Position numbers and translations under genes: made by a program
In this document: positions 1 through 64,000 of the stretch, piece after piece
Layout: each line of letters starts with the position of its first letter
Numbering within the stretch: position 1 is the stretch's first letter
Origin: Promicromonospora soli
Lineage (GTDB): Bacteria; Actinomycetota; Actinomycetes; Actinomycetales; Cellulomonadaceae
Assembly: GCF_014653785.1 (NCBI RefSeq)
Contig: NZ_BNAS01000001.1
Span: 62,001 to 126,000, forward strand
Direction: 5' to 3'
DNA: 64,000 nt
Notes under the pieces: model-generated
Seen by the model: the letters and a program-made list of their open reading frames with translations, nothing else
What the model was told of the DNA's origin: nothing
Databases searched by the model: none

Positions 1-364
1 CGGGCAGCAGGCGGGCGGCCTTGAGGTCCAGCAGGGTCGCTGCGATGACCAGGAACTCGCTGGCCACGCCGAGGTCCCAGGACTCGTGGACCTCGCCGCG
101 TGCGGCGGCCTCGCGGGAGGCCCGCTCCGCCTCGCGGATGTGCGCGACGAACTCGTCGGTCACCACCGCGAGCGCCACCTCGGTGACGTCCATCTTGTGC
201 TTCGCGATGAGCGAGAGCAGCAGGTCGAACGGGCCCTCGAAGTTGTGCAGGTGGACCTGGAAGGTGCGGGAGGCGCGTCGCTCGTCGGGGGCGGCGAAAG
301 CGTCCTGCTCCGCCACTTCCGCCGCAGGCGCCTCCGCCTCCAGCACCTCAGGCAGCGTCGCCAC
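1..364 (-). CDS. scpA: Segregation and condensation protein A (partial, C-terminus beyond window)
   Basis: ScpA is the kleisin subunit of the bacterial SMC-ScpAB condensin, acting on the nucleoid in chromosome segregation. Reading the minus strand from a GTG at 364 gives a short acidic N-terminus and then the family signature (NFEGPFDLLLSLIAKHKMD), followed by a segment with LDLKAARLLP at the window edge. This is the standard kleisin N-terminal domain that binds the SMC neck. The start lies inside the end of parA (overlap of 17 bases), which suggests translational coupling. Upstream order is xerD-parA-scpA, the usual actinobacterial arrangement. Only about 121 codons are visible; the rest lies left of the window. 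The exact start is uncertain because no clear ribosome binding site is seen for the GTG. Confidence 0.88.
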   Translation of the reverse strand, partial: MATLPEVLEAEAPAAEVAEQDAFAAPDERRASRTFQVHLHNFEGPFDLLLSLIAKHKMDVTEVALAVVTDEFVAHIREAERASREAAARGEVHESWDLGVASEFLVIAATLLDLKAARLLP

Positions 365-1244
365 GGGCCACGAGCTCCCGGGCGAGCTGACGGTACGCGG
401 CCGCGCCCGGGTGTCCCGGGGCGTACGCGGTGATGGGCTCCGCGGCGACCGTGGCGTCGGGGAACTTCACCGTGCGCCCGATGATCGAGTGCAGCAGGGT
501 GTCGCCGAAGGCCTCGTGCACCCGGGCCACGACCTCCCGGGAGTGGAGGGTGCGCGAGTCGTACATGGTGGGGAGGATACCGTCGATCTCCAGGGCCGGG
601 TTCAGCCGGTCGCGCACCTTCTCGATGGTCTCCACGAGCAGCGCGACGCCGCGCAGCGCGAAGAACTCGCACTCCAGCGGGATCAGCACGCCGTGCGCAG
701 CGGTCAGGGCGTTCACCGTGAGCAGGCCGAGGCTCGGCTGGCAGTCGATGAGGATCACGTCGTAGTCGTCGATCACCGGGCGCAGCGCGCGGGCCAGCAC
801 CGACTCACGGGCGACCTCGCCCACGAGCTGCACCTCCGCCGCCGACAGGTCGATGTTCGCCGGCAGCACGTCGAGGTTCTCGATGCCCGACGGGATGAGG
901 ACGTCGCGGATGTCCACGCCCCGCTCCATGATCAGGTTGTAGATGGTGAGGTCGAGCTCGTGCGGGTTCACGCCGATGCCCACCGACGCGGCGCCCTGCG
1001 GGTCGAAGTCCACCAGGAGCACCTTGCGGCCGTACTCCGCGAGGCAGGCGCCCAGGTTGATCGTGGTGGTGGTCTTGCCGACGCCGCCCTTCTGGTTGCA
1101 CATCGCAATGATGCGCGCGGGGCCGTGGCTCGCGAGGGGTGCCGGTTCCGGCAGCTCCGGCATGGCGCGGCCGACGACGTCGCGCACGATCTCCGAGTCC
1201 GCGGGTGCGCCGACGACCGCCTTGCCGAGAAGAATGTCGGTCAT
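348..1244 (-). CDS. parA: ParA/Soj-family chromosome-partitioning ATPase
   Basis: A ParA-type Walker ATPase of 298 residues. The deviant Walker A motif KGGVGKTT lies at about residues 53-60, with LLVDFDPQG about 20 residues later and LIDCQPSLG near the middle; these are the nucleotide-binding signatures of the family. ParA proteins bind DNA nonspecifically as ATP dimers and position cargo. This copy sits between xerD and scpA, not beside parB, so it is the second, xerD-linked ParA paralogue common in Actinobacteria, whose cargo is not clear from the sequence. I chose the ATG at 1244 because AGGAGGGGGC precedes it at good spacing. A GTG at 1289 would add 15 residues but has no ribosome binding site. 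Confidence 0.92.
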   Translation of the reverse strand: MTDILLGKAVVGAPADSEIVRDVVGRAMPELPEPAPLASHGPARIIAMCNQKGGVGKTTTTINLGACLAEYGRKVLLVDFDPQGAASVGIGVNPHELDLTIYNLIMERGVDIRDVLIPSGIENLDVLPANIDLSAAEVQLVGEVARESVLARALRPVIDDYDVILIDCQPSLGLLTVNALTAAHGVLIPLECEFFALRGVALLVETIEKVRDRLNPALEIDGILPTMYDSRTLHSREVVARVHEAFGDTLLHSIIGRTVKFPDATVAAEPITAYAPGHPGAAAYRQLARELVARGDAA

Positions 1245-1366
1245 CGTGCTCGCCCCCTCCTGGCTGGGTGCCTCGCTCACGCCCGCCACGCTATACCAGA
1301 GTGTGGGCGCCGCCCGGCGAAAGCCTCGGCGTGGCGTCCTTCGGCTACGGGCCTGCTCCCGGGCTC

Positions 1367-2356
1367 CTACCTGGCCCGCGGGTGGGCGGCCGCGTAGACC
1401 TCGCGCAGCGCGTCCGGGGTGACCATCGTGTAGATCTGCGTGGTCGTGACCGACGCGTGCCCGAGCAGCTCCTGGACCACGCGCACGTCCGCCCCGCCGG
1501 ACAGGAGGTGGGTGGCGAACGAGTGCCGCAGCGTGTGCGGCGAGACATGCTCCTTGAGGCCCGCCCGCGCGGCGGCGGACTGCAGGGCGGCCCAGGCGGT
1601 CTGCCGGGACATCCGCGCGCCGCGCGTGTTGAGGAACAGCGCGGGCGTGGCTCGGCCGGCCGCGACCAGCGCCGGGCGCGCCCGGACCAGGTAGGCCTCC
1701 AGCGCGTCGCGCGCGAACGAGCCCACGGGCACGACCCGCTCCTTGGAGCCCTTGCCGAGCAGCCGGACGGCGGCGCTGTCGCTCACCCCGTCGACGTCGA
1801 GCCCCACGATCTCGGAGATCCGCGCGCCGGTCGCGTACAGCAGCTCCAGCAGCGCCCGGTCGCGCAGGGGCAACGGCCCGTCGCCGGCTCCTGCGGCGTC
1901 GAGCAGCCCGGCGACGTCGTCCACGGACAGGGCGTGCGGCAGGCGCCGCAGCAGGGTGGGGGCGCGCACCTCGGCGGACGGGTCGTCCACGGCCAGGCCT
2001 TCCGCCTGGGCGAACTTGTGCCAGCCCCGCACGGCGGCCAGCGCACGGGCGGTGGACGACGGCGACAGCGGCCGCCCGCCGTCGGCCCCCCGCCGGACGG
2101 ACTCGACGAACCCGGTGACGTCGGCCTCCGTCACCCCGGCCAGGCCGGGGCGGCCCGCTGACGCGAGGTATGCCCCGTACCGCACGAGGTCGCGGCGGTA
2201 CGCGGCGACGGTGTTGGCCGAGAGGCCGCGCTCCACGCTCAGGTGCGCGAGGTAGTCCTTGAGGGCACGGTCGAGCTGCGCGCCCTCATCAGAAGCGGGT
2301 GGCGGGCCGGGCTGGGTCACACGGAACGACGGCAGGTGGGCCAGTGCGGTGGACAC
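1367..2356 (-). CDS. xerD: Site-specific tyrosine recombinase XerD
   Basis: XerD partners XerC to resolve chromosome dimers at dif and acts in the cytoplasm at the septum. The 329-residue protein has an N-terminal SAM-like core-binding domain (about 30-120) and a catalytic domain with the tyrosine recombinase residues visible: R179 (ATGARISE), K205, H274 and R277 (SPHTLRHSF), H300 (LLGH) and nucleophile Y309. The start is a GTG at 2356 with only a weak GGGG-type ribosome binding site; the first 28 residues are proline-rich and may be dispensable. It is followed after 122 bases by parA and then scpA on the same strand. XerC versus XerD cannot be decided by motif alone; the scpA/parA context favours XerD. 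Confidence 0.9.
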
Positions 2357-2412
2357 CGCCCCATCATGCCGAGCGTGGCCCGCCGCACGGGCGGGCCACG
2401 CCGAGAGACCGG

Positions 2413-2590
2413 TCAGGCGGGGTTGATACCGCCTGAGCCGGAGGTGCAGCGCAGGGTGAGGGCCGAGGAACGAGGCACTCGCCCGGAGCGGAACCGCAGG
2501 CTCAGGCGGGATTGATACCGCCTGAGCCGGAGGTGCAGCGCAGGGTGAGGGCCGAGGAACGAGGCACTCGCCCGGAGCGGAGCCGCAGGC
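2413..2590. repeat. Two tandem copies of an 89-bp unit, third copy begins in the neighbouring gene
   Basis: Copies at 2413-2501 and 2502-2590 differ at two bases as I read them. The unit begins TCAGGCGGGRTTGATACCG; a third start (15 identical bases) lies at 2591-2605 and is the 3' end of the CitE-like gene, where it encodes the terminal residues GINPA and the TGA stop. Each copy therefore carries a duplicate of that gene's last codons and stop. This looks like local duplication of the gene's tail and downstream terminator region. Confidence 0.95.
2499..2528 (-). terminator. Perfect 11-bp hairpin at the repeat junction
   Basis: GGCTCAGGCGG at 2499-2509 pairs exactly with CCGCCTGAGCC at 2518-2528 around an 8-base loop. 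There is no T tract. A shorter version (8-bp arms, 2413-2436) occurs in the other copy. It lies downstream of the CitE-like gene and upstream of xerD, so it may act as a T-less actinobacterial terminator. Confidence 0.55.
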
Positions 2591-3544
2591 TCAGGCGGGG
2601 TTGATGCCGAACAGCTCCGCGCGCGAGTGGATCACCTGCGCGCGGGCGAGGCGCGGCTTGTCGCTGCCGTCCCGGATGACGGAGCCCGCGGCCTCGAACT
2701 CGGCGAAGAAGTCCATGGCCCAGGCCACGTCGGACGGCGACGGCGCGAAGGACTCGTTGATGACCGCCGACTGCTCGAAGTCCAGGCAGAGCTTGCCGGT
2801 CATGCCGAGGTTGACCGCGTCGGCCGACTGCTCGCGCAGGAGGGCGTGCGACGAGCCCACCGTGGGGCCGTCGACCGGGCCGGGCAGGCCGCCGATCCGG
2901 CTGGCGGCCACGAGGCGCGAGCGCGGGTACGCCATGGCGATGGGCTCGTTGGCCGCGCCGGTGTCGCGGCGGTAGTCGCCGGAGCCGAACGCGAGGCGGA
3001 ACGCGCCGCGGGCCTTGGCGATGTGGACGGCCTCCTCGATACCGAGGGCTGACTCCACGAGCGGGATCACGGGCACGTCGCCGCCGAGGCGCTGCGCGGT
3101 GTCGATGACGTCGTCGGCGCTCTCCGTCTTGGCGAGCATCACGCCGTTGAGCCCCTCGAGGCCACGCAGGTACGCGACGTCGTCGGCCCAGGACGGTGCG
3201 TGGCGGTCGTTGATCCGCACCCACGCGCTGCCGCCGTTCTTGATCCACCGGATGACGTTCTCGCGCGCCTCGTCCTTGAGGCGGTCGTCGATGGCGTCCT
3301 CGCAGTCGAGGATCACCTGGTCCGCGCGGGAGAGCTGGGCCTTGTCGAAGAGCTCGGTCCGCATCGCGGACAGCAGGAGCCAGGCTCGCGCGTAGTCGGG
3401 AGCGACGCGCGACTTCTCGCGGGCTGCCCGGCGGGGAGCCAGGTCGCTCTCGGGAGCTACGGCGGACGCCGTCGGCAGGCCCAAGGAGTAGCCCGCAGAC
3501 TGATCGGCGGTATCGGTGGTTCGGTCGGCTGGGGTCTCGGTCAC
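2591..3544 (-). CDS. HpcH/HpaI aldolase / citrate lyase beta (CitE)-like protein
   Basis: A 317-residue TIM-barrel protein of the CitE-like family, which cleaves or forms C-C bonds of CoA thioesters or hydroxy acids with Mg2+. After a 55-residue variable N-terminus come RADQVILDCEDAI (metal and substrate region), WVRIND, PVIPLVESALGIEEA and FRLAFGSGDYRRDTG; the Glu and Asp of the last two are the family metal ligands. No citrate lyase alpha or gamma subunit is nearby, so it is a stand-alone CitE homologue (malyl-CoA or citramalyl-CoA lyase/thioesterase-like); the substrate cannot be told. The GTG start at 3544 has a weak ribosome binding site (GGGGCGC). Its 3' end is the source of the downstream tandem repeat. 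Confidence 0.85.
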   Translation of the reverse strand: MTETPADRTTDTADQSAGYSLGLPTASAVAPESDLAPRRAAREKSRVAPDYARAWLLLSAMRTELFDKAQLSRADQVILDCEDAIDDRLKDEARENVIRWIKNGGSAWVRINDRHAPSWADDVAYLRGLEGLNGVMLAKTESADDVIDTAQRLGGDVPVIPLVESALGIEEAVHIAKARGAFRLAFGSGDYRRDTGAANEPIAMAYPRSRLVAASRIGGLPGPVDGPTVGSSHALLREQSADAVNLGMTGKLCLDFEQSAVINESFAPSPSDVAWAMDFFAEFEAAGSVIRDGSDKPRLARAQVIHSRAELFGINPA

Positions 3545-3604
3545 GCGCCCCAGCCTAGGCGGGGGACATCTGCGCTACCGAATCATGACCGCCGAGATAC
3601 GAGG

Positions 3605-4585
3605 TCAGAACGGAAGGAAGACGTCCACCGCTACCGCCACGAAGAGCAGCGACAGATAGGTGATCGAGGCGTGGAACACCTTCATCGCGCCCAGCTTGCC
3701 GCCGGCCTTGCCCTGCGCCCGGCGCAGCATCGCGACCGTCGACCACAGGAACCACGCGCCCAGCACAGCGGCCACCGCCGTGTACACCCAGGACATGCCG
3801 GCGAGCGGGGTCAGCAGGAGCGAGCAGGCGATCATCGCGAGCGTGTAGCCCACCATCTCGGCGGCCACGCGCTTGTCGTCGCTGACGACCGGCAGCATCG
3901 GGACGTTCGCGTTCGCGTAGTCCTTCTTGAACTTGATCGACAGCGGCCAGTAGTGCGGCGGCGTCCAGAAGAAGATGATGCCGAACAGCGCCAGCGCGGC
4001 CCAGCTCAGCTCGCCCGTCACCGACGCCCAGCCGATGAACACGGGCATGCAGCCGGCGATGCCGCCCCACACGATGTTCTGCGGGGTGCGGCGCTTGAGG
4101 ATCATCGTGTAGCCCACCACGTAGATCGCGATGGCGCCCAGCGTGAGCCACATCGCGGCCCAGTTGATGACGAGCGCGAACCACGTCAGCGACAGCAGGC
4201 CGAGGATCGAGGCGAACACCAGGCCGGCGCGGGGCGAGATCTCTCCCGTGACGAGCGGACGCCGCTTGGTCCGGTTCATGATCTCGTCGATGTCGCGGTC
4301 CCACCACATGTTGAAGGCGTTCGCGCTGCCCGCGGCACCGGCCCCGCCGATGAGGGTGGCGACGATCAGCCAGAAGCCGGGCATGCCGTCGGCCGCCAGG
4401 ATCATGGTGGGCACGGTCGTCACGAGCAGCAGCTCGATGACCCGCGGCTTGGTCAGCGCGACGTACGCACCGGCGCGGCGCAGGAACCAGCCCCCGGGAC
4501 GCTGCGGCACGTCGGCGGTGGACGCCTGTGCGCTGGACGTCTCTGGACGCGCGGTCTGGCCGTTTGTCGTCTGGCTCGTTCTCAC
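3605..4585 (-). CDS. ctaB: Heme O synthase (protoheme IX farnesyltransferase)
   Basis: CtaB farnesylates heme b to heme O in the cytoplasmic membrane for cytochrome oxidase maturation. The 326-residue protein belongs to the UbiA prenyltransferase superfamily. The first Asp-rich motif is [20 protein letters not shown] and the second polar loop is [18 protein letters not shown]. It has about nine hydrophobic segments, the first beginning at VIELLLVTT and the last at [15 protein letters not shown]. The start at GTG 4585 ([10 protein letters not shown]) gives a normal-length cytoplasmic N-terminus; upstream in-frame sequence looks non-coding. The gene is divergent from tkt, the standard actinobacterial arrangement. 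The neighbouring cox genes are not in this window. Confidence 0.93.
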
Positions 4586-4893
4586 GCGCGTCGCAGTTCC
4601 GTTCGGGAGTCCTGAAGTCGATAACGCACCTGGTGGGCCCTGGTGCCGGACAGGTGCGTGCCCATGGTACGTCGCACCGCGACCCGGCCGCGCACCGCAT
4701 TCCCGCGGTGCCCTGTGAGATTGCAGACCGTGGACAGGTCTGCGCGGGTGTCGGGGTGCGCGTATAGGGTTGATTTCGCAATCGAACCAAGGGCGGCCGG
4801 CATCCCGCCGCCGCCGCAGGCACGCTGCGCGGCTCACCGCCCCGTCCGCTCTCCGGGCAGGACCAGAGTCGACGGCGGAGAGAAAGAGGACTC
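4586..4893. promoter_or_regulatory. Divergent ctaB/tkt intergenic region with a 9-bp inverted repeat
   Basis: This 308-bp gap must hold the promoters of both ctaB (minus) and tkt (plus). A dyad ACGCACCTG...CAGGTGCGT with perfect 9-bp arms spans 4624-4659, close to the ctaB start. A possible plus-strand -10 (TATAGG, 4763-4768) lies about 125 bases before tkt, but I see no convincing -35 at the right distance. No open frame here looks real. Confidence 0.4.
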
Positions 4894-6999
4894 GTGAACG
4901 CTTTCGACCCCGTGCTGAAGCCCCTGGAGTGGTCGGAGCTCGACGAGCGAGCCGTCAAGGCCATCAAGGCACTGGCTGCGGACGCCGTCGAGAAGGTGGG
5001 CAACGGACACCCCGGCACCGCGATCTCGCTGGCGCCGGCCGCGTACCTCCTCTTCCAGAAGGCCATGCGCCACGACCCGTCGGACCCGGAGTGGGTGGGC
5101 CGCGACCGCTTCGTGCTGAGCGCCGGCCACTCGTCCCTGACGATCTACCTGCAGCTCTTCCTCGCGGGCTACGGCCTCGAGATGGAGGACATCGCCGCCC
5201 TCCGCACGTGGGGCTCCCAGACCCCTGGCCACCCGGAGTTCGGCCACACCAAGGGCGTCGAGATCACCACCGGCCCGCTGGGCCAGGGGCTCGCCTCCGC
5301 CGTCGGCATGGCGATGGCCTCGCGCCGCGAGCGCGGCCTGCTCGACCCGACCGCCGCCCCGGGTGAGTCGCCGTTCGACCACCACGTGTACGTCATCGCG
5401 TCCGACGGCGACCTGCAGGAGGGTGTGACCGCCGAGGCCTCGTCGCTCGCGGGCCACCAGCAGCTCGGCAACCTGATCCTGATCTGGGACGACAACAAGA
5501 TCTCGATCGAGGACGACACCGACATCGCGTTCACCGAGGACGTCCTGAAGCGCTACGAGGCCTACGGCTGGCACACCCAGCGCGTGGACTGGACCTCGGG
5601 CGGCACCGGCTACGCGGAGGACACCGACGCGCTGGCCGCTGCGCTCGACGCCGCCAAGTCGGAGACCGGCAAGCCGTCGATCATCGCGCTGCGCACCATC
5701 ATCGGCTGGCCGGCGCCCACCAAGCAGAACACGGGCGGCATCCACGGCTCGGCCATGGGCGCCGAGGAGGTCAAGGGTCTCAAGTCCGCGCTCGGCCTCG
5801 ACCCCGAGGCGACGTTCGCGATCGACTCCGACGTGCTGTCCTACACGCGTTCCGTCGCGGCTCGCCAGTCCACCCAGCGCGAGGAGTGGGAGGCCGCCTT
5901 CGCTGCCTGGTCCGACGCGAACCCGCAGACCGCGGCCCTGCTGACCCGCCTGCGCGCCCACGAGCTGCCCGAGGGCTGGACCGAATCCCTGCCTCAGTTC
6001 GAGGCGAGCGAGAAGGGCGTCGCCACCCGTGCGGCGTCGGGCAAGGTGCTCACCGCGCTCAAGGACGTGCTGCCCGAGCTGTGGGGCGGCTCCGCCGACC
6101 TGGCCGGCTCCAACAACACGACGATGGACGGCGAGCCGTCGTTCGTGCCGGCGGAGCACGCGACCAAGAAGTTCCCGGGCAACCCGTTCGGGCGCACCCT
6201 GCACTTCGGCATCCGCGAGCACGCCATGGGCTCGATCCTCAACGGCATCGTGCTGCACGGTCTGACCCGCCCGTACGGCGGCACGTTCCTGCAGTTCGCC
6301 GACTACATGCGCGCGTCGGTGCGCCTGGCGTCGCTGATGAGCATCCCCAGCACGTTCGTCTGGACGCACGACTCGATCGGCCTCGGCGAGGACGGCCCGA
6401 CCCACCAGCCGGTGGAGCACCTCGCGGCGCTGCGGGCCATCCCGAACCTCGACGTCGTCCGCCCGGCGGACGCGAACGAGACCGCCTGGGCGTGGCGCGG
6501 CATCCTCGAGAACACGAACAACCCGGCTGGTCTCGTGCTGACCCGGCAGAACGTGCCCACCTACCCGCGTGGCACCGACGGCTTCGCCGCCGCCGAGGGC
6601 ACCCTCAAGGGTGGCTACACGCTGCTGGACACGGAGGGCACGCCCGACGTCGTCCTCGTCGGCACCGGCTCCGAGGTGCAGCTCGCCGTCGAGGCGCGCG
6701 AGATCCTCGCCGCCGACGGTGTGCAGGCCCGCGTGGTCTCGATGCCCTCGCTCGAGTGGTTCAACAGGCAGGACGAGGCCTACCGCGAGTCGGTCATCCC
6801 GTCCGGCGTGAAGGCCCGTGTCTCGGTCGAGGCGGGCGTGGCGCAGGGCTGGCGCGAGGTCGTCGGCGACGCGGGCCGCATCGTCTCGCTCGAGCACTAC
6901 GGCGCGTCGGCGGACTACAAGAAGCTCTACGCGGAGTACGGCATCACGTCCGAGGCGGTCGCCCAGGCCGCCAAGGAGTCGATCGAGGCGGCGTCCTGA
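4894..6999 (+). CDS. tkt: Transketolase
   Basis: Thiamine-diphosphate enzyme that moves two-carbon units between ketose and aldose phosphates in the non-oxidative pentose-phosphate pathway. It is 701 residues, normal for the family. Visible motifs: [11 protein letters not shown] near residue 34, [21 protein letters not shown], the ThDP signature GDGDLQEGV with the metal-binding DDNKISIE, the catalytic Glu region [10 protein letters not shown], and a C-terminal domain from about 560. The GTG start at 4894 is preceded by AGAGGA. It heads the plus-strand operon tkt-tal-zwf-opcA-pgl, which couples the non-oxidative and oxidative branches. Confidence 0.97.
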
Positions 7000-7039
7000 A
7001 CCGCTCCGGTACACACGGACACGACAGAGGAAGGGCACG

Positions 7040-8206
7040 ATGACCGACAGCACGACCGACACCGTCAACGAGAACGTCAGTCCCACTGAACGGCTGTCCG
7101 AGGCGGGTGTCGCGATCTGGCTGGACGACCTGTCCCGTGAGCGTCTGCGCACCGGCAACCTCGCCGAGCTCATCGCTACCAGGAACGTCGTGGGCGTCAC
7201 CACCAACCCGACGATCTTCGCCGCTGCCCTGGCGCAGGGCGACGCCTACGACGCCACGCTGGCCGAGCTCGCCGGGCCCCCGGACGGCGCCGACGTCGAG
7301 GCGGCGGTGGAGCGCATCACCACCGACGACGTCCGTGACGCCGCCGACGTGCTGCGCCCCGTCTACGACGCCACCAGTGCCGTGGACGGCCGCGTGTCCA
7401 TCGAGGTGGACCCGCGGCTGGCCCGCGACACGGAGGCGACGAAGTCCACGGCCGTGCGGCTGTGGGAGACGGTCGGCCGACCGAACGTGATGATCAAGAT
7501 CCCTGCCACCGTCGAGGGCCTGCCTGCGATCACGGCCACCCTCGCGAAGGGGATCAGCGTCAACGTGACGCTGATCTTTTCGATCGAGCGGTACCGGGCG
7601 GTGATGGACGCCTTCCTGGCCGGCCTGGAGCAGGCCAAGGAAGCGGGCCACGACCTGTCCGTGATCGGCTCGGTGGCGTCGTTCTTCGTGTCCCGCGTCG
7701 ACTCGGAGGTCGACAAGCGCCTCAAGGCCGTCGGCACGGACGAGGCGCTCGCGCTGCGCGGCCAGGCCGCCATCGCGAACGCCCGGCTCGCCTATGCGGC
7801 GTATGAAGACGTCTTCGCGTCGGACCGGTGGGTCACGCTCGAGGCCGCCGGCGCCCAGCCGCAGCGTCCGCTGTGGGCGTCGACCGGCGTGAAGGACCCC
7901 GCGTACCGGGACACGATGTACGTCGACGAGCTCGTGGTGGCCGGCGTGGTCAACACGATGCCCGAGAAGACGCTCAACGCGTTCGCCGACCACGGGATCG
8001 TCCTCGGGGACACCGTGACCGGGAGGGGCGAGGAGGCGGCCGCGACGATCGCGGCCATCGAGGCGCAGGGCATCTCCATGGACGAGGTGACCGCACAGCT
8101 GGAGGACGAGGGCGTGACCAAGTTCGAGGTGAGCTGGGACGAGCTGTTGACGACCACCAAGACCGGCCTCGACAGCGCCGGAACAGCAGGGGCCGGCAAC
8201 CGGTGA
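7040..8206 (+). CDS. tal: Transaldolase
   Basis: Transaldolase transfers a dihydroxyacetone unit from sedoheptulose 7-phosphate to glyceraldehyde 3-phosphate through a lysine Schiff base. The 388-residue length is typical of the actinobacterial class. Motifs: [28 protein letters not shown] (with the Schiff-base lysine), INVTLIFS-like [12 protein letters not shown], and [11 protein letters not shown]. The ATG at 7040 follows GAGGAAGGG at good spacing; a longer open frame upstream overlaps tkt and is not coding. It lies 40 bases after tkt, and its last bases overlap the zwf start. Confidence 0.97.
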
Positions 8207-9765
8207 GGCCCGCAAAGATCGCGCAGGGGATCAACCCCCTGCGCGACCCCCTGGATCTGCGCCTTCCCCGCATCGCGGGGCCCAGCGGCCTGGTGATCTT
8301 CGGCGTGACGGGCGACCTGTCGCGCAAGAAGCTCATGCCCGCCGTCTACGACCTCGCCAACCGTGGCCTCCTGCCGCCCGGCTTCGCCCTGACCGGCTTC
8401 GCCCGGCGCGAGTGGGAGGACCAGGACTTCGCGCAGGTGGTGCACGACGCCGTGAAGGAGTACGCGCGCACCCCCTTCCGGGAGGCGACGTGGCGCCAGC
8501 TCGCGGAGGGCATCCGGTTCGTGCAGGGCTCCTTCGACGACGACGACGCGTTCGAGCGTCTTCGGCAGACCGTCGAGACCCTGGACAAGGAGCGCGGCAC
8601 CGGCGGCAACCACGCGTTCTACCTGTCGGTCCCGCCCTCGGCCTTCCCCGTGGTCTGCGAGCAGCTCTCGAAGCACGGGCTGTCGCGTCCCGACAACGAC
8701 GCCGACGGCGACGGCGTGCACGCGTGGCGCCGGGTGGTCATCGAGAAGCCGTTCGGGCACGACCTGGCCAGCGCACGCGAGCTCGACGCCGTGGTGTCAA
8801 AGGTCTTCGACCAGGACTCGGTGTTCCGCATCGACCACTACCTGGGCAAGGAGACCGTCCAGAACCTGCTGGCGCTGCGCTTCGCGAACACGATGTTCGA
8901 GCCCCTCTGGAACTCGAACTACGTGGACCACGTGCAGATCACGATGGCCGAGGACATCGGCATCGGCGGCCGCGCGGGCTACTACGACGGGATCGGCGCC
9001 GCGCGCGACGTCATCCAGAACCACCTGATCCAGCTCCTGGCGCTGGTGGCCATGGAGGAGCCCGTCAACTTCGACGCCGCCGAGCTGCGTGCCGAGAAGA
9101 TCAAGGTGCTCTCGTCCGTGCGCCTGCCGCGTGACCTCGGCAAGCACACCGCCCGCGGCCAGTACGAGGCCGGCTGGCAGGGCGGCGAGGAGGTGCCCGG
9201 CTTCCTGGAGGAGGACGGCATCGCCAAGGACTCCGCCACGGAGACCTTCGCCGCGATCCGGGTCGACGTCGACAACCGCCGCTGGGCGGGTGTCCCGTTC
9301 TACCTGCGGCACGGCAAGCGTCTGGGCCGCCGCGTCACCGAGGTGGCCGTGGTGTTCAAGAAGGCACCGCACCTCCCGTTCGAGTCGTCCCTGACGTCCG
9401 AGCTCGGCAACAACGCCCTGGTCATCCGCGTGCAGCCCGACGAGGGCGTCACCCTGCGGTTCGGCGCCAAGGTGCCGGGCACGGCGATGCAGGTGCGCGA
9501 CGTGACCATGGACTTCGGGTACGGCCACTCGTTCACCGAGTCCTCCCCCGAGGCCTACGAGCGCCTCATCCTCGATGTGCTGCTCGGCGACCCGCCGCTT
9601 TTCCCGACGCGCGAGGAGGTCGAGCTGTCCTGGAAGATCCTCGACCCGATCACCTCCTACTGGGCGCGCAAGGGCCAGCCGGAGCCGTACGCGTCGGGCA
9701 CCTGGGGCCCGCCGTCGGCCGACGCCATGATGGAGCGCGACGGCCGGTCCTGGAGGCGACCCTGA
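8203..9765 (+). CDS. zwf: Glucose-6-phosphate 1-dehydrogenase
   Basis: Oxidises glucose 6-phosphate to 6-phosphogluconolactone, making NADPH. It is 520 residues. Motifs: the nucleotide-binding [14 protein letters not shown] near residue 31, KPFGHD, and the active-site RIDHYLGKE containing the catalytic His and Asp region. The C-terminal domain has the GYGHSF segment. The GTG start at 8203 overlaps the tal stop as GTGA, giving translational coupling; AGGGG lies upstream within tal. Downstream, opcA and pgl complete the oxidative branch; 6-phosphogluconate dehydrogenase is not in the window. Confidence 0.97.
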
Positions 9766-9814
9766 TGACGCGGTTGACGACACTGACGCCACATCGAGAA
9801 GGTGAGCACGTCCA

Positions 9815-10744
9815 GTGATTATTGACATGCCGGATACCACCACCAACCAGGTCAACAAGCGTCTCGTGCGCCTGCGCGACGAGGGCGGTGCGGTGGCCCT
9901 GGGCCGCGTGCTCACCCTCGTCGTGCTGGCCGACGAGCGCGACGTGGAGGAGTCGGTCGAGGCCGCGAACGACGCGAGCCGTGAGCACCCGTGCCGCGTC
10001 ATCGTCGTCGCTCCGGCGGCGCGCGACACCGACGCCCGGCTCGACGCCCAGATCCGCGTGGGCGGTGACGCCGGCGCCTCCGAGGTGGTGGTGCTGCGCG
10101 CCTTCGGCCCGCTCCTGGAGCGGACCGACACCCTCGTGATGCCGCTCCTGCTGCCCGACGCACCGATCGTGGCCTGGTGGCCGCGTGAGGCGCCGGCAGT
10201 ACCGTCCCAGGACCCGGTGGGTGCGATGGCGGCCCGTCGGATCATCGACAGCACCATCGCGAAGAACCCGGTGGAGATGCTCGGCAACCTCGCCGGCGCG
10301 TACGCCCCTGGAGACACCGACCTCGCGTGGGCGCGCGTCACGCTGTGGCGGGCGCTCATCGCCGCGGCCGTCGAGCAGCCGCCGTTCGAGCCCGTGCTTT
10401 CCGTGACGGTCGAGGGGCAGAAGCGGCACACGTCGCTCGACCTGCTCGCGGCCTGGCTCGGCACCCGGCTGAACTGCCCTGCCGAGGTGGTGCGCACCAG
10501 CAGCGACGACGCGATCACCCGCGTGACGCTGGAGCGCCGGAGCGGCCCGATCGTGCTGGACCGTCCCGACGGCCGCACGGTCACGATCACGCAGCCGGGC
10601 AAGCCCGCCCGGCGGATCGCCCTGCCGATCCGCGCGCTCAACGAGGCCCTGATCGAGGAGCTGCGCCGGCTCGACCCGGACGAGGTCTTCGAGGAGACCC
10701 TCATGCGGGGGTTGAAGCAGGTCACCACGCGGACGGCGGCCTGA
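9815..10744 (+). CDS. opcA: Glucose-6-phosphate dehydrogenase assembly protein OpcA
   Basis: OpcA is the allosteric/assembly partner of G6PDH in actinobacteria and cyanobacteria. The 309-residue protein starts MIIDMPDTTTNQVNKRL, the family N-terminus, and contains PIVAWWPREAP and the conserved LWRALIAAAVEQPPF. The start is a GTG at 9815, 49 bases after zwf. The next gene, pgl, overlaps the stop by one base (TGATG). Position between zwf and pgl is the standard actinobacterial order. Confidence 0.95.
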   Translation: MIIDMPDTTTNQVNKRLVRLRDEGGAVALGRVLTLVVLADERDVEESVEAANDASREHPCRVIVVAPAARDTDARLDAQIRVGGDAGASEVVVLRAFGPLLERTDTLVMPLLLPDAPIVAWWPREAPAVPSQDPVGAMAARRIIDSTIAKNPVEMLGNLAGAYAPGDTDLAWARVTLWRALIAAAVEQPPFEPVLSVTVEGQKRHTSLDLLAAWLGTRLNCPAEVVRTSSDDAITRVTLERRSGPIVLDRPDGRTVTITQPGKPARRIALPIRALNEALIEELRRLDPDEVFEETLMRGLKQVTTRTAA

Positions 10745-11517
10745 TGTCTGTGACGACGCCGGTGCGGCTCGTCGTCGTGCACCCCGACAAGGAGGTGCTC
10801 GCGCAGGCCGTGGCCGCGCGGCTGCTCACGCGCGTCCTGGACGTGCAGTCGGTCCGCTCCCCCGTGCACGTGGTGCTCACGGGCGGGACGGTCGGCATCG
10901 CGTCGCTCGCGGCAGTGGCCGCGAGCCCGCTCGTGCCGGCCGTCGACTGGTCGGGTGTCCACCTGTGGTGGGGCGACGAGCGGTTCCTGCCGGACGACGA
11001 CCCGGACCGCAACGAGACGCAGGCCCGGGACGCCCTGCTCGACGGCCTGATCGCCGAGCACGGGCTCCCCGAGGCCAACGTCCACCCCATGCCGGGGCCG
11101 ACGTCGGTGGCGAGTCCCGAGGAGGGCGCCGCGGCCTACGCGGCGCTGCTGGCGGCTGCCGGGCCGGGCGAAGGGGACGGCAGCGCGGTCCCCGCGTTCG
11201 ACGTCCTGCTGCTCGGAATGGGTCCCGACGGGCACGTCGCGTCCCTGTTCCCCGGCCACGAAGGTCTGGCCGCGCGGGGCACGACGACGGGCGTGCACGG
11301 CTCGCCGAAGCCGCCGCCGGAGCGGGTCTCGCTCACGTTCGACGCGATCCGGTCCGCCCGCGAGGTGTGGATCGTCGCGGCGGGCGCCGAGAAGGCGGAG
11401 CAGGTAGCCGCCGCGCTGGCCGGCAAGCCGGTGACGGAGGTGCCCGCCGGGGGCGCCGTCGGGCAGACGCGGACGCTGTGGCTGCTGGACGCGGAAGCGG
11501 CCGGCGGGCCGAAGTAG
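10744..11517 (+). CDS. pgl: 6-phosphogluconolactonase
   Basis: Hydrolyses 6-phosphogluconolactone to 6-phosphogluconate. The 257-residue protein has the NagB/RpiA-like fold motifs: LTGGTVGIASL near residue 40, WWGDERFLPDDDPDRNE, and LLLGMGPDGHVASLFPG with the catalytic His. The start ATG overlaps the opcA stop by one base. Its final codons (Pro-Lys-stop) form part of one arm of a 45-bp perfect palindrome, so the last bases of the coding region double as terminator stem. It ends the pentose-phosphate operon. Confidence 0.95.
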   Translation: MSVTTPVRLVVVHPDKEVLAQAVAARLLTRVLDVQSVRSPVHVVLTGGTVGIASLAAVAASPLVPAVDWSGVHLWWGDERFLPDDDPDRNETQARDALLDGLIAEHGLPEANVHPMPGPTSVASPEEGAAAYAALLAAAGPGEGDGSAVPAFDVLLLGMGPDGHVASLFPGHEGLAARGTTTGVHGSPKPPPERVSLTFDAIRSAREVWIVAAGAEKAEQVAAALAGKPVTEVPAGGAVGQTRTLWLLDAEAAGGPK

Positions 11518-11600
11518 AACCCTGGCGAAGTAGAACTGGAGCGGGACACCCCATCGGGGTGTCCCGCTCCAGTTCTACTTCGCCAGGGTTCTACTTCGGC
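11508..11600. terminator. 45-bp perfect hairpin between convergent pgl and rbpA
   Basis: Bases 11508-11552 pair exactly with 11556-11600 around the loop ATC. Each arm holds the sequence GAAGTAGAAC twice, and the left arm includes the last two codons and stop of pgl. There is no T tract. It separates the convergent pgl (plus) and rbpA (minus) genes and can serve both strands. An uninterrupted 45-bp stem is far longer than an ordinary terminator. Confidence 0.85.
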
Positions 11601-11612
11601 GGCTGAAAACTC

Positions 11613-11975
11613 TTAGCGTGCTATGCGTCCGCCTCGGCGGACCCGCAGTGCCTCCAGCGCCTCCTCCAGGAGGGCGGCGCCGTCCTCGTCAGACCTGCGC
11701 TCCTTCACATAGGCGAGGTGCGTCTTGTACGGCTCGTTCCGCACGGGAGCCGGCGGATTCACCGGGTCCATCCCCGCGGGGAAGCCACAACGCGGGCAGT
11801 CCCACTCCGTGGGGGCCTCCACGTCATCGCCTACGGAGAAGCTCGGTGCTGTCTCGTGCCCGTTGGCACACCAGTAAGAAACTCGGATACGCGGCGCTGT
11901 GTCGCCCCGCTCCGTCTCTCCGAGGGGGCCGGCGCCTACCCGGCTCCCCCGAATCGCATGACCGCCTGATGCCAC
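11613..11975 (-). CDS. rbpA: RNA polymerase-binding protein RbpA
   Basis: Actinobacterial transcription factor that binds RNA polymerase and the principal sigma factor and stabilises open complexes. The 120-residue protein has RVSYWCANGHETAPSF and WDCPRCGFPAG (the core domain with Cys pairs), then the sigma-interaction region KTHLAYVKERRSDEDG and an acidic C-terminus. The GTG start at 11975 has AGAGGGG about nine bases upstream. It is convergent with pgl and 54 bases downstream of secG. Confidence 0.95.
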   Translation of the reverse strand: MASGGHAIRGSRVGAGPLGETERGDTAPRIRVSYWCANGHETAPSFSVGDDVEAPTEWDCPRCGFPAGMDPVNPPAPVRNEPYKTHLAYVKERRSDEDGAALLEEALEALRVRRGGRIAR

Positions 11976-12029
11976 GTCTGTCGTCCCCTCTGTGTGTGGC
12001 CGTCAGCTGCTAGGCGCCTGGCGACCGGG

Positions 12030-12272
12030 TCAGCTGACCTTCTGGATGAGTCCGAGCAGGACGATCACCACGGCCCACACGAGGGCGAACGCGATTGTGA
12101 TGCGATTGAGGTTCCGCTCGGCCACACCGGACGAGCCGGCTCCCATCGAGATACCGCCACCGAACATGTCGGACAGTCCGCCACCCTTGCCCTTGTGGAG
12201 CAGGATGAGCATGGTGAGGAAGCCACTGGTCAGGACCAGCAGAACTTCCAGGATGATGCGGAGCGCGTCCAC
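12030..12272 (-). CDS. secG: Preprotein translocase subunit SecG
   Basis: Small membrane subunit of the SecYEG protein-export channel. The 80-residue protein has two transmembrane helices (about 5-25 and 58-78) joined by the diagnostic loop KGKGGGLSDMFGGG. The GTG start at 12272 has GAGGA upstream. It follows tpiA on the same strand in the conserved gap-pgk-tpiA-secG order, but 249 bases with two hairpins separate it from tpiA, so it may have its own promoter. Confidence 0.95.
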   Translation of the reverse strand: MDALRIILEVLLVLTSGFLTMLILLHKGKGGGLSDMFGGGISMGAGSSGVAERNLNRITIAFALVWAVVIVLLGLIQKVS

Positions 12273-12362
12273 GGTTCACGTCCTCGGTTATAGGTGTGCC
12301 GGGGCGTCACCCGGCGGCGGATCGGTCAAGAGTAAGCGAGACGCACCTCACAGTGCTAACGC

Positions 12363-12394
12363 CCTGCTCAGGGGTCTGTAGCGCCCTGAGCAGG
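12363..12394. terminator. 11-bp hairpin upstream of secG
   Basis: CCTGCTCAGGG (12363-12373) pairs perfectly with CCCTGAGCAGG (12384-12394) around a 10-base loop. It lies in the tpiA-secG gap, so it could be a second tpiA terminator or a structure in the secG leader. No T tract follows on either strand. Confidence 0.5.
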
Positions 12395-12454
12395 AGTCAC
12401 ACCTGGAACATCACGCTGAGCGAGGGTACCTCAGGCAGATTGCGGGAACACACG

Positions 12455-12521
12455 TTGGTTGTGGGCGCGATCGTTACGCTTACCTGCCCGGTTTAGGCGC
12501 AACGATCGCGCCCACAACCAA
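12455..12521 (-). terminator. 21-bp perfect hairpin abutting the tpiA stop
   Basis: Bases 12455-12475 (TTGGTTGTGGGCGCGATCGTT is the arm; 21 bp) pair exactly with 12501-12521, with a 25-base loop. The right arm ends one base before the tpiA stop codon. It probably terminates the gap-pgk-tpiA transcript. It lacks a T tract, as is common in high-GC actinobacteria. Confidence 0.7.
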
Positions 12522-13316
12522 TCAGGCGGTGACGTGGGACTGGTAGCGGGCGATCCTTGCGAACTCTTCCGGGTCGAGGCTGGCCCCGCCCACGAGGGCG
12601 CCGTCGACGTCGGGCTGCGCCATGATCTGCGCGACGTTGCCCGACTTCACCGAGCCGCCGTACAGCACGCGCACGCCGTCGGCGACGTCCGGGTCGCACA
12701 GCTCACCGAGCACCCGGCGGATCGCACCGCAGACCTCCTGCGCGTCCTCCGGGGTCGCGACCTCGCCCGTGCCGATGGCCCAGACGGGCTCGTAGGCGAT
12801 GACGATCTTCGCGATCTGCTCGGTCGGGACGTCGGCCAGCGCGGCCTCGACCTGCGCCAGGGTGTACGAGACCTGGTCGCCCGCCTTACGGACGTCCAGG
12901 CCCTCGCCGACGCACAGGATCGGGGTCAGGCCGTGAGCGAAGGCCGCACGCACCTTCGCGTTCACCAGGTCGTCGGACTCGCCGTGGTGCTCGCGGCGCT
13001 CCGAGTGCCCGATCAGCACGTAGGTGCAGCCGAGCTTCGCGAGCATCGACCCGGAGATCTCGCCCGTGTAGGCGCCGGACTCGTGCTTGGAGATGTCCTG
13101 GGCGCCGTAGACGAGCTCCAGCTTGTCGGCGTCGACCAGCGTCTGCACGGAGCGCAGGTCGGTGAACGGCGGGATGACCGCAACCTCCACCGCTGCGTAG
13201 TCGTGCTTGGCGTCCTTCAGGGTCCAGGAAAGCTTCTGGACCGTGCTGATCGCCTGCTGGTGGTCCAGGTTCATCTTCCAGTTGCCCGCCATCAGCGGCG
13301 TGCGGGTGGTAGCCAC
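12522..13316 (-). CDS. tpiA: Triosephosphate isomerase
   Basis: Interconverts dihydroxyacetone phosphate and glyceraldehyde 3-phosphate in glycolysis. The 264-residue TIM barrel shows AGNWKMN near residue 10 (Asn and Lys of the active site), the catalytic-His motif IGHSERR, and the catalytic-Glu loop [14 protein letters not shown], then [11 protein letters not shown] for phosphate binding. The GTG start at 13316 has GAAGGAAG upstream. It lies 67 bases after pgk in the gap-pgk-tpiA run. Confidence 0.97.
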
Positions 13317-13383
13317 GTGTTTCTTCCTTCGTTGAGAGGCTGTGCTTGGGTGCCCGGCTGAGCCGGGGAACTGGTAGGTCGGC

Positions 13384-14583
13384 TCAGTCGGCGAGGACGG
13401 TCAGTCCGGGGAGCTCCTTGCCCTCCAGCAGCTCCAGGCTCGCGCCTCCACCGGTCGAGATGTGGCTGAACCCGGCCTCGTCGAAGCCGAGCGCGCGCAC
13501 GGCCGCGGCCGAGTCGCCGCCGCCCACGATGGAGAACCCGCCGGCCGCCGTCGCCTCGATGATGCCCTGGGCCACGGCCTTGGTGCCCGCGGCGAACGCC
13601 TCGAACTCGAAGACGCCCATGGGGCCGTTCCACGCGATGGTCTTGGCATCGGCCAGCTTGTCGGCGAACAGCTTGCCCGACTCGGGGCCGATGTCGAGGC
13701 CGATCGTGCCGTCCGGGATCTCGTCGGCGCCGACGACCTGGTGCGGCGCGTCCGCGGCGAACGAGTCCGCCGCGACGATGTCGACGGGCAGCACGATCTC
13801 GACGCCGTTCTCCTCCGCCGTGGTGATGTAGCCCTTGACGGTCTCGATCTGGTCCTCCTCCAGCAGGCTGTTGCCCACCGACAGCCCCTTGGCCGCGAGG
13901 AACGTGAAGACCATGCCACCGCCGATGAGCAGGCGGTCCGCCTTGGTCAGCAGGTTCGCGATGACGCCCAGCTTGTCGGACACCTTGGAGCCACCGAGCA
14001 CGACGGCGTAGGGGCGCTCCGGGTCGCCGGTCGCCTTCGACAGCGACTCGACCTCGCCCAGCACCAGGTCACCGGCCGCCGCGGGCAGCACCTGCGCGAC
14101 GTCGTACACCGACGCCTGCTTGCGGTGCACCACGCCGAAGCCGTCCGAGACGAACGCGTCCGCGAGCTGCGCCAGCTCGCCGGCGAGCTCGGCGCGCTCG
14201 GCGTCGGCCTTCGAGGTCTCGCGGGCGTCGAACCGGACGTTCTCCAGGAGGGCTACCTGGCCGTCGGCCAGGGCCTCGACCGTCTTCTTGGCCGACGGGC
14301 CCACGAGGTCCTCGGCGAGCACGACGTCCTGCCCGAGCAGCTCGCCGAGGCGGGCCGCGACCGGCGCGAGGGAGTACTGCGGGTCCGGCGTGCCCTTGGG
14401 GCGGCCGAGGTGGGCCATGACGATGACGCGGGCTCCGGCGTCGGTCAGCCGCTTCAGCGTCGGCAGAGCGGCGCGGATGCGCCCGTCGTCGGTAATGGTC
14501 GTCCCGTCGAGCGGGACGTTGAAGTCGGAGCGGACCAGGACGCGCTTGCCGCGCAGGTCGCCGAGGGAGTCGATGGTCTTCAT
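13384..14583 (-). CDS. pgk: Phosphoglycerate kinase
   Basis: Transfers phosphate from 1,3-bisphosphoglycerate to ADP. The 399-residue length matches the family. Motifs: [14 protein letters not shown] near residue 15, [12 protein letters not shown], the Lys and Gly-rich hinge [20 protein letters not shown] and the C-terminal nucleotide site GGGDSAAA. The ATG at 14583 ([10 protein letters not shown]) has GGAG seven bases upstream; a longer frame reaching 14679 lies in the gap-pgk spacer and is not supported. Between gap and tpiA. Confidence 0.97.
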
Positions 14584-14715
14584 AGGAGCACTCCAGGTCG
14601 AGGTACCGGCAGACAGGGTCTTCGCCAGTCGGGGTTCCGTCACATGACGACGTCCGCGTGCGCCGGCTGGCCGATGCACACGCGGACGTCGGGGTTCACG
14701 CTGGGGAGAAAGCGG

Positions 14716-15990
<1,275 letters not shown>

Positions 15991-16971
15991 TCAAAGATCG
16001 AGGAGGTCGGCGGGCAGTCCCGCCTCCGTGTCGGGGATGCCGAGCTCGAGGGCGCGCTTGTCCGCCGTCGACAGCAGGCGGCGGATGCGCCCCGCCACGG
16101 CGTCCTTGGACAGCTGCGGCTCGGCCAGGCGCCCCAGCTCCTCCAGCGACGCCTGCTTGTGCGCGAGGCGCAGCTCGCCGGCCTGGCGCAGGTGGTCGGG
16201 CAGCTCGTCGCCCAGGATCTCGAAGGCCCGCTGGACGCGCGCGCCCGCCGCGACGGCGGCCCGGGCGGAGCGGCGCAGGTTCGCGTCGTCGAAGTTCGCC
16301 AGGCGGTTCGCGGTACCGCGCACCTCGCGGCGCTCCCGGCGCTCCTCCCAGACCTTGAGCGTCTCCGGGGCGCCGATGCGCTCCAGCATCCGGCCGATGG
16401 AGTCACCGTCGCGGATCACCACGCGGTCGATGCCGCGCACCTCGCGGGACTTGGCCGCCACGCCGAGGCGGCGGGCCGCGCCGACGAGCGCGAGCGCCGC
16501 CTCCGGCCCGGGGCTGGTCACCTCGAGCGCCATGGACCGGCCGGGCTCGGTCAGGGAGCCGTGCGCCAGGAACGCGCCGCGCCACACGGCCTCGGCCTCC
16601 TGCACGCCCGCGGACACGACCTCGGGCGCCAGGCCGCGCACGGGGCGGCCGCGTGCGTCGAGGAGTCCGGTCTGGCGGGCGAGCGACTCGCCCTCGCGCA
16701 CCACGCGCACCACGAACCGGGAGCTTTTCCGCAGGCCACCGGCCTGGACCACGATGAGCTCGCTCGTGTGCCCGTACAGGTCGTGGATGGCATGCCGCAG
16801 CCGGGTCGCCGCCGACTCGGTGTCGAGCTCAGCCTCGATCACTACCCGACCGGAGATGATGTGGAGGCCGCCGGAGAACCGCAGCGTCGCGGAGACCTCT
16901 GCCTTGCGGCACGACGTCTTCGCCACCCTCACCCGCGCGAGCTCCTCCTTGACCTGTCCCGTGAGCGCCAT
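15991..16971 (-). CDS. whiA: DNA-binding protein WhiA
   Basis: WhiA couples developmental or cell-division gene control in Gram-positives (a sporulation regulator in Streptomyces). The 326-residue protein has the degenerate LAGLIDADG homing-endonuclease-like domain ([19 protein letters not shown]) and a C-terminal helix-turn-helix (about 225-300, with [15 protein letters not shown] and [15 protein letters not shown]). WhiA normally follows rapZ-yvcK directly. Here yvcK lies about 14.8 kb upstream, separated by the sulfur operon, whose last gene ends only 80 bases before whiA on the same strand. Read-through from that operon is therefore possible. Confidence 0.95.
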
Positions 16972-17051
16972 GGCGTCATCCTGCCATGGTCAAGCACCGC
17001 GTAACCCAGTGGAATCGCGGAAACACGGGCGAATTGTCCCGGCGTGTCGCC

Positions 17052-17570
17052 TCACAGGTCGTTCACCATGCGATATGCGCGGTCGTGATAGACCAGCGGC
17101 GGCGCCCCGGAGGCCACGGCGCAGGACAACGCCCGCACCGACACCAGGTGGCTGTCCCCCACCGGCGTGCGCTGCACCACCCGCCCGCGCAGCCAGGCCA
17201 CCGCACCCTCGATGACGGGCTCCCCCGTCGGCAGCGGCGCCCAGCCGCCGTCGGCGAACCGGTCGATCCCGCTGGTCGCGAACCGCGCGGAGACGTCGGC
17301 CTGCCCCGCGGCGAGAAAGCTGATCGCCACGGTGCGGGCCCGTGCCAGGGCAGGCCACGAGGAGGAGGTGGTCGCCAGCGAGAACGCCACCGACGGCGGC
17401 GCGGCCGACACCGAGATGACCGACGTCGCGGTGAACCCGACCGGCCGGTCGCCGTCGGCCAGCGCGACGACCGCCACCCCGGCGGGGTGCCGCCGGAAGA
17501 CCGCCTTGAACTCGTCCGAGCGCACCCCCGGGCCGGTCAGGACGCTCAGGTCGGTCAGCTCCGCGGTCAC
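17052..17570 (-). CDS. Flavin reductase family protein (FMN-binding split barrel)
   Basis: A 172-residue flavin reductase of the split-barrel type, which supplies reduced FMN to two-component monooxygenases. The family pattern is visible: FRRHPAGVAVVAL, PVGFTATSVISVSAAPPSVAFSL, and FLAAGQADVSARFA. The C-terminal part has DSHLVSVRAL and PLVYHDRAYRM, the usual family ending. The GTG start overlaps the upstream FMN reductase stop as GTGA. It is the last gene of the 14-gene operon and most likely serves the three luciferase-like oxygenases encoded just upstream. Confidence 0.85.
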   Translation of the reverse strand: MTAELTDLSVLTGPGVRSDEFKAVFRRHPAGVAVVALADGDRPVGFTATSVISVSAAPPSVAFSLATTSSSWPALARARTVAISFLAAGQADVSARFATSGIDRFADGGWAPLPTGEPVIEGAVAWLRGRVVQRTPVGDSHLVSVRALSCAVASGAPPLVYHDRAYRMVNDL

Positions 17571-18127
17571 GGGGCCACCCCCGCCAGCGGCGCGGGGACG
17601 GCCCGGCCGAGCGTCGCCGCCCAGCGCGCGGCCCAGGCCTCGAGCGGCTGCCCGACGTCGGCCAGCTGGTCCTCGGTCACGGCGAACGTCCGCGCGGGCA
17701 CCACGGCGCCGAGCTCGACCAGCACCGGCCGCAGGTGCACCTCCCCCGCCAGCGCGTGTGCGGGGCTCGCGGAGACCACGACGGGTACCGCGACGACGCC
17801 CGCGAGCGCGTCGGGGCCGTAGCCGTCCAGGAACGCCTTGAGGAGGCCGGTGTAGGACGCCTTGTAGACCGGCGTCGCCACCACCACCAGCCGCGCCGCC
17901 GCCACCCGGTCCCGGGCCGCGGTCACGGCGGCCGACCCGGTCAGGATCTCGGGGGCGAGCAGCGCCAGGTCGACCGGGTCGGTCCCGGGCAGGGCCAGCG
18001 AGCCCGCCAGCCGGCGTCCGACCGCCTGCGCCACGCCCAGGGTGCGTGAACCCGGCCGCGGGTTGCCGCTGACGACCACCAGGCCGCCCGGGTGGTGATC
18101 CGTCTGCTGATCCGTGTGCGCGGTCAT
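17567..18127 (-). CDS. NADPH-dependent FMN reductase (SsuE/MsuE-like)
   Basis: A 186-residue flavodoxin-fold reductase. The phosphate-binding loop VVVSGNPRPGSRT near residue 17 and the ATPVYKASYTGLLKAFLDGYG segment are typical of SsuE/MsuE proteins, which make FMNH2 for alkanesulfonate-type monooxygenases. The start ATG overlaps the preceding monooxygenase stop (ATGA), so the two are translationally coupled. A second, unrelated flavin reductase follows immediately; having both types side by side suggests high FMNH2 demand or partner specificity. Confidence 0.85.
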   Translation of the reverse strand: MTAHTDQQTDHHPGGLVVVSGNPRPGSRTLGVAQAVGRRLAGSLALPGTDPVDLALLAPEILTGSAAVTAARDRVAAARLVVVATPVYKASYTGLLKAFLDGYGPDALAGVVAVPVVVSASPAHALAGEVHLRPVLVELGAVVPARTFAVTEDQLADVGQPLEAWAARWAATLGRAVPAPLAGVAP

Positions 18128-19287
18128 ACCGTCACCTCCGTCTTTGTCGTGTCTCTCTGCTTCGTGTCTCGCTTCGTGCGGGCAGGCGGGTCGACGGCGG
18201 TGAACCCAGCGGCCCGCCGCTCGTCGCGCGGGCCCCACAGGTCCGTCCGGACCTCGGCCCGCACCTGCGGAACCACCTCCTGGGCGAACCGGCGCAGCAC
18301 GTCCTCCTGCTGCGCCGGTTCGAGCAGGTGGTTCACCGACACCGCCTGCAGCACGTGCCCGAAGGTGGAGTGGTAGTCGAGGATCTTGTTGACCACGTCC
18401 TCGGGCGAGCCCACCAGCGCCGGGCCGCGTTCGACGGCCTCCTCGAGGGTGCGGAAGCTGGTGACCTCGCCGATGGCGCCCGGCGCGTGCTTCCGCGCGT
18501 CCTGCTGGCGCACCTGGCCCTCGTAGATCGGCCGGTACTGCTCGACCGCCTCTTCGGTGGTGTCGGCCAGGAACAGGCCGCCCGACCCCGCGCCGACGAA
18601 CCCGTACGCCGGGTCGTGCCCCGCGGCCGCGTATCGCTCGCGGTACCGGTCGATGAGCACGCCGTAGTTCTCGCGGGGCTGCAGCGCGTTGGCGCTGACG
18701 ATCGGGTCCCCGTGCTCTGCCGCGAGGTCGACGGCGAACTGCGACGTCGCCGAGCCGTGCCAGATGCGGAACGGCCCCGCGAACGGGCGTGGCAGCGTGG
18801 TCGCGTGCTCCAGCTTTTGCCGGTGCCTGCCCTCCCACGTGACGTCCTCGCCGGCGAGCAGGAGCCGCAGGAGCTCGTAGTTCTCGCGCAGGTATTCGTA
18901 CTGCTTGGCGATGTCGAGGCCGAGCAACGGGTACTGCAGGTCCTCGTTGCCCTTGCCGATGACGATCTCAAGGCGGCCGCGGCTGAGCTGGTCGACGGTC
19001 GCCAGGTCCTCCGCGAGCCGGATCGGGTCGTGCAGGGACAGTACGGTGACACCCGTCGACAGCAGGATGCGGGACGTGCGGGCGGCGATCGCCCCGAGGA
19101 TGACGGTCGGGGCGGACGACAGCACCGGGCCCGCGTGCCGCTCCCCCACGGCGAAGGAGTCGAACCCGAGCTCCTCCGCGAGGACCGCCGTGTCGACGAT
19201 CCGGTTCAGCCGGTCGGCGGGCGGCACCTCCGCGCCCGTGACGGGGTGCGGCGGGTTGAAGGCGATGTCCAGGACCTGGAAACGCAT
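18124..19287 (-). CDS. LLM-class FMN-dependent monooxygenase (third of three)
   Basis: A 387-residue bacterial luciferase-like TIM-barrel enzyme. Family features: DTAVLAEELGFDSFAVGERH, TSRILLSTGVTVLSLHDPIRLAEDLATVDQLSRGR, and a C-terminal ALVGSPEDVVNKILDY. Such enzymes use FMNH2 and O2 to oxidise or cleave substrates such as sulfonates or sulfur ethers. It overlaps the upstream SsuD-like gene by one base (TGATG) and the downstream reductase by four bases. The Lys/Arg-rich tail (last 25 residues) is unusual and probably disordered. Substrate unknown. Confidence 0.82.
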   Translation of the reverse strand: MRFQVLDIAFNPPHPVTGAEVPPADRLNRIVDTAVLAEELGFDSFAVGERHAGPVLSSAPTVILGAIAARTSRILLSTGVTVLSLHDPIRLAEDLATVDQLSRGRLEIVIGKGNEDLQYPLLGLDIAKQYEYLRENYELLRLLLAGEDVTWEGRHRQKLEHATTLPRPFAGPFRIWHGSATSQFAVDLAAEHGDPIVSANALQPRENYGVLIDRYRERYAAAGHDPAYGFVGAGSGGLFLADTTEEAVEQYRPIYEGQVRQQDARKHAPGAIGEVTSFRTLEEAVERGPALVGSPEDVVNKILDYHSTFGHVLQAVSVNHLLEPAQQEDVLRRFAQEVVPQVRAEVRTDLWGPRDERRAAGFTAVDPPARTKRDTKQRDTTKTEVTV

Positions 19288-20411
19288 CAGGCGGCCGCAC
19301 TCTCGGTCTCGCTCTCCGCAGCACGGTCGCGCTGCGCTACGCCCTCCTTGACCAGGGGGATGACGTAGCGGCCGAAGTCGATGGCGTCGTCGAGCAGGTC
19401 GTAGCCGCGGGCCGAGATGACCCGGACGCCCAGGTCGTAGTACGCGAGCAGCGCCTCGGCGACCTGCTCCGGCGTGCCGACCAGCGCGTTCGAGTTCCCG
19501 GCGCCGCCGGTCGCCTTCGCCGTGGCGGTCCAGAGCGCCGTGTCGAACCGCTCGCCCTGGGCGGCGATCTCGAGCAGACGCTGGGACCCCGCGTTCTCGG
19601 GGTTGTCGATCGGGTGGCGCCGGCTCAGGACGCCGCCCTGCGCGGCCTTCCGCGCCTCGATCCGGCCCAGGATCTGGTACGCCTTCTCCCAGGCCAGCTT
19701 CTCCGTCGGCGCGATGATCGGCCGGAACGCGGCGTGGATCCGAGGCGGTGTCGCGCGGCCTGCGGCCTCCGCCTCGGCGCGCACGCGGGCGATCTGCTCC
19801 GCGGTGCGGTCCAGGGGCTCGCCCCAGACGGCGTAGATGTCGGCCTCGGCCGCCCCGACCGGGTAGGCGGCGTCCGACGAGCCGCCGAACGAGATGGTGG
19901 GCACGTGCCCCGGATGCGGCTTGGCATCGAGCACGAAGTCGTCGAGGTCGTAGAACTCGCCGTGGTGGTCGAACGGCTCGGCGCTGGTCCACGCCCGCTT
20001 CACGATCTGGATGTACTCGCGGGTGCGGGCGTACCGCTGGTCCTTGGTCAGGGTGTCGCCCTCCCGGCCCTGCTCGTGGTCGTTGCCGCCCGAGATGAAG
20101 TGCACGGACAGCCGACCGCCCGAGAGCTGGTCCAGCGTCGCGAACGTCTTGGCCGCGTACGTCGGGTACGAGACGTTGGGCCGGTGCGCGAGCAGCAGCT
20201 CGATCGACGGCACGTGCGCCGCGACGTGCGCCGCGAGCGCGGCGGGCTCCGGCCCGGACGAGCCGTAGGCGAACAGGATGCGGGTCCAGCCGTTGTCCTG
20301 GTGGGCGCGCGCTATGCGGACCAGGTAGTCGGGGTCGAAGGGCTGGGTGGTGCGCTCGGTGGTCTCCGAGGCGTCGTTGGTGGCGGCTATGCCAAGGAAC
20401 TCGACGGGCAT
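19287..20411 (-). CDS. SsuD-like flavin monooxygenase (alkanesulfonate monooxygenase family)
   Basis: A 374-residue LLM monooxygenase most like SsuD, which releases sulfite from sulfonates. Visible: DPDYLVRIARAHQDNGW, FATLDQLSGGRLSVHFISGG, RTREYIQIVKRAW and PTISFGGSSDAAYPVGA, all standard for the alkanesulfonate branch. The ATG at 20411 has AAGGAG upstream. The 50-base gap from the preceding monooxygenase gene is one of the few breaks in the operon's otherwise overlapping genes. Whether the substrate is a sulfonate or an N-acetyl S-substituted cysteine cannot be decided from sequence. Confidence 0.84.
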   Translation of the reverse strand: MPVEFLGIAATNDASETTERTTQPFDPDYLVRIARAHQDNGWTRILFAYGSSGPEPAALAAHVAAHVPSIELLLAHRPNVSYPTYAAKTFATLDQLSGGRLSVHFISGGNDHEQGREGDTLTKDQRYARTREYIQIVKRAWTSAEPFDHHGEFYDLDDFVLDAKPHPGHVPTISFGGSSDAAYPVGAAEADIYAVWGEPLDRTAEQIARVRAEAEAAGRATPPRIHAAFRPIIAPTEKLAWEKAYQILGRIEARKAAQGGVLSRRHPIDNPENAGSQRLLEIAAQGERFDTALWTATAKATGGAGNSNALVGTPEQVAEALLAYYDLGVRVISARGYDLLDDAIDFGRYVIPLVKEGVAQRDRAAESETESAAA

Positions 20412-20461
20412 GGTGGTTCTCCTTGCTTGTGGGTTCGGGTTCGGCTCTGGTTCGCAGCCGG

Positions 20462-21667
20462 TCAGGCGGCGCTGACCTTTCGGCGAGGGCTCTGGTCGGC
20501 GGCCCCCTCGGTGATGCCCCAGGCGTGGGCGAGCAGCTCGAAGGAGCGGCGTGTCTCGGCGGGGTCGTGGGTGGCGGTGGTCACGAGCAGCTCGTCGGCA
20601 CCTGTGACGCGAGCCAGCGTGTCGAGGCGCTCGACGACGGTGGCCGGGTCGCCGACGATCCGGGTGTCGACGCGGTCGGCCACGAGCGCACGCTCGGCGT
20701 CGGGCCGGGCCGTCCAGGCCGTTGCGGCCGACGGTGACGGGTAGGCGATGGCGCCGCGTTCGCCGCGGCGGATCGACAGCACCCAGTCGGCGAACGGCTC
20801 GGCGAGCACGCGCGCTCGTTCGAGGGTCTGGGCGACGAGCACGTCGGCCGACACGACCACGTAGGGCTCGGCGAGCACGCCCGGCCGGAACGCCGCCCGG
20901 TAGGCGGCGACCGTGTCCAGGACGGTGGCGGGGCTGACGTGGAAGTTGGCCGCGAGCGGCAGGCCGAGCGCGCCCGCGACGGTGGCGCTCTCTCCGCCGC
21001 TGGACGCGAGCAGCCACAGGTCGAATGCCGCGCCCTCGACGGGCGGGCTCGTGTAGGCGCTTCCCGTCCGGTCGCGGTACGTGCCCCGCTGCAGCGCGAG
21101 CACGGTCTCCACCTCCTCGCGGAAGCCCGCGGGCCGGCGGTGCGTGCCGATCACCTCCTGCTGGGCCAGGAGCCGCTCGCGCAGCGCCGGGTCGTTGAGT
21201 CCGTTCGGCGGGGCGGGCGGCACGTAGAGGCCGTCGACGAGCCGGGGTACGGCGGGCGCGGGCGGGCCCGCCGGCTGGGCGGCCCGGACGGGCTTGGTGT
21301 TCGGCGTGCCCGACGGCGGCGGCGTGAACGCACGCCCCAGCCCCAGGTCGACCCGGCTGGGGTGCAGCGCGGCGATGGTGCCGAACTGCTCGGCGGCGAC
21401 CAGGGGCGACGTCGTGGACAGCAGCACGGCTCCGGAGCCGACCCGGATGCGGGAGGTGCGGGCCGCGACCGCGGCCGCGAGGACGGCGGGTGACGCCGAG
21501 GCGACACCGGGCGCCAGGTGGTGCTCGGCGTACCAGACGCGCCGGTATCCGAGCGCGTCCAGGTCGACGGCGAGCGACACCGCGCGCTGGATCGCCTGGA
21601 CACCGGTGGCGCCGTCGGCGACCAGGGCCAGGTCGAGGACGGACAGCGGGACTCTTCGGGTGCTCAT
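20462..21667 (-). CDS. LLM monooxygenase, MsnO8/alkanal-type (YtmO-like)
   Basis: A 401-residue luciferase-like enzyme starting VPLSVLDLALVADGATG, with RRVWYAEHHLAPGVASASP, IRVGSGAVLLSTTSPLVAAEQFGTIAALH and LGLPLAANFHVSP. This is the MsnO8-type pattern also seen in Bacillus YtmO. A central Pro/Ala-rich stretch (about 130-160) is expanded. I chose the ATG at 21667 because GAGGAG precedes it; an ATG at 21679 overlapping the upstream stop would add four residues. It directly follows the amino-acid-type binding protein, as ytmO follows tcyN in Bacillus. Confidence 0.82.
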   Translation of the reverse strand: MSTRRVPLSVLDLALVADGATGVQAIQRAVSLAVDLDALGYRRVWYAEHHLAPGVASASPAVLAAAVAARTSRIRVGSGAVLLSTTSPLVAAEQFGTIAALHPSRVDLGLGRAFTPPPSGTPNTKPVRAAQPAGPPAPAVPRLVDGLYVPPAPPNGLNDPALRERLLAQQEVIGTHRRPAGFREEVETVLALQRGTYRDRTGSAYTSPPVEGAAFDLWLLASSGGESATVAGALGLPLAANFHVSPATVLDTVAAYRAAFRPGVLAEPYVVVSADVLVAQTLERARVLAEPFADWVLSIRRGERGAIAYPSPSAATAWTARPDAERALVADRVDTRIVGDPATVVERLDTLARVTGADELLVTTATHDPAETRRSFELLAHAWGITEGAADQSPRRKVSAA

Positions 21668-21675
21668 GATGCTCC

Positions 21676-22692
21676 TCATTCCTCGGTCTTGGGCAGGCCG
21701 GGCGGGTTGGTCTCGGCGCGGTCCACTGCCTCGGTCCCCAGGCCCCACCGCTCCAGCACCTGGTGGTAGGAACCGTCCTCGATGGCGTGGTTGAGCGCGG
21801 CGGTTACCGCCTCGGCGGCGCCGGCGCCCTTCTTGGTCGCGACGGCGATCTGCGCCGTGTCGGGCCAGCCGCCGTTCAGGGTCCCGACCACCTTGAAGTC
21901 GTCCGGCGAGACCGCCGCCTGGTAGGCGAGCACGGCGTTCGGCCCGACGTAGGCCTCGACTCGCCCCGACTGGAGGGCGAGCAGCACGTCGGAGAGCGAC
22001 TCGTAGTACTCGGGGCCCTCGATGGGCGCCAGCCCGTCCTCCTGGTTGAGGCGGTCCCACTCGAGCAGGATCTTCTCCTGGTTGGTCCCGGACCCGACGC
22101 CGACCGTCCGGCCCGCGATGTCCTCGCGGTCGTCGATCGTCAGGTCCGAGCCGGCGGCCGTGAGCCAGCCCAGCTCGTCGACGCGGTAGCTGGAGAAGTC
22201 GATGGTCTCCTTGCGCTCCTCCGTCACGGTGATGTTCGAGATGACGGCGTCGACGTCGCCCGACTGGAGAGCGAGCGGCCAGTCGGCCCAGGCCTTGACC
22301 TCGAGCCGCACGTCCTTGCCGAGGGCGTCGGCCACGAGCTGCGCGATGTCGGTCTCGTGGCCGATCGGGGTCTTGTCGTCGTCGGCGAGGAAGACCAGGG
22401 GCGGGGAGCCGCTCGCGCTCACCGCGACGGTGATCTCGTCCTTGTCCGCCCACTCGTCCGGCAGCAGGGCCACCGCCTCGGCGGACTCGGTGGTGCGGAC
22501 CCGGTCCTGGTCGGGGCTGGTGCTGACCTGCAGCCCGGCGGACTCGGGGGCGTTCTCGGCGAGGCCCGCCGCGCCGTCGGCCGCCTCGGGCCGCTCGGTG
22601 CTGGCGGCCGCGCAGGCGGTCGTCAGCGCGAGCAGCGGGACGGCGGTCAGGGCGAGCAGGCGGGTTCGGACGGCTCGTCGGGAGACGGTCAC
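21676..22692 (-). CDS. Amino-acid-type ABC transporter substrate-binding lipoprotein
   Basis: A 338-residue periplasmic-binding-protein family 3 member. A basic N-terminus and hydrophobic helix end at TTAC, an atypical lipobox, so it is probably membrane-anchored. The mature part contains VFLADDDKTPIGHETDIAQLVADALG, DVDAVISNITVTEERKETIDFS and GRTVGVGSGTNQE, all typical of cystine/polar amino-acid binders. The GTG at 22692 has GAAGGG seven bases upstream; a GTG at 22737 overlapping the ATPase stop is the alternative. With the adjacent permease and ATPase it forms a complete importer, likely for an S-containing amino acid. Confidence 0.85.
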   Translation of the reverse strand: MTVSRRAVRTRLLALTAVPLLALTTACAAASTERPEAADGAAGLAENAPESAGLQVSTSPDQDRVRTTESAEAVALLPDEWADKDEITVAVSASGSPPLVFLADDDKTPIGHETDIAQLVADALGKDVRLEVKAWADWPLALQSGDVDAVISNITVTEERKETIDFSSYRVDELGWLTAAGSDLTIDDREDIAGRTVGVGSGTNQEKILLEWDRLNQEDGLAPIEGPEYYESLSDVLLALQSGRVEAYVGPNAVLAYQAAVSPDDFKVVGTLNGGWPDTAQIAVATKKGAGAAEAVTAALNHAIEDGSYHQVLERWGLGTEAVDRAETNPPGLPKTEE

Positions 22693-22733
22693 GGTGGTTC
22701 CCTTCGGGTTCTGGACAGGATTGGGGTTCGGGG

Positions 22734-23498
22734 TCACAGGACCTTCTCCAGGAAGGCCTTGGTCCGGGGGCTGGCGGGGCGGTCGAGCACGTCGGCGGAC
22801 GGCCCCTGCTCGATCACGACGCCGCCGTCCATGAAGACGACGGTGTCCGCGACCTCGCGGGCGAAGGCCATCTCGTGGGTGACGACGACGAGCGTGGTGC
22901 CGGTGCCCGCGAGCTCCTTGATCACCTCGAGCACCTCGCCGACGAGCTCGGGGTCGAGGGCGGAGGTCGGCTCGTCGAAGAGGACGACGGCTGGCCGCAG
23001 CGCGAGCGCCCGAGCGATGGCCACCCGCTGCTGCTGACCGCCCGAGAGCTGCCGGGGCCGGGCGTCGGCCCGGTCAGCCAGCCCGACGCGCGCGAGGAGC
23101 TCTCGCCCCTCCGCCTCGGCCTGCGCGCGCGGCCGGCCCTGCGCGAAGATCGGCGCCTCCACGACGTTCTCCAGCACCGTGAGGTGCGGGAACAGGTTGA
23201 AGTTCTGGAACACGAACCCGATCCGGGTGCGGCGGCGCAGGATCTCGCGCTCGGTGAGCTCCCGCAGCGTGCTGCCGCGCCGGGCGTACCCGACGAGCTC
23301 GCCGTCCAGGGACACGAAGCCGCGGTCCACCTTCTCCAGGTGGTTGATCGCGCGCAGCAGGGTCGACTTGCCCGACCCGGACGGGCCGATGATCGCCGCG
23401 ACCTCGCCGGGCCGGACCGTGAGGTCCACCCCGCGCAGTGCCTCGAGCATGCCGAACGACTTGTGCACGCCGCGGATCTCCAGCAGCCCCCCGGTCAT
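22734..23498 (-). CDS. Amino-acid-type ABC transporter ATP-binding protein
   Basis: A 254-residue polar-amino-acid ATPase (GlnQ/TcyN type). Walker A is [11 protein letters not shown] near residue 38, the Q-loop region [18 protein letters not shown], signature [16 protein letters not shown], Walker [15 protein letters not shown] and H-loop [10 protein letters not shown] family-typical insertion between Walker A and the Q-loop is present. It starts with an ATGA overlap on the permease gene and is followed by the binding protein. Confidence 0.9.
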
Positions 23499-24571
23499 GC
23501 CGCACCCCCGCGCGGGGCGACCCGGCGGCCGACCCGGACGCGCGCCGCGAAGGCGGGCGGGACGCCGTCGGGCACCGGTGCGCCCGTGAGGCGCGAGCGG
23601 CCGACCTGGAGCTCCCAGCGCACCCGCTGCAGCGGCGTGGGCGGCAGGGTGCGCAGCGCGCCCTTCGCGTAGTGCCGCTCCACGTAGTACTGGACCACCG
23701 TGATCAGCGTGGTGAGCGCCAGGTACCAGATGGCGGCGACGATCAGGAGCGGCACCACCCGGCCGTTGCGGCCGTAGATGACGCTCACGATGTAGAACAG
23801 CTCGCCGTACGCCAGCACGTACACGATCGAGGTGCCCTTGAGCAGCCCGATCACCTCGTTCACGGCGGTGGGCACGATCGACCGCATCGCCTGCGGCAGG
23901 ATGATGCGCCGCACCTGGCGGTGTCGCGGCAGGCCCAGCGAGGCCGCGGCCTCGTGCTGGCCCTGGTCGACGCCGAGGATCCCGGCCCGGACGATCTCCG
24001 CGCTGTAGGCCGCCTGCGACAGGCCCAGGCCGAGGATCGCCGCCCAGAACTTGTCGATCAGATCGAGCGTGTCGAAGAACAGCAGCTCCGGCCCGAACGG
24101 GATCCCGAGGCTGAGGACCGGGTACAGGTAGGCGAGGTTGTACCAGAGCAGGAGCTGCAGCAGCAGCGGCACCGACCGGAACACCCAGGTGTAGGCCCAC
24201 GAGACCGCCTGCAGCAGGGGCGAGCGCGACAGCCGCATGAGCGCCAGCACCGTGCCGAGCGCGAAGCCCACCACCGACGCCGTCACCGTGAGCCGGATCG
24301 TCGCCCACGCACCCTCCAGGATCGACGGCCAGGTGAGGTACCGCGCCACGACGTCCCACTCCCAGCGGTCGTTGGTGACCAGCGAGGAGACCACCATGGC
24401 CAGCAGCACGGCGACGACGGCGGTGGCGAGCCAGCGGCCCGGGTGCCGGGCCGCAACCACCCGCAGGTCCTCGTCGGCCGGCCCGGCGGACGCCGCGCTA
24501 CCCCCGCCCGGCGGCATGCCGGGCGGCGGGTAGAGGAGGCGCGACTCGCCTTCGGCCAGGTCCGCGCTCAT
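23495..24571 (-). CDS. Amino-acid-type ABC transporter permease
   Basis: A 358-residue HisM/GlnP-type permease. An N-terminal Pro/Gly-rich cytoplasmic stretch (about 45 residues) precedes the helix near [19 protein letters not shown], then [36 protein letters not shown] and the EAA loop [22 protein letters not shown]. Only one permease gene is present, so it probably forms a homodimer. The ATG at 24571 overlaps the acetyltransferase stop (ATGA), matching the coupling style of this operon; an ATG at 24586 would add five residues. Confidence 0.88.
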
Positions 24572-25185
24572 CTCGCCGCCAGCCATTTTTCGAAAGGGAG
24601 CGGGCTGAACGGATCAGCACCCGACGGTTCGGCGGGCTCGCCCGCGGCGGCCACGGACAGCGGCGTGTAGCCGGTCGCCCGGTACAGCGCCGCCGCCTCC
24701 GGCTGCCGCGGGCCTGTGGTCAGGTAGAGCCGCGAGTAGCCCAGGTCGCGGGCCCGGGTCTCGAGCTCCGCCAGCACCCGCCGGGCCAGGCCGCGACGCC
24801 GGTGGGCACCGTGCGTCCAGATGCGCTTGAGCTCCGCCGTCGGGACTGCGGGAGCGCCGTCCCCGTCCCGGGTGCCGGGCCGCGCCAGGCGGGCCGCGTC
24901 CCCGAGCTCCGGCTCGAGCCGACGGCGGAACGCGCCGCCCGCCACCGGGTCGCCGCCCTCCAGGAGCAGGACCAGGGAGCCCACCGGCGGGGCGAACTCC
25001 TCGGCACCGTAGTGGGCCATCTCGGCCCGGTGCTCCTCGTCGGTCAGCACGTCGTGGTACCGCGACCGGTACTCGACCGACAGACCGGCCAGCAGGGGCT
25101 CGACCAGCGGGTCCGAGAGTCGCACCTCCCGGACCTCCAGCGCCGGGGACGTCTCCGTGGACGCCCCCGTGGAGACGGCCGTCAT
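24568..25185 (-). CDS. GNAT-family N-acetyltransferase
   Basis: A 205-residue GNAT enzyme. The acetyl-CoA pyrophosphate loop is HGAHRRRGLARRVLAEL, followed by GYSRLYLTTGPRQPEAAALYRATGYTPL. GNAT proteins acetylate amines. In Bacillus subtilis the ytmI (snaA) GNAT N-acetylates S-substituted cysteines before monooxygenase attack. Finding a GNAT next to an amino-acid importer and LLM enzymes fits that scheme, but this is inference. It overlaps both neighbours by four bases. No deacetylase, needed for the Bacillus route, was found in the window. Confidence 0.85.
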   Translation of the reverse strand: MTAVSTGASTETSPALEVREVRLSDPLVEPLLAGLSVEYRSRYHDVLTDEEHRAEMAHYGAEEFAPPVGSLVLLLEGGDPVAGGAFRRRLEPELGDAARLARPGTRDGDGAPAVPTAELKRIWTHGAHRRRGLARRVLAELETRARDLGYSRLYLTTGPRQPEAAALYRATGYTPLSVAAAGEPAEPSGADPFSPLPFEKWLAAR

Positions 25186-26099
25186 CGGGGCGCCCTCTCG
25201 CCCGCCGTCACGGCGAACGGCAGGTGGTTGCCCGCGAGCGGGGCCGGGCACGTGCCGAAGTCCGTGAACGCGTACGGCAGGTTCACCGCCCGGTTCAGGT
25301 CGAGGCGTAGCGTGCCCGACGTCGCCGGCGCCCAGTCCGGCGCCGGGATCCGGAGGATCCGCCACGGCGCGACGCCGTCGGCCTCGTCGCTGAACAGGAG
25401 GGTCGGCTCCGTGCGGCTGCCGGTCAGGGCCAGGGTGACCACCGCTCCCTCGTGGGCGACGTCTACCTCACCGAGCACCGCGACGTGGTGCACCAGGCGC
25501 GGCTGCGCGGCGCCGACCGTGACCGGCTCCGGGTCCTCGTACCAGGTCACGGGGACGTCGAGCACCCAGGCGGGGTCGTAGTCGAACGTGGGGACGTGGT
25601 CGAAACCGGTGCGGGTGGCGGCCTGCGGGTCGAGCGGCCGGACGGCGTAGCGGCCGGTGCGCAGCACCACCTCGACCGCCACCTCGTGCTCGTCGTCCGC
25701 TCCCTCGCCCCTGACCCGGCCCTCCGGGAGGAACGTGCCGACGATGCGGGAACGCCCCTCGTCGACGCCGACCAGCGTCGGCCCCACGGGCTCGACCTGG
25801 TCGCCGGCCAGCACGGCTCGGTCACCCGGCACTGGCCGGGTGAACAGGGTGCGGTCGGCCACCCACCACTCGCCGGGAATGCCGGGCAAGCGGCGGGGCA
25901 CCGCCGTCGGCCAGTGCAGGGCGACCTGGCTCAGCGGGCCGTGGGGCTCGCGCAGGTCGCGCTCGCGGGCGGCGCGCCACGCCGCATGGTCGCGGGCGGC
26001 GGCCGCGTCCGGCGCAGCGGCGTTCGTCGCCGGGCCGGTCGCGGTGCTTGTTGCCGTGCCTGTTGCCCTGGTCGTCGCTGTCTGCAGTGTCTCGGTCAT
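25182..26099 (-). CDS. DUF1684 domain-containing protein
   Basis: A 305-residue protein of the DUF1684 family, function unknown. The N-terminal 30 residues are Thr/Ala-rich and low-complexity. The family core is visible in HAAWRAARERDLREPHGPLS, VTWYEDPEPVTVGAA and the C-terminal hallmark LDLNRAVNLPYAFTDFGTCP followed by NHLPFAVTAGE. No catalytic residues can be assigned. It overlaps the fused ATPase gene upstream and the GNAT gene downstream, so it is certainly co-expressed with the importers and monooxygenases. A role in processing the imported sulfur compound is possible but unproven. Confidence 0.8.
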   Translation of the reverse strand: MTETLQTATTRATGTATSTATGPATNAAAPDAAAARDHAAWRAARERDLREPHGPLSQVALHWPTAVPRRLPGIPGEWWVADRTLFTRPVPGDRAVLAGDQVEPVGPTLVGVDEGRSRIVGTFLPEGRVRGEGADDEHEVAVEVVLRTGRYAVRPLDPQAATRTGFDHVPTFDYDPAWVLDVPVTWYEDPEPVTVGAAQPRLVHHVAVLGEVDVAHEGAVVTLALTGSRTEPTLLFSDEADGVAPWRILRIPAPDWAPATSGTLRLDLNRAVNLPYAFTDFGTCPAPLAGNHLPFAVTAGERAPR

Positions 26100-27835
26100 G
26101 TCAGGTCCTTCCGGTCGGGGTGCCGACGGGTGCGGGCACCGGGGATCGCCGCGAGCAGCTCGGCGGTGTAGGGGTGGGCCGGGTGGTCGAAGACGCTCCC
26201 GACGGGCCCCGTCTCCACGAGCTGCCCGTTCCTCATCACGCCGACGTGGTCGGCGACCTGCCGCACCACCGCCAGATCGTGCGAGATGAACAGGTAGGTG
26301 AGGCCACGCTCCGCGCGCAGCCGGGCCAGCAGGGCCAGCACGCGGGCCTGCACCGAGACGTCGAGCGCCGACGTCGGCTCGTCCAGCACGAGCAGCTCGG
26401 GGTCGAGCGCGAGCGCCCGTGCGATCGCCACGCGCTGGCGCTGTCCGCCCGACAGCTCGGCGGGCCGGCGTCGGGCCAGGTCCGGTGAGAGGTGCACCTG
26501 CTCCAGCAGCTGCGCCACCCGGTCCGCGCGCTCCGCGCGGGTCCCGACGCGGTGTGCGCGCAGCGGCTCCTCGACGACGGCGGCCACGGTGAACCGCGGG
26601 TCGAGGGACGAGTACGGGTCCTGGTGCACCAGCTGGGTCCGCCGCCGGGTGGCCAGGTCGCCGCCCACGGGGGCGCCGTCCAGCTCCACGACGCCGGCGG
26701 AGGGTCGGTCCAGGCCGAGCACGAGCCGGGCCGTCGTCGACTTGCCCGACCCCGACTCCCCCACCAGCGCGAACGTCGACCCGCGGGGCACGGTGAACGA
26801 GACGTCGTCGACGGCGCGCAGGCGTTCCCGGCGCCCCAGGCGGAACTCCTTGACCAGCGCGTGCGCGGCCAGGAGGACGGGCTGCGGCGGCACGTTGAGG
26901 GCGGTGCTCGGGGCCGCCGGCTCGCTCGTGGTCGCGGCCGGGCCGGCTGGCACGGCGGCGCTTGGCACAGTATTTGTGCCAGGCACCGCCGCCACGAGCT
27001 CACGCGTGTACGGGTGCTCGGGGGCGCCCAGCACCCGCCCGGCCGGCCCCTCCTCGACCACTACGCCGTCCTTGAGCACGACCACCCGGTCGGCGCGGTC
27101 GGCGGCCACCGCGAGATCGTGCGTGATGAGCAGCACCGCGGTCCCCGCGCGGCCCGCGAGGTCGGCGAGCAGGTCCAGCACGCGTCGCTGCACCGTCACG
27201 TCCAGGGCCGACGTCGGCTCGTCCGCGATCACCAGCTCCGGCTCGCACGCCATCGCGATCCCGACGAGTACCCGCTGGCGCATGCCGCCCGACAGCTGGT
27301 GCGGGTACTGCCGCGCCCGCTCCCCGGGGTGGTCGAGCCCCACCTCGCGCAGGATCTCGACGGCCCGCTCGCGCGCGGCCCGGCGCGGCGTCCCGTGCAC
27401 CACCAACGCCTCCGCCACCTGGTCGCCGACCCGCATCACCGGGTCGAGCGCGGTACCCGGATCCTGCGGCACGAGCCCCACGCGCACGCCGCGCACGCGC
27501 CGCCAGGCGTCCGGCAGGAGGCCGGTGAGCGGCTCCACGCCGAGGGCAACCTCCCCCGAGGTGACCCTGCCGCCGTCGGGCAACAGGCCGATGAGGGCGT
27601 GCGCCGTCGTGGACTTGCCGCTCCCGGACTCGCCCACGAGCGCGACCACCTCACCCGGCCGCACGTCCAGGTCCACACCGTGCACCACCTCGCGGTCGCC
27701 GTAGGCGACGCGCAGGCCGCGCACCCGCAGCAGGCCGCCCGGCGCCGCGGGCTCGCCCGCAGCATCCTCCGTCGCCCGGTCAGGCGCGGCCGTGCCGGCG
27801 CGCGTCCTCGCCGTGACTGTTCTCGTGAGCGTCAT
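26096..27835 (-). CDS. Dipeptide/nickel-type ABC transporter, two fused ATPase domains
   Basis: A 579-residue fusion of DppD- and DppF-like ATPases. First domain: Walker A GESGSGKSTTAHAL near residue 72, signature [30 protein letters not shown]. Second domain: GESGSGKSTTARLVLG near 355, [35 protein letters not shown] Pro/Ala/Thr-rich linker (about 275-315) joins them. Fusion of the two subunits is common in actinobacteria. It follows DppC with an ATGA overlap and powers the DppABC-like importer at the start of this operon. Confidence 0.9.
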   Translation of the reverse strand: MTLTRTVTARTRAGTAAPDRATEDAAGEPAAPGGLLRVRGLRVAYGDREVVHGVDLDVRPGEVVALVGESGSGKSTTAHALIGLLPDGGRVTSGEVALGVEPLTGLLPDAWRRVRGVRVGLVPQDPGTALDPVMRVGDQVAEALVVHGTPRRAARERAVEILREVGLDHPGERARQYPHQLSGGMRQRVLVGIAMACEPELVIADEPTSALDVTVQRRVLDLLADLAGRAGTAVLLITHDLAVAADRADRVVVLKDGVVVEEGPAGRVLGAPEHPYTRELVAAVPGTNTVPSAAVPAGPAATTSEPAAPSTALNVPPQPVLLAAHALVKEFRLGRRERLRAVDDVSFTVPRGSTFALVGESGSGKSTTARLVLGLDRPSAGVVELDGAPVGGDLATRRRTQLVHQDPYSSLDPRFTVAAVVEEPLRAHRVGTRAERADRVAQLLEQVHLSPDLARRRPAELSGGQRQRVAIARALALDPELLVLDEPTSALDVSVQARVLALLARLRAERGLTYLFISHDLAVVRQVADHVGVMRNGQLVETGPVGSVFDHPAHPYTAELLAAIPGARTRRHPDRKDLT

Positions 27836-28668
27836 CGGTCAGTCCTTCCCTCGCGGGCGAGCGTTCGCCCGAGCACGCCGATCGCGAGCACGAAGAACGC
27901 GATGACCAGGCCCGGCAGCGTCGAGTACCACCAGGCGACCGCCAGGTAGTCGCGGCCCTCCGCCACCAGCGAGCCCCACTCGGGCGTCGGCGGCGTGGCG
28001 CCGTACCCCAGGAAGCTCAGGGCCGAGACGGCGAGGATCACCGCGCCGAGCTCGACGGCGGCGAGCGCCAGCACCGGGCCGGCCGCGTTCGGCAGCACGT
28101 GCCGCAGGACGACGGCGGCCCGGCCGGAGCCGGCCAGCCTCGCCGCCTCCACGTAGGTGGCGTGCCGCACCCGCAGCACCTGGCTGCGCATGACGCGGGC
28201 GAACGTGGCCACGGAGGCGATGCCCACGGCGACCGCCACCTTCACGGTCCCGAAGCCGAGCGCGGTGACCACCGCGAGCGAGAGCAGCAGCCCCGGGATG
28301 GCGAGCAGGACGTCGGTGGCGCGCATGAGGGCGTCGTCGACCGGGCCGCCCAGGAAGCCCGCGACCAGCCCGATGCCGGACCCCGCCACCAGGGCGACGA
28401 CGATCGCGAGCAGCGCGGCCCGCACCGACAGGCTCGTGCCGTGCACGGTGCGCGCGAACAGGTCGCGGCCCAGGTGGTCGGTGCCGAACCAGTGGGCGCC
28501 ATCCGGCGGCCGGAGCCGGTCGGCGGGGACGCCGGTCACCGGGTCGTAGCCCGTGAAGAGCCCGGGGATGAGCGCCCAGGCCAGGACGACGGCCACTACC
28601 GCGAGAGCCACCAGGTCGGCGGGCCGGGCGAGGGCGCGGGTCCGGACGCGGGTAAGGAGGTGGGTCAT
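27832..28668 (-). CDS. Dipeptide-type ABC transporter permease (DppC-like)
   Basis: A 278-residue permease. It starts with a cytoplasmic basic segment, then the helix LVALAVVAVVLAWALIPGLF, the family motif HWFGTDHLGRDLFARTVHGT, and the EAA loop TYVEAARLAGSGRAAVVLRHVLPN. It ends with PGLVIAFFVLAIGVLG. About six transmembrane segments. The ATG at 28668 overlaps the DppB stop (ATGA); the longer upstream frame runs inside DppB and is not coding. Confidence 0.9.
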   Translation of the reverse strand: MTHLLTRVRTRALARPADLVALAVVAVVLAWALIPGLFTGYDPVTGVPADRLRPPDGAHWFGTDHLGRDLFARTVHGTSLSVRAALLAIVVALVAGSGIGLVAGFLGGPVDDALMRATDVLLAIPGLLLSLAVVTALGFGTVKVAVAVGIASVATFARVMRSQVLRVRHATYVEAARLAGSGRAAVVLRHVLPNAAGPVLALAAVELGAVILAVSALSFLGYGATPPTPEWGSLVAEGRDYLAVAWWYSTLPGLVIAFFVLAIGVLGRTLAREGRTDR

Positions 28669-29636
28669 CGCGCGCCTCCCCCGGTGCCGGACCCGCCGTG
28701 CCCGCCACGCAGGACCCGGGGGTCGAGGAGGGGGTGGGCGAGGTCGACCAGCAGGCTGGTCAGGACGAACACGGCGGCGGCGACGACCACCAGCCCCTGG
28801 ACCACCGGGATGTCCTGGGTGGTCACCGCGTTCTCGACGAGCCGGCCGAAGCCCTGGCGGGAGAACACCGTCTCGACCACTACCGTGCCGCCGAGCAGGT
28901 TGCCGACCAGGACGCCGAGCACGGCGACAGTCGGCAGGGACCCGTTGCGCAGCACGTGCGCGCCGAGCACCCGCGCCCGCGAGGAGCCCTTGGCGAACGC
29001 GGTCTCCACGTAGGGCGCCCGCCAAGCCTCGCGCAGACCTTGGGACAGCACCTGCGCGATCACGGCGGCGAGCCCGATCGCGAGCGTGACCGCGGGCAGC
29101 ACCAGGGAGGCGAACCCCTCGTTGCCCACCGCGGGGAAGAGGAACCAGGTGAACGAGAACAGGTGGAGCAGCACGAGCCCCACCCAGAACCCGGGTACCG
29201 CGACGCCGAGCGGCGGCAGCGCCAGCAGCAGGTCGCGCAGCCAGGCGGCCCTGGTCCAGTAGGCGAGCGTCGCGATGCCGACGCCGGCGGCCAGGGCGAG
29301 CAGGAGCGCGAGCCCCGCGAGCTTCGCCGTCTCGGGGAACGCGTCGGCGATGAGGCCCGTCACGGGGGCGCCGCTGCTGATGGAGGTGCCGAGGTCGCCA
29401 GTCAGTGTGCGGCCCAGCAGCGTGACGTACTGCCGGACGGGACCCTGGTCGAACCCGTAGCGCTCGCGCAGCTCGGCTGCCCGCGCGGGGTCCACGCGCT
29501 CTCCCCCGGCGCCCTGGTCGAGCATGATCGCCACGGGGTCGCTGGGCAGCAGGTACAGGATGAGGAACGACACGGTGAACGCCGCCCAGAGGACCGCGGC
29601 AGCGCCGGCGAGGCGGCGCAGGACGTAGGTGACCAT
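28665..29636 (-). CDS. Dipeptide-type ABC transporter permease (DppB-like)
   Basis: A 323-residue permease beginning MVTYVLRRLAGAAAVLWAAF, with the family periplasmic region ERYGFDQGPVRQYVTLL, GDLGTSISSG, and the EAA loop YVETAFAKGSSRARVLGAHVLRN. Six hydrophobic segments are seen. The ATG at 29636 overlaps the binding-protein stop by one base (TGATG), with AGGA just upstream. It pairs with the DppC-like gene that follows. Confidence 0.9.
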   Translation of the reverse strand: MVTYVLRRLAGAAAVLWAAFTVSFLILYLLPSDPVAIMLDQGAGGERVDPARAAELRERYGFDQGPVRQYVTLLGRTLTGDLGTSISSGAPVTGLIADAFPETAKLAGLALLLALAAGVGIATLAYWTRAAWLRDLLLALPPLGVAVPGFWVGLVLLHLFSFTWFLFPAVGNEGFASLVLPAVTLAIGLAAVIAQVLSQGLREAWRAPYVETAFAKGSSRARVLGAHVLRNGSLPTVAVLGVLVGNLLGGTVVVETVFSRQGFGRLVENAVTTQDIPVVQGLVVVAAAVFVLTSLLVDLAHPLLDPRVLRGGHGGSGTGGGAR

Positions 29637-31309
29637 CAGTCCTGCTCGATCCATGCGTCGTGGAACAGCAGGCGGGAGGAAGCGTCGAAGGCGAGGCCGT
29701 GCACGTCCCCGCGGACGCCGATCGACTGCGCCAGCTCGAACAGCGGGACCGCGAGGCCCTGGTCGAGGATCTCCCGCTGGGCGTCCGCGACGAGCGCGTC
29801 CCGGGCCGCCGGGTCCGCCTCGCCGAGCTGCTCGTCGAGCAGCGGGTCGACGGCGTCGTCCGGCTCGCGCAGGCTGAGGTTGCGCTGGGCGGTCGAGAAC
29901 TGGGTGCGCAGGATGTCGGCGTCGGCCCGGGTGACGTTGTAGTAGTAGAGGTCGTAGTCGCCGGACTCCTGGGCGGTGGTCTGCTCGGCCGCGGTGAGCT
30001 GCCGCAGCAACAGGTCGACGCCGATCGCGCGCAGCTGCTGGGCAGCCAGTTCCAGCACCGCCCCGCTACCGGTGAAGACGGGGGTGTAGGTCACCTCGAT
30101 CTCGAGCGGCTCCCCGTCCTTGACGCGGATGCCGTCCGGGCCGGTCGTCCACCCGGCGTCGTCGAGGATCTTCCCGGCCTCGTCGGGGTCGAAGGCGAGC
30201 TGGTCCGACTGGTCGGCGTACCCGGGCGTAGTCGAGGCGAGCACGCTGGTGGCCGGCCTGAACGCGTCGGACAGCACCGTGTCGACCAGCTCCTGGCGGT
30301 CGATCCCCACCAGGAGCGCGCGCCGCACCTCCGGGTCGTCCAGGGGCGGGCGGGTCACGTTGGGCTGCAGCACGAACGGAACCCCGGGGTTGGCGCGGGT
30401 CAGCACCTCGCCGCCCGAGCCCTCGACCTGCGGCACGTCCTGCGGCAGCACGTCGCCGACGGCGTCGAACTGGTCGGACGCGAGCCCGCCTGCCCGCACC
30501 CCGGACTCCGGGACCACCGAGAACTCGATGCGGTCGAGGTAGGCGTCGCCCTCGTGCTCGGACGACTCGGGCGCCCACTCATAGCCCTCGCGCCGGGTGA
30601 TCACGGCGCCCTGGTCCTGCGTGTAGCTCTCGAGGACGAACGGCCCCGAGCCGACGACGTCGCCCTGCAGGCGCTCGGCCGGGTCCGCCTGGGCGGTCTG
30701 CTCCGACAGGATCGCCAGCGAGACCGTCGAGGTGGCCTGCAGGAACTGCGCGTTCGGCGCGTCGAAGACGACGGTCGCCGTGCGCTCGTCGGGCACCTCG
30801 GTCTTCTCGTAGCCCGCGAGGTAGCTCGCCGCGAGCGGCGCGGTCGCCCCGAGCTCGCCCGCGACGGCGTCGAAGCTGGCCCGCACGTCGTCGGCGGTGA
30901 GCGGGCTGCCGTCCGAGAACGTGACGCCGTCGCGCAGGTGGAACGTGAAGCGGGTCAGGTCTTCGCTGACGTCCCAGCTCTCCGCGAGCCACGGCTCGAT
31001 CTCGCCCGTGGCGGGGTCCTGGTCGGTGAGCGAGTCCGCGAGCTGCCGGGCGACGTAGATGCTGACGTTCGTGCCGACCTGCTGCGGATCCACACCCTGC
31101 GGCGGGGCACCGAGCGCGAACCGGAGCGTGCCGCCCGGCGTCGGGTCGGCGGGCGCGGCGCCCGAGGCGGAGTCGGGTCCGGCGCAGCCGGTCAGGGCGA
31201 GGGCGGCGACAAGCGCAGCGGCGACGGCGGCGGGCGCGGCGCGGTGCGACGCGGTGCGGTGCGGCGTCGTGCGAGCCGGCGTCGTGTGGTGTGGGCGGGT
31301 CCGGACCAT
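29636..31309 (-). CDS. Peptide/nickel-type ABC transporter substrate-binding lipoprotein
   Basis: A 557-residue family-5 extracellular solute-binding protein. The His/Thr/Arg-rich N-terminus leads into a signal helix ending ALALTGC, a good lipobox. The mature part contains PTPGGTLRFALGAPPQGVDPQ, WDVSEDLTRFTFHLRDGVTFSDG and DPEVRRALLVGIDRQE, all typical of DppA-like proteins. The ATG at 31309 has AGAGGA at 31318-31323; a longer frame to 31372 runs through leader hairpins and is rejected. It is the first structural gene after the Cys-rich leader peptide, and its translation start is the likely target of attenuation. Confidence 0.88.
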   Translation of the reverse strand: MVRTRPHHTTPARTTPHRTASHRAAPAAVAAALVAALALTGCAGPDSASGAAPADPTPGGTLRFALGAPPQGVDPQQVGTNVSIYVARQLADSLTDQDPATGEIEPWLAESWDVSEDLTRFTFHLRDGVTFSDGSPLTADDVRASFDAVAGELGATAPLAASYLAGYEKTEVPDERTATVVFDAPNAQFLQATSTVSLAILSEQTAQADPAERLQGDVVGSGPFVLESYTQDQGAVITRREGYEWAPESSEHEGDAYLDRIEFSVVPESGVRAGGLASDQFDAVGDVLPQDVPQVEGSGGEVLTRANPGVPFVLQPNVTRPPLDDPEVRRALLVGIDRQELVDTVLSDAFRPATSVLASTTPGYADQSDQLAFDPDEAGKILDDAGWTTGPDGIRVKDGEPLEIEVTYTPVFTGSGAVLELAAQQLRAIGVDLLLRQLTAAEQTTAQESGDYDLYYYNVTRADADILRTQFSTAQRNLSLREPDDAVDPLLDEQLGEADPAARDALVADAQREILDQGLAVPLFELAQSIGVRGDVHGLAFDASSRLLFHDAWIEQD

Positions 31310-31342
31310 GGGGGTCGTCCTCTCGGGGCACGGCGAAGCAGA

Positions 31343-31383
31343 CCCGCGCCAGAGCGCGCGCGGGCCCGTCACCGGACGTGACG
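31343..31383 (-). promoter_or_regulatory. Two adjacent hairpins before the first structural gene
   Basis: On the minus strand CGTCAC/GTGACG (31367-31383, 6-bp stem) is followed by CCCGCGC/GCGCGGG (31343-31364, 7-bp stem), ending about 20 bases before the AGAGGA ribosome binding site of the binding-protein gene. They are candidates for the structural part of an attenuator governed by the upstream leader ORF. No alternative pairing has been computed. Confidence 0.4.
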
Positions 31384-31518
31384 TGGGGTGGGGGTTTCTG
31401 TGCGTGACGCGAGTGACGCGAGGTGACAGAGCGCAGGACGCCGGCCCGGGCGGGCACAGCGAGGAGCGGCCGCTATGGCCGGGCGGTGGGGGCGCTGCTA
31501 GGTCTTACCTGGGTGCGG

Positions 31519-31605
31519 TCAGCGACAGGCGGGACAACACTCGTGGACACAACACATGGAGCGGGCGTGCGCGATCTGCACCGTGCCGTTCGTCGCTCGT
31601 GCCAT
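31519..31605 (-). CDS. Cysteine-rich 28-residue leader peptide (attenuator uORF)
   Basis: An ATG at 31605 preceded by GGAGGG (31612-31619 region) opens a 28-codon ORF. The protein has a basic N-terminal half (MARATNGTVQIAHARSM) and then CCVHECCPACR: five Cys in the last eleven residues, at positions 18, 19, 23, 24 and 27. All five Cys codons are TGT, although the surrounding genome is strongly GC-biased and would favour TGC. This matches Cys-rich upstream ORFs described in mycobacteria, where ribosome stalling at low cysteine raises expression of downstream sulfur genes. It begins about 60 bases downstream of a strong promoter, and the sulfur-type operon follows 209 bases after the stop. The ORF is too short for most gene callers. 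Confidence 0.85.
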   Translation of the reverse strand: MARATNGTVQIAHARSMCCVHECCPACR

Positions 31606-31623
31606 GTCGGTCTCCCTCCGATT

Positions 31624-31653
31624 CGAATTCCCTATCAAATTGATCGGGATTCG
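31624..31653. promoter_or_regulatory. Imperfect inverted repeat just downstream of the operon -10
   Basis: The AT-rich dyad CGAATTCCCTATCAA / TTGATCGGGATTCG (arms match in 12-13 positions with one single-base slip) lies between the -10 element and the leader ORF. Its placement over the early transcribed region fits a repressor operator. No regulator gene lies in the operon to pair with it. Confidence 0.45.
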
Positions 31654-31662
31654 ATATGCGTG

Positions 31663-31691
31663 AAGTTACGTCGGTCCGCAGGGCATGTCAA
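31663..31691 (-). promoter_or_regulatory. Sigma-70-type promoter of the sulfur operon
   Basis: On the minus strand TTGACA (31691-31686) and TAACTT (31668-31663) are separated by exactly 17 bases. This is the best consensus promoter seen in the window. It lies 62 bases past the yvcK stop and points into the Cys-rich leader ORF. Confidence 0.8.
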
Positions 31692-31753
31692 CGACAGCCG
31701 GGAAAGGTCTCGCATCGCGGACGAAACGCCGGTCCCCAGCGGGGAGCGCCAGG

Positions 31754-32764
31754 TCAGACGTCGCCGTAGACGCCCTCGAACACGTCCCGGTAGGCCGCGG
31801 CCAGGCGCAGCCCGTCGTGCTTGGCCGTGTCGTCGCCGCGCCGGACCTGGCGCATGATTACGCGCGCGCCCATGGACGCGGCGGCGGCCTCCAGGGCCGT
31901 GACGTCCTCGACTGCTGACGGGTCGGCGAGCACGGCGTCGATCCGCAGGCCTGGCGCGTGCTTGTGCAGGGCCTCCAGGTGGTCGACGGCGGTGAGGCCC
32001 TCCGTCTCGCCGTTCTCCGCGGACAGGTTCAGCGTCACGCACCGCCGCGCCTTCGTGACGTGCAGGGCGTTTGCGAGCTCGGGCACCAGCAGGTGCACCA
32101 GCACAGACGAGTACCAGGACCCGGGCCCCAGGACCACCCAGTCGGCGTCGAGCACCGCCTGGACCGCCTCCGGGGCGGCCGGCGGATCCGCCGGGACCAG
32201 GCGCAGCTGCTCGATCCGGCCCGGGGTGACGGCGACCCGGCTCTGCCCGACCACGGTCTCCAGGGAGGGCTCGGGCTCCCCCGGCGCCGCGGGGTGCCGC
32301 ACGTCGGCCTCGACCACGAGCGGCACCGAGGCCATCGGCAGCACCCGGCCTCGCGCGCCCAGGAGGCGGCCGACCCAGTCCAGGCCCTCCACCTCGTCGC
32401 CCAGCAGCTCCCACAGCGCCACGATCAGCAGGTTCCCCATGGCGTGGTTGTCCAGCTCGCCCGACGACGAGAAGCGGTGCTGCAGCATGGCGCTCCAGGT
32501 GCGGCCCCACTCGGAGTCGTCGCACAGGGCCGCGAGCGCCATCCGCAGGTCGCCGGGAGGCAGCACGTTGAGCTCGTCGCGCAGCCGGCCGCTGGAGCCG
32601 CCGTCGTCGGCCACCGTCACGACCGCCGTGAGGCGGTCCGACATGAGACGCAGCGCGGACAGGCTGGCGGACAGGCCGTGCCCGCCGCCCAGGGCGACGA
32701 CCGACGGGTTCTTGCTCCACTCCGGTGCGGGGATGTCGGGCACCCCTGGTGCGTGCGGGATCAT
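31754..32764 (-). CDS. yvcK: Gluconeogenesis factor YvcK family protein
   Basis: A 336-residue YvcK/CofD-like protein, which binds UDP-sugars and links carbon metabolism to cell-wall synthesis and cell shape. Motifs: VVALGGGHGLSASLSALR near residue 20, VTVADDGGSSGRLR, PPGDLRMALAAL, and VLGPGSWYSSVL. The ATG at 32764 overlaps the rapZ stop (ATGA). Usually whiA follows directly; here the next gene on this strand is the sulfur-operon binding protein. Confidence 0.94.
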   Translation of the reverse strand: MIPHAPGVPDIPAPEWSKNPSVVALGGGHGLSASLSALRLMSDRLTAVVTVADDGGSSGRLRDELNVLPPGDLRMALAALCDDSEWGRTWSAMLQHRFSSSGELDNHAMGNLLIVALWELLGDEVEGLDWVGRLLGARGRVLPMASVPLVVEADVRHPAAPGEPEPSLETVVGQSRVAVTPGRIEQLRLVPADPPAAPEAVQAVLDADWVVLGPGSWYSSVLVHLLVPELANALHVTKARRCVTLNLSAENGETEGLTAVDHLEALHKHAPGLRIDAVLADPSAVEDVTALEAAAASMGARVIMRQVRRGDDTAKHDGLRLAAAYRDVFEGVYGDV

Positions 32765-33711
32765 TCGCGGCCCAGGTCGCGTGCCGAGACGGCGACGAGC
32801 TGCCCCTTGGCGCGCAGCCGTTCGGCGATGGCTTCGGAGATGGCGACGGACCGGTGCTTTCCGCCCGTGCACCCGACGGCGATGGTCACGTAGCGCTTCT
32901 CCTCGTTGAGATAGCCGGCGAGCACCGGCGCCAGGGCGTCGACGTACCGGTCCACGAACTCGACGGCTCCCGGCCGGGCCAGCACGTAGTCGCGTACCGG
33001 CTGGTCACGCCCCGTCAGGTGCCGCAGCTCGGTGATCCAGTAGGGGTTGGCCAGGAACCGTACGTCCACCACGTGGTCCGCGTCCAGGGGGATGCCGTAC
33101 TTGAACCCGAACGAGATGACGTTGATGCGCAGCACCTCGTTGATGTCGTGCGCCAGCCACCCCCGGATCTCCCGGGCGAGGTCGTGCACGGACAGGTCCG
33201 ACGTGTCGATCCGCAGGTCGGCACGTGCGGCCAGCGTCGCGACGACGGACCGCTCCTCCGCGATCCCGTCGAGGATCCGGCCGTCGCCCTGCAGCGGGTG
33301 GGGGCGGCGCACCTGCTCGAAACGGCGCACGAGCACCTCGTCGCTCGCGTCCAGGAACAGGATCCGGTAGGCCACCCCGGCCTCCGTCATGTGCGCGAGC
33401 ACCTTGTCCAGCTCCGGGAAGAAGTGCCGGCCGCGCACGTCCACGACGACGGCCACGCGCTCGATGCTGGAGCCCTTGGCCATGAGGTCGACCAGCGGCA
33501 CGAGCATCATGGGCGGCAGGTTGTCGACCACGTACCAGTCGAGGTCCTCCAGCACAGCGGCGGCCCGCGACCGGCCGGCGCCCGACATCCCCGTGATCAC
33601 CAGGACCTGTGGTTCGTTCGGTTCGGGGGTGTGCGTGGCGGCCTCGACCGCGGCGATGCCGTCGGGAGCTGTGGTCGGTGACGGCTCGTCGGTGCTCATG
33701 GCTACAAGCAT
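32761..33711 (-). CDS. rapZ: RNase adapter protein RapZ (YvcJ family)
   Basis: A 316-residue P-loop nucleotide-binding protein. The Walker A is GMSGAGRSRAA, with Arg where most P-loops have Lys, as is usual in actinobacterial RapZ. Then DNLPPMMLVPLVDL, RFLANPYWITELRHLTG, and C-terminal IAVGCTGGKHRSVAISEAIAE. In enterics RapZ guides RNase E to GlmZ; in actinobacteria the role is less clear. The start at 33711 has AAGGG upstream; an ATG at 33699 (MSTDEPS) is the alternative. It starts seven bases after uvrC and is coupled to yvcK. Confidence 0.93.
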   Translation of the reverse strand: MLVAMSTDEPSPTTAPDGIAAVEAATHTPEPNEPQVLVITGMSGAGRSRAAAVLEDLDWYVVDNLPPMMLVPLVDLMAKGSSIERVAVVVDVRGRHFFPELDKVLAHMTEAGVAYRILFLDASDEVLVRRFEQVRRPHPLQGDGRILDGIAEERSVVATLAARADLRIDTSDLSVHDLAREIRGWLAHDINEVLRINVISFGFKYGIPLDADHVVDVRFLANPYWITELRHLTGRDQPVRDYVLARPGAVEFVDRYVDALAPVLAGYLNEEKRYVTIAVGCTGGKHRSVAISEAIAERLRAKGQLVAVSARDLGRE

Positions 33712-33718
33712 GCCAGCG

Positions 33719-35653
33719 TCAGCCCTTCAGGGCCGCCACCACGGCCTCCGCCGTCTTGTCCCCCATGCCGCGCACGCTGGCGATCTCCTCGACGCTCGCG
33801 GCCTTGAGCCGCTTGACGGAGCCGAAGTGGGTCAGCAGCACCTTCTTGCGTGCGGGGCCGAGCCCGGGGACGTCGTCGAGCACGGAGGCCGTCATGCCCT
33901 TGCTGCGCCGCCTGCGGTGCTGCGCGATGGCGAACCGGTGCGCCTCGTCGCGGACGCGCTGCAGGAGGTACAGGCCCTCGCTGGAGCGCTGCAGGATGAC
34001 CGGGTAGTCCTCGCCCGGCAGCCACACCTCCTCCAGGCGCTTGGCCAGCCCGCACAGCGCGACGTCGGTGATGCCGAGCTCGTCCATCGCCTTCTTCGCG
34101 GCGGCGACCTGGGGCGGACCGCCGTCGACCACCACGAGGCTCGGCGGGTAGGCGAACCGCGCCTTCTCCTCGGGAGCGTCCGCGGCGACCTCTCCCGCGG
34201 CCATCTCCACGTCGTTGGCCTTGAGCCGGTCGGTGAGGTAGCGCCGGAAGCGGCGGGTGATGACCTCGTGCATGGCCTCCGTGTCGTCGCGGGCGCCGTC
34301 GCCGTCCGACCCGCGGATGCTGAACGAGCGGTACTCGCTCTTGCGGGCCAGGCCGTCCTCGAAGACCACCATGGACGCGGACTGGTACGTGCCCTGCGTG
34401 TGCGAGATGTCGTAGCACTCGATGCGCAGGGGCGCGCTCTCCAGGTCGAGCGCCTCCTGGATCTCGCGCAGCGCCTGGCTGCGGGTCGTGAGGTCGCCCG
34501 CGCGGCGCGTGCGGTGCAGCATGAGCGCGTGCTCGGCGTTCTTGCGGACGGTGGCCGCGAGCTCCTTCTTGTCGCCGCGCTGCGGCACACGCACGTCCAC
34601 GCGGGCGCCGCGCAGCCCGGTGAGCCAGGCGCCGACCTGCTCCAGGTCGGGCGGCAGCACCGGGACGAGCACTTCGCGGGGCACGGCGTCCTGGGCCTCC
34701 AGCCCGGTGGCCTCCTCCGCGGCGCCGTACACCTGCTGCAGCAGGTGCTCCACGAGCTCGCCGTCGCTGATGTCCTCGACCTTCTCGACCACCCAGCCGC
34801 GCTGGCCGCGGACCCGGCCGCCGCGCACGTGGAACACCTGGACGGCGGCCTCGAGCTCGTCGCCCACCATCGCGAACACGTCGGCGTCCGTCGCGTCGCC
34901 GAGCACCATCGCGTTCTTCTCCGTGGCGCGCCGGAGCGCCTCGATGTCGTCGCGCAGGCGGGCCGCCTGCTCGTACTCCATGTCGGCGGCGGCCTCCTGC
35001 ATGCGCTTGGTGAGCCGCCGCTCGAACTTGGCGGTGTCCCCCGCCATGAAGTCGCAGAAGTCCAGGACGAGCGCCCGGTGGTCCTCGACGCTGATCCGGC
35101 CCACGCACGGCGCCGAGCACTTGTCGATGTACCCGAGCAGGCACGGGCGGCCCGACTGGCCCGCCCGCTTGTAGACGCCGGCCGAGCAGGTCCGGATCGG
35201 GAACACCCGCAGCAGCAGGTCGAGGGTCTCCCGGATGGCCCACGCATGGCCGTACGGGCCGAAGTAGCGCGTGCCCTTGCGCTTGGCACCGCGCATGACC
35301 TGGGCGCGCGGCACCTCCTCGCCGAGGGTCACGGCGAGATAGGGGTAGGACTTGTCGTCCCGGTACTTCACGTTGAACCGCGGGTCGTACTGCTGGATCC
35401 AGGTGAACTCGAGGGCGAGCGCCTCGACCTCGGTACCCACCACCGTCCACTCGACCGACGCCGCGGTGGTCACCATCCGCTGCGTGCGCTCGTGGAGGTG
35501 CGCCACGTCCTGGAAGTAGTTCGCCAGACGCTGGCGCAGGTTGTTGGCCTTGCCGACGTAGATGACCCGGCCGTGCTCGTCGCGGAACCGGTACACACCG
35601 GGCGACGTGGGAATCTCTCCCGGCTTGGGTCGATAGGTAGCTGGATCCGCCAT
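33719..35653 (-). CDS. uvrC: Excinuclease ABC subunit C
   Basis: UvrC makes both incisions in nucleotide-excision repair. The 644-residue protein has the GIY-YIG domain ([20 protein letters not shown] near residue 18), a Cys-rich region [20 protein letters not shown], a UVR UvrB-binding segment (about 205-240), an RNase H-like endonuclease domain ([23 protein letters not shown]) and C-terminal helix-hairpin-helix motifs ([15 protein letters not shown]). The start is ATG 35653. It heads the uvrC-rapZ-yvcK group. Confidence 0.96.
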
Positions 35654-35703
35654 GGACCAAACCTATGCGCTGCCACTGACAACGCGGGCAGCGCCGCCCG
35701 CGG

Positions 35704-36189
35704 TCAGGCCAGGACGTGGATCGGCGTGGGCGTGACGTGCACCGGGAAGTTCACCGAGCGCGAGATGAAGCACATCGCGTGCGCCTTGTGGTGCAGCGCG
35801 GCGACATGCTCGTCGGTCGCGAGCTCTCCCGGGTCCGCGACCACCTTCGGGTGCAGCATCACGTCCGTGAACGCCCCCTCGCCGCGCGCCTCGACCCGCA
35901 TGGTGCCGGTCGCCGCGTCCGTGTACTCCCGCACGACCAGGCCCGACTCCGCGGCCAGGTGCAGGAACCACAGCATGTGGCACTGGCTGAGGCTGGCGAC
36001 GAACAGCTCTTCCGGGCTGTACCGTCCCGGGTCCCCCCGGAACGCCGGGTCGGCCGAACCCAGCAGGGGCGGCTTGTGCGGCAGGTCGATCTCGTGGTCA
36101 CGCGAGTACGAGGTGTACGACGACGTGCCCGTGCTCCCCGCGCCCGTCCACCGCACCGTTGCGGCAAAGTCATGCATGGCTCCGCTCAT
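35704..36189 (-). CDS. OsmC family peroxiredoxin-like protein
   Basis: A 161-residue OsmC/Ohr-superfamily protein. Two conserved Cys are visible: one in FVASLSQCHMLWFLHLAAE and one in KAHAMCFISRSVNFPV, the peroxidatic/resolving pair used against organic hydroperoxides. The ATG at 36189 has AGGGTGG upstream. It is a single gene with no obvious partner; the spacing to uvrC (50 bases) is short but the functions are unrelated. OsmC versus Ohr subgroup is not certain. Confidence 0.88.
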   Translation of the reverse strand: MSGAMHDFAATVRWTGAGSTGTSSYTSYSRDHEIDLPHKPPLLGSADPAFRGDPGRYSPEELFVASLSQCHMLWFLHLAAESGLVVREYTDAATGTMRVEARGEGAFTDVMLHPKVVADPGELATDEHVAALHHKAHAMCFISRSVNFPVHVTPTPIHVLA

Positions 36190-36271
36190 GTGGTCCACCC
36201 TAGCGGGGCACACCTGCGCCCACCATGGCGTTTCCGGACCGTCCGGTGACGCGGCGGAGTCATCTGTCGAG

Positions 36272-37102
36272 CTATTGCTGGGGGCTGTCGATCGGTCCGC
36301 CGACGACCTCGCTGACGAAGGCGGTCGCCGCCGGGCCCAGCTCGCGGTGCACGCTGCGGAACAGGTGGTTCGCCTCCGCGCCCAGCCAGCCGTCGGGACG
36401 CAGGTCCTTCGGCAGCCAGGGGTCGAGGAACGGGAAGTGCCGGTAGCCGTCGATCAGGGTCGTCCTGGCCACGAGGGCGTCCGCCCCGCGCAGGGTCGCG
36501 CCGGCCAGGTGCGCGTTGTCGGCGAGGAACCGCTCGTACGTCTGGTTGATCCGGTCAAGGTCCCAGCAGCGTGCGACGACGTCACGGTCCGCCTCGACCT
36601 CGCCGGTCTTCGCGCGCATCACGGTGAAGTGAACGTCGGAGAACTCGGCAGCCAGAGCCCGAGCCTCGCTGCCGCGGTCGCGCGGCGTCATCCAGGTGCT
36701 CGCCGTCAACGAGCCGAAACCGAGCCAGGAGAGCTGCCGCCGGAGCTGGTCGCGGGTGGACCGGTCGGGCTTGGCGTTCTGCTGGACGACCGTCGTCCAG
36801 TGGTGGTCCCACGGCTCGTCGTAGTCGGCGAAGATGCGCTCCCGCCCGCTCTGGAGGACGCCGAGCATGTGCGCGCTGAGCAGGTAGCTCGCCTCGCGGC
36901 CTTCGCGCCGTGTGGTGAACCAGCGCTCACGGCGCAGGCGGGTCAGCGTCATGCGGACCGTCGCCGGCTCGACCCCGAATGCGCCGAGCAGCGTCACGAG
37001 GTCGCCGGCCTTCGCCTCACCGCCGGTGTAGCGAAGGTAGTCGCCGAACAGGTCGAGGATCAGGGCACGCGGCTTCAGAGCTGGACCGGAGTCGGTCGTC
37101 AC
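36272..37102 (-). CDS. PaaX family transcriptional regulator
   Basis: A 276-residue PaaX-type repressor: winged helix at the N-terminus (LKPRALILDLFGDYLRY, then GAFGVEPATVRMTLTRLRRE as recognition region) and a long C-terminal ligand-binding part. PaaX repressors respond to aryl-CoA thioesters (phenylacetyl-CoA in E. coli). The GTG start overlaps the stop of the aryl-AMP ligase gene (GTGA), with GAGGAG upstream. It is therefore co-transcribed with the aromatic-acid activation genes and probably senses their CoA product. The likely operator is the palindrome at 40464-40475 or nearby. Confidence 0.87.
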   Translation of the reverse strand: MTTDSGPALKPRALILDLFGDYLRYTGGEAKAGDLVTLLGAFGVEPATVRMTLTRLRRERWFTTRREGREASYLLSAHMLGVLQSGRERIFADYDEPWDHHWTTVVQQNAKPDRSTRDQLRRQLSWLGFGSLTASTWMTPRDRGSEARALAAEFSDVHFTVMRAKTGEVEADRDVVARCWDLDRINQTYERFLADNAHLAGATLRGADALVARTTLIDGYRHFPFLDPWLPKDLRPDGWLGAEANHLFRSVHRELGPAATAFVSEVVGGPIDSPQQ

Positions 37103-38847
37103 CTGGCGTTCTCCTCTCGCCGCTCCTGCAGGCGGTCAGCGATGTCCTCGCGCAGGATCCGCTTGTCGATCTTCCCCACCTTCGTCATGGGCAGCTGGTC
37201 GACGATCTCCAGGCGGTCCGGGTACTTGAAGCCCGCGACCTCCGCCCGGGCGAACACTTCTCGCACGTCCTCGAGCGTCGGGGCCCGATGCCCGGGCTTG
37301 ACCACCGCATACACGCACAGCCGCTCACCCAGGACCGGGTCCGGCATGGAGACGGCGGCGGCGATCTTGATGTCACCGAGACGATACATCAGGCCCTCGA
37401 TCTCCTCGGCGGAGATCTTCTCGCCGCCCCGGTTGACCATGTCCTTGTCCCGCCCGTGCACGATCAGGTTGCCGTCGGTCCTGCGCACGACGACGTCTCC
37501 GCTGCCGTACCAGCCGCCGGGAAGGAAGGCCCGCTCGTTGTGCTCCGGAGCGTTGTAGTAGCCGCGCGGGGTGTATGGGCCCCGGGTGTAGATGGCCCCG
37601 GGCTCGCCGTCGGGCACGTCGTCGCCGAACGGGTCCAGGATCCGGACCTCGTCCGCCTCGTGGACGGGCCGGCCCTGGGTCCCGACGATGACGTCGGCCG
37701 GGTCGTCGAGCCGGGTGGTGTTGATCAGCCCCTCGGCCATGCCGAAGACCTGCTGGAGCCTGGCGCCGAGGACCGGCTCGACCTTCGCGGCGTGCTCGTC
37801 CGGCAGCCGCGAGCCCCCGACCTGGAGGACCCGGAGCGTCCGGGTCTGGGTACCGCCGACCTCCTCCTGGTGCTCGATCCAGCGCTGCGCGACTGCCGGG
37901 ACGGCCGCCGCGATGGTGACGCCCTCGCGTTCGATGGTGGCGAAGGCCCGGACCGGCGACGGGCTGGGCAGCATCACTACCCGCCCTCCGACCAGCAGGG
38001 TGCCGAGCACTCCGGGGCAGGCCAGGGGGAAGTTGTGGCTCGCCGGGAGGGTCCCGAGGTAGACGTCGCGCTCCGTGAGCCCGGCCGTCGCGGACGTGGC
38101 CCGCAGGTTGCAGGCATAGTCGTTGTGGGTGCGGGTGATCAGCTTCGGCAGACCGGTGGTGCCACCCGAGATGAGGAAGCACGCCGGCGAGTCGGGGTCC
38201 GGGCGCATTGCATCGGCGGCTGCCCGCTCGGAAGCGCGGTCCTCCCCCGGCGCCAGCACCTCAGCCAGGGGAACGGAGCGTGGATCCAGCTCGCCGGCCT
38301 CGCCGAGGGCGAGGACGTGCTCCAGGTCGGGCAGCTCGGCGGCCAGCTCATGGGCGAGGCGCTCGTGGTCGAAGTCGCGCAGCACCCGCGGCACCGCGAC
38401 GGCCCGCGCCTCGGACAGGGACGCGAGGTGGGTCAGCTCGTGCCGCCGGTGCGCGGGCAGCGCCATCACCGGGATCACGCCCGCCCGGAAGCAGGCGAGC
38501 GTCAGCACGATGAACTCCCACCCGTTCGGCATCTGCACCAGGAGCCGGTCGTCGGGCTCCAGGCCGAGCTCACGCAGCCGGCCGGCCGCGGCGTCGGCGC
38601 GGGCGGTGAGCTCCGCGTAGGTGAGGCGGACGTCGCCGTCCACGACGGCGTCCTGCGTGGGGCGGGCGTCGGCGACCTCCCACAGCAGCTCGCCGAGGGT
38701 GCGGTCCTCCCAGTAGCCGCGGGACCGGTAGTGCGCTGCGACGTCGTCGGGCCAGGGCACGGTGCCTGTCCGGGTGTGGTGGCTCACGGTCGATCTGGTC
38801 CTCTCGGGCGGGTTGGTGTCGGGTGTCCTGGCGTCGACGGCGGTCAC
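37099..38847 (-). CDS. Aryl acid AMP/CoA ligase (2,3-dihydroxybenzoate/salicylate-AMP ligase type)
   Basis: A 582-residue ANL-superfamily enzyme. The ATP motif is ISGGTTGLPKLITRTHNDY, then SHNFPLACPG, the A5-like QVFGMAEGLINTTRL, A7/A8 YGSGDVVVRRTDGNLIVHGR followed by DMVNRGGEKISAEEIE, and A10 PMTKVGKIDKRIL with the catalytic Lys. It resembles EntE/DhbE and the salicylate ligase SdgA. The GTG at 38847 has GAGGGGGA upstream and overlaps the hydroxylase stop. With that hydroxylase it would make salicylyl-AMP or salicylyl-CoA. No aryl-carrier protein or siderophore synthetase is nearby, so catabolism is favoured over siderophore synthesis. Confidence 0.85.
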   Translation of the reverse strand: MTAVDARTPDTNPPERTRSTVSHHTRTGTVPWPDDVAAHYRSRGYWEDRTLGELLWEVADARPTQDAVVDGDVRLTYAELTARADAAAGRLRELGLEPDDRLLVQMPNGWEFIVLTLACFRAGVIPVMALPAHRRHELTHLASLSEARAVAVPRVLRDFDHERLAHELAAELPDLEHVLALGEAGELDPRSVPLAEVLAPGEDRASERAAADAMRPDPDSPACFLISGGTTGLPKLITRTHNDYACNLRATSATAGLTERDVYLGTLPASHNFPLACPGVLGTLLVGGRVVMLPSPSPVRAFATIEREGVTIAAAVPAVAQRWIEHQEEVGGTQTRTLRVLQVGGSRLPDEHAAKVEPVLGARLQQVFGMAEGLINTTRLDDPADVIVGTQGRPVHEADEVRILDPFGDDVPDGEPGAIYTRGPYTPRGYYNAPEHNERAFLPGGWYGSGDVVVRRTDGNLIVHGRDKDMVNRGGEKISAEEIEGLMYRLGDIKIAAAVSMPDPVLGERLCVYAVVKPGHRAPTLEDVREVFARAEVAGFKYPDRLEIVDQLPMTKVGKIDKRILREDIADRLQERREENAR

Positions 38848-40409
38848 AGAGCGTCCCCCTCAGGTCGCGCGACCGCGTCGACCCGGCCGGCGAGCAGAGC
38901 GGTCTCGATCTCGGCGTCGGACAGGTTGTCGACCACTACCGAGACCAGACCGCGACGCAGCCGCGCCTCCTCGCTCAGGAGGGTGCGGGTCAGCGGAGTG
39001 CCGCCGGTGATCACGACCGCCCCACGGTCGGGCAGGGAGTGAGCGGCCTTCGCCAGGCCGGCCTCGTCGTCGGGCGCATCCACGAGGGTGACGGTGTCGT
39101 CGCCCGCGGCCGTCGAGACTGCGGCGACGGGGCTGCCCGCCTCGAAAAGCTGTGTCCGCCCGTCCTTGACGGCGAGCCCCAGCACGCGCCCCGTCGTCCG
39201 TCGGCCGGCCAGGTCCAGGGGCGTGTGCAGCGCGTCGGTGCCGTGCTGCTCCGCCCAGCGTGCCCGCGCCGTCGCGACCAGGCCAGGGTCGCGACGCGCG
39301 ATCCGGTCCACCGCGATGCTCCGGGAGAAGAAGTGGAACGCGAACGTGAACGGGTCGAGGTCGCGCTGGTACTGCCCGAACCGTTCCCACCAGGCGAGGC
39401 TGGGGACCGCCGCGTCCTGGATGTGCGCGACCGCGGGCGTGCGCGCGTCCTGGTAGGCGGCGAGCGCCGTCGGCAGATCACGTTGGAGGCCGATCTGGCG
39501 GGCGAGCTCGATGGCGTCCTCCATCGCCATCTTCGTGCCGGAGCCGACCGAGAAGTGCGCCGTGTGGACGGCGTCGCCCAGCAGCGCGACGTTGTCGCGG
39601 AACCATGTGGTCGTCCGGCGGGTCCGGAAGTTCCCCCAGCGGGAGTTGTTCGCCACGAGGGACGCGCCGTCGATGTCGTCGGCGAACAGGTCGGCGAGGT
39701 AGGCCTTGCTCCGGTCGTCCGAGGGCCCCGGCGGCTGAGTCACGTCGAACTGGTCGAGCCCGGCTCGCTCCCAGGTCTCGTGGTCGGTCTCGACGATGAA
39801 CGTGCTGAGCTCGTCACTGATCGGGTAACCGTGCACGGCGAAGTTCCCGTGCTCGGACCTGCGGTGCACGAACGTCAGCCCGTCGAAGATGTGCTCGGTG
39901 GCGAACCAGATGAACTTCGCCTCCGCAGTCGTGACCGAGTGCCCGAGGTCGGTGTGCTCCTCAAGGTGGGCGCGCACCGTCGAGCTGGTGCCGTCGGCCC
40001 CCACGACGAGGTCGTGGCCCGCCGCGAGCTCGGCGACCGGGGGCGCCACGGTGCTGTACCGGACGTCGACCCCGGCGGCCTCCGCGTTGTCCTGCAGGAG
40101 GCGGAGCAATGTCTTGCGGTGGATGGCCGCCATGCCGTTGCCGGCGAAACCGTAGGACTCACCGTCGCTCCGGACCTCGATGCGGTCCCAGTGCGTCCCG
40201 TGGTCCTTCAGGCCGTCCCGGAGCACGGAATCGGCGGCGTCGATCTCGCGCAACGTGGCGTCGGAGAACACAACACCGAAGCCGAACGCGTCAGACCTTC
40301 GGTTGCGCTCGTAGACCGTGACGGTCGCGGTGGAGTCCTGCCTGGCAAGGAGGGTGGCCAGGAACAGACCGCCAGGTCCGCCGCCGACCACCACGATGGA
40401 GTCGCCCAT
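38844..40409 (-). CDS. FAD-dependent aryl-CoA monooxygenase (salicylyl-CoA 5-hydroxylase type)
   Basis: A 521-residue flavoprotein. FAD motif VVVGGGPGGLFLATLLARQ near residue 5, DG motif DLVVGADGTSSTVRAHL, and GD motif NVALLGDAVHTAHFSVGSGT, a sequence characteristic of salicylyl-CoA and 2-aminobenzoyl-CoA hydroxylases. Residues up to about 410 cover the hydroxylase. The last 100 residues end GGTPLTRTLLSEEARLRRG and ETALLAGRVDAVARP, which look like a fragment of the old-yellow-enzyme barrel that is fused in bifunctional homologues. The start is ATG 40409 with a weak ribosome binding site. It heads the operon with the ligase and PaaX genes. Confidence 0.83.
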   Translation of the reverse strand: MGDSIVVVGGGPGGLFLATLLARQDSTATVTVYERNRRSDAFGFGVVFSDATLREIDAADSVLRDGLKDHGTHWDRIEVRSDGESYGFAGNGMAAIHRKTLLRLLQDNAEAAGVDVRYSTVAPPVAELAAGHDLVVGADGTSSTVRAHLEEHTDLGHSVTTAEAKFIWFATEHIFDGLTFVHRRSEHGNFAVHGYPISDELSTFIVETDHETWERAGLDQFDVTQPPGPSDDRSKAYLADLFADDIDGASLVANNSRWGNFRTRRTTTWFRDNVALLGDAVHTAHFSVGSGTKMAMEDAIELARQIGLQRDLPTALAAYQDARTPAVAHIQDAAVPSLAWWERFGQYQRDLDPFTFAFHFFSRSIAVDRIARRDPGLVATARARWAEQHGTDALHTPLDLAGRRTTGRVLGLAVKDGRTQLFEAGSPVAAVSTAAGDDTVTLVDAPDDEAGLAKAAHSLPDRGAVVITGGTPLTRTLLSEEARLRRGLVSVVVDNLSDAEIETALLAGRVDAVARPEGDAL

Positions 40410-40463
40410 ACCTGAGGACGATAGGCGCCGCGCGGCAAACGTGCAACACGCATCTTCCACTCG

Positions 40464-40475
40464 ACGCAATTGCGT
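40464..40475. promoter_or_regulatory. Perfect 12-bp palindrome in the divergent promoter
   Basis: ACGCAATTGCGT sits midway between the divergent hydroxylase (minus) and alpha/beta hydrolase (plus) starts, next to the AT-rich TATACGAT that could be a plus-strand -10. It is the best operator candidate for the PaaX regulator of this cluster. Confidence 0.5.
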
Positions 40476-40556
40476 TATACGATCACTTCGCCGGTGCCGA
40501 CCGCATCACCGCACGGAACCGGAGCACCGCACCATCACCAACGAAGGAGTTGGATC

Positions 40557-41369
40557 ATGTCCACGGAGCCCACGTACCACACGGCCACCTCGGCCGACGG
40601 CACGGAGATCGCCTACTACGTCCAGGGCAGCGGGCCGGCCCTCGTCATCACGCACGGGTCGATCGCCACCTCCGACCAGTGGCTTCCCGCCACAGCCGAG
40701 CTCTCCCGCGACTTCACGTGCTACGTCTTCGACCGGCGCGGACGCGCCCGGAGCGGCGACAACGCCGGCTACAGCATCCAGAGCGAGGTCGAGGACATCC
40801 GTGCCGTCATCGAGGCGGCGGGCTCCGGCGCCAGCCTCCTGGGCCACTCCTACGGCGCGCTCTGCACCCTCGCCTATGCGCTCCAGCACGAGGTCGAGGG
40901 CGCGCTCATCCTCTTCGAGCCCCCGCTGCCGGTCTTCGGCGCGGTCGCCGGCCCCAAGCTCGAGGACTACCGCGCGGCGATCGCCGCAGGGGACAACGCC
41001 CGTGCCCTCGAGATCGCCCTGGTCGAGTTCGTCGGCCTCCCCGCCGAGGCCGTCCCCCACGTCAAGCAGACCCCGCTGTGGGACGCGATCCTGCCGCTGG
41101 CGCCCACCTGGACGAGGGAGCTCGAGCAGATCGACGCCCTCGGACCCGACATCGACCGGTACTCCGTCCTGAGCGACAAGCCCACCCACCTCATCGGCGG
41201 GACGGGCACCACGCCCTTCCTCATCGAATCGGTGCGCCGCCTCAACCGGACCATCGTGGGCTCGACGATCACCGAGCTGCCCGACCTCGACCACTTCGCC
41301 CACCTCGCCGATCCGGCTGGGTTCGCCGGTGCGGTCCGCCAGGGCGTGCGCACCGAGGTGCCGAGCTGA
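40557..41369 (+). CDS. Alpha/beta fold hydrolase
   Basis: A 270-residue alpha/beta hydrolase. The oxyanion region is VITHGSIATSDQW near residue 30, the nucleophile elbow LLGHSYGAL puts Ser at 98, and the C-terminal DLDHFAHLADP provides the likely His. GAAGGAG precedes the ATG by seven bases. It is divergent from the aryl-CoA hydroxylase operon and shares its control region. A thioesterase or ester hydrolase role in that pathway (for example releasing gentisate from gentisyl-CoA) is possible but only inferred from position. Confidence 0.82.
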   Translation: MSTEPTYHTATSADGTEIAYYVQGSGPALVITHGSIATSDQWLPATAELSRDFTCYVFDRRGRARSGDNAGYSIQSEVEDIRAVIEAAGSGASLLGHSYGALCTLAYALQHEVEGALILFEPPLPVFGAVAGPKLEDYRAAIAAGDNARALEIALVEFVGLPAEAVPHVKQTPLWDAILPLAPTWTRELEQIDALGPDIDRYSVLSDKPTHLIGGTGTTPFLIESVRRLNRTIVGSTITELPDLDHFAHLADPAGFAGAVRQGVRTEVPS

Positions 41370-41398
41370 CGCTCCAGCACTTACAACGACGAAGGCCC

Positions 41399-41427
41399 GG
41401 CTCGCCCCTCATCACGAGGAGCGAGCC
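41399..41427. terminator. Bidirectional hairpin between convergent hydrolase and uvrA
   Basis: GGCTCGCCCCTC pairs with GAGGAGCGAGCC around ATCAC (12-bp stem with one mismatch). It lies between the ends of two convergent genes and can serve both. Confidence 0.75.
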
Positions 41428-41448
41428 GAGCCCTTGAGGCGCCGGCCG

Positions 41449-44394
<2,946 letters not shown>

Positions 44395-44460
44395 AGAGGC
44401 ATCCTAGGGCGGCTGGCTGACATTCGCACGCCTGTTCTATGAATCACCCTGACAGACTCG

Positions 44461-47310
44461 TCACACCCGCGGGTGCCCGCGCACCGCGCGGCCGTCCACG
44501 GCGCCCGCTCGGCGGGCGCGGGCCTGCAGGTCCAGCGCGCGGAGCAGGTCCTGCTCATGGGCGTAGGACCCGTCGACGAGCCGCCGCCGGACGTCCACCA
44601 CCTCTTGCGCGTGCTCCGTAGCGGAGTCGACCAGCCCGAGGTCGATGTGCACCGAGACCAGGTTGGTCAGCGCGGCAGCGAGGGCCGGAAGGTGCACGTC
44701 GGGGCTTCGCCGGGCGAGGTCCCGGCGGACGCGCACCGCCTCCGCCGTCGGCTCGATGCTCTCCTCCAGCCGGCCCGCGTCGATGAGGGCGGCGCCGAGG
44801 TTGAGCAGGGCGTCGGCGAGGTCAGGCTCGAAACGGTCCTGGTCGACCTGCGCGAGCAGCCGCAGCTGGGCGATGGCCTCCTCGGTCGGCGCGACGGCTT
44901 CGGCGGCCCGCCCGAGCTCCGAGTAGAGCACCCCGAGGTTCGACAGCGAGCGCGCCAGGTACTCCTCACCGGGATTCCCTTCCTCGGCCAGGCCGCGCCG
45001 GATCGCAACGGCCTCCTGCTCCAGAGGCAGCGCCTCCAGGGGCTCACCTGCCCGTGAGTAGGTGACGGCGAGGTTCGACAGGGAGGCCGCCAGCATCCGG
45101 CGGAAGCGGGTCGGGTTCTCCCGGACGAGCCGCCGCCGGAGCACCACCGCCTCCCGCTCGAGGGCTATCGCCTCGTCCAGGTCACCCAGCCGCGACCGCA
45201 CGGCGCCCAGTGACGCGAGGGAATAGGCGAGCGTCCACGTGTGCGCGACCGCGTTCTCGCGAGCCAGGTCACGCCGGAGGTCGACGGCCTCGCGCACGGG
45301 CTCGATCGCCTCCCGGTCCCGGCCCAGAGCGGCGTAGGCATTGCCGAGGTTCGTCAGCGCGAACGCGAGCTGGGGCCGGTGTCGCTCGGGCGCCTGCAGC
45401 ACGAGCTGACGGCAGAGCTCGACGGCCTCCAGGGCGAACGCAGGGGCCTCCTCCGGGCGGCTCTCGGTCAGGGTCACTGCCCGGTTGGACAGCGTCAGCG
45501 CCAGGTTGACGCCCCACTGCCGCGGGTCGAGTGCAACGAGGGCTCGCAGGAACGGGAGCACCTCGGTCACCGCCTCGTCGCACTCCTGGGGGTGCCCCAG
45601 GTCGTCCAGGGTGACCGTCACGTTGATCAGGGCGCGGGCCAGCTCGGGCTGAACCCACGCCCAGTCGCGCTCCGGCGCCGCCCGGCAGAGCGCGACCGCC
45701 TCGCGCTCGAGCTCCAGCGCCTCGTGCATGAGCCCGGCACCCCAGTGCGTGGCCCCGAGCGTGTTGATCGCGTCGGCCAGCGCGGTGCGGTACCGGTCCG
45801 GGTCACCGGCCGCGATACGGCGCCAGGCGGCCACCCCGGTCTCCAGCGCGTCCAGCGCCTCCGCCAGACGGCCGCACTCCTTGAGGGCGGTCCCGAGGTC
45901 GACGAGCGCCTCGGCCCGCCCCACCGCGTCGCGCGCCGCTGCGACGGCCAGCTCGCCCCGGGCGGCTTCGTCCGATGTCGAGGTGTACAGGGTGCGCGGC
46001 CTGAGCAGGAACATCGTCCGGAGCGCACGCGGGTCGTCGCTGCAGGAGTCCGTGGCGCGGCGCAGGAGCTCGCTCGCCAGGGCGATCACCCCTGGCACCT
46101 CCGACAGCTCGATCTCCAGGCGCCGGGCGACGCGCACCACCCGCAGCGCCGCCTTCCGGGACAGGCCCCACGTGCAGGCTCCGACCAGCGCGACCGACCG
46201 GCCGAGCCGCTCCGCGATGAGCAGGTCGCCGAAGCGGTCGTGGCCGGCGGGGCTCGACCCGAGCTCCACCTGGGAGTCCTGCAGCCCGCGCAGCCAGCGG
46301 GCGCCCACGCGCCACGGCACGCCGGGGACGACCCGGCGCAGCACGTCGCGTGCGGCCGCGGGATCGTCCGCGCCGAGCAGGCACGCCGCCGCCACGACGT
46401 CCTGCACCTCGTCGAGGGTCAGCTCCAGCCCGGCGTCACGGGCCGACCGGGCCCAGGAGTCCGCTGCCACGTCGAGGAGCCCCCGCACCGGGTTGGGCTC
46501 GCGCTCGGCGGGCGCGAGCACGGGCGCCCCGGCCGCGGCCAGTACGGCGAGCGCCGCCGCGGCGTGCAGGTCGACGATGCGGGTGACGCCCTCCTGGGCC
46601 GGCGCGGGGACGTGCGGTACGGGGCCGACGACGCCGAGACACTCGGCGAACGCGGCGGCAGCGGCGGCCAGCACGGCGGCGTCCGACAGGTCGGGCGACA
46701 GCGGCAGGTCGAGCGAGGTCTGCGACGCGTCGCCGTGCTCGAGCTGTGTCCACAGCGTCGAGCCCCAGCGCAGGCGGCGCGCCCACTCGCCCGAGACCCG
46801 GGCCAGGAGCAGGACCCGGGTCCGGCCGCGGGCTGGGCGGCCCGCGGCGTCGAACATGGCGCCCAGGCCGAGCCGGGTCGCTGCGTTGTCCACGACGAAC
46901 AGGACGTCGCCCGGCGGCCGCGCGCGAAGCGTGGCGGCCTCGCGGCCGCGCGGTACGGGGACGACGGTCCAGCCCGCCTCGGTCAGCTGGCCGCCGAACT
47001 CCTGCGCGAGCCGGGTCTTGCCGAAGCCGGCGGGGCCGATGACGAGCCGCACGCGGATGGGCGCTGCGCTCTCGGCCCAGGACTGAAGCTCGTCGAGCTC
47101 CCGGCGGCGGCCCAGGAACGGAACCACGGCGCGCTCGGGGTCGAGGAGTGCGGTCGGACGGCGGATATCTTCCAGCGGCAGGATGTCGGTGGCAACCGAG
47201 AGCGAGCCGCGGCGTACCGCTGCACGGGCGGCCCGGACCGCGGCAGCCAGCCGGGTAGATGCCTCCGAGACCACCATGGTGACCCAGTCAACCGGACGAA
47301 CGTCCAACAC
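44461..47310 (-). CDS. STAND-type NTPase with C-terminal tetratricopeptide repeats
   Basis: A 949-residue signal-transduction ATPase. After about 60 N-terminal residues comes FLGRRRELDELQSWAE, then Walker A IGPAGFGKTRLA (about 91-102) and Walker B DVLFVVDNAA (about 134-143), the AP-ATPase/STAND layout. From about 470 to 930 run TPR repeats with the pattern LxNLGxxYxxLGRxxEAxxxxxEAVxLRR (for example FALTNLGNAYAALGRDREAI). STAND proteins are oligomerising switches in regulation or phage defence; no effector domain can be recognised at the N-terminus. The GTG at 47310 lacks a ribosome binding site; ATG 47277 is an alternative. It stands alone between uvrA and sthA. Confidence 0.82.
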   Translation of the reverse strand: MLDVRPVDWVTMVVSEASTRLAAAVRAARAAVRRGSLSVATDILPLEDIRRPTALLDPERAVVPFLGRRRELDELQSWAESAAPIRVRLVIGPAGFGKTRLAQEFGGQLTEAGWTVVPVPRGREAATLRARPPGDVLFVVDNAATRLGLGAMFDAAGRPARGRTRVLLLARVSGEWARRLRWGSTLWTQLEHGDASQTSLDLPLSPDLSDAAVLAAAAAAFAECLGVVGPVPHVPAPAQEGVTRIVDLHAAAALAVLAAAGAPVLAPAEREPNPVRGLLDVAADSWARSARDAGLELTLDEVQDVVAAACLLGADDPAAARDVLRRVVPGVPWRVGARWLRGLQDSQVELGSSPAGHDRFGDLLIAERLGRSVALVGACTWGLSRKAALRVVRVARRLEIELSEVPGVIALASELLRRATDSCSDDPRALRTMFLLRPRTLYTSTSDEAARGELAVAAARDAVGRAEALVDLGTALKECGRLAEALDALETGVAAWRRIAAGDPDRYRTALADAINTLGATHWGAGLMHEALELEREAVALCRAAPERDWAWVQPELARALINVTVTLDDLGHPQECDEAVTEVLPFLRALVALDPRQWGVNLALTLSNRAVTLTESRPEEAPAFALEAVELCRQLVLQAPERHRPQLAFALTNLGNAYAALGRDREAIEPVREAVDLRRDLARENAVAHTWTLAYSLASLGAVRSRLGDLDEAIALEREAVVLRRRLVRENPTRFRRMLAASLSNLAVTYSRAGEPLEALPLEQEAVAIRRGLAEEGNPGEEYLARSLSNLGVLYSELGRAAEAVAPTEEAIAQLRLLAQVDQDRFEPDLADALLNLGAALIDAGRLEESIEPTAEAVRVRRDLARRSPDVHLPALAAALTNLVSVHIDLGLVDSATEHAQEVVDVRRRLVDGSYAHEQDLLRALDLQARARRAGAVDGRAVRGHPRV

Positions 47311-47384
47311 TCAAGAGGTAGCGGCAGAGAGATTCACCTCGGTCAATACAGCGGGGGATCCCACGAGCGCCACGTCGTGGCTGC

Positions 47385-48803
47385 TCAGAGCCCGAACCGC
47401 TCCACGTCCCGCATCTTGTTCGTCGCGTCGAGGGCGGCGACCTTGTACGCCTCCGAGAGCGTCGGGTAGTTGAACACGGTGTCGACGAGGTGGTCCACGG
47501 TGCCGCCCGTGGTCATGATCGCCTGACCGATGTGGATTATTTCCGTCGCGCCGGTCCCGAACACGTGCACGCCGAGCACCTTGCGGTCCTCGGTGGAGAC
47601 GAGCAGCTTGAGCATCCCGTAGGAGTCGCCCACGATCTGCCCGCGCGCCAGCTCGCGGTAGCGCGCGATCCCCACCTCGTACGGCACGCCCGCGGTGGTG
47701 AGCTGGTCCTCGGTCTCCCCGCAGTAGGAGATCTCAGGGATCGTGTAGATCCCGATGGGCTGCAGCTCCAGCACCGACGAGACCGGCTCGTCGAACGCGT
47801 GGTACGCCGCTAGCCGCCCCTGCTCCTGCGAGGTCGCCGCGAGCGCCGGGAACCCGATGACGTCGCCGACGGCGTAGATGTGCTCGACGTCGGTCCGGAA
47901 CTGCTTGTCGACCTGGAGCCGCCCGCGCCTGTCCGCGGCGAGCCCGGCGGCGGCGAGGTCTAGGCCGTCGGTGGAGCCCTGCCGCCCCGCGGAGTAGAGG
48001 ACGCAGTCGGCCGGGATCCGCTTGCCGGAGGCCAGCGCGGTGACGGTCCCGCCGTTGCTCGTGGTCACGGACTCGACGGTCTCCCCCAGCCGGAACGTGA
48101 CCGAGAGGTCGCGCAGCTGGAACTTGAGCGCCTCGACCACCTCGGAGTCGCAGAAGTCGAGGATCTTCTCGCGGGCCTCGACGACGGTGACCCGCGTGCC
48201 GAGCGCGGCGAAGACCGAGGCGTACTCGATGCCGATCACGCCGGCACCGACGACGACCATGGTCCGGGGCACCTCGGTCATGTCGAGGATCGCGTCGGAG
48301 TCGACCACGCGGACGCCGTCGAACTCGATGTTCGCGGGCCGTGCGGGGCGGGTGCCGACCGCTATGACTATCTTGTCGGCGTTCAGCCGGCGGACCACGT
48401 CTCCCTCGGCGTCGGTCACCTCGACGTCGTGCGGCCCGGCGAAGCGGGCGCTGCCCACGACGGTCTCGACGTGGTTGCGGGCGAGCTGGTTGCGCACCAC
48501 CTCGATCTCGCGCCCGATGACGTGCTGCAGCCGGGCCAGCAGGTCCTGGACGGTGATGTGCTCCTTGAGCCGGTAGCTGGAGCCGTACAGGTCACGCATG
48601 TGCAGGCCCGTGAGGTACAGGACCGCCTCGCGCAGCGTCTTGGACGGGATGGTGCCGGTGTTGAGGCAGACGCCGCCGATCATGTCGCGCCGCTCCACCA
48701 CCGCTACCCTCTTGCCGAGCTTCGCGGCGCCGATCGCCGCCTTCTGGCCGCCCGGCCCGGAGCCGATCACGACGAGGTCGAAGTGGTTCTCGCGCGCATC
48801 CAT
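47385..48803 (-). CDS. sthA: Soluble (Si-specific) NAD(P)+ transhydrogenase
   Basis: A flavoprotein that transfers hydride between NADPH and NAD. FAD motif [20 protein letters not shown] near residue 9; the [14 protein letters not shown] segment lacks the second redox Cys of lipoamide dehydrogenases, which is diagnostic for SthA. A second Rossmann motif [20 protein letters not shown] and C-terminal dimer domain follow. I chose ATG 48803 ([10 protein letters not shown]) since it matches family length (472 residues); ATG 48833 or 48848 would add 10-15 residues, and none has a strong ribosome binding site. Divergent from the YciI gene. Confidence 0.9.
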
Positions 48804-48892
48804 GCTCTGAGTGTGGGGGTGCGACCGGCCCATGACGAGCGACTTCATCAAGATTTAACCGACCCTGCCGCCGGGATGGCAGGCTGTCGCCC

Positions 48893-49174
48893 ATGAGCAT
48901 CTTCGCCGTCAGCTACACGTACACCGACGACGTCGCCACCCGCGACGAGGTCCGCCCCAGCCACCGCGACTTCCTGCGCGGCCTGAACGCGGACGGCGTC
49001 GTCCGCGCGTCGGGCCCGGTCGACGGCGGGATCGGGGCCATGGTCATCGTCGAGGCCGAGTCCGCCGAGGCCGCGCTGCGGATCCTGGATGCCGACCCGT
49101 TCGCGCTCCGGGGCGTCATCGCCGAGCGCAGCGTGCGCCAGTGGGACGTCGTGATCGGCGGCCTCGCGGAGTAG
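48893..49174 (+). CDS. YciI family protein
   Basis: A 93-residue YciI-like ferredoxin-fold protein starting MSIFAVSYTYTDDVATRDEV. The family's His (PSHRDFL) and Asp (LDADPFALRGV) are present; in characterised YciI-like enzymes these take part in dehydrochlorinase-like chemistry, but most members have no known function. It is divergent from sthA, with 89 bases between the chosen starts. Confidence 0.82.
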   Translation: MSIFAVSYTYTDDVATRDEVRPSHRDFLRGLNADGVVRASGPVDGGIGAMVIVEAESAEAALRILDADPFALRGVIAERSVRQWDVVIGGLAE

Positions 49175-49207
49175 GGCTGCACGGCAGGCCTCCGGGGCGT
49201 GGGCCAA

Positions 49208-49233
49208 AATTCACCCAACGCCACAATTCACCC
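49208..49233. repeat. Direct repeat AATTCACCC, two copies 17 bp apart
   Basis: AATTCACCC occurs at 49208-49216 and 49225-49233 in an AT-rich patch about 120-145 bases before the hot-dog gene. The spacing between starts is 17 bases, which puts the copies on roughly opposite faces of the helix. Possible regulator site; no matching regulator is seen. Confidence 0.45.
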
Positions 49234-49352
49234 CATACGCGGTCATGCAGATACTTTTACCCAATAGTCACGTTTCCGGCATGGCGTGTCGCGTTCCTTG
49301 GCGCGCATGATGCCAGTTCGAACACTGCTGACTACGTTCGGGGAGGCACTGC

Positions 49353-50219
49353 ATGACCTCTGTCGACAGCATTTCGGTGGGCTACGAGGAGATCGCTCCG
49401 CGCATCTGCGTGACGGCGCCCTACTACGCACTCAGCAACCTGACCAGCCCGATGCCGGGGCTGGCGCACGCGGGAGTACCGGTCCAGTCGCCGGTCGGAC
49501 GCCAGACGACTCTGATCAGCGTGGCGGAGGCCGGCCGGCACCTCGCGATCCTTGGCCTGTGCGCCGCTGCGACGACCAACCCGAAACCCGGCCGGCACTA
49601 CTACCTCGCCCACCGCGGCGTCGGCCGGATGTACCCACCGGCCGGGGCTCCGACCACCCTGCGCGGGACCGCGAGCGCCCGCATGACCAGCCGCAACCGC
49701 GCGGCGGCCGAGACCGAGCTGCACGACGCCGACGGGAACCTCGTGGCGCGGCTCGACATCGAGTACCTCGTCATGTCGGTGCCCGTGTTCCGGCGCCTGA
49801 TGGGCCCGGCCGGGGCGCCGGACGCGAACGAGCCCGCCAACCCGTACGAGTCGGCGGTCGCGCTCACCGACGTCTCGACCGACGGCCGGAGCGCCACGGC
49901 CAAGCTGCCCGTCGACGCGACCATGTGCCGCGGGCACTTCGACGGCTACCCCGCTCTGCCCGTGTCCGTGGCCGGCTTTGCCGCGTTCGTGCTCTTCGAT
50001 CACGTCCTGGCGGCCGCGGCCGGACCCGACGCCCAGTGGCAGCCCGGCGTCTACCGGCTCCGGGCCGACCATCTCGCGGCGGCGGGCCGGTCCTGCTCGG
50101 TCGACGTCGGCCCGTCCGCGCCCGCCGAGCCCGACGCCCACGCCCAGGGGTTCACCGGGACCCTCCGATCCGGCGACCAGCAGGTCTTCTCGATCCGCCT
50201 CGACTACACGACGGTCTGA
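49353..50219 (+). CDS. Unrecognised protein, probable double hot-dog fold
   Basis: A 288-residue protein I cannot name. GGGGAGG precedes the ATG at 49353. The N-terminal half has EAGRHLAILGLCAAATTNP and ARLDIEYLVMSVPVF, and the C-terminal half has CRGHFDGYPALPVSVAGFAAF, which resembles the GHFPxxPxxPGV region of FabA/FabZ-type hot-dog dehydratases. Two such units in tandem suggest a double hot-dog enzyme, perhaps a dehydratase or thioesterase acting on acyl chains. No signal peptide or membrane segment. No acyl-carrier or synthase genes are nearby. It is transcribed alone, towards terC. Confidence 0.6.
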   Translation: MTSVDSISVGYEEIAPRICVTAPYYALSNLTSPMPGLAHAGVPVQSPVGRQTTLISVAEAGRHLAILGLCAAATTNPKPGRHYYLAHRGVGRMYPPAGAPTTLRGTASARMTSRNRAAAETELHDADGNLVARLDIEYLVMSVPVFRRLMGPAGAPDANEPANPYESAVALTDVSTDGRSATAKLPVDATMCRGHFDGYPALPVSVAGFAAFVLFDHVLAAAAGPDAQWQPGVYRLRADHLAAAGRSCSVDVGPSAPAEPDAHAQGFTGTLRSGDQQVFSIRLDYTTV

Positions 50220-50221
50220 CG

Positions 50222-50259
50222 CCGGCGGTCGCACCCACCCTCGTGGGCGCGACCGCCGG
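50222..50259. terminator. 17-bp hairpin between the hot-dog gene and terC
   Basis: CCGGCGGTCGCACCCAC (50222-50238) pairs with GTGGGCGCGACCGCCGG (50243-50259) with one mismatch and loop CCTC. It separates convergent genes and can act on both strands. Confidence 0.8.
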
Positions 50260-50287
50260 TCTGCTGTACTGCGGACGAGTCAGGTGC

Positions 50288-51361
50288 CTACTTCGTCGGC
50301 TCCCCCGCGGCCTCCTCCGACGCCGCCTCCGCCGCGGCCTCCTCTGCTGCCTCCGCCGCTGCCTCCGCGGCCGCCTCGATCCGCTCGTCGCGCGCCGACT
50401 TCCAGAGGCTCGCCACCGTGCCCACGACCAGCGACACGACGATGACAGTGAGCGACAGCCAGATCGGGACCTCGGGCGCCCACTCGAAGCCTTCGCCGCC
50501 GTTGATCCACGACAGCGTGTTGGTGTGCAGCGCCTCGAGGATCAGCTTGATACCGATGAAGCCCAGGATGGCCGACAGCGCGAGGGGCAGATACACCAGC
50601 CGGTCCAGCAGGCCGCCCAGCAGGAAGTAGAGCTGACGCAGGCCCATCAGCGCGAACAGGTTCGTGCTGAAGACGATGAACGGGTCCTTCGTGATGCCGA
50701 AGATCGCGGGGATCGAGTCGACCGCGAACAGGACGTCCGTGGAGCCGATCGCCAGGAACACGATGATCATCGGCGTGAAGAGCCTGCGGCCGTCGATGTT
50801 GGTGGTCAGCCTGGAACCGTTGTACTGGTGGTGCAGCGGCAGGACCCGCCGCATCGACCGGATGAGCGCGTTCTCCTTGTAGTCGTCGTGCTCCTCGGGG
50901 CTCTCGGGCCTCGCCTGCTGGATCGCCGTGTAGATGAGGAACGCGCCGAAGATGTAGAAGAGCCAGGTGAACTGCTCGATGAGCGCCGCACCCGCGAGGA
51001 TGAACCCGGCACGGAAGACCAGCGCCATGATGATGCCGACCATCAGCACGCGCTGCTGCTGCTCACGCGGTACCGCGAACCGGGCCATGATGATGACGAA
51101 CACGAAGAGGTTGTCGACGCTCAGGGAGTACTCCATGAGCCAGCCGGCGTAGAACTCCGCTGCCGGTGTGACGCCGCCGACACCCCAGACGATCCCGCCG
51201 AAGATCACGGCGAGGCCCACGTAGAAGCCCACCCAGAGGGCGCTCTCCCTCATGGAGGGGATGTGGGGGCGGCGCCCGACGATGAGGAGATCGGCCACCA
51301 GCAGGGCGATCATCGCCCCGAGCGTGATCACCTCGAAGGTCGCGGGAAGTTGGTGGTCCAT
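50288..51361 (-). CDS. TerC family integral membrane protein (Alx-like, Mn2+ export candidate)
   Basis: A 357-residue membrane protein with about nine helices. Family motifs: LMEYSLSVDNLFVFVIIMARF near residue 75 and AIGSTDVLFAVDSIPAIFGIT, whose Asp residues are the conserved in-membrane acids. The C-terminal tail is Ala/Glu-rich (about 25 residues). TerC/Alx proteins export manganese, and this gene lies directly behind a yybP-ykoY-type riboswitch, which supports that role. ATG 51361 has GGAAGGAA upstream; the frame extends further but only through the riboswitch. Confidence 0.9.
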   Translation of the reverse strand: MDHQLPATFEVITLGAMIALLVADLLIVGRRPHIPSMRESALWVGFYVGLAVIFGGIVWGVGGVTPAAEFYAGWLMEYSLSVDNLFVFVIIMARFAVPREQQQRVLMVGIIMALVFRAGFILAGAALIEQFTWLFYIFGAFLIYTAIQQARPESPEEHDDYKENALIRSMRRVLPLHHQYNGSRLTTNIDGRRLFTPMIIVFLAIGSTDVLFAVDSIPAIFGITKDPFIVFSTNLFALMGLRQLYFLLGGLLDRLVYLPLALSAILGFIGIKLILEALHTNTLSWINGGEGFEWAPEVPIWLSLTVIVVSLVVGTVASLWKSARDERIEAAAEAAAEAAEEAAAEAASEEAAGEPTK

Positions 51362-51403
51362 TGTTTCCTTCCGGAACAGGGAGGAACGCGCGACAGCATC
51401 GAG

Positions 51404-51570
51404 CCTCCGGTGAGTACAGCAGGGCACCGGAGGTCTTCCTCGCTCGCTCATGCACCAGCCTGGATGAAACCAGGTCATGGTGCACAACGAGCCGGCCAGG
51501 CCGAGCTGGCGTCATCGGCAGCTGTGATGACGACCAAGCCGTTTCGAGGTACTCCCCTCCAACGGAGGGA
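51404..51570 (-). promoter_or_regulatory. yybP-ykoY-type manganese riboswitch
   Basis: The minus-strand leader of terC carries the hallmarks of this class in order: GGAGGGGAGTACC at the 5' end, GGTCGTCATCAC, ATGACCTGG, CCAGGCTGG and GCGAGGAAGACCTCC at the 3' end. GGAGG and CCTCC would form P1. The 3' P1 strand is shared with a competing 9-bp hairpin CCTCCGGTG/CACCGGAGG (51404-51433), a plausible expression platform. The gene it controls is a TerC family member, a known target. Confidence 0.82.
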
Positions 51571-51620
51571 AGCATACGGGACGGCACCTTTGTTCCGGAA
51601 CAGGCGTGTGTTCCCGAACA
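51571..51620 (-). promoter_or_regulatory. terC promoter region with two palindromes
   Basis: TATGCT (51576-51571, minus) is a likely -10 placed just before the riboswitch. In the -35 region lies the perfect palindrome TGTTCCGGAACA (51591-51602), and 18 bases further TGTTCCCGAACA (51609-51620). The pair looks like a binding site for a dimeric regulator acting above the riboswitch. Confidence 0.5.
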
Positions 51621-51700
51621 CGACGTGCGCGACGCCGCGCGCCGTCCTGTCCCCTGCGTCGCGGCCGGTCAGAGCCGTGGCCCGTCCGGGACGCGGCCCG

Positions 51701-52675
51701 TCAGACGAGCTTGACCACCAGCTTGCCCCGGGCGTGCCCGGACCCGGCCACCTGCCTGATCGCGTCGACGGCGTGGTCGAGCGGGTACGTCGCGCTCACG
51801 ATGGGCAGCAGCGCGCCGTCGGCCACCATCCCGGCGAGCACGGCAAGGTCCTCGCCGCTCTCGGTCGCCGAGACGTTCACCACCCGGTACGGGCGGAACC
51901 GCGCGACCAGCGGCGCGGCCACCAGGTCGGGCATCGGGCCGAGCAGGCCCTCCTTGCTGCCGTCGTTGGTGAGGACCACGCCACCGGGCACCACCACCCG
52001 CCCGAGCTCGCGCACCGGGTACCGGCCGGCATTCGTGAAGACGACGTCGAAGCGCCGCCCGCCCGCGGTGAAGTCCTCGCGCGTGTAGTCGACCACGTCG
52101 GAGGCGCCGAGCTCGCGCACCATCGCGGCGTTGCGTGTGCTGCAGACGCCGGTCACCTGCGCGCCCCACGCCGTCGCGATCTGCACCGCGAAGTGGCCGA
52201 TCCCGCCGCCCGCGCCGGTGATCGCCAGACGCTGCCCGGCCGTGAGCCCGGCGGCACGCAGGAACTGCAGCGCCGTGACGGCGGCCATCGGCACGGCAGC
52301 CGCCTCGACATGCGTGAGCTCGGCCGGCCTGCGGGAAATCCTGTCGACGGCCGCGAGCGCCAGCTCCGCGAAGGTGCCGCTCGCGCCGAACCCGAACACC
52401 TCGTCGCCCGGGGCGAACGCGGTCACGCCAGGGCCGACCGCCGCCACGATCCCCGACAGGTCCGCGCCCCGGACCGGCGGCCGGGGACCGGTCAGCCCGC
52501 CGAGCGTGGGGCGAGCGATCAGCGGCTGTCCCGCGGCGTAGTGCCAGTCGTACGGGTTGACGCCGGCCGCGTGCACCTGGACGAGCACCTGCCCCTCGCG
52601 AGGGACCGGGTCGGGGACGTCGCGGACTTCGAGGGCGTCCCAGCCGGAGCTGTCCTGTGTCAGTGCCCGCACCAC
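51701..52675 (-). CDS. NADP-dependent alcohol dehydrogenase/quinone oxidoreductase (MDR family)
   Basis: A 324-residue zinc-independent medium-chain oxidoreductase. Features: VLVQVHAAGVNPYDWHYAAG, VRGADLSGIVAAVGPGV, FAPGDEVFGF and the cofactor motif LAITGAGGGIGHFAVQIA near residue 150. No catalytic zinc ligands are seen, so quinone or enone reduction is likely. Two GTG codons in a row start it; the second (52672) is better spaced from AGGAGG. It is a single gene between terC and uvrB with no obvious pathway. Confidence 0.87.
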   Translation of the reverse strand: MVRALTQDSSGWDALEVRDVPDPVPREGQVLVQVHAAGVNPYDWHYAAGQPLIARPTLGGLTGPRPPVRGADLSGIVAAVGPGVTAFAPGDEVFGFGASGTFAELALAAVDRISRRPAELTHVEAAAVPMAAVTALQFLRAAGLTAGQRLAITGAGGGIGHFAVQIATAWGAQVTGVCSTRNAAMVRELGASDVVDYTREDFTAGGRRFDVVFTNAGRYPVRELGRVVVPGGVVLTNDGSKEGLLGPMPDLVAAPLVARFRPYRVVNVSATESGEDLAVLAGMVADGALLPIVSATYPLDHAVDAIRQVAGSGHARGKLVVKLV

Positions 52676-52807
52676 TGCCTCCTGGCCCTGCCACGCTCCC
52701 GGACGTGCTCTGGATCTTGCGGGAACAGCGTCCTCCGGCTCTGTGACCAGGTCAAGGATGAACCCGATGGTTGTCGCGGGCAGACCTCGGGACCATCCGG
52801 ACCCGGG

Positions 52808-54922
52808 TTACGCCGTCGCGGCCTGCATCTGTCGCAGCTCCTTCTTGAGCCCAGAGATCTCGTCGCGCAGCCGCGCCGCCACCTCGAACTGCAGCTCCGC
52901 AGCCGCCGCGTGCATCTGGTCGGTGAGCTCCTGGATGAGCTCGGCAAGCTCGCTCGCGGCGGCGCCGGCCAGCCGGTTGCCCGACGTCGCTGCCTCCTTC
53001 GGCGTGCCCGGCACCCGGGCGCCCCGGCCCTCGCCCCTGCCCTTGCGGCTGTTCCGGAATCCGCCGGCCAGCAGCTCCTGTGTGTCGAGGTCCTCGCGGG
53101 CGAGCATGTCGGTGACGTCCGCGATCTTCTTGCGCAGCGGCTGCGGGTCGAGGCCGCGCTCGGTGTTGTACGCGACCTGCTTCTCGCGCCGCCGAGTGGT
53201 CTCGTCGATCGCCTCGCGCATTGCCGGAGTGATCTTGTCCGCGTACATGTGCACCTGGCCGGACACGTTTCGAGCCGCGCGGCCGATGGTCTGGATGAGG
53301 GACCGCCCGGACCGCAGGAAGCCCTCCTTGTCGGCGTCGAGGATCGCCACCAGCGACACCTCGGGCAGGTCCAGGCCCTCGCGCAGCAGGTTGATGCCCA
53401 CGAGCACGTCGTACTCGCCGAGCCGCAGCTCGCGCAGCAGCTCGACACGGCGCAGCGTGTCCACGTCGGAGTGCAGATAGCGCACCCGCACGTTGCGCTC
53501 CAGGAAGTAGTCGGTGAGGTCCTCGGCCATCTTCTTGGTCAGCGTCGTGACCAGCACGCGCTCGTTGCGCTCCACCCGGTCGTGGATCTCGCCCAGCAGG
53601 TCGTCGATCTGGCCGGTAGTCGGCTTCACGACGATCTCGGGGTCCACCAGGCCGGTCGGGCGGATGACCTGCTCGACCACGCCGTCGGACAGCGAGCGCT
53701 CGTAGTCGCCAGGGGTCGCCGACAGGTACACGGTCTGCCCGATGCGCTCGGTGAACTCCTCCCACTTCAGCGGGCGGTTGTCCATGGCGCTCGGCAGGCG
53801 GAAGCCGTGGTCCACCAGCGCCCGCTTGCGGGAGGCGTCACCCTCGTACATCGCGCCGATCTGGGGCACGGTCTGGTGGGACTCGTCGATGACGAGCAGG
53901 AAGTCCTCGGGGAAGTAGTCGAGCAGCGTGTTGGGCGCCGTGCCCTGCTCGCGGCCGTCGATGTGCATCGAGTAGTTCTCGATGCCGCTGCAGGTGCCGA
54001 TCGAACGCATCATCTCGATGTCGTACGTGGTCCGCATGCGCAGCCGCTGCGCCTCCAGCAGCTTGCCCTGCTTCTCCAGCTCGGCCAGCCGGTCCTCGAG
54101 CTCCTTCTCGATGCCGCCGATGGCGCGTTCCATACGCTCCGGGCCCGCCACGTAGTGCGTGGCCGGGAACACGTAGATCGACTGCTCGTTGCGCACCACG
54201 TCACCGGTGAGCGGGTGCAGCGTCTGGATCGACTCGATCTCGTCGCCGAACATCTCGATGCGGATCGCCAGCTCCTCGTACACCGGGATGATCTCGACGG
54301 TGTCGCCGCGCACCCGGAAGGTGCCGCGGGTGAACGACATGTCGTTGCGCGTGTACTGCATGGTCACGAACTGGCGCAGCAGCTGGTCGCGGTCGATCAC
54401 GTCGCCCACGTCGAGCCGGACCATACGGTCCACGTACTCCTGCGGCGTACCCAGGCCGTAGATGCAGGAGACCGAGGCGACCACGATCACGTCGCGCCGC
54501 GTCAGCAGCGACGAGGTGGCCGAGTGCCGCAGCCGCTCCACCTCGTCGTTGATGGAGGAGTCCTTCTCGATGTAGGTGTCCGTCTGCGCGATGTACGCCT
54601 CGGGCTGGTAGTAGTCGTAGTACGACACGAAGTACTCGACCGCGTTGTTCGGCAGCAGCTCCCGGAACTCCGTGGCGAGCTGCGCGGCGAGGGTCTTGTT
54701 GGGCGCCATCACGAGGGTCGGGCGCTGCAGCTTCTCGACGAGCCAGGCCGTCGTCGCCGACTTGCCCGTACCCGTGGCGCCGAGCAGCACCACGTCCTTC
54801 TCGCCGGCCTGGATGCGTTCGGTCAGGTCGGCGATCGCCGTCGGCTGGTCGCCGGCGGGCTCGTACTCGGAGATGACCTCGAACGGGGCCACCGTGCGCT
54901 GCAGGTCGGTCACGGGTCGCAT
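52808..54922 (-). CDS. uvrB: Excinuclease ABC subunit B
   Basis: DNA-loading helicase-like subunit of nucleotide-excision repair, 704 residues. Walker A is [14 protein letters not shown] near residue 48, the beta-hairpin region [20 protein letters not shown], Walker [11 protein letters not shown], helicase motif [11 protein letters not shown], and a C-terminal UVR domain [19 protein letters not shown]. The ATG at 54922 is the only sensible start. It lies near uvrA (8.4 kb) and uvrC (17 kb); the three are transcribed in the same direction but not together. Confidence 0.97.
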
Positions 54923-54970
54923 GTGACTACGGTACGGCGGACCACTGACACTCCCGAGCGGGAGGTCGGG

Positions 54971-55657
54971 TCAGTGCAGCGTCCCCGCTGCCGCCGCAGG
55001 CTCCTCCACCTCGCCGCGTGCCGCCGCGAGCGCCGTGCGGGCCACTGTCTCCAGGGCGCCGGCGAGCGCGGCGAGCGGCAGGTGCGGCTCGCCGCCGTCG
55101 GACAGGGCCGAGGCCGCGGCCTTACCCCCGACCTCCTCAGTGGTGCGCGGCACGTGGACGAAGCCGGAGAGCACGCCCGGCCGCGCCGCCAGCGCGTGCT
55201 GCAGGGCGTAGAAGGTGGCGTTGCAGACGTAGGTCCCGGCGCTGTAGCTGACGGCCGCGGGGACGCCCGCCTCGCGCACGGCGGCGGCAGCGGCCTTGAC
55301 CGGCAGGGTGGTGAACCAGGCGGCGGGACCGCCGTCGGCCACGGGTGCGTCGACGGGCTGGGCGCCGTTGTTGTCGGGGATTCGCGCGTCCATGAGGTTG
55401 ATGGCCACCTGCTCGAGCTGCACCTTCGTGATGCCGTCGGCCAGTCCCACCGCGACGACGACGTCCGGGGCGTGCTCGTCCAGCAGCCGCAGCAGCGCGC
55501 CGTCCACGGCGCGGACCTCGTCGAACGCCACGGGAAGCACTGCGGTGACCAGCTCGTCCGGACCGGCCCAGCTCGCGGCGAGGGCCTCGACCGCCTCAGC
55601 GGAGGCGTTGACGGCGTCACCGCCGAACGGCTCGAACCCAGTGACCAAGACCTTCAT
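54971..55657 (-). CDS. pcp: Pyroglutamyl-peptidase I
   Basis: A 228-residue cysteine peptidase (family C15) that removes N-terminal pyroglutamate. Starts VLVTGFEPFGGDAVNAS; the catalytic Glu lies in the TKVQLEQVAINLMDARIPDN region, the Cys in SYSAGTYVCNATFYAL, and the His in GFVHVP. A C-terminal Glu/Ala tail of about 15 residues is extra. It is 43 bases downstream of coaE's stop and 48 bases upstream of uvrB. Confidence 0.92.
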   Translation of the reverse strand: MKVLVTGFEPFGGDAVNASAEAVEALAASWAGPDELVTAVLPVAFDEVRAVDGALLRLLDEHAPDVVVAVGLADGITKVQLEQVAINLMDARIPDNNGAQPVDAPVADGGPAAWFTTLPVKAAAAAVREAGVPAAVSYSAGTYVCNATFYALQHALAARPGVLSGFVHVPRTTEEVGGKAAASALSDGGEPHLPLAALAGALETVARTALAAARGEVEEPAAAAGTLH

Positions 55658-55700
55658 CGCGCACGCTCCTCACCTTGGCCGGATCACCGGAGCCGGCCGA

Positions 55701-56330
55701 TCACACGGAGTCAGCCTCCGCCTCCTGCGCGACCTCTCCGGCCACACGCTGCCACAGAGTATCCACCTGGGCGCGCAGGTCGTCCTCGCTCCCCGACCCG
55801 TCGAGCGTGACGTCCGCCGCGGCGAGCCGTTCGTCGTCCGTGGCCTGCGAGGCGAGGCGGGAGCGGGCGGCGTCCTCGCTCAGCCCGCGCCCCTCCACGA
55901 GGCGGCGCACGCGCTGCTCGGCGGGGGTATGCACCACCACCAACAGGTGGAAGTGGTCGGCCTGCCCGGTCTCCACCAGCAGCGGGATGTCGTGCACGAC
56001 GACGGCGCCCGGGTCCGCTGCCGCCGCCTTGGCCTCCCGTTCCGCCGACAGCCGGCGCACCTCGGGATGCACTATGCCGTTCAGGCGGCTGAGGGCGGCG
56101 GCGTCGGCGAAGACGAGCGCGCCCAGGCCCGGCCGGTCGAGGCTGCCGTCCGCGGCGAGGACGCCGTCGCCGAACGCCTCGACGACCTCGGCCAGGCCGA
56201 CCGAGCCGGGTGCCACCGCCTCCCGGGCCAGCAGGTCGTGGTCGATCACGAGGGCGCCGAGCTCGGTGAGGCGCTTGGCCGCGACCGATTTGCCGGCCGC
56301 GATCCCTCCGGTGAGTCCGATGCGAAACAT
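55701..56330 (-). CDS. coaE: Dephospho-CoA kinase
   Basis: Last step of coenzyme A synthesis. The 209-residue P-loop kinase starts MFRIGLTGGIAAGKSVAAKR, then DHDLLAREAVAPGS, LNGIVHPEVRRL and VVVHDIPLLVETG. ATG start at 56330. Between the P450 gene (67 bases) and pcp. In other actinobacteria coaE lies close to uvrB and rpsA, which agrees with this locus. Confidence 0.95.
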   Translation of the reverse strand: MFRIGLTGGIAAGKSVAAKRLTELGALVIDHDLLAREAVAPGSVGLAEVVEAFGDGVLAADGSLDRPGLGALVFADAAALSRLNGIVHPEVRRLSAEREAKAAAADPGAVVVHDIPLLVETGQADHFHLLVVVHTPAEQRVRRLVEGRGLSEDAARSRLASQATDDERLAAADVTLDGSGSEDDLRAQVDTLWQRVAGEVAQEAEADSV

Positions 56331-56397
56331 GGACCCATCCTGCCCTCTCGGGCCCGCACCTGTCAGACGTGGGTCGCGGGCGCAGGTCAGCGGCGGG

Positions 56398-57630
56398 TCA
56401 GGCCCGGGCCGGCGTGCGGGCCACCTGACGCTCGGGTGTGAACGTCACCGGCAGCACCGCTGGGTAGCGCGACCAGGGCGACGGCGCCCACGTCACGTCG
56501 GGGTCGCTGAGCCGCAGGTCCAGCCGCTCCATGAGGCTCTCCACGGCGATCTTCACGACAAGCCGGCCCGGCCGCCGCGCTGGGCACGCGTGCGGCCCGA
56601 CGCCGAACGACAGGTGCGACCGGTTGCCCGCCTCGAACAGGTCGTCCGCGGGCCGAACCCGCGGGTCGTTGTTCGCGGCGGCCAAGCCCATCACTATCGC
56701 GTCCCCGGCCCGGATGTGCGCCGAGCCGAGCGTGCAGTCCGTCACGGCATACCGGGCCGGCAGGTTCGCCACGGGCGGCTCGCGCCACAGCGTCTCGTCC
56801 ATCGCGTCGTCCAGGCCGCGGCGCACGCCCGTGACGCGGCCCGTGTACCGGGGGTCGGTGAGCATGCGGCGCAGAGTGGCCGCGATCCAGGTCACGAGCA
56901 TCTCGTTCGCCGCGCAGATCGCGACCACCATGGAGTGCACGATCTCCGTGTCGTCCTGGAAGTTCGGGTGCGCGACGAAGCTGGCGGTCAGGTCCTGCCC
57001 GGGCGCCTCTCTGGTCGCGAGGACGTGGTCCAGCACGATCTGGTCCATCGTGGCCAGGGCGGCCACGGGGTCACCCCCGTGCCCGAAGACCTCGCTCGCG
57101 CAGCGCAGCAGGGCGATCCCCTGCTTGTCGTCGAACCCGAACATGCCCGACACGGCCAGGAACGACACCGCCGCCGCGTACCCGCCGATCAGGTCGGCCT
57201 GGCCCTGGGCGGAGAACGAGTCGATGAGCCGGCTGCAGACGCCGCGCACGAGCGCGGCGGTGCGCGCCTCATCGATCCCGGCGAACGCCTCGTCCACGGG
57301 GAGGCGCAGCCGCCGGTGGTCCGGTCCGTCCGCGTAGTAGAGCGCCCGGCGCCCGGCCGGGGAGAGGATGGCGTGCAGGGAGGACTCCCGCGGCAGCTGC
57401 TCCTTCCAGTGCCGGGGGTTCCGGGCGAAGACGCTCTCCGTGCGCATCACCTCCATGACCTCTGCGTGCCCGAGCACGAGCCAGCCCGGCACGCCCGGCT
57501 CCAGGTCGACCGGGGCCACCGGCCCCCAGTGGTCCTGGAGCTCGCGCAGCGCCGCGGCCATGTCCTCCGTGCCGGTCAGGTCCACCAGAGCCACCCGACC
57601 TCCGCTTCGCTGCGGTTCCCGGTCAGACAT
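56398..57630 (-). CDS. Cytochrome P450 lacking the EXXR motif (CYP157-like)
   Basis: A 410-residue P450. The heme loop FGVGPHACPAR gives the Cys ligand at about residue 349. The K-helix reads ETLW at about 279-282 where nearly all P450s have E-x-x-R, and the I-helix reads AANEM (about 240-244) instead of the usual A-G-x-D/E-T, so the oxygen-activating Thr is missing. The segments LWREPPVANLPARYAVTD and GLAAANNDPRVR resemble the conservon-linked CYP157 type P450s of Streptomyces. No conservon genes (cvnABCD) are adjacent. The ATG at 57630 follows GGAGGG; an ATG at 57654 has no ribosome binding site. Confidence 0.85.
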   Translation of the reverse strand: MSDREPQRSGGRVALVDLTGTEDMAAALRELQDHWGPVAPVDLEPGVPGWLVLGHAEVMEVMRTESVFARNPRHWKEQLPRESSLHAILSPAGRRALYYADGPDHRRLRLPVDEAFAGIDEARTAALVRGVCSRLIDSFSAQGQADLIGGYAAAVSFLAVSGMFGFDDKQGIALLRCASEVFGHGGDPVAALATMDQIVLDHVLATREAPGQDLTASFVAHPNFQDDTEIVHSMVVAICAANEMLVTWIAATLRRMLTDPRYTGRVTGVRRGLDDAMDETLWREPPVANLPARYAVTDCTLGSAHIRAGDAIVMGLAAANNDPRVRPADDLFEAGNRSHLSFGVGPHACPARRPGRLVVKIAVESLMERLDLRLSDPDVTWAPSPWSRYPAVLPVTFTPERQVARTPARA

Positions 57631-57854
57631 GGCCCTCCACCCGTCGAGATTCATCGAATCATCCGTCGAAATAGGGGGGCGACCTGCGTAGACGCCCGAT
57701 CGAGGGTTTCTATCACGAGCGGCGACGAATGCGTAACACCCCTGTGGTCCAGGTCACCCTCGGTTCACCCGCTATCGTCGTCGCGCCTGTGCGCGCCTGG
57801 TCCCCGAGGCCGTCCATGGTCTCCAGTGGCCGGGCCCCGTGGGACGATGCGAGC

Positions 57855-59750
57855 GTGAGCATGCACGGAGGCGGCGGGAGCATGGGCGGCGGCCGCGCGA
57901 TGCGGTCCTTCACACAGGACGGTTCGGTCACGCACCAGCGTGTGGGGTGGGCCACGCTGCGGCGCATCGTCGGCTTCGCGCGGCCGTACCGGGGCCGGCT
58001 GATCCTGTTCGTGCTGATCCTGGCCCTGGAGGCCGCGGCAGGCGCCGCCACTCCGCTGCTCTTCCAGCGGATCATCGACCACGGCATCGTCGACGGCGAC
58101 ACGCGCCTGGTGGTCCTGCTCGCCGGCGCCGCGGGGCTGCTCGCCATCGTGGCCGCCGGGCTGTCCGTCGCGGACCGGCTCGTCTCGTCCCAGGTCGGCG
58201 AGGGGCTCATCCTCGACCTGCGGATCGCCGTGTTCGACCACGTCCAGCGCATGCCGCTCGCGTTCTTCTCCCGGGCCCGCACCGGGGCCCTCGTGCAGCG
58301 TCTCAACGGGGACGTGCTCGGAGCCCAGCGCGCGTTCACCTCGACCCTGCAGACGGTGGTCTCCAACACCCTGACCATCGCGTTCACGCTCGCGGCGATG
58401 TTCACGATGTCGTGGGAGCTCACGCTCGGCGCCCTCGTGCTGGTGCCGCTGTTCGTTTTCCCGGCGCGCTGGTTCGGCCGCCGGCTCGCCGTCCTGACCC
58501 GCCGCGGCATGGAGGTCGACGCCGACCTGGGCCAGGTCATGAACGAGCGCTTCAACGTGGCCGGCGCCCACCTCGTGAAGGTCTTCGGCGACCCGGCCAC
58601 CGAGTCCGAGCGGTTCGCCGAGCCCGCCCGCGAGCGCCGCGACGTGGGCGTCCGGACCGCCCTGTTCGGGACCTGGTTCCGGGTGGGCCTGTCCACCATC
58701 GCGTCCCTGGCCGTGGCCGGCGTGTACGGGATGGGCGGCCTGCAGGCGATCGCCGGCGAGCTCACGGTGGGCACCGTCGTGGCCCTCGCCACGTACCTCA
58801 CTCGCCTGTACGGCCCGCTGACGGCCATGGCGAACGTCCAGGTCGACGTGATGACGGCGCTGGTCTCGTTCGAGCGGGTGCTCGAGGTGCTTGACCTGGA
58901 GCCGTCGGTCGCCGAGAAGCCGGACGCCGTCGACCTGCGTGCCGCCGTCGCCGCCCGTGGTGCCTCCGTCTCCCTGACGGGCGTGACATTCCGGTACCCG
59001 CGGGCCGACGAGGTGTCGCTCGCCTCCCTGGAGTCGGTAGCGGGGCAGCGCAAGGACCCGACGACGGACACGCTGCACGACGTCTCCTTCGAGGTTCCCG
59101 CGGGTTCGATGGTGGCGCTCGTCGGCCCGTCCGGTGCGGGCAAGACCACGGTGTCACAGCTGGTCAGCCGCATGTACGACCCGACGTCGGGCGCGGTGCG
59201 CATCGCCGGGACCGACCTGCGGGACGTCACGTTCGCATCGCTGCGGGCGACCGTCGGCGTCGTCTCGCAGGACGCGCACCTGTTCCACGACACGATGGCG
59301 GCGAACCTACGGTTCGTCCGGCCGGAGGCGACGGACGCCGACCTCGAGCGGGTGCTGCGCCAGGCGCGCATCTGGGACCTGGTCGACCGGCTGCCCGAGG
59401 GCCTGGAGACCGTGGTCGGCGACCGCGGCTACCGGCTGTCCGGCGGCGAGCGGCAGCGCCTCGCCATCGCGCGGCTGCTCCTGAAGGCGCCCGACGTGGT
59501 GGTGCTCGACGAGGCCACTGCGCACCTCGACTCGGAGTCCGAGGCCGCCGTGCAGATGGCACTCGACCACGCGCTCGCCGGGCGGACGTCGCTGGTCATC
59601 GCGCACCGGCTGTCCACGGTCCGCGCGGCGGACCGCATAGTGGTGCTCGACGACGGCCGCGTGGCCCAGTCCGGCACGCACGCCCAGCTCATCGCCGCCG
59701 GGGGCCTGTACGCCGACCTGTACCGCACCCAGTTCGCCGAGACGGCATGA
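57855..59750 (+). CDS. ABC exporter, fused permease and ATPase (MsbA/multidrug type)
   Basis: A 631-residue half-transporter. The transmembrane part (about 30-330) has six helices, starting after VGWATLRRIVGFARPYRGR. The ATPase part has an extended region before Walker A GPSGAGKTTVSQL (about 460), then signature LSGGERQRLAIARLLL, Walker B VVVLDEATAHLDSES and H-loop VIAHRLSTV. A Gly-rich N-terminus (MHGGGGSMGGGR) is unusual. The GTG at 57855 has GGGACG upstream; further upstream starts exist but look like leader. It is divergent from the P450 gene, so a shared export role is possible. Confidence 0.88.
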   Translation: MSMHGGGGSMGGGRAMRSFTQDGSVTHQRVGWATLRRIVGFARPYRGRLILFVLILALEAAAGAATPLLFQRIIDHGIVDGDTRLVVLLAGAAGLLAIVAAGLSVADRLVSSQVGEGLILDLRIAVFDHVQRMPLAFFSRARTGALVQRLNGDVLGAQRAFTSTLQTVVSNTLTIAFTLAAMFTMSWELTLGALVLVPLFVFPARWFGRRLAVLTRRGMEVDADLGQVMNERFNVAGAHLVKVFGDPATESERFAEPARERRDVGVRTALFGTWFRVGLSTIASLAVAGVYGMGGLQAIAGELTVGTVVALATYLTRLYGPLTAMANVQVDVMTALVSFERVLEVLDLEPSVAEKPDAVDLRAAVAARGASVSLTGVTFRYPRADEVSLASLESVAGQRKDPTTDTLHDVSFEVPAGSMVALVGPSGAGKTTVSQLVSRMYDPTSGAVRIAGTDLRDVTFASLRATVGVVSQDAHLFHDTMAANLRFVRPEATDADLERVLRQARIWDLVDRLPEGLETVVGDRGYRLSGGERQRLAIARLLLKAPDVVVLDEATAHLDSESEAAVQMALDHALAGRTSLVIAHRLSTVRAADRIVVLDDGRVAQSGTHAQLIAAGGLYADLYRTQFAETA

Positions 59751-59846
59751 GCGGGAGCTGATGGCACGGAGCGCAGCCAGGCGATGGTCCACCTCGGCAG
59801 GCATCCCAGCACCGGTGACACTAACCTAGCCGTCTAGACCTCGAAG

Positions 59847-60026
59847 GTGGCGTCCCGTTTCCAGGAACTGGTCAAGACATCGATCCGCTACGACCACGCA
59901 GACCGACACAGCGACGCGCTCCTGTGGATTCCCGATGCCATCGCGTGGTGCTGGCAGCGTGGCGGAGAATGGCGCGACAAGGTGCGTGACGCCGTGACGG
60001 AGGTCATCGAGATCGATGGTTCGTGA
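59847..60026 (+). pseudogene. C-terminal remnant of a hypothetical actinobacterial protein
   Basis: A GTG-started 59-codon frame (FQELVKTSIRYDHADRHSDA, LLWIPDAIAWCWQRGGEWR, ending VIEIDGS). The LLW-x-PDA-x-AWCxxxGGxWR pattern is one I recall from the end of longer hypothetical proteins in actinobacteria. The N-terminal part of such a protein is absent: stops and no similar sequence precede it. It is followed by an 8-bp hairpin. I regard it as a gene fragment; a real short gene is less likely. Confidence 0.45.
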
Positions 60027-60034
60027 CAGCGCGA

Positions 60035-60072
60035 AGCCCGGGTTACCCGTCGAAAGGGCGGGCTCCCGGGCT
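60035..60072. terminator. Hairpin after the gene remnant
   Basis: AGCCCGGG (60035-60042) pairs with CCCGGGCT (60065-60072) around a 22-base loop that can pair further (ACCC/GGGC). Likely the leftover terminator of the decayed gene. Confidence 0.4.
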
Positions 60073-60236
60073 CACTTCTCGGGGCTACTGCCCCTCGCAA
60101 GAAGAACGCTACAACGGAACGACGGTGGGCACCAGAGCGAGTCGCTCGGTGCCGCAAGAGCACAAGGAAAGCACGCCGCTCTTCGTGCAAAGAACTGGGC
60201 GGGTGCTCGGCGGCCGGGGCTGGGAGGATGTGCCGT

Positions 60237-61148
60237 GTGGACTTCCACGACCATCACCTGCCGGACGGCCACCGCGGCCGCCTGACCGCCGCGTTCACGA
60301 TCACCGCGGCGGTGCTGCTCGCCCAGATCGTCGGCGCCGTGCTCACGGGCAGCCTCGCTCTGCTGGTCGACACGGTTCACCTGCTGACGGACGCCGCCGG
60401 CCTCGCGATGGCCCTGTTCGCGGCACACCTTGCCCAGCGTCCGCCGTCGGCCCGGCGCACCTGGGGCTACCGCCGGGCAGAGGTGATCGCGGCGCTCGCC
60501 CAGGCCGGCGTGCTGCTGGTCGTGGGTGTGTACGTCCTGGTGGAGGGCATCGCGCGGCTGGCGTCGCCGCCCGACGTGCCCGGCCCCGAGCTTGTCGTCT
60601 TCGGGGTGATCGGTCTGGCCGGCAACATCGCCGCGATGGCCGTCCTCGCCGGGCGGCGGTCCGCGAACCTGAACCTGCGCGCCGCGTTCCTCGAGGTGGC
60701 GAACGACGCGCTGGGATCGCTCGCGGTGGTGGTTGCGGCAGTCGTCATCACGCTGACGGGCTGGCAGCGGGCCGACGTCCTCGCGGGGCTGCTCATCGGC
60801 GCCCTGATCCTCCCGCGGGCGCTCAGGCTGCTGCGCGAGACGGTCTCGGTGCTCCTGGAGTCCTCACCGCCCGGCCTGGACCTCGACGAGGTCCGTGCGC
60901 ACCTGCTGAAGCTGGACCACGTCGAGGACGTGCACGATATGCACGCGTCCCTGATCGCCACCGGGCTGCCGGTGATCAGCGCCCACGTGGTGGTCGGCAC
61001 CGACTGCTTCACCGACGGCCACGCGGCCCGCATCCTGGACCAGCTGCAGGAGTGCGTCGCCGAGCACTTCGACATCGCGGTGGAGCACTCCACGTTCCAG
61101 GTCGAGCCGCGCACGCACTCAGCCCACGAGCACCCGCAGCACGCCTGA
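60237..61148 (+). CDS. Cation diffusion facilitator family transporter
   Basis: A 303-residue CDF protein with six transmembrane helices and a C-terminal cytoplasmic domain. The metal site in TM2 is HLLTD (within LLVDTVHLLTDAAGLAMAL). In TM5 the usual H-x-x-x-D is E-V-A-N-D (FLEVANDALGSLAVV). The C-terminal domain has HVEDVHDMHASLIATG and ends with a His-rich tail (HSAHEHPQHA). It likely exports Zn2+ or a similar ion by proton antiport. The start is GTG 60237, nine bases after GGGAGG; ATG 60228 lies too close to that site. Confidence 0.87.
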   Translation: MDFHDHHLPDGHRGRLTAAFTITAAVLLAQIVGAVLTGSLALLVDTVHLLTDAAGLAMALFAAHLAQRPPSARRTWGYRRAEVIAALAQAGVLLVVGVYVLVEGIARLASPPDVPGPELVVFGVIGLAGNIAAMAVLAGRRSANLNLRAAFLEVANDALGSLAVVVAAVVITLTGWQRADVLAGLLIGALILPRALRLLRETVSVLLESSPPGLDLDEVRAHLLKLDHVEDVHDMHASLIATGLPVISAHVVVGTDCFTDGHAARILDQLQECVAEHFDIAVEHSTFQVEPRTHSAHEHPQHA

Positions 61149-61158
61149 GAGAACACGA

Positions 61159-61196
61159 CGACGGCCCGCCGCCCCCGAAGGGGCGACGGGCCGTCG
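61159..61196. terminator. Bidirectional hairpin between convergent CDF gene and rpsA
   Basis: CGACGGCCCG (61159-61168) pairs with CGGGCCGTCG (61187-61196); inside, CGCCCC pairs with GGGGCG with the loop CGAA. It stands 11 bases after both gene ends. Confidence 0.85.
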
Positions 61197-61207
61197 GACA
61201 GCTCAGG

Positions 61208-62680
61208 TCAGTTGCCCGTGAGCTTCTCGCGGAGCGCAGCGAGCGCCTCGTCCGAAGCCAGGGTCCCGACCTCCTCGACCGGAGCCGAGGAGTAGGTCGT
61301 GCTGCCACCGGCCGGAGCGGCGGCCGGGGCGTCGGTCGTCGCCTCGGTGTCCGCGGTGAGCGCCTCGGCGACCTGCTTGCGGTGCGCGGTCCAGCGCTCG
61401 TGCGCCTTGGCGTACTCCGCCTCCCACGCCTCGCGCTGCGCCTCGAAGCCCTCGAGCCACTCGTTGGTCTCCGGGTCGAAGCCGTCCGGGTACTTGTAGT
61501 TCCCGGCGTCGTCGTACTCGGCGGCCATGCCGTACAGCGCGGGGTCGAAGTCCTCGGACTCCGGGTCCACGCCCTCGTTGGCCTGCTTGAGCGACAGCGA
61601 GATGCGGCGGCGCTCCAGGTCGATGTCGATGACCTTGACGAACACCTCGGCACCGACGGTGACGACCTGCTCCGGCAGCTCGACGTGGCGCACGGCCAGC
61701 TCCGAGATGTGGACCAGGCCCTCGATGCCGTCCTCGACGCGGACGAACGCGCCGAACGGAACCAGCTTGGTGACCTTACCCGGCACGACCTGACCGATGG
61801 CGTGCGTGCGGGCGAAGGTCTGCCACGGGTCCTCCTGCGTCGCCTTCAGCGACAGGGAGACACGCTCGCGGTCGAAGTCGACGTCGAGCACCTCGACGGT
61901 GACCTCCTGGCCCACCTCGACGACCTCGGACGGGTGGTCGATGTGCTTCCAGGACAGCTCGGAGACGTGCACCAGACCGTCGACGCCGCCGAGGTCCACG
62001 AACGCACCGAAGTTGACGATCGAGGAGACGACACCCGGGCGCACCTGGCCCTTCTGCAGCGTCTGCAGGAAGGTGGAGCGAACCTCGGACTGCGTCTGCT
62101 CGAGCCAGGCACGGCGCGAGAGCACGACGTTGTTCCGGTTCTTGTCGAGCTCGATGATCTTGGCCTCGATCTCCTTGCCGACGTACGGCTGGAGGTCGCG
62201 GACACGACGCATCTCCACGAGAGAGGCGGGGAGGAAGCCGCGCAGGCCGATGTCGAGGATGAGGCCGCCCTTGACGACCTCGATGACGGTGCCGGTGACG
62301 ACGCCGTCCTCTTCCTTGATCTTCTCGATCGTGCCCCAGGCGCGCTCGTACTGTGCGCGCTTCTTGGACAGGATCAGGCGGCCTTCCTTGTCCTCCTTCT
62401 GGAGGACCAGGGCCTCGACAGCGTCACCGACGGCGACAACCTCGCCAGGGTCGACGTCGTGCTTGATCGAGAGCTCCCGGGACGGGATCACACCCTCGGT
62501 CTTGTAGCCGATGTCGAGAAGGACCTCGTCGCGGTCCACCTTGACGATCGTGCCTTCGACGATGTCACCATCGTTGAAGTACTTGATGGTGGCGTCGATG
62601 GCAGCAAGGAAGTCCTCCTCGGTGCCGATGTCGTTGATGGCAACCTGGGGTGCGGACTTCGCAGGGGTGGAGATGGTCAT
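61208..62680 (-). CDS. rpsA: 30S ribosomal protein S1
   Basis: mRNA-binding ribosomal protein of 490 residues. Four S1 (OB-fold) domains run from about 35 to 360; typical segments are GTIVKVDRDEVLLDIGYKTEG, GLILDIGLRGFLPASLVE, GVVSSIVNFGAFVDLGGVDGL and VEDGIEGLVHISELA. The C-terminal 100 residues are acidic and Ala/Thr-rich, as in other high-GC Gram-positives. The ATG at 62680 has GGAGC upstream and a good promoter about 120-150 bases before it. Confidence 0.97.
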   Translation of the reverse strand: MTISTPAKSAPQVAINDIGTEEDFLAAIDATIKYFNDGDIVEGTIVKVDRDEVLLDIGYKTEGVIPSRELSIKHDVDPGEVVAVGDAVEALVLQKEDKEGRLILSKKRAQYERAWGTIEKIKEEDGVVTGTVIEVVKGGLILDIGLRGFLPASLVEMRRVRDLQPYVGKEIEAKIIELDKNRNNVVLSRRAWLEQTQSEVRSTFLQTLQKGQVRPGVVSSIVNFGAFVDLGGVDGLVHVSELSWKHIDHPSEVVEVGQEVTVEVLDVDFDRERVSLSLKATQEDPWQTFARTHAIGQVVPGKVTKLVPFGAFVRVEDGIEGLVHISELAVRHVELPEQVVTVGAEVFVKVIDIDLERRRISLSLKQANEGVDPESEDFDPALYGMAAEYDDAGNYKYPDGFDPETNEWLEGFEAQREAWEAEYAKAHERWTAHRKQVAEALTADTEATTDAPAAAPAGGSTTYSSAPVEEVGTLASDEALAALREKLTGN

Positions 62681-62797
62681 TGAGTTCGATGCTCCGATGC
62701 GGACATGGCGTAGTACGGACAGGGTCTGTTTGAGCTCTGCTTGTGCTGTGCTCGTGAGGTACCGATGGTCGCCAAAAGGCGCACGGCACCGCCAGTC

Positions 62798-62827
62798 ATC
62801 CTAGTGGCGTCGCAGTGCCCCGGTCAA
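62798..62827 (-). promoter_or_regulatory. rpsA promoter
   Basis: On the minus strand TTGACC (62827-62822) and TAGGAT (62803-62798) are spaced by 18 bases. This gives a leader of about 110 bases. Further upstream two copies of AACGGTTCG (62870-62878 and 62883-62891) lie 13 bases apart; whether they bind a regulator is unknown. Confidence 0.7.
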
Positions 62828-62917
62828 CGCGAGCGAGAGTGGCACGAGCCTCAGAATTCCGGCCTGCGGAACGGTTCGAGGCAACGGTTCGGCGGGTGTC
62901 CGCCCAGGTAGCGGGGT

Positions 62918-64000
62918 TCAGAGCGCCAGCTCCAGATCCTTGCCTGGGATGGCGTCGAGCAGCGCCCGCGTGTAGTCGGTGGCCGGCGAGTCGAAGACCT
63001 CGTCGACGGTCCCCTCCTCGACCACGCGGCCCTCCTGCATCACCAGCACGCGGTCGGCGATCTGCCGCACGACGGCGAGGTCGTGGGTGATGAAGAGGTA
63101 GGTGAGGCCGAGCTCCTCCTGCAGGCCGGCGAGCAGCTGCAGGATCTGTGCCTGGACCACCACGTCGAGCGCCGAGACCGCCTCGTCGCACACCACGAGC
63201 TCGGGCGACAGCGCCAGGGCGCGCGCGATCGCCACCCGCTGCCGCTGGCCGCCCGACAGCTCGGCGGGGAACCGCCGTAGCTGGCCCTTGCTCAGCGCCA
63301 CCTGCTCGGCGAGCTCCTCCACGCGGGCCCGCCGAGCCGCGGCGTCGCCGTAGTTGTGCGCGCGCAGCGGCTCCTCGATGGCGCGGAACACCGAGTAGAG
63401 CGGGTCCAGCGACGAGTACGGGTCCTGGAACACGGGCTGTACCCGGCGCCGGTAGGCGATCTGGTCCCGGTGCCCCCCGGCGCCCACGAGGACGCCGTCG
63501 AACGTGATCGTGCCCGTGGTGGGCTTCTCGATGTCGAGGATCATCCGCGCCAGGGTCGACTTGCCCGAGCCCGACTCCCCCACCACCGCCACGGTGGAAC
63601 CGCGCGGGATGTCGAGGCTCACGCCGTCCACGGCCGTGAAGTCCCTGCTGCGGGACAGCAGGCCGCTGCCGCGGATCGAGAAGACCTTGCTCACGTCCTT
63701 GACGGACACGAGGAAGTCGGCCGCGGCCGTGCCGTCGGCCGCCCCGTCCTCGCCGGGAGCCAGCAGGGCGTCGTCCAGCACGTCGTCCAGGCCGCGCTCG
63801 CGCGCGATCTCGATGCGGCGGGAGGCGAGCGACGGGGCCGCCGCCATGAGGCGCTTGGTGTAGTCGTGCTGCGGCGCGGTGAGCACCCGGCGGGCCGGGC
63901 CCTGCTCCACGATCTCGCCCTGGTACATGACCACCACGGTGTCGGCCCGCTCGGCCGCGAGGCCGAGGTCGTGCGTGATGAGCAGCACCGCGGTACCCAG
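62918..64000 (-). CDS. Dipeptide-type ABC transporter ATP-binding protein, fused (5' end beyond window)
   Basis: The visible 360 codons cover the end of one ATPase domain (VLLITHDLGLAAERADTVVVM, its H-loop, then the C-terminal extension) and a complete second one: Walker [16 protein letters not shown], signature [20 protein letters not shown], Walker B LVVCDEAVSALDVV and H-loop LFITHDLAV. It is therefore a DppD-DppF fusion like the one at 26096-27835, but a different paralogue. The start lies right of the window. It is upstream of rpsA on the same strand, with 237 bases between; a weak 5-bp hairpin (GGCGG/CCGCC) follows its stop. Confidence 0.9.
   Translation of the reverse strand: MGTAVLLITHDLGLAAERADTVVVMYQGEIVEQGPARRVLTAPQHDYTKRLMAAAPSLASRRIEIARERGLDDVLDDALLAPGEDGAADGTAAADFLVSVKDVSKVFSIRGSGLLSRSRDFTAVDGVSLDIPRGSTVAVVGESGSGKSTLARMILDIEKPTTGTITFDGVLVGAGGHRDQIAYRRRVQPVFQDPYSSLDPLYSVFRAIEEPLRAHNYGDAAARRARVEELAEQVALSKGQLRRFPAELSGGQRQRVAIARALALSPELVVCDEAVSALDVVVQAQILQLLAGLQEELGLTYLFITHDLAVVRQIADRVLVMQEGRVVEEGTVDEVFDSPATDYTRALLDAIPGKDLELAL

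Follow-up and report, generated by a model that had tools for sequence, protein, structure and literature searches.

Cysteine-responsive attenuation is an already known kind of control, as described in the available parts of two reports (PMC1262725, PMC4633059). In its accessible text, the study of Seliverstov et al. 2005 (PMC1262725) presents candidate Cys leader peptides of Actinobacteria before cys operons and suggests the participation of Rho. Mycobacterial Cys-rich small ORFs have ribosome occupancy according to the available portion of PMC4633059, and the excerpt of PMC9094748 describes a loss of G/C skew through the Cys codons of Cys-rich short ORFs. Nothing on Cys leaders is contained in the available part of PMC9386245, and a literature search for Promicromonospora, leader peptide and cysteine found nothing.

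The locus described here lies in a 64,000-nt stretch of Promicromonospora soli DNA (the window; its genome is denoted G000). The window leader and those of PMC1262725, as presented in its available text, are alike in having Cys codons near the stop, sulfur genes behind and no obvious terminator, and in the proposal of Rho. They differ in the genes that follow, which are cys operons in Mycobacterium and P. acnes, cbs in B. longum and a transporter/monooxygenase operon in the window. The mycobacterial polycysteine ORFs likewise head sulfur operons, at several loci per genome (PMC4633059, available part).

Unmasking of the ribosome binding site (RBS), as in mycobacteria, finds no consistent folding support at the window leader in five genomes. 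The mycobacterial polycysteine short ORFs are reportedly leaderless, as Canestrari et al. 2020 are said to have found, whereas the window leader has the Shine-Dalgarno sequence GGAGGG and a predicted 5' UTR of about 50 nt. Leaders resembling the NF042934 profile precede homologues of the window operon in Rhodococcus, Pseudonocardia and Nonomuraea; the window leader itself matches none, nor does its peptide match any NCBIfam or Pfam family (NF042934, NF042933 and NF042936 are unmatched at E <= 10).

Leader ORF and its control signals

The minus strand of the window carries a promoter, an RBS and a Cys-rich ORF between 31691 and 31519 (Table 1). The first-pass annotation had named TTGACA-17-TAACTT, GGAGGG and a 28-codon ORF with five of five Cys codons TGT, and all of these were read there. 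The encoded peptide is MARATNGTVQIAHARSMCCVHECCPACR. Transcription is predicted to start near 31656, about 50 nt before the ATG, with the inverted repeat and GGAGGG in between. Such a short ORF, with an RBS and immediately in front of sulfur genes that run in its direction, is the arrangement expected of a Cys-responsive leader.

The promoter had also been called strong. Its TTGACA-17-TANNTT form is kept in 10/10 genus promoters read by anchoring on TTGACA (nine after yvcK and that of G128 on another contig; three empty sites are without promoter), but the strength is unsupported because TAACTT matches TATAAT at only 3/6 positions, and a promoter scan of the region lists no site.

The leader frame looks coding, with gene-like codon bias except at Cys: GC3 is 21/23 in the non-Cys codons, against Cys codons that are all TGT (5/5 versus 0/28 in window genes, Fisher p = 4e-6). 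GC3 exceeds GC2 with the start codon left out (p = 0.017). A TTG-started reading of 39 aa in the same frame is unlikely, because G064 has a one-base gap between TTG and ATG.

The small hairpin behind the leader stop is paired in G097 and, with altered arms, in G064; by eye, it has one mismatch in G000 and G117 and is absent in G105, and it falls outside the RNAalifold consensus of the five aligned genomes. The overall RNAalifold covariation term for the aligned UTR of these five genomes is +1.8, which is not supportive.

Table 1. Positions of the leader, its putative control signals and the downstream genes in the window.
Feature	Position	Strand	Basis
Promoter: TTGACA 31691-31686, 17-nt spacer, TAACTT 31668-31663	31663..31691	-	sequence reading
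Imperfect inverted repeat (hairpin or operator), directly 3' of predicted start site	31624..31653	-	alignment, RNA consensus fold, promoter comparison
Leader Shine-Dalgarno GGAGGG	31614..31619	-	invariant in 5 aligned genus genomes
28-codon Cys-rich leader ORF, 5 TGT (ATG 31605, TGA end 31519)	31519..31605	-	homologues in 6/13 genus genomes
Small hairpin 3' of leader stop, CCAGGU-AAG-ACCUAG	31498..31512	-	by eye
Fast-evolving C-rich, G-poor linker, possible Rho-loading region	31384..31518	-	C/G 2.0-2.5 in 5/5 genus genomes
Conserved hairpins 5' of SBP ribosome binding site, two pairs altered on both sides	31338..31382	-	alignment/fold
Substrate-binding lipoprotein (SBP), TIGR04028-like, first structural gene; RBS ~31324-31318	29636..31309	-	profile match
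Dpp/Opp/Nik-type ABC permease	28665..29654	-	profile match
Second ABC permease, start uncertain	27832..28700	-	profile match
Fused double ABC ATPase	26096..27835	-	profile match
DUF1684 protein	25182..26099	-	profile match
GNAT acetyltransferase	24568..25185	-	profile match
Amino-acid (cystine-like) ABC permease	23495..24586	-	130.8 bits to cystine model, cut-off 300 not reached
Amino-acid ABC ATPase, best match TcyN (L-cystine)	22734..23498	-	316.6 bits, cut-off 406 not reached
Family-3 solute-binding protein	21676..22737	-	profile match
MsnO8-family luciferase-like oxidoreductase	20462..21667	-	over cut-off
Luciferase-like monooxygenase nearest alkanesulfonate monooxygenase	19287..20411	-	~184 bits, under cut-offs 510 and 518
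Luciferase-like monooxygenase nearest CE1758 family	18124..19287	-	below cut-off
NADPH-dependent FMN reductase	17567..18127	-	profile match
Flavin reductase, last gene before whiA	17052..17570	-	profile match

Gene content of the downstream operon

The first structural gene starts 209 nt past the leader stop, at 31309. The fourteen co-directional genes that had been reported behind the leader are present down to 17052, and from their order and spacing we infer that they form a single transcript. They are likely to serve the uptake and oxidation of sulfur compounds. The substrates are named provisionally, because several gene names rest on scores below curated cut-offs; the SBP, for one, matches TIGR04028 with E 6.2e-109 and 364.8 bits against a cut-off of 468.5. 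Oxidation of organosulfur compounds, proposed earlier together with their import, is suggested by the luciferase-like monooxygenases, among which the MsnO8-family member alone exceeds a curated cut-off.

The operon proteins are Cys-poor. Thirteen of the 14 genes (4477 codons) have five Cys codons, versus 23 in the nine other window genes counted (3542 codons), which looks like sulfur sparing.

Conservation and loss of the leader in Promicromonospora

Leader homologues were found in six of the 13 genus genomes; they occur in 6/7 genomes with an orthologous SBP and in 0/6 without it (Fisher p = 0.005 for genomes that are related). Orthologous SBPs are matches that start at profile position 26 with E 6e-106 or better, the best nine candidates being scored per genome where more existed. 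The leader and the SBP of G128 lie on separate contigs, and the nearest SBP match of G111 is of a second type, whose upstream region is unrelated. A family-wide search with the leader gave matches in 40/150 genomes at E <= 1, only six of them below 1e-6 and all six in this genus; the others were taken as chance.

In the alignment of five genomes (G000, G064, G097, G105 and G117), the leader ORF has no indel and a mean identity of 0.89, against 0.39 for the linker behind it. All five, and G128 as well, have TGT at Cys codons 18, 24 and 25, which makes 6/6 genus leaders; codons 19 and 27 are Cys in only 2/5 aligned genomes, and the number of Cys per leader is 3 to 5. Thus the Cys codons are clustered near the stop and kept in relatives, as in a Cys-responsive leader. 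The first-pass annotation had held that loss of these codons in close relatives would count against it. Three TGT stand in every genus leader, but G048 lacks the ORF and codons 19 and 27 vary. The annotation's description of the leader as TGT-only applies to 5/6 genus leaders, G105 having one TGC, and is not general, since a second leader of the same genome, described below, is mostly TGC.

The aligned leaders have 8, 6 and 5 variable sites at codon positions 1, 2 and 3, respectively. The variable sites are therefore spread evenly over codon positions, and it is not the peptide itself that is conserved but the start and stop, the frame between them and three TGT codons. The conserved frame and several conserved Cys residues would also suit a functional small Cys-rich protein, for example a metal- or thiol-binding one, but we consider this highly improbable given a Cys count that changes, first and second codon positions that vary as often as the third, and the lack of a family match.

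The sulfur operon is located between yvcK and whiA (window 15991-33711), and related genomes differ at this site. In G006, G087 and G123, whiA directly follows yvcK. The promoter is kept in G031, G077 and G111 with no SBP within 1.5 kb of yvcK; G031 also retains the leader start (MARAR..., by eye) without the Cys tail. In G128, other sequence and then whiA lie behind yvcK. G048 has kept the promoter and the operon and lost the leader, which tells against an essential role of the leader.

The inverted repeat past the start site is kept in G031 and G111 with changed but matching arms, and both are without a Cys leader. This is what would be seen if a protein bound to the repeat controlled the operon at the promoter, with the leader secondary. 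We judge such control improbable: the repeat has a single site in its own genome at <=1 mismatch (the reversed control pattern gives two matches per strand), which leaves no sign of a regulon; a hairpin at the 5' end of the RNA would account for the repeat just as well; and such control would not explain why some homologous operons elsewhere are preceded by Cys-ending leaders.

Leaders upstream of homologous operons in other Actinobacteria

We compared the upstream regions of 80 named loci among the matches listed and of 44 family-level SBP genes. In a motif search, at least 12 of these 124 regions, all among the named loci listed, proved to contain a leader that has Cys close to its end and an H-[VI]-D motif; they come from Rhodococcus, Rhodococcoides, Pseudonocardia, Streptomyces and Nonomuraea. 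Four of the 12 peptides were scanned against NCBIfam, and all four match NF042934 with 24.1 to 27.3 bits, one of them over the cut-off of 27. Leaders of other kinds include MNRSLCRRSCR in G051 and MAHWQCPDAPCVGCRRMLLVPRACR in G069, and the homologous operon of Brevibacterium has a third leader type. Homologous operons in other Actinobacteria are thus in some cases preceded by unrelated Cys-ending candidate leaders, including the NF042934 type. The expectation that the short ORF would recur upstream of homologous operons is borne out in this form at some loci, but most of the 124 regions show no leader under our filters, an ORF being seen in 15/44 family-level regions and 12/80 listed named loci.

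Cys-ending ORFs preceded by a Shine-Dalgarno sequence were counted after omission of one of the 44 regions (containing N) and two of the 80 (too short). The 43 family-level regions have 11 such ORFs in sense and one in antisense orientation, versus a mean of 0.20 and a maximum of 2 in 60 shuffles; the Promicromonospora leader accounts for five of the 11. The 78 listed named-locus regions have nine in sense versus five in antisense orientation (shuffles: mean 0.85, maximum 3). A search for NF042934-type leaders within the genus was discarded: 12/13 genomes match at E <= 1, none over the cut-off, and so do 6/14 controls.

A second cysteine leader upstream of cysK-cysE

The genome of the window has a second Cys leader, MSTVRSALPMSPRPAATHLMCATGCCPRGCL, at G000:C4:533763-533855 (+), 191 nt before cysK-cysE. 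It is unrelated in sequence to the first. The own-genome scan that it comes from covered the upstream regions of 10/10 PALP and 21/25 luciferase-family matches, the four omitted being genes of the window operon; three more ORFs from the scan look like chance. The cysK leader is matched in 12/13 genus genomes at E <= 0.0084 and in G048 at 0.15, and is readable in 13/13. In all 13, TGT is used for the last Cys and TGC for the others; only two Cys are left in G031 and G048.

In spacing and in its C-rich linker, the cysK leader resembles the window leader. The C/G ratio of the linkers is 1.46 to 1.81 in 13/13 genomes; values of at least 1.46 occur in 1.4% of 170-nt stretches of the window. RNAalifold of the region (13 rows) shows no clear attenuator, with a covariation term of +0.78.

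A perfect palindrome, TGAGACA-GATCT-TGTCTCA, lies 99 nt before the cysK leader (G000:C4:533645-533663). It is the sole exact site of this pattern in its genome, with two more at one mismatch, and GTCTCA repeats also occur before the second-type SBP genes of G117, G105 and G097.

Possible mechanism of regulation

The ORF at 31605-31519 is probably a translated, cysteine-responsive leader, through which expression of the 14 genes would depend on Cys-tRNA supply. This reading is likely because of conservation in the genus, linkage to the operon, the unrelated Cys leaders elsewhere and the leader before cysK-cysE. A sensor of Cys-tRNA had been proposed at the outset; comparison has strengthened the proposal, with three Cys kept, operon linkage and leaders of other types, while the leaderless G048 weakens it.

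Across genomes, 150-260 nt separate the leader stop from the first structural gene, and they are mostly C-rich, G-poor and poorly conserved. RNA of this composition between leader and gene is a feature expected of a Rho-dependent attenuator. A C/G ratio of 2.0 is reached by 0.02% of 135-nt window stretches, a control that is mostly coding sequence. Measured at a fixed offset, the ratio is 1.60 in G000 and is also raised, at 1.72, in the leaderless G048, so that C-rich UTRs are not confined to operons with a leader. By the same measure, leader-bearing regions exceed the others (13 vs 28, p = 2e-4, relatedness ignored), also with Promicromonospora removed (8 vs 22, p = 0.024); the comparison omits one N-containing region and two that were doubtful.

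We propose that when cysteine is plentiful the ribosome would clear the leader and expose the C-rich linker, so that Rho would end transcription ahead of the SBP gene. Under cysteine shortage, the ribosome would pause at the UGU codons near the end of the leader, with its footprint over the start of the linker; Rho could then not load, and the operon would be transcribed. No intrinsic terminator (a G+C-rich hairpin followed by a T run) was found in 31200-31800. The only Rfam match in 20000-36000 at E <= 1, an H/ACA snoRNA at 33336-33473 whose 26.1 bits fall short of the gathering score of 37, was dismissed as chance.

The downstream step could instead be translational, with an RNA structure that hides the RBS of the SBP gene and is opened by a ribosome stalling at the Cys codons. 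Translation attenuation is the stated mechanism in M. smegmatis, according to the available part of PMC13236596. Conserved hairpins, with two pairs altered on both sides, lie directly before the SBP RBS, and GGCACGAGCGA at the start of the leader could base-pair with UCGCCGUGCC immediately ahead of this RBS (by eye; in G117 via a G-U pair). However, the same hairpins are present in the leaderless G048, and the entire UTR of G000 folds no better than shuffled sequences do (z = -0.20). With a modelled stall, the predicted accessibility of the SBP RBS rises in G064 (0.29 to 0.51-0.59), is unchanged in G000 and G097, rises in G117 from 0.53 to 0.66 at codons 24/25 only, and falls in G105 from 0.48 to 0.35. 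The GUUGUCC-Shine-Dalgarno pairing has 7 bp in G000, G064 and G105 and 5 bp in G117 and G097 (by eye); a LEU-element-like pairing of the Cys-codon run with the Shine-Dalgarno sequence was rejected as not kept in 2/5 genomes (5 bp vs 7 bp). We regard this translational step as rather unlikely, though not negligible. Rho is the better-fitting step because the linker is C-rich and G-poor, and we put the odds for Rho as the downstream step, against translational masking, just above even.

TGT codons in cysteine leaders

The preference for TGT in the leaders is the most unexpected result. The 22 window genes counted in frame (8019 codons, GC3 0.948) have no TGT and 28 TGC. Taking one leader type per lineage, by our own grouping (G000, G051, G019, G104, G083 and G069), we counted 18 TGT and 3 TGC, versus 24 and 83 in chance ORFs that pass the same filter in shuffles (p = 6e-8). 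Against the window genes the six types give p = 1e-10, those genes coming from one of the six genomes. All these tests treat codons as independent, which is not fully true. The 12 H-V-D leaders among the matches listed have 13 TGT and 14 TGC, compared with 0 and 12 for the SBP genes at these loci. The cysK leader, with mostly TGC, is a counter-example to the preference.

UGU is wobble-read by the usual Cys-tRNA. We tentatively suggest, as a possibility that falls somewhat short of even probability, that TGT itself has been selected in unrelated sulfur-uptake leaders of high-GC Actinobacteria, where UGU is the rarer Cys codon, and that UGU would pause the ribosome earlier as charged Cys-tRNA falls. 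If so, codon identity, beside amino-acid identity, would be a tuning knob of attenuation, and uptake operons with UGU would respond at milder starvation than cysK with its mostly UGC codons.

Two sequence-unrelated Cys leaders at two sulfur loci of one genome would extend Cys-leader control to Promicromonospora, and the Cys leaders in front of homologous transporter operons appear to differ from lineage to lineage. Both the codon bias and the natural series of losses deserve to be followed. The genus offers leader with operon, operon without leader, promoter alone and empty site, which makes the role of the leader testable, and the TGT bias is a simple testable rule for codon choice in attenuators.
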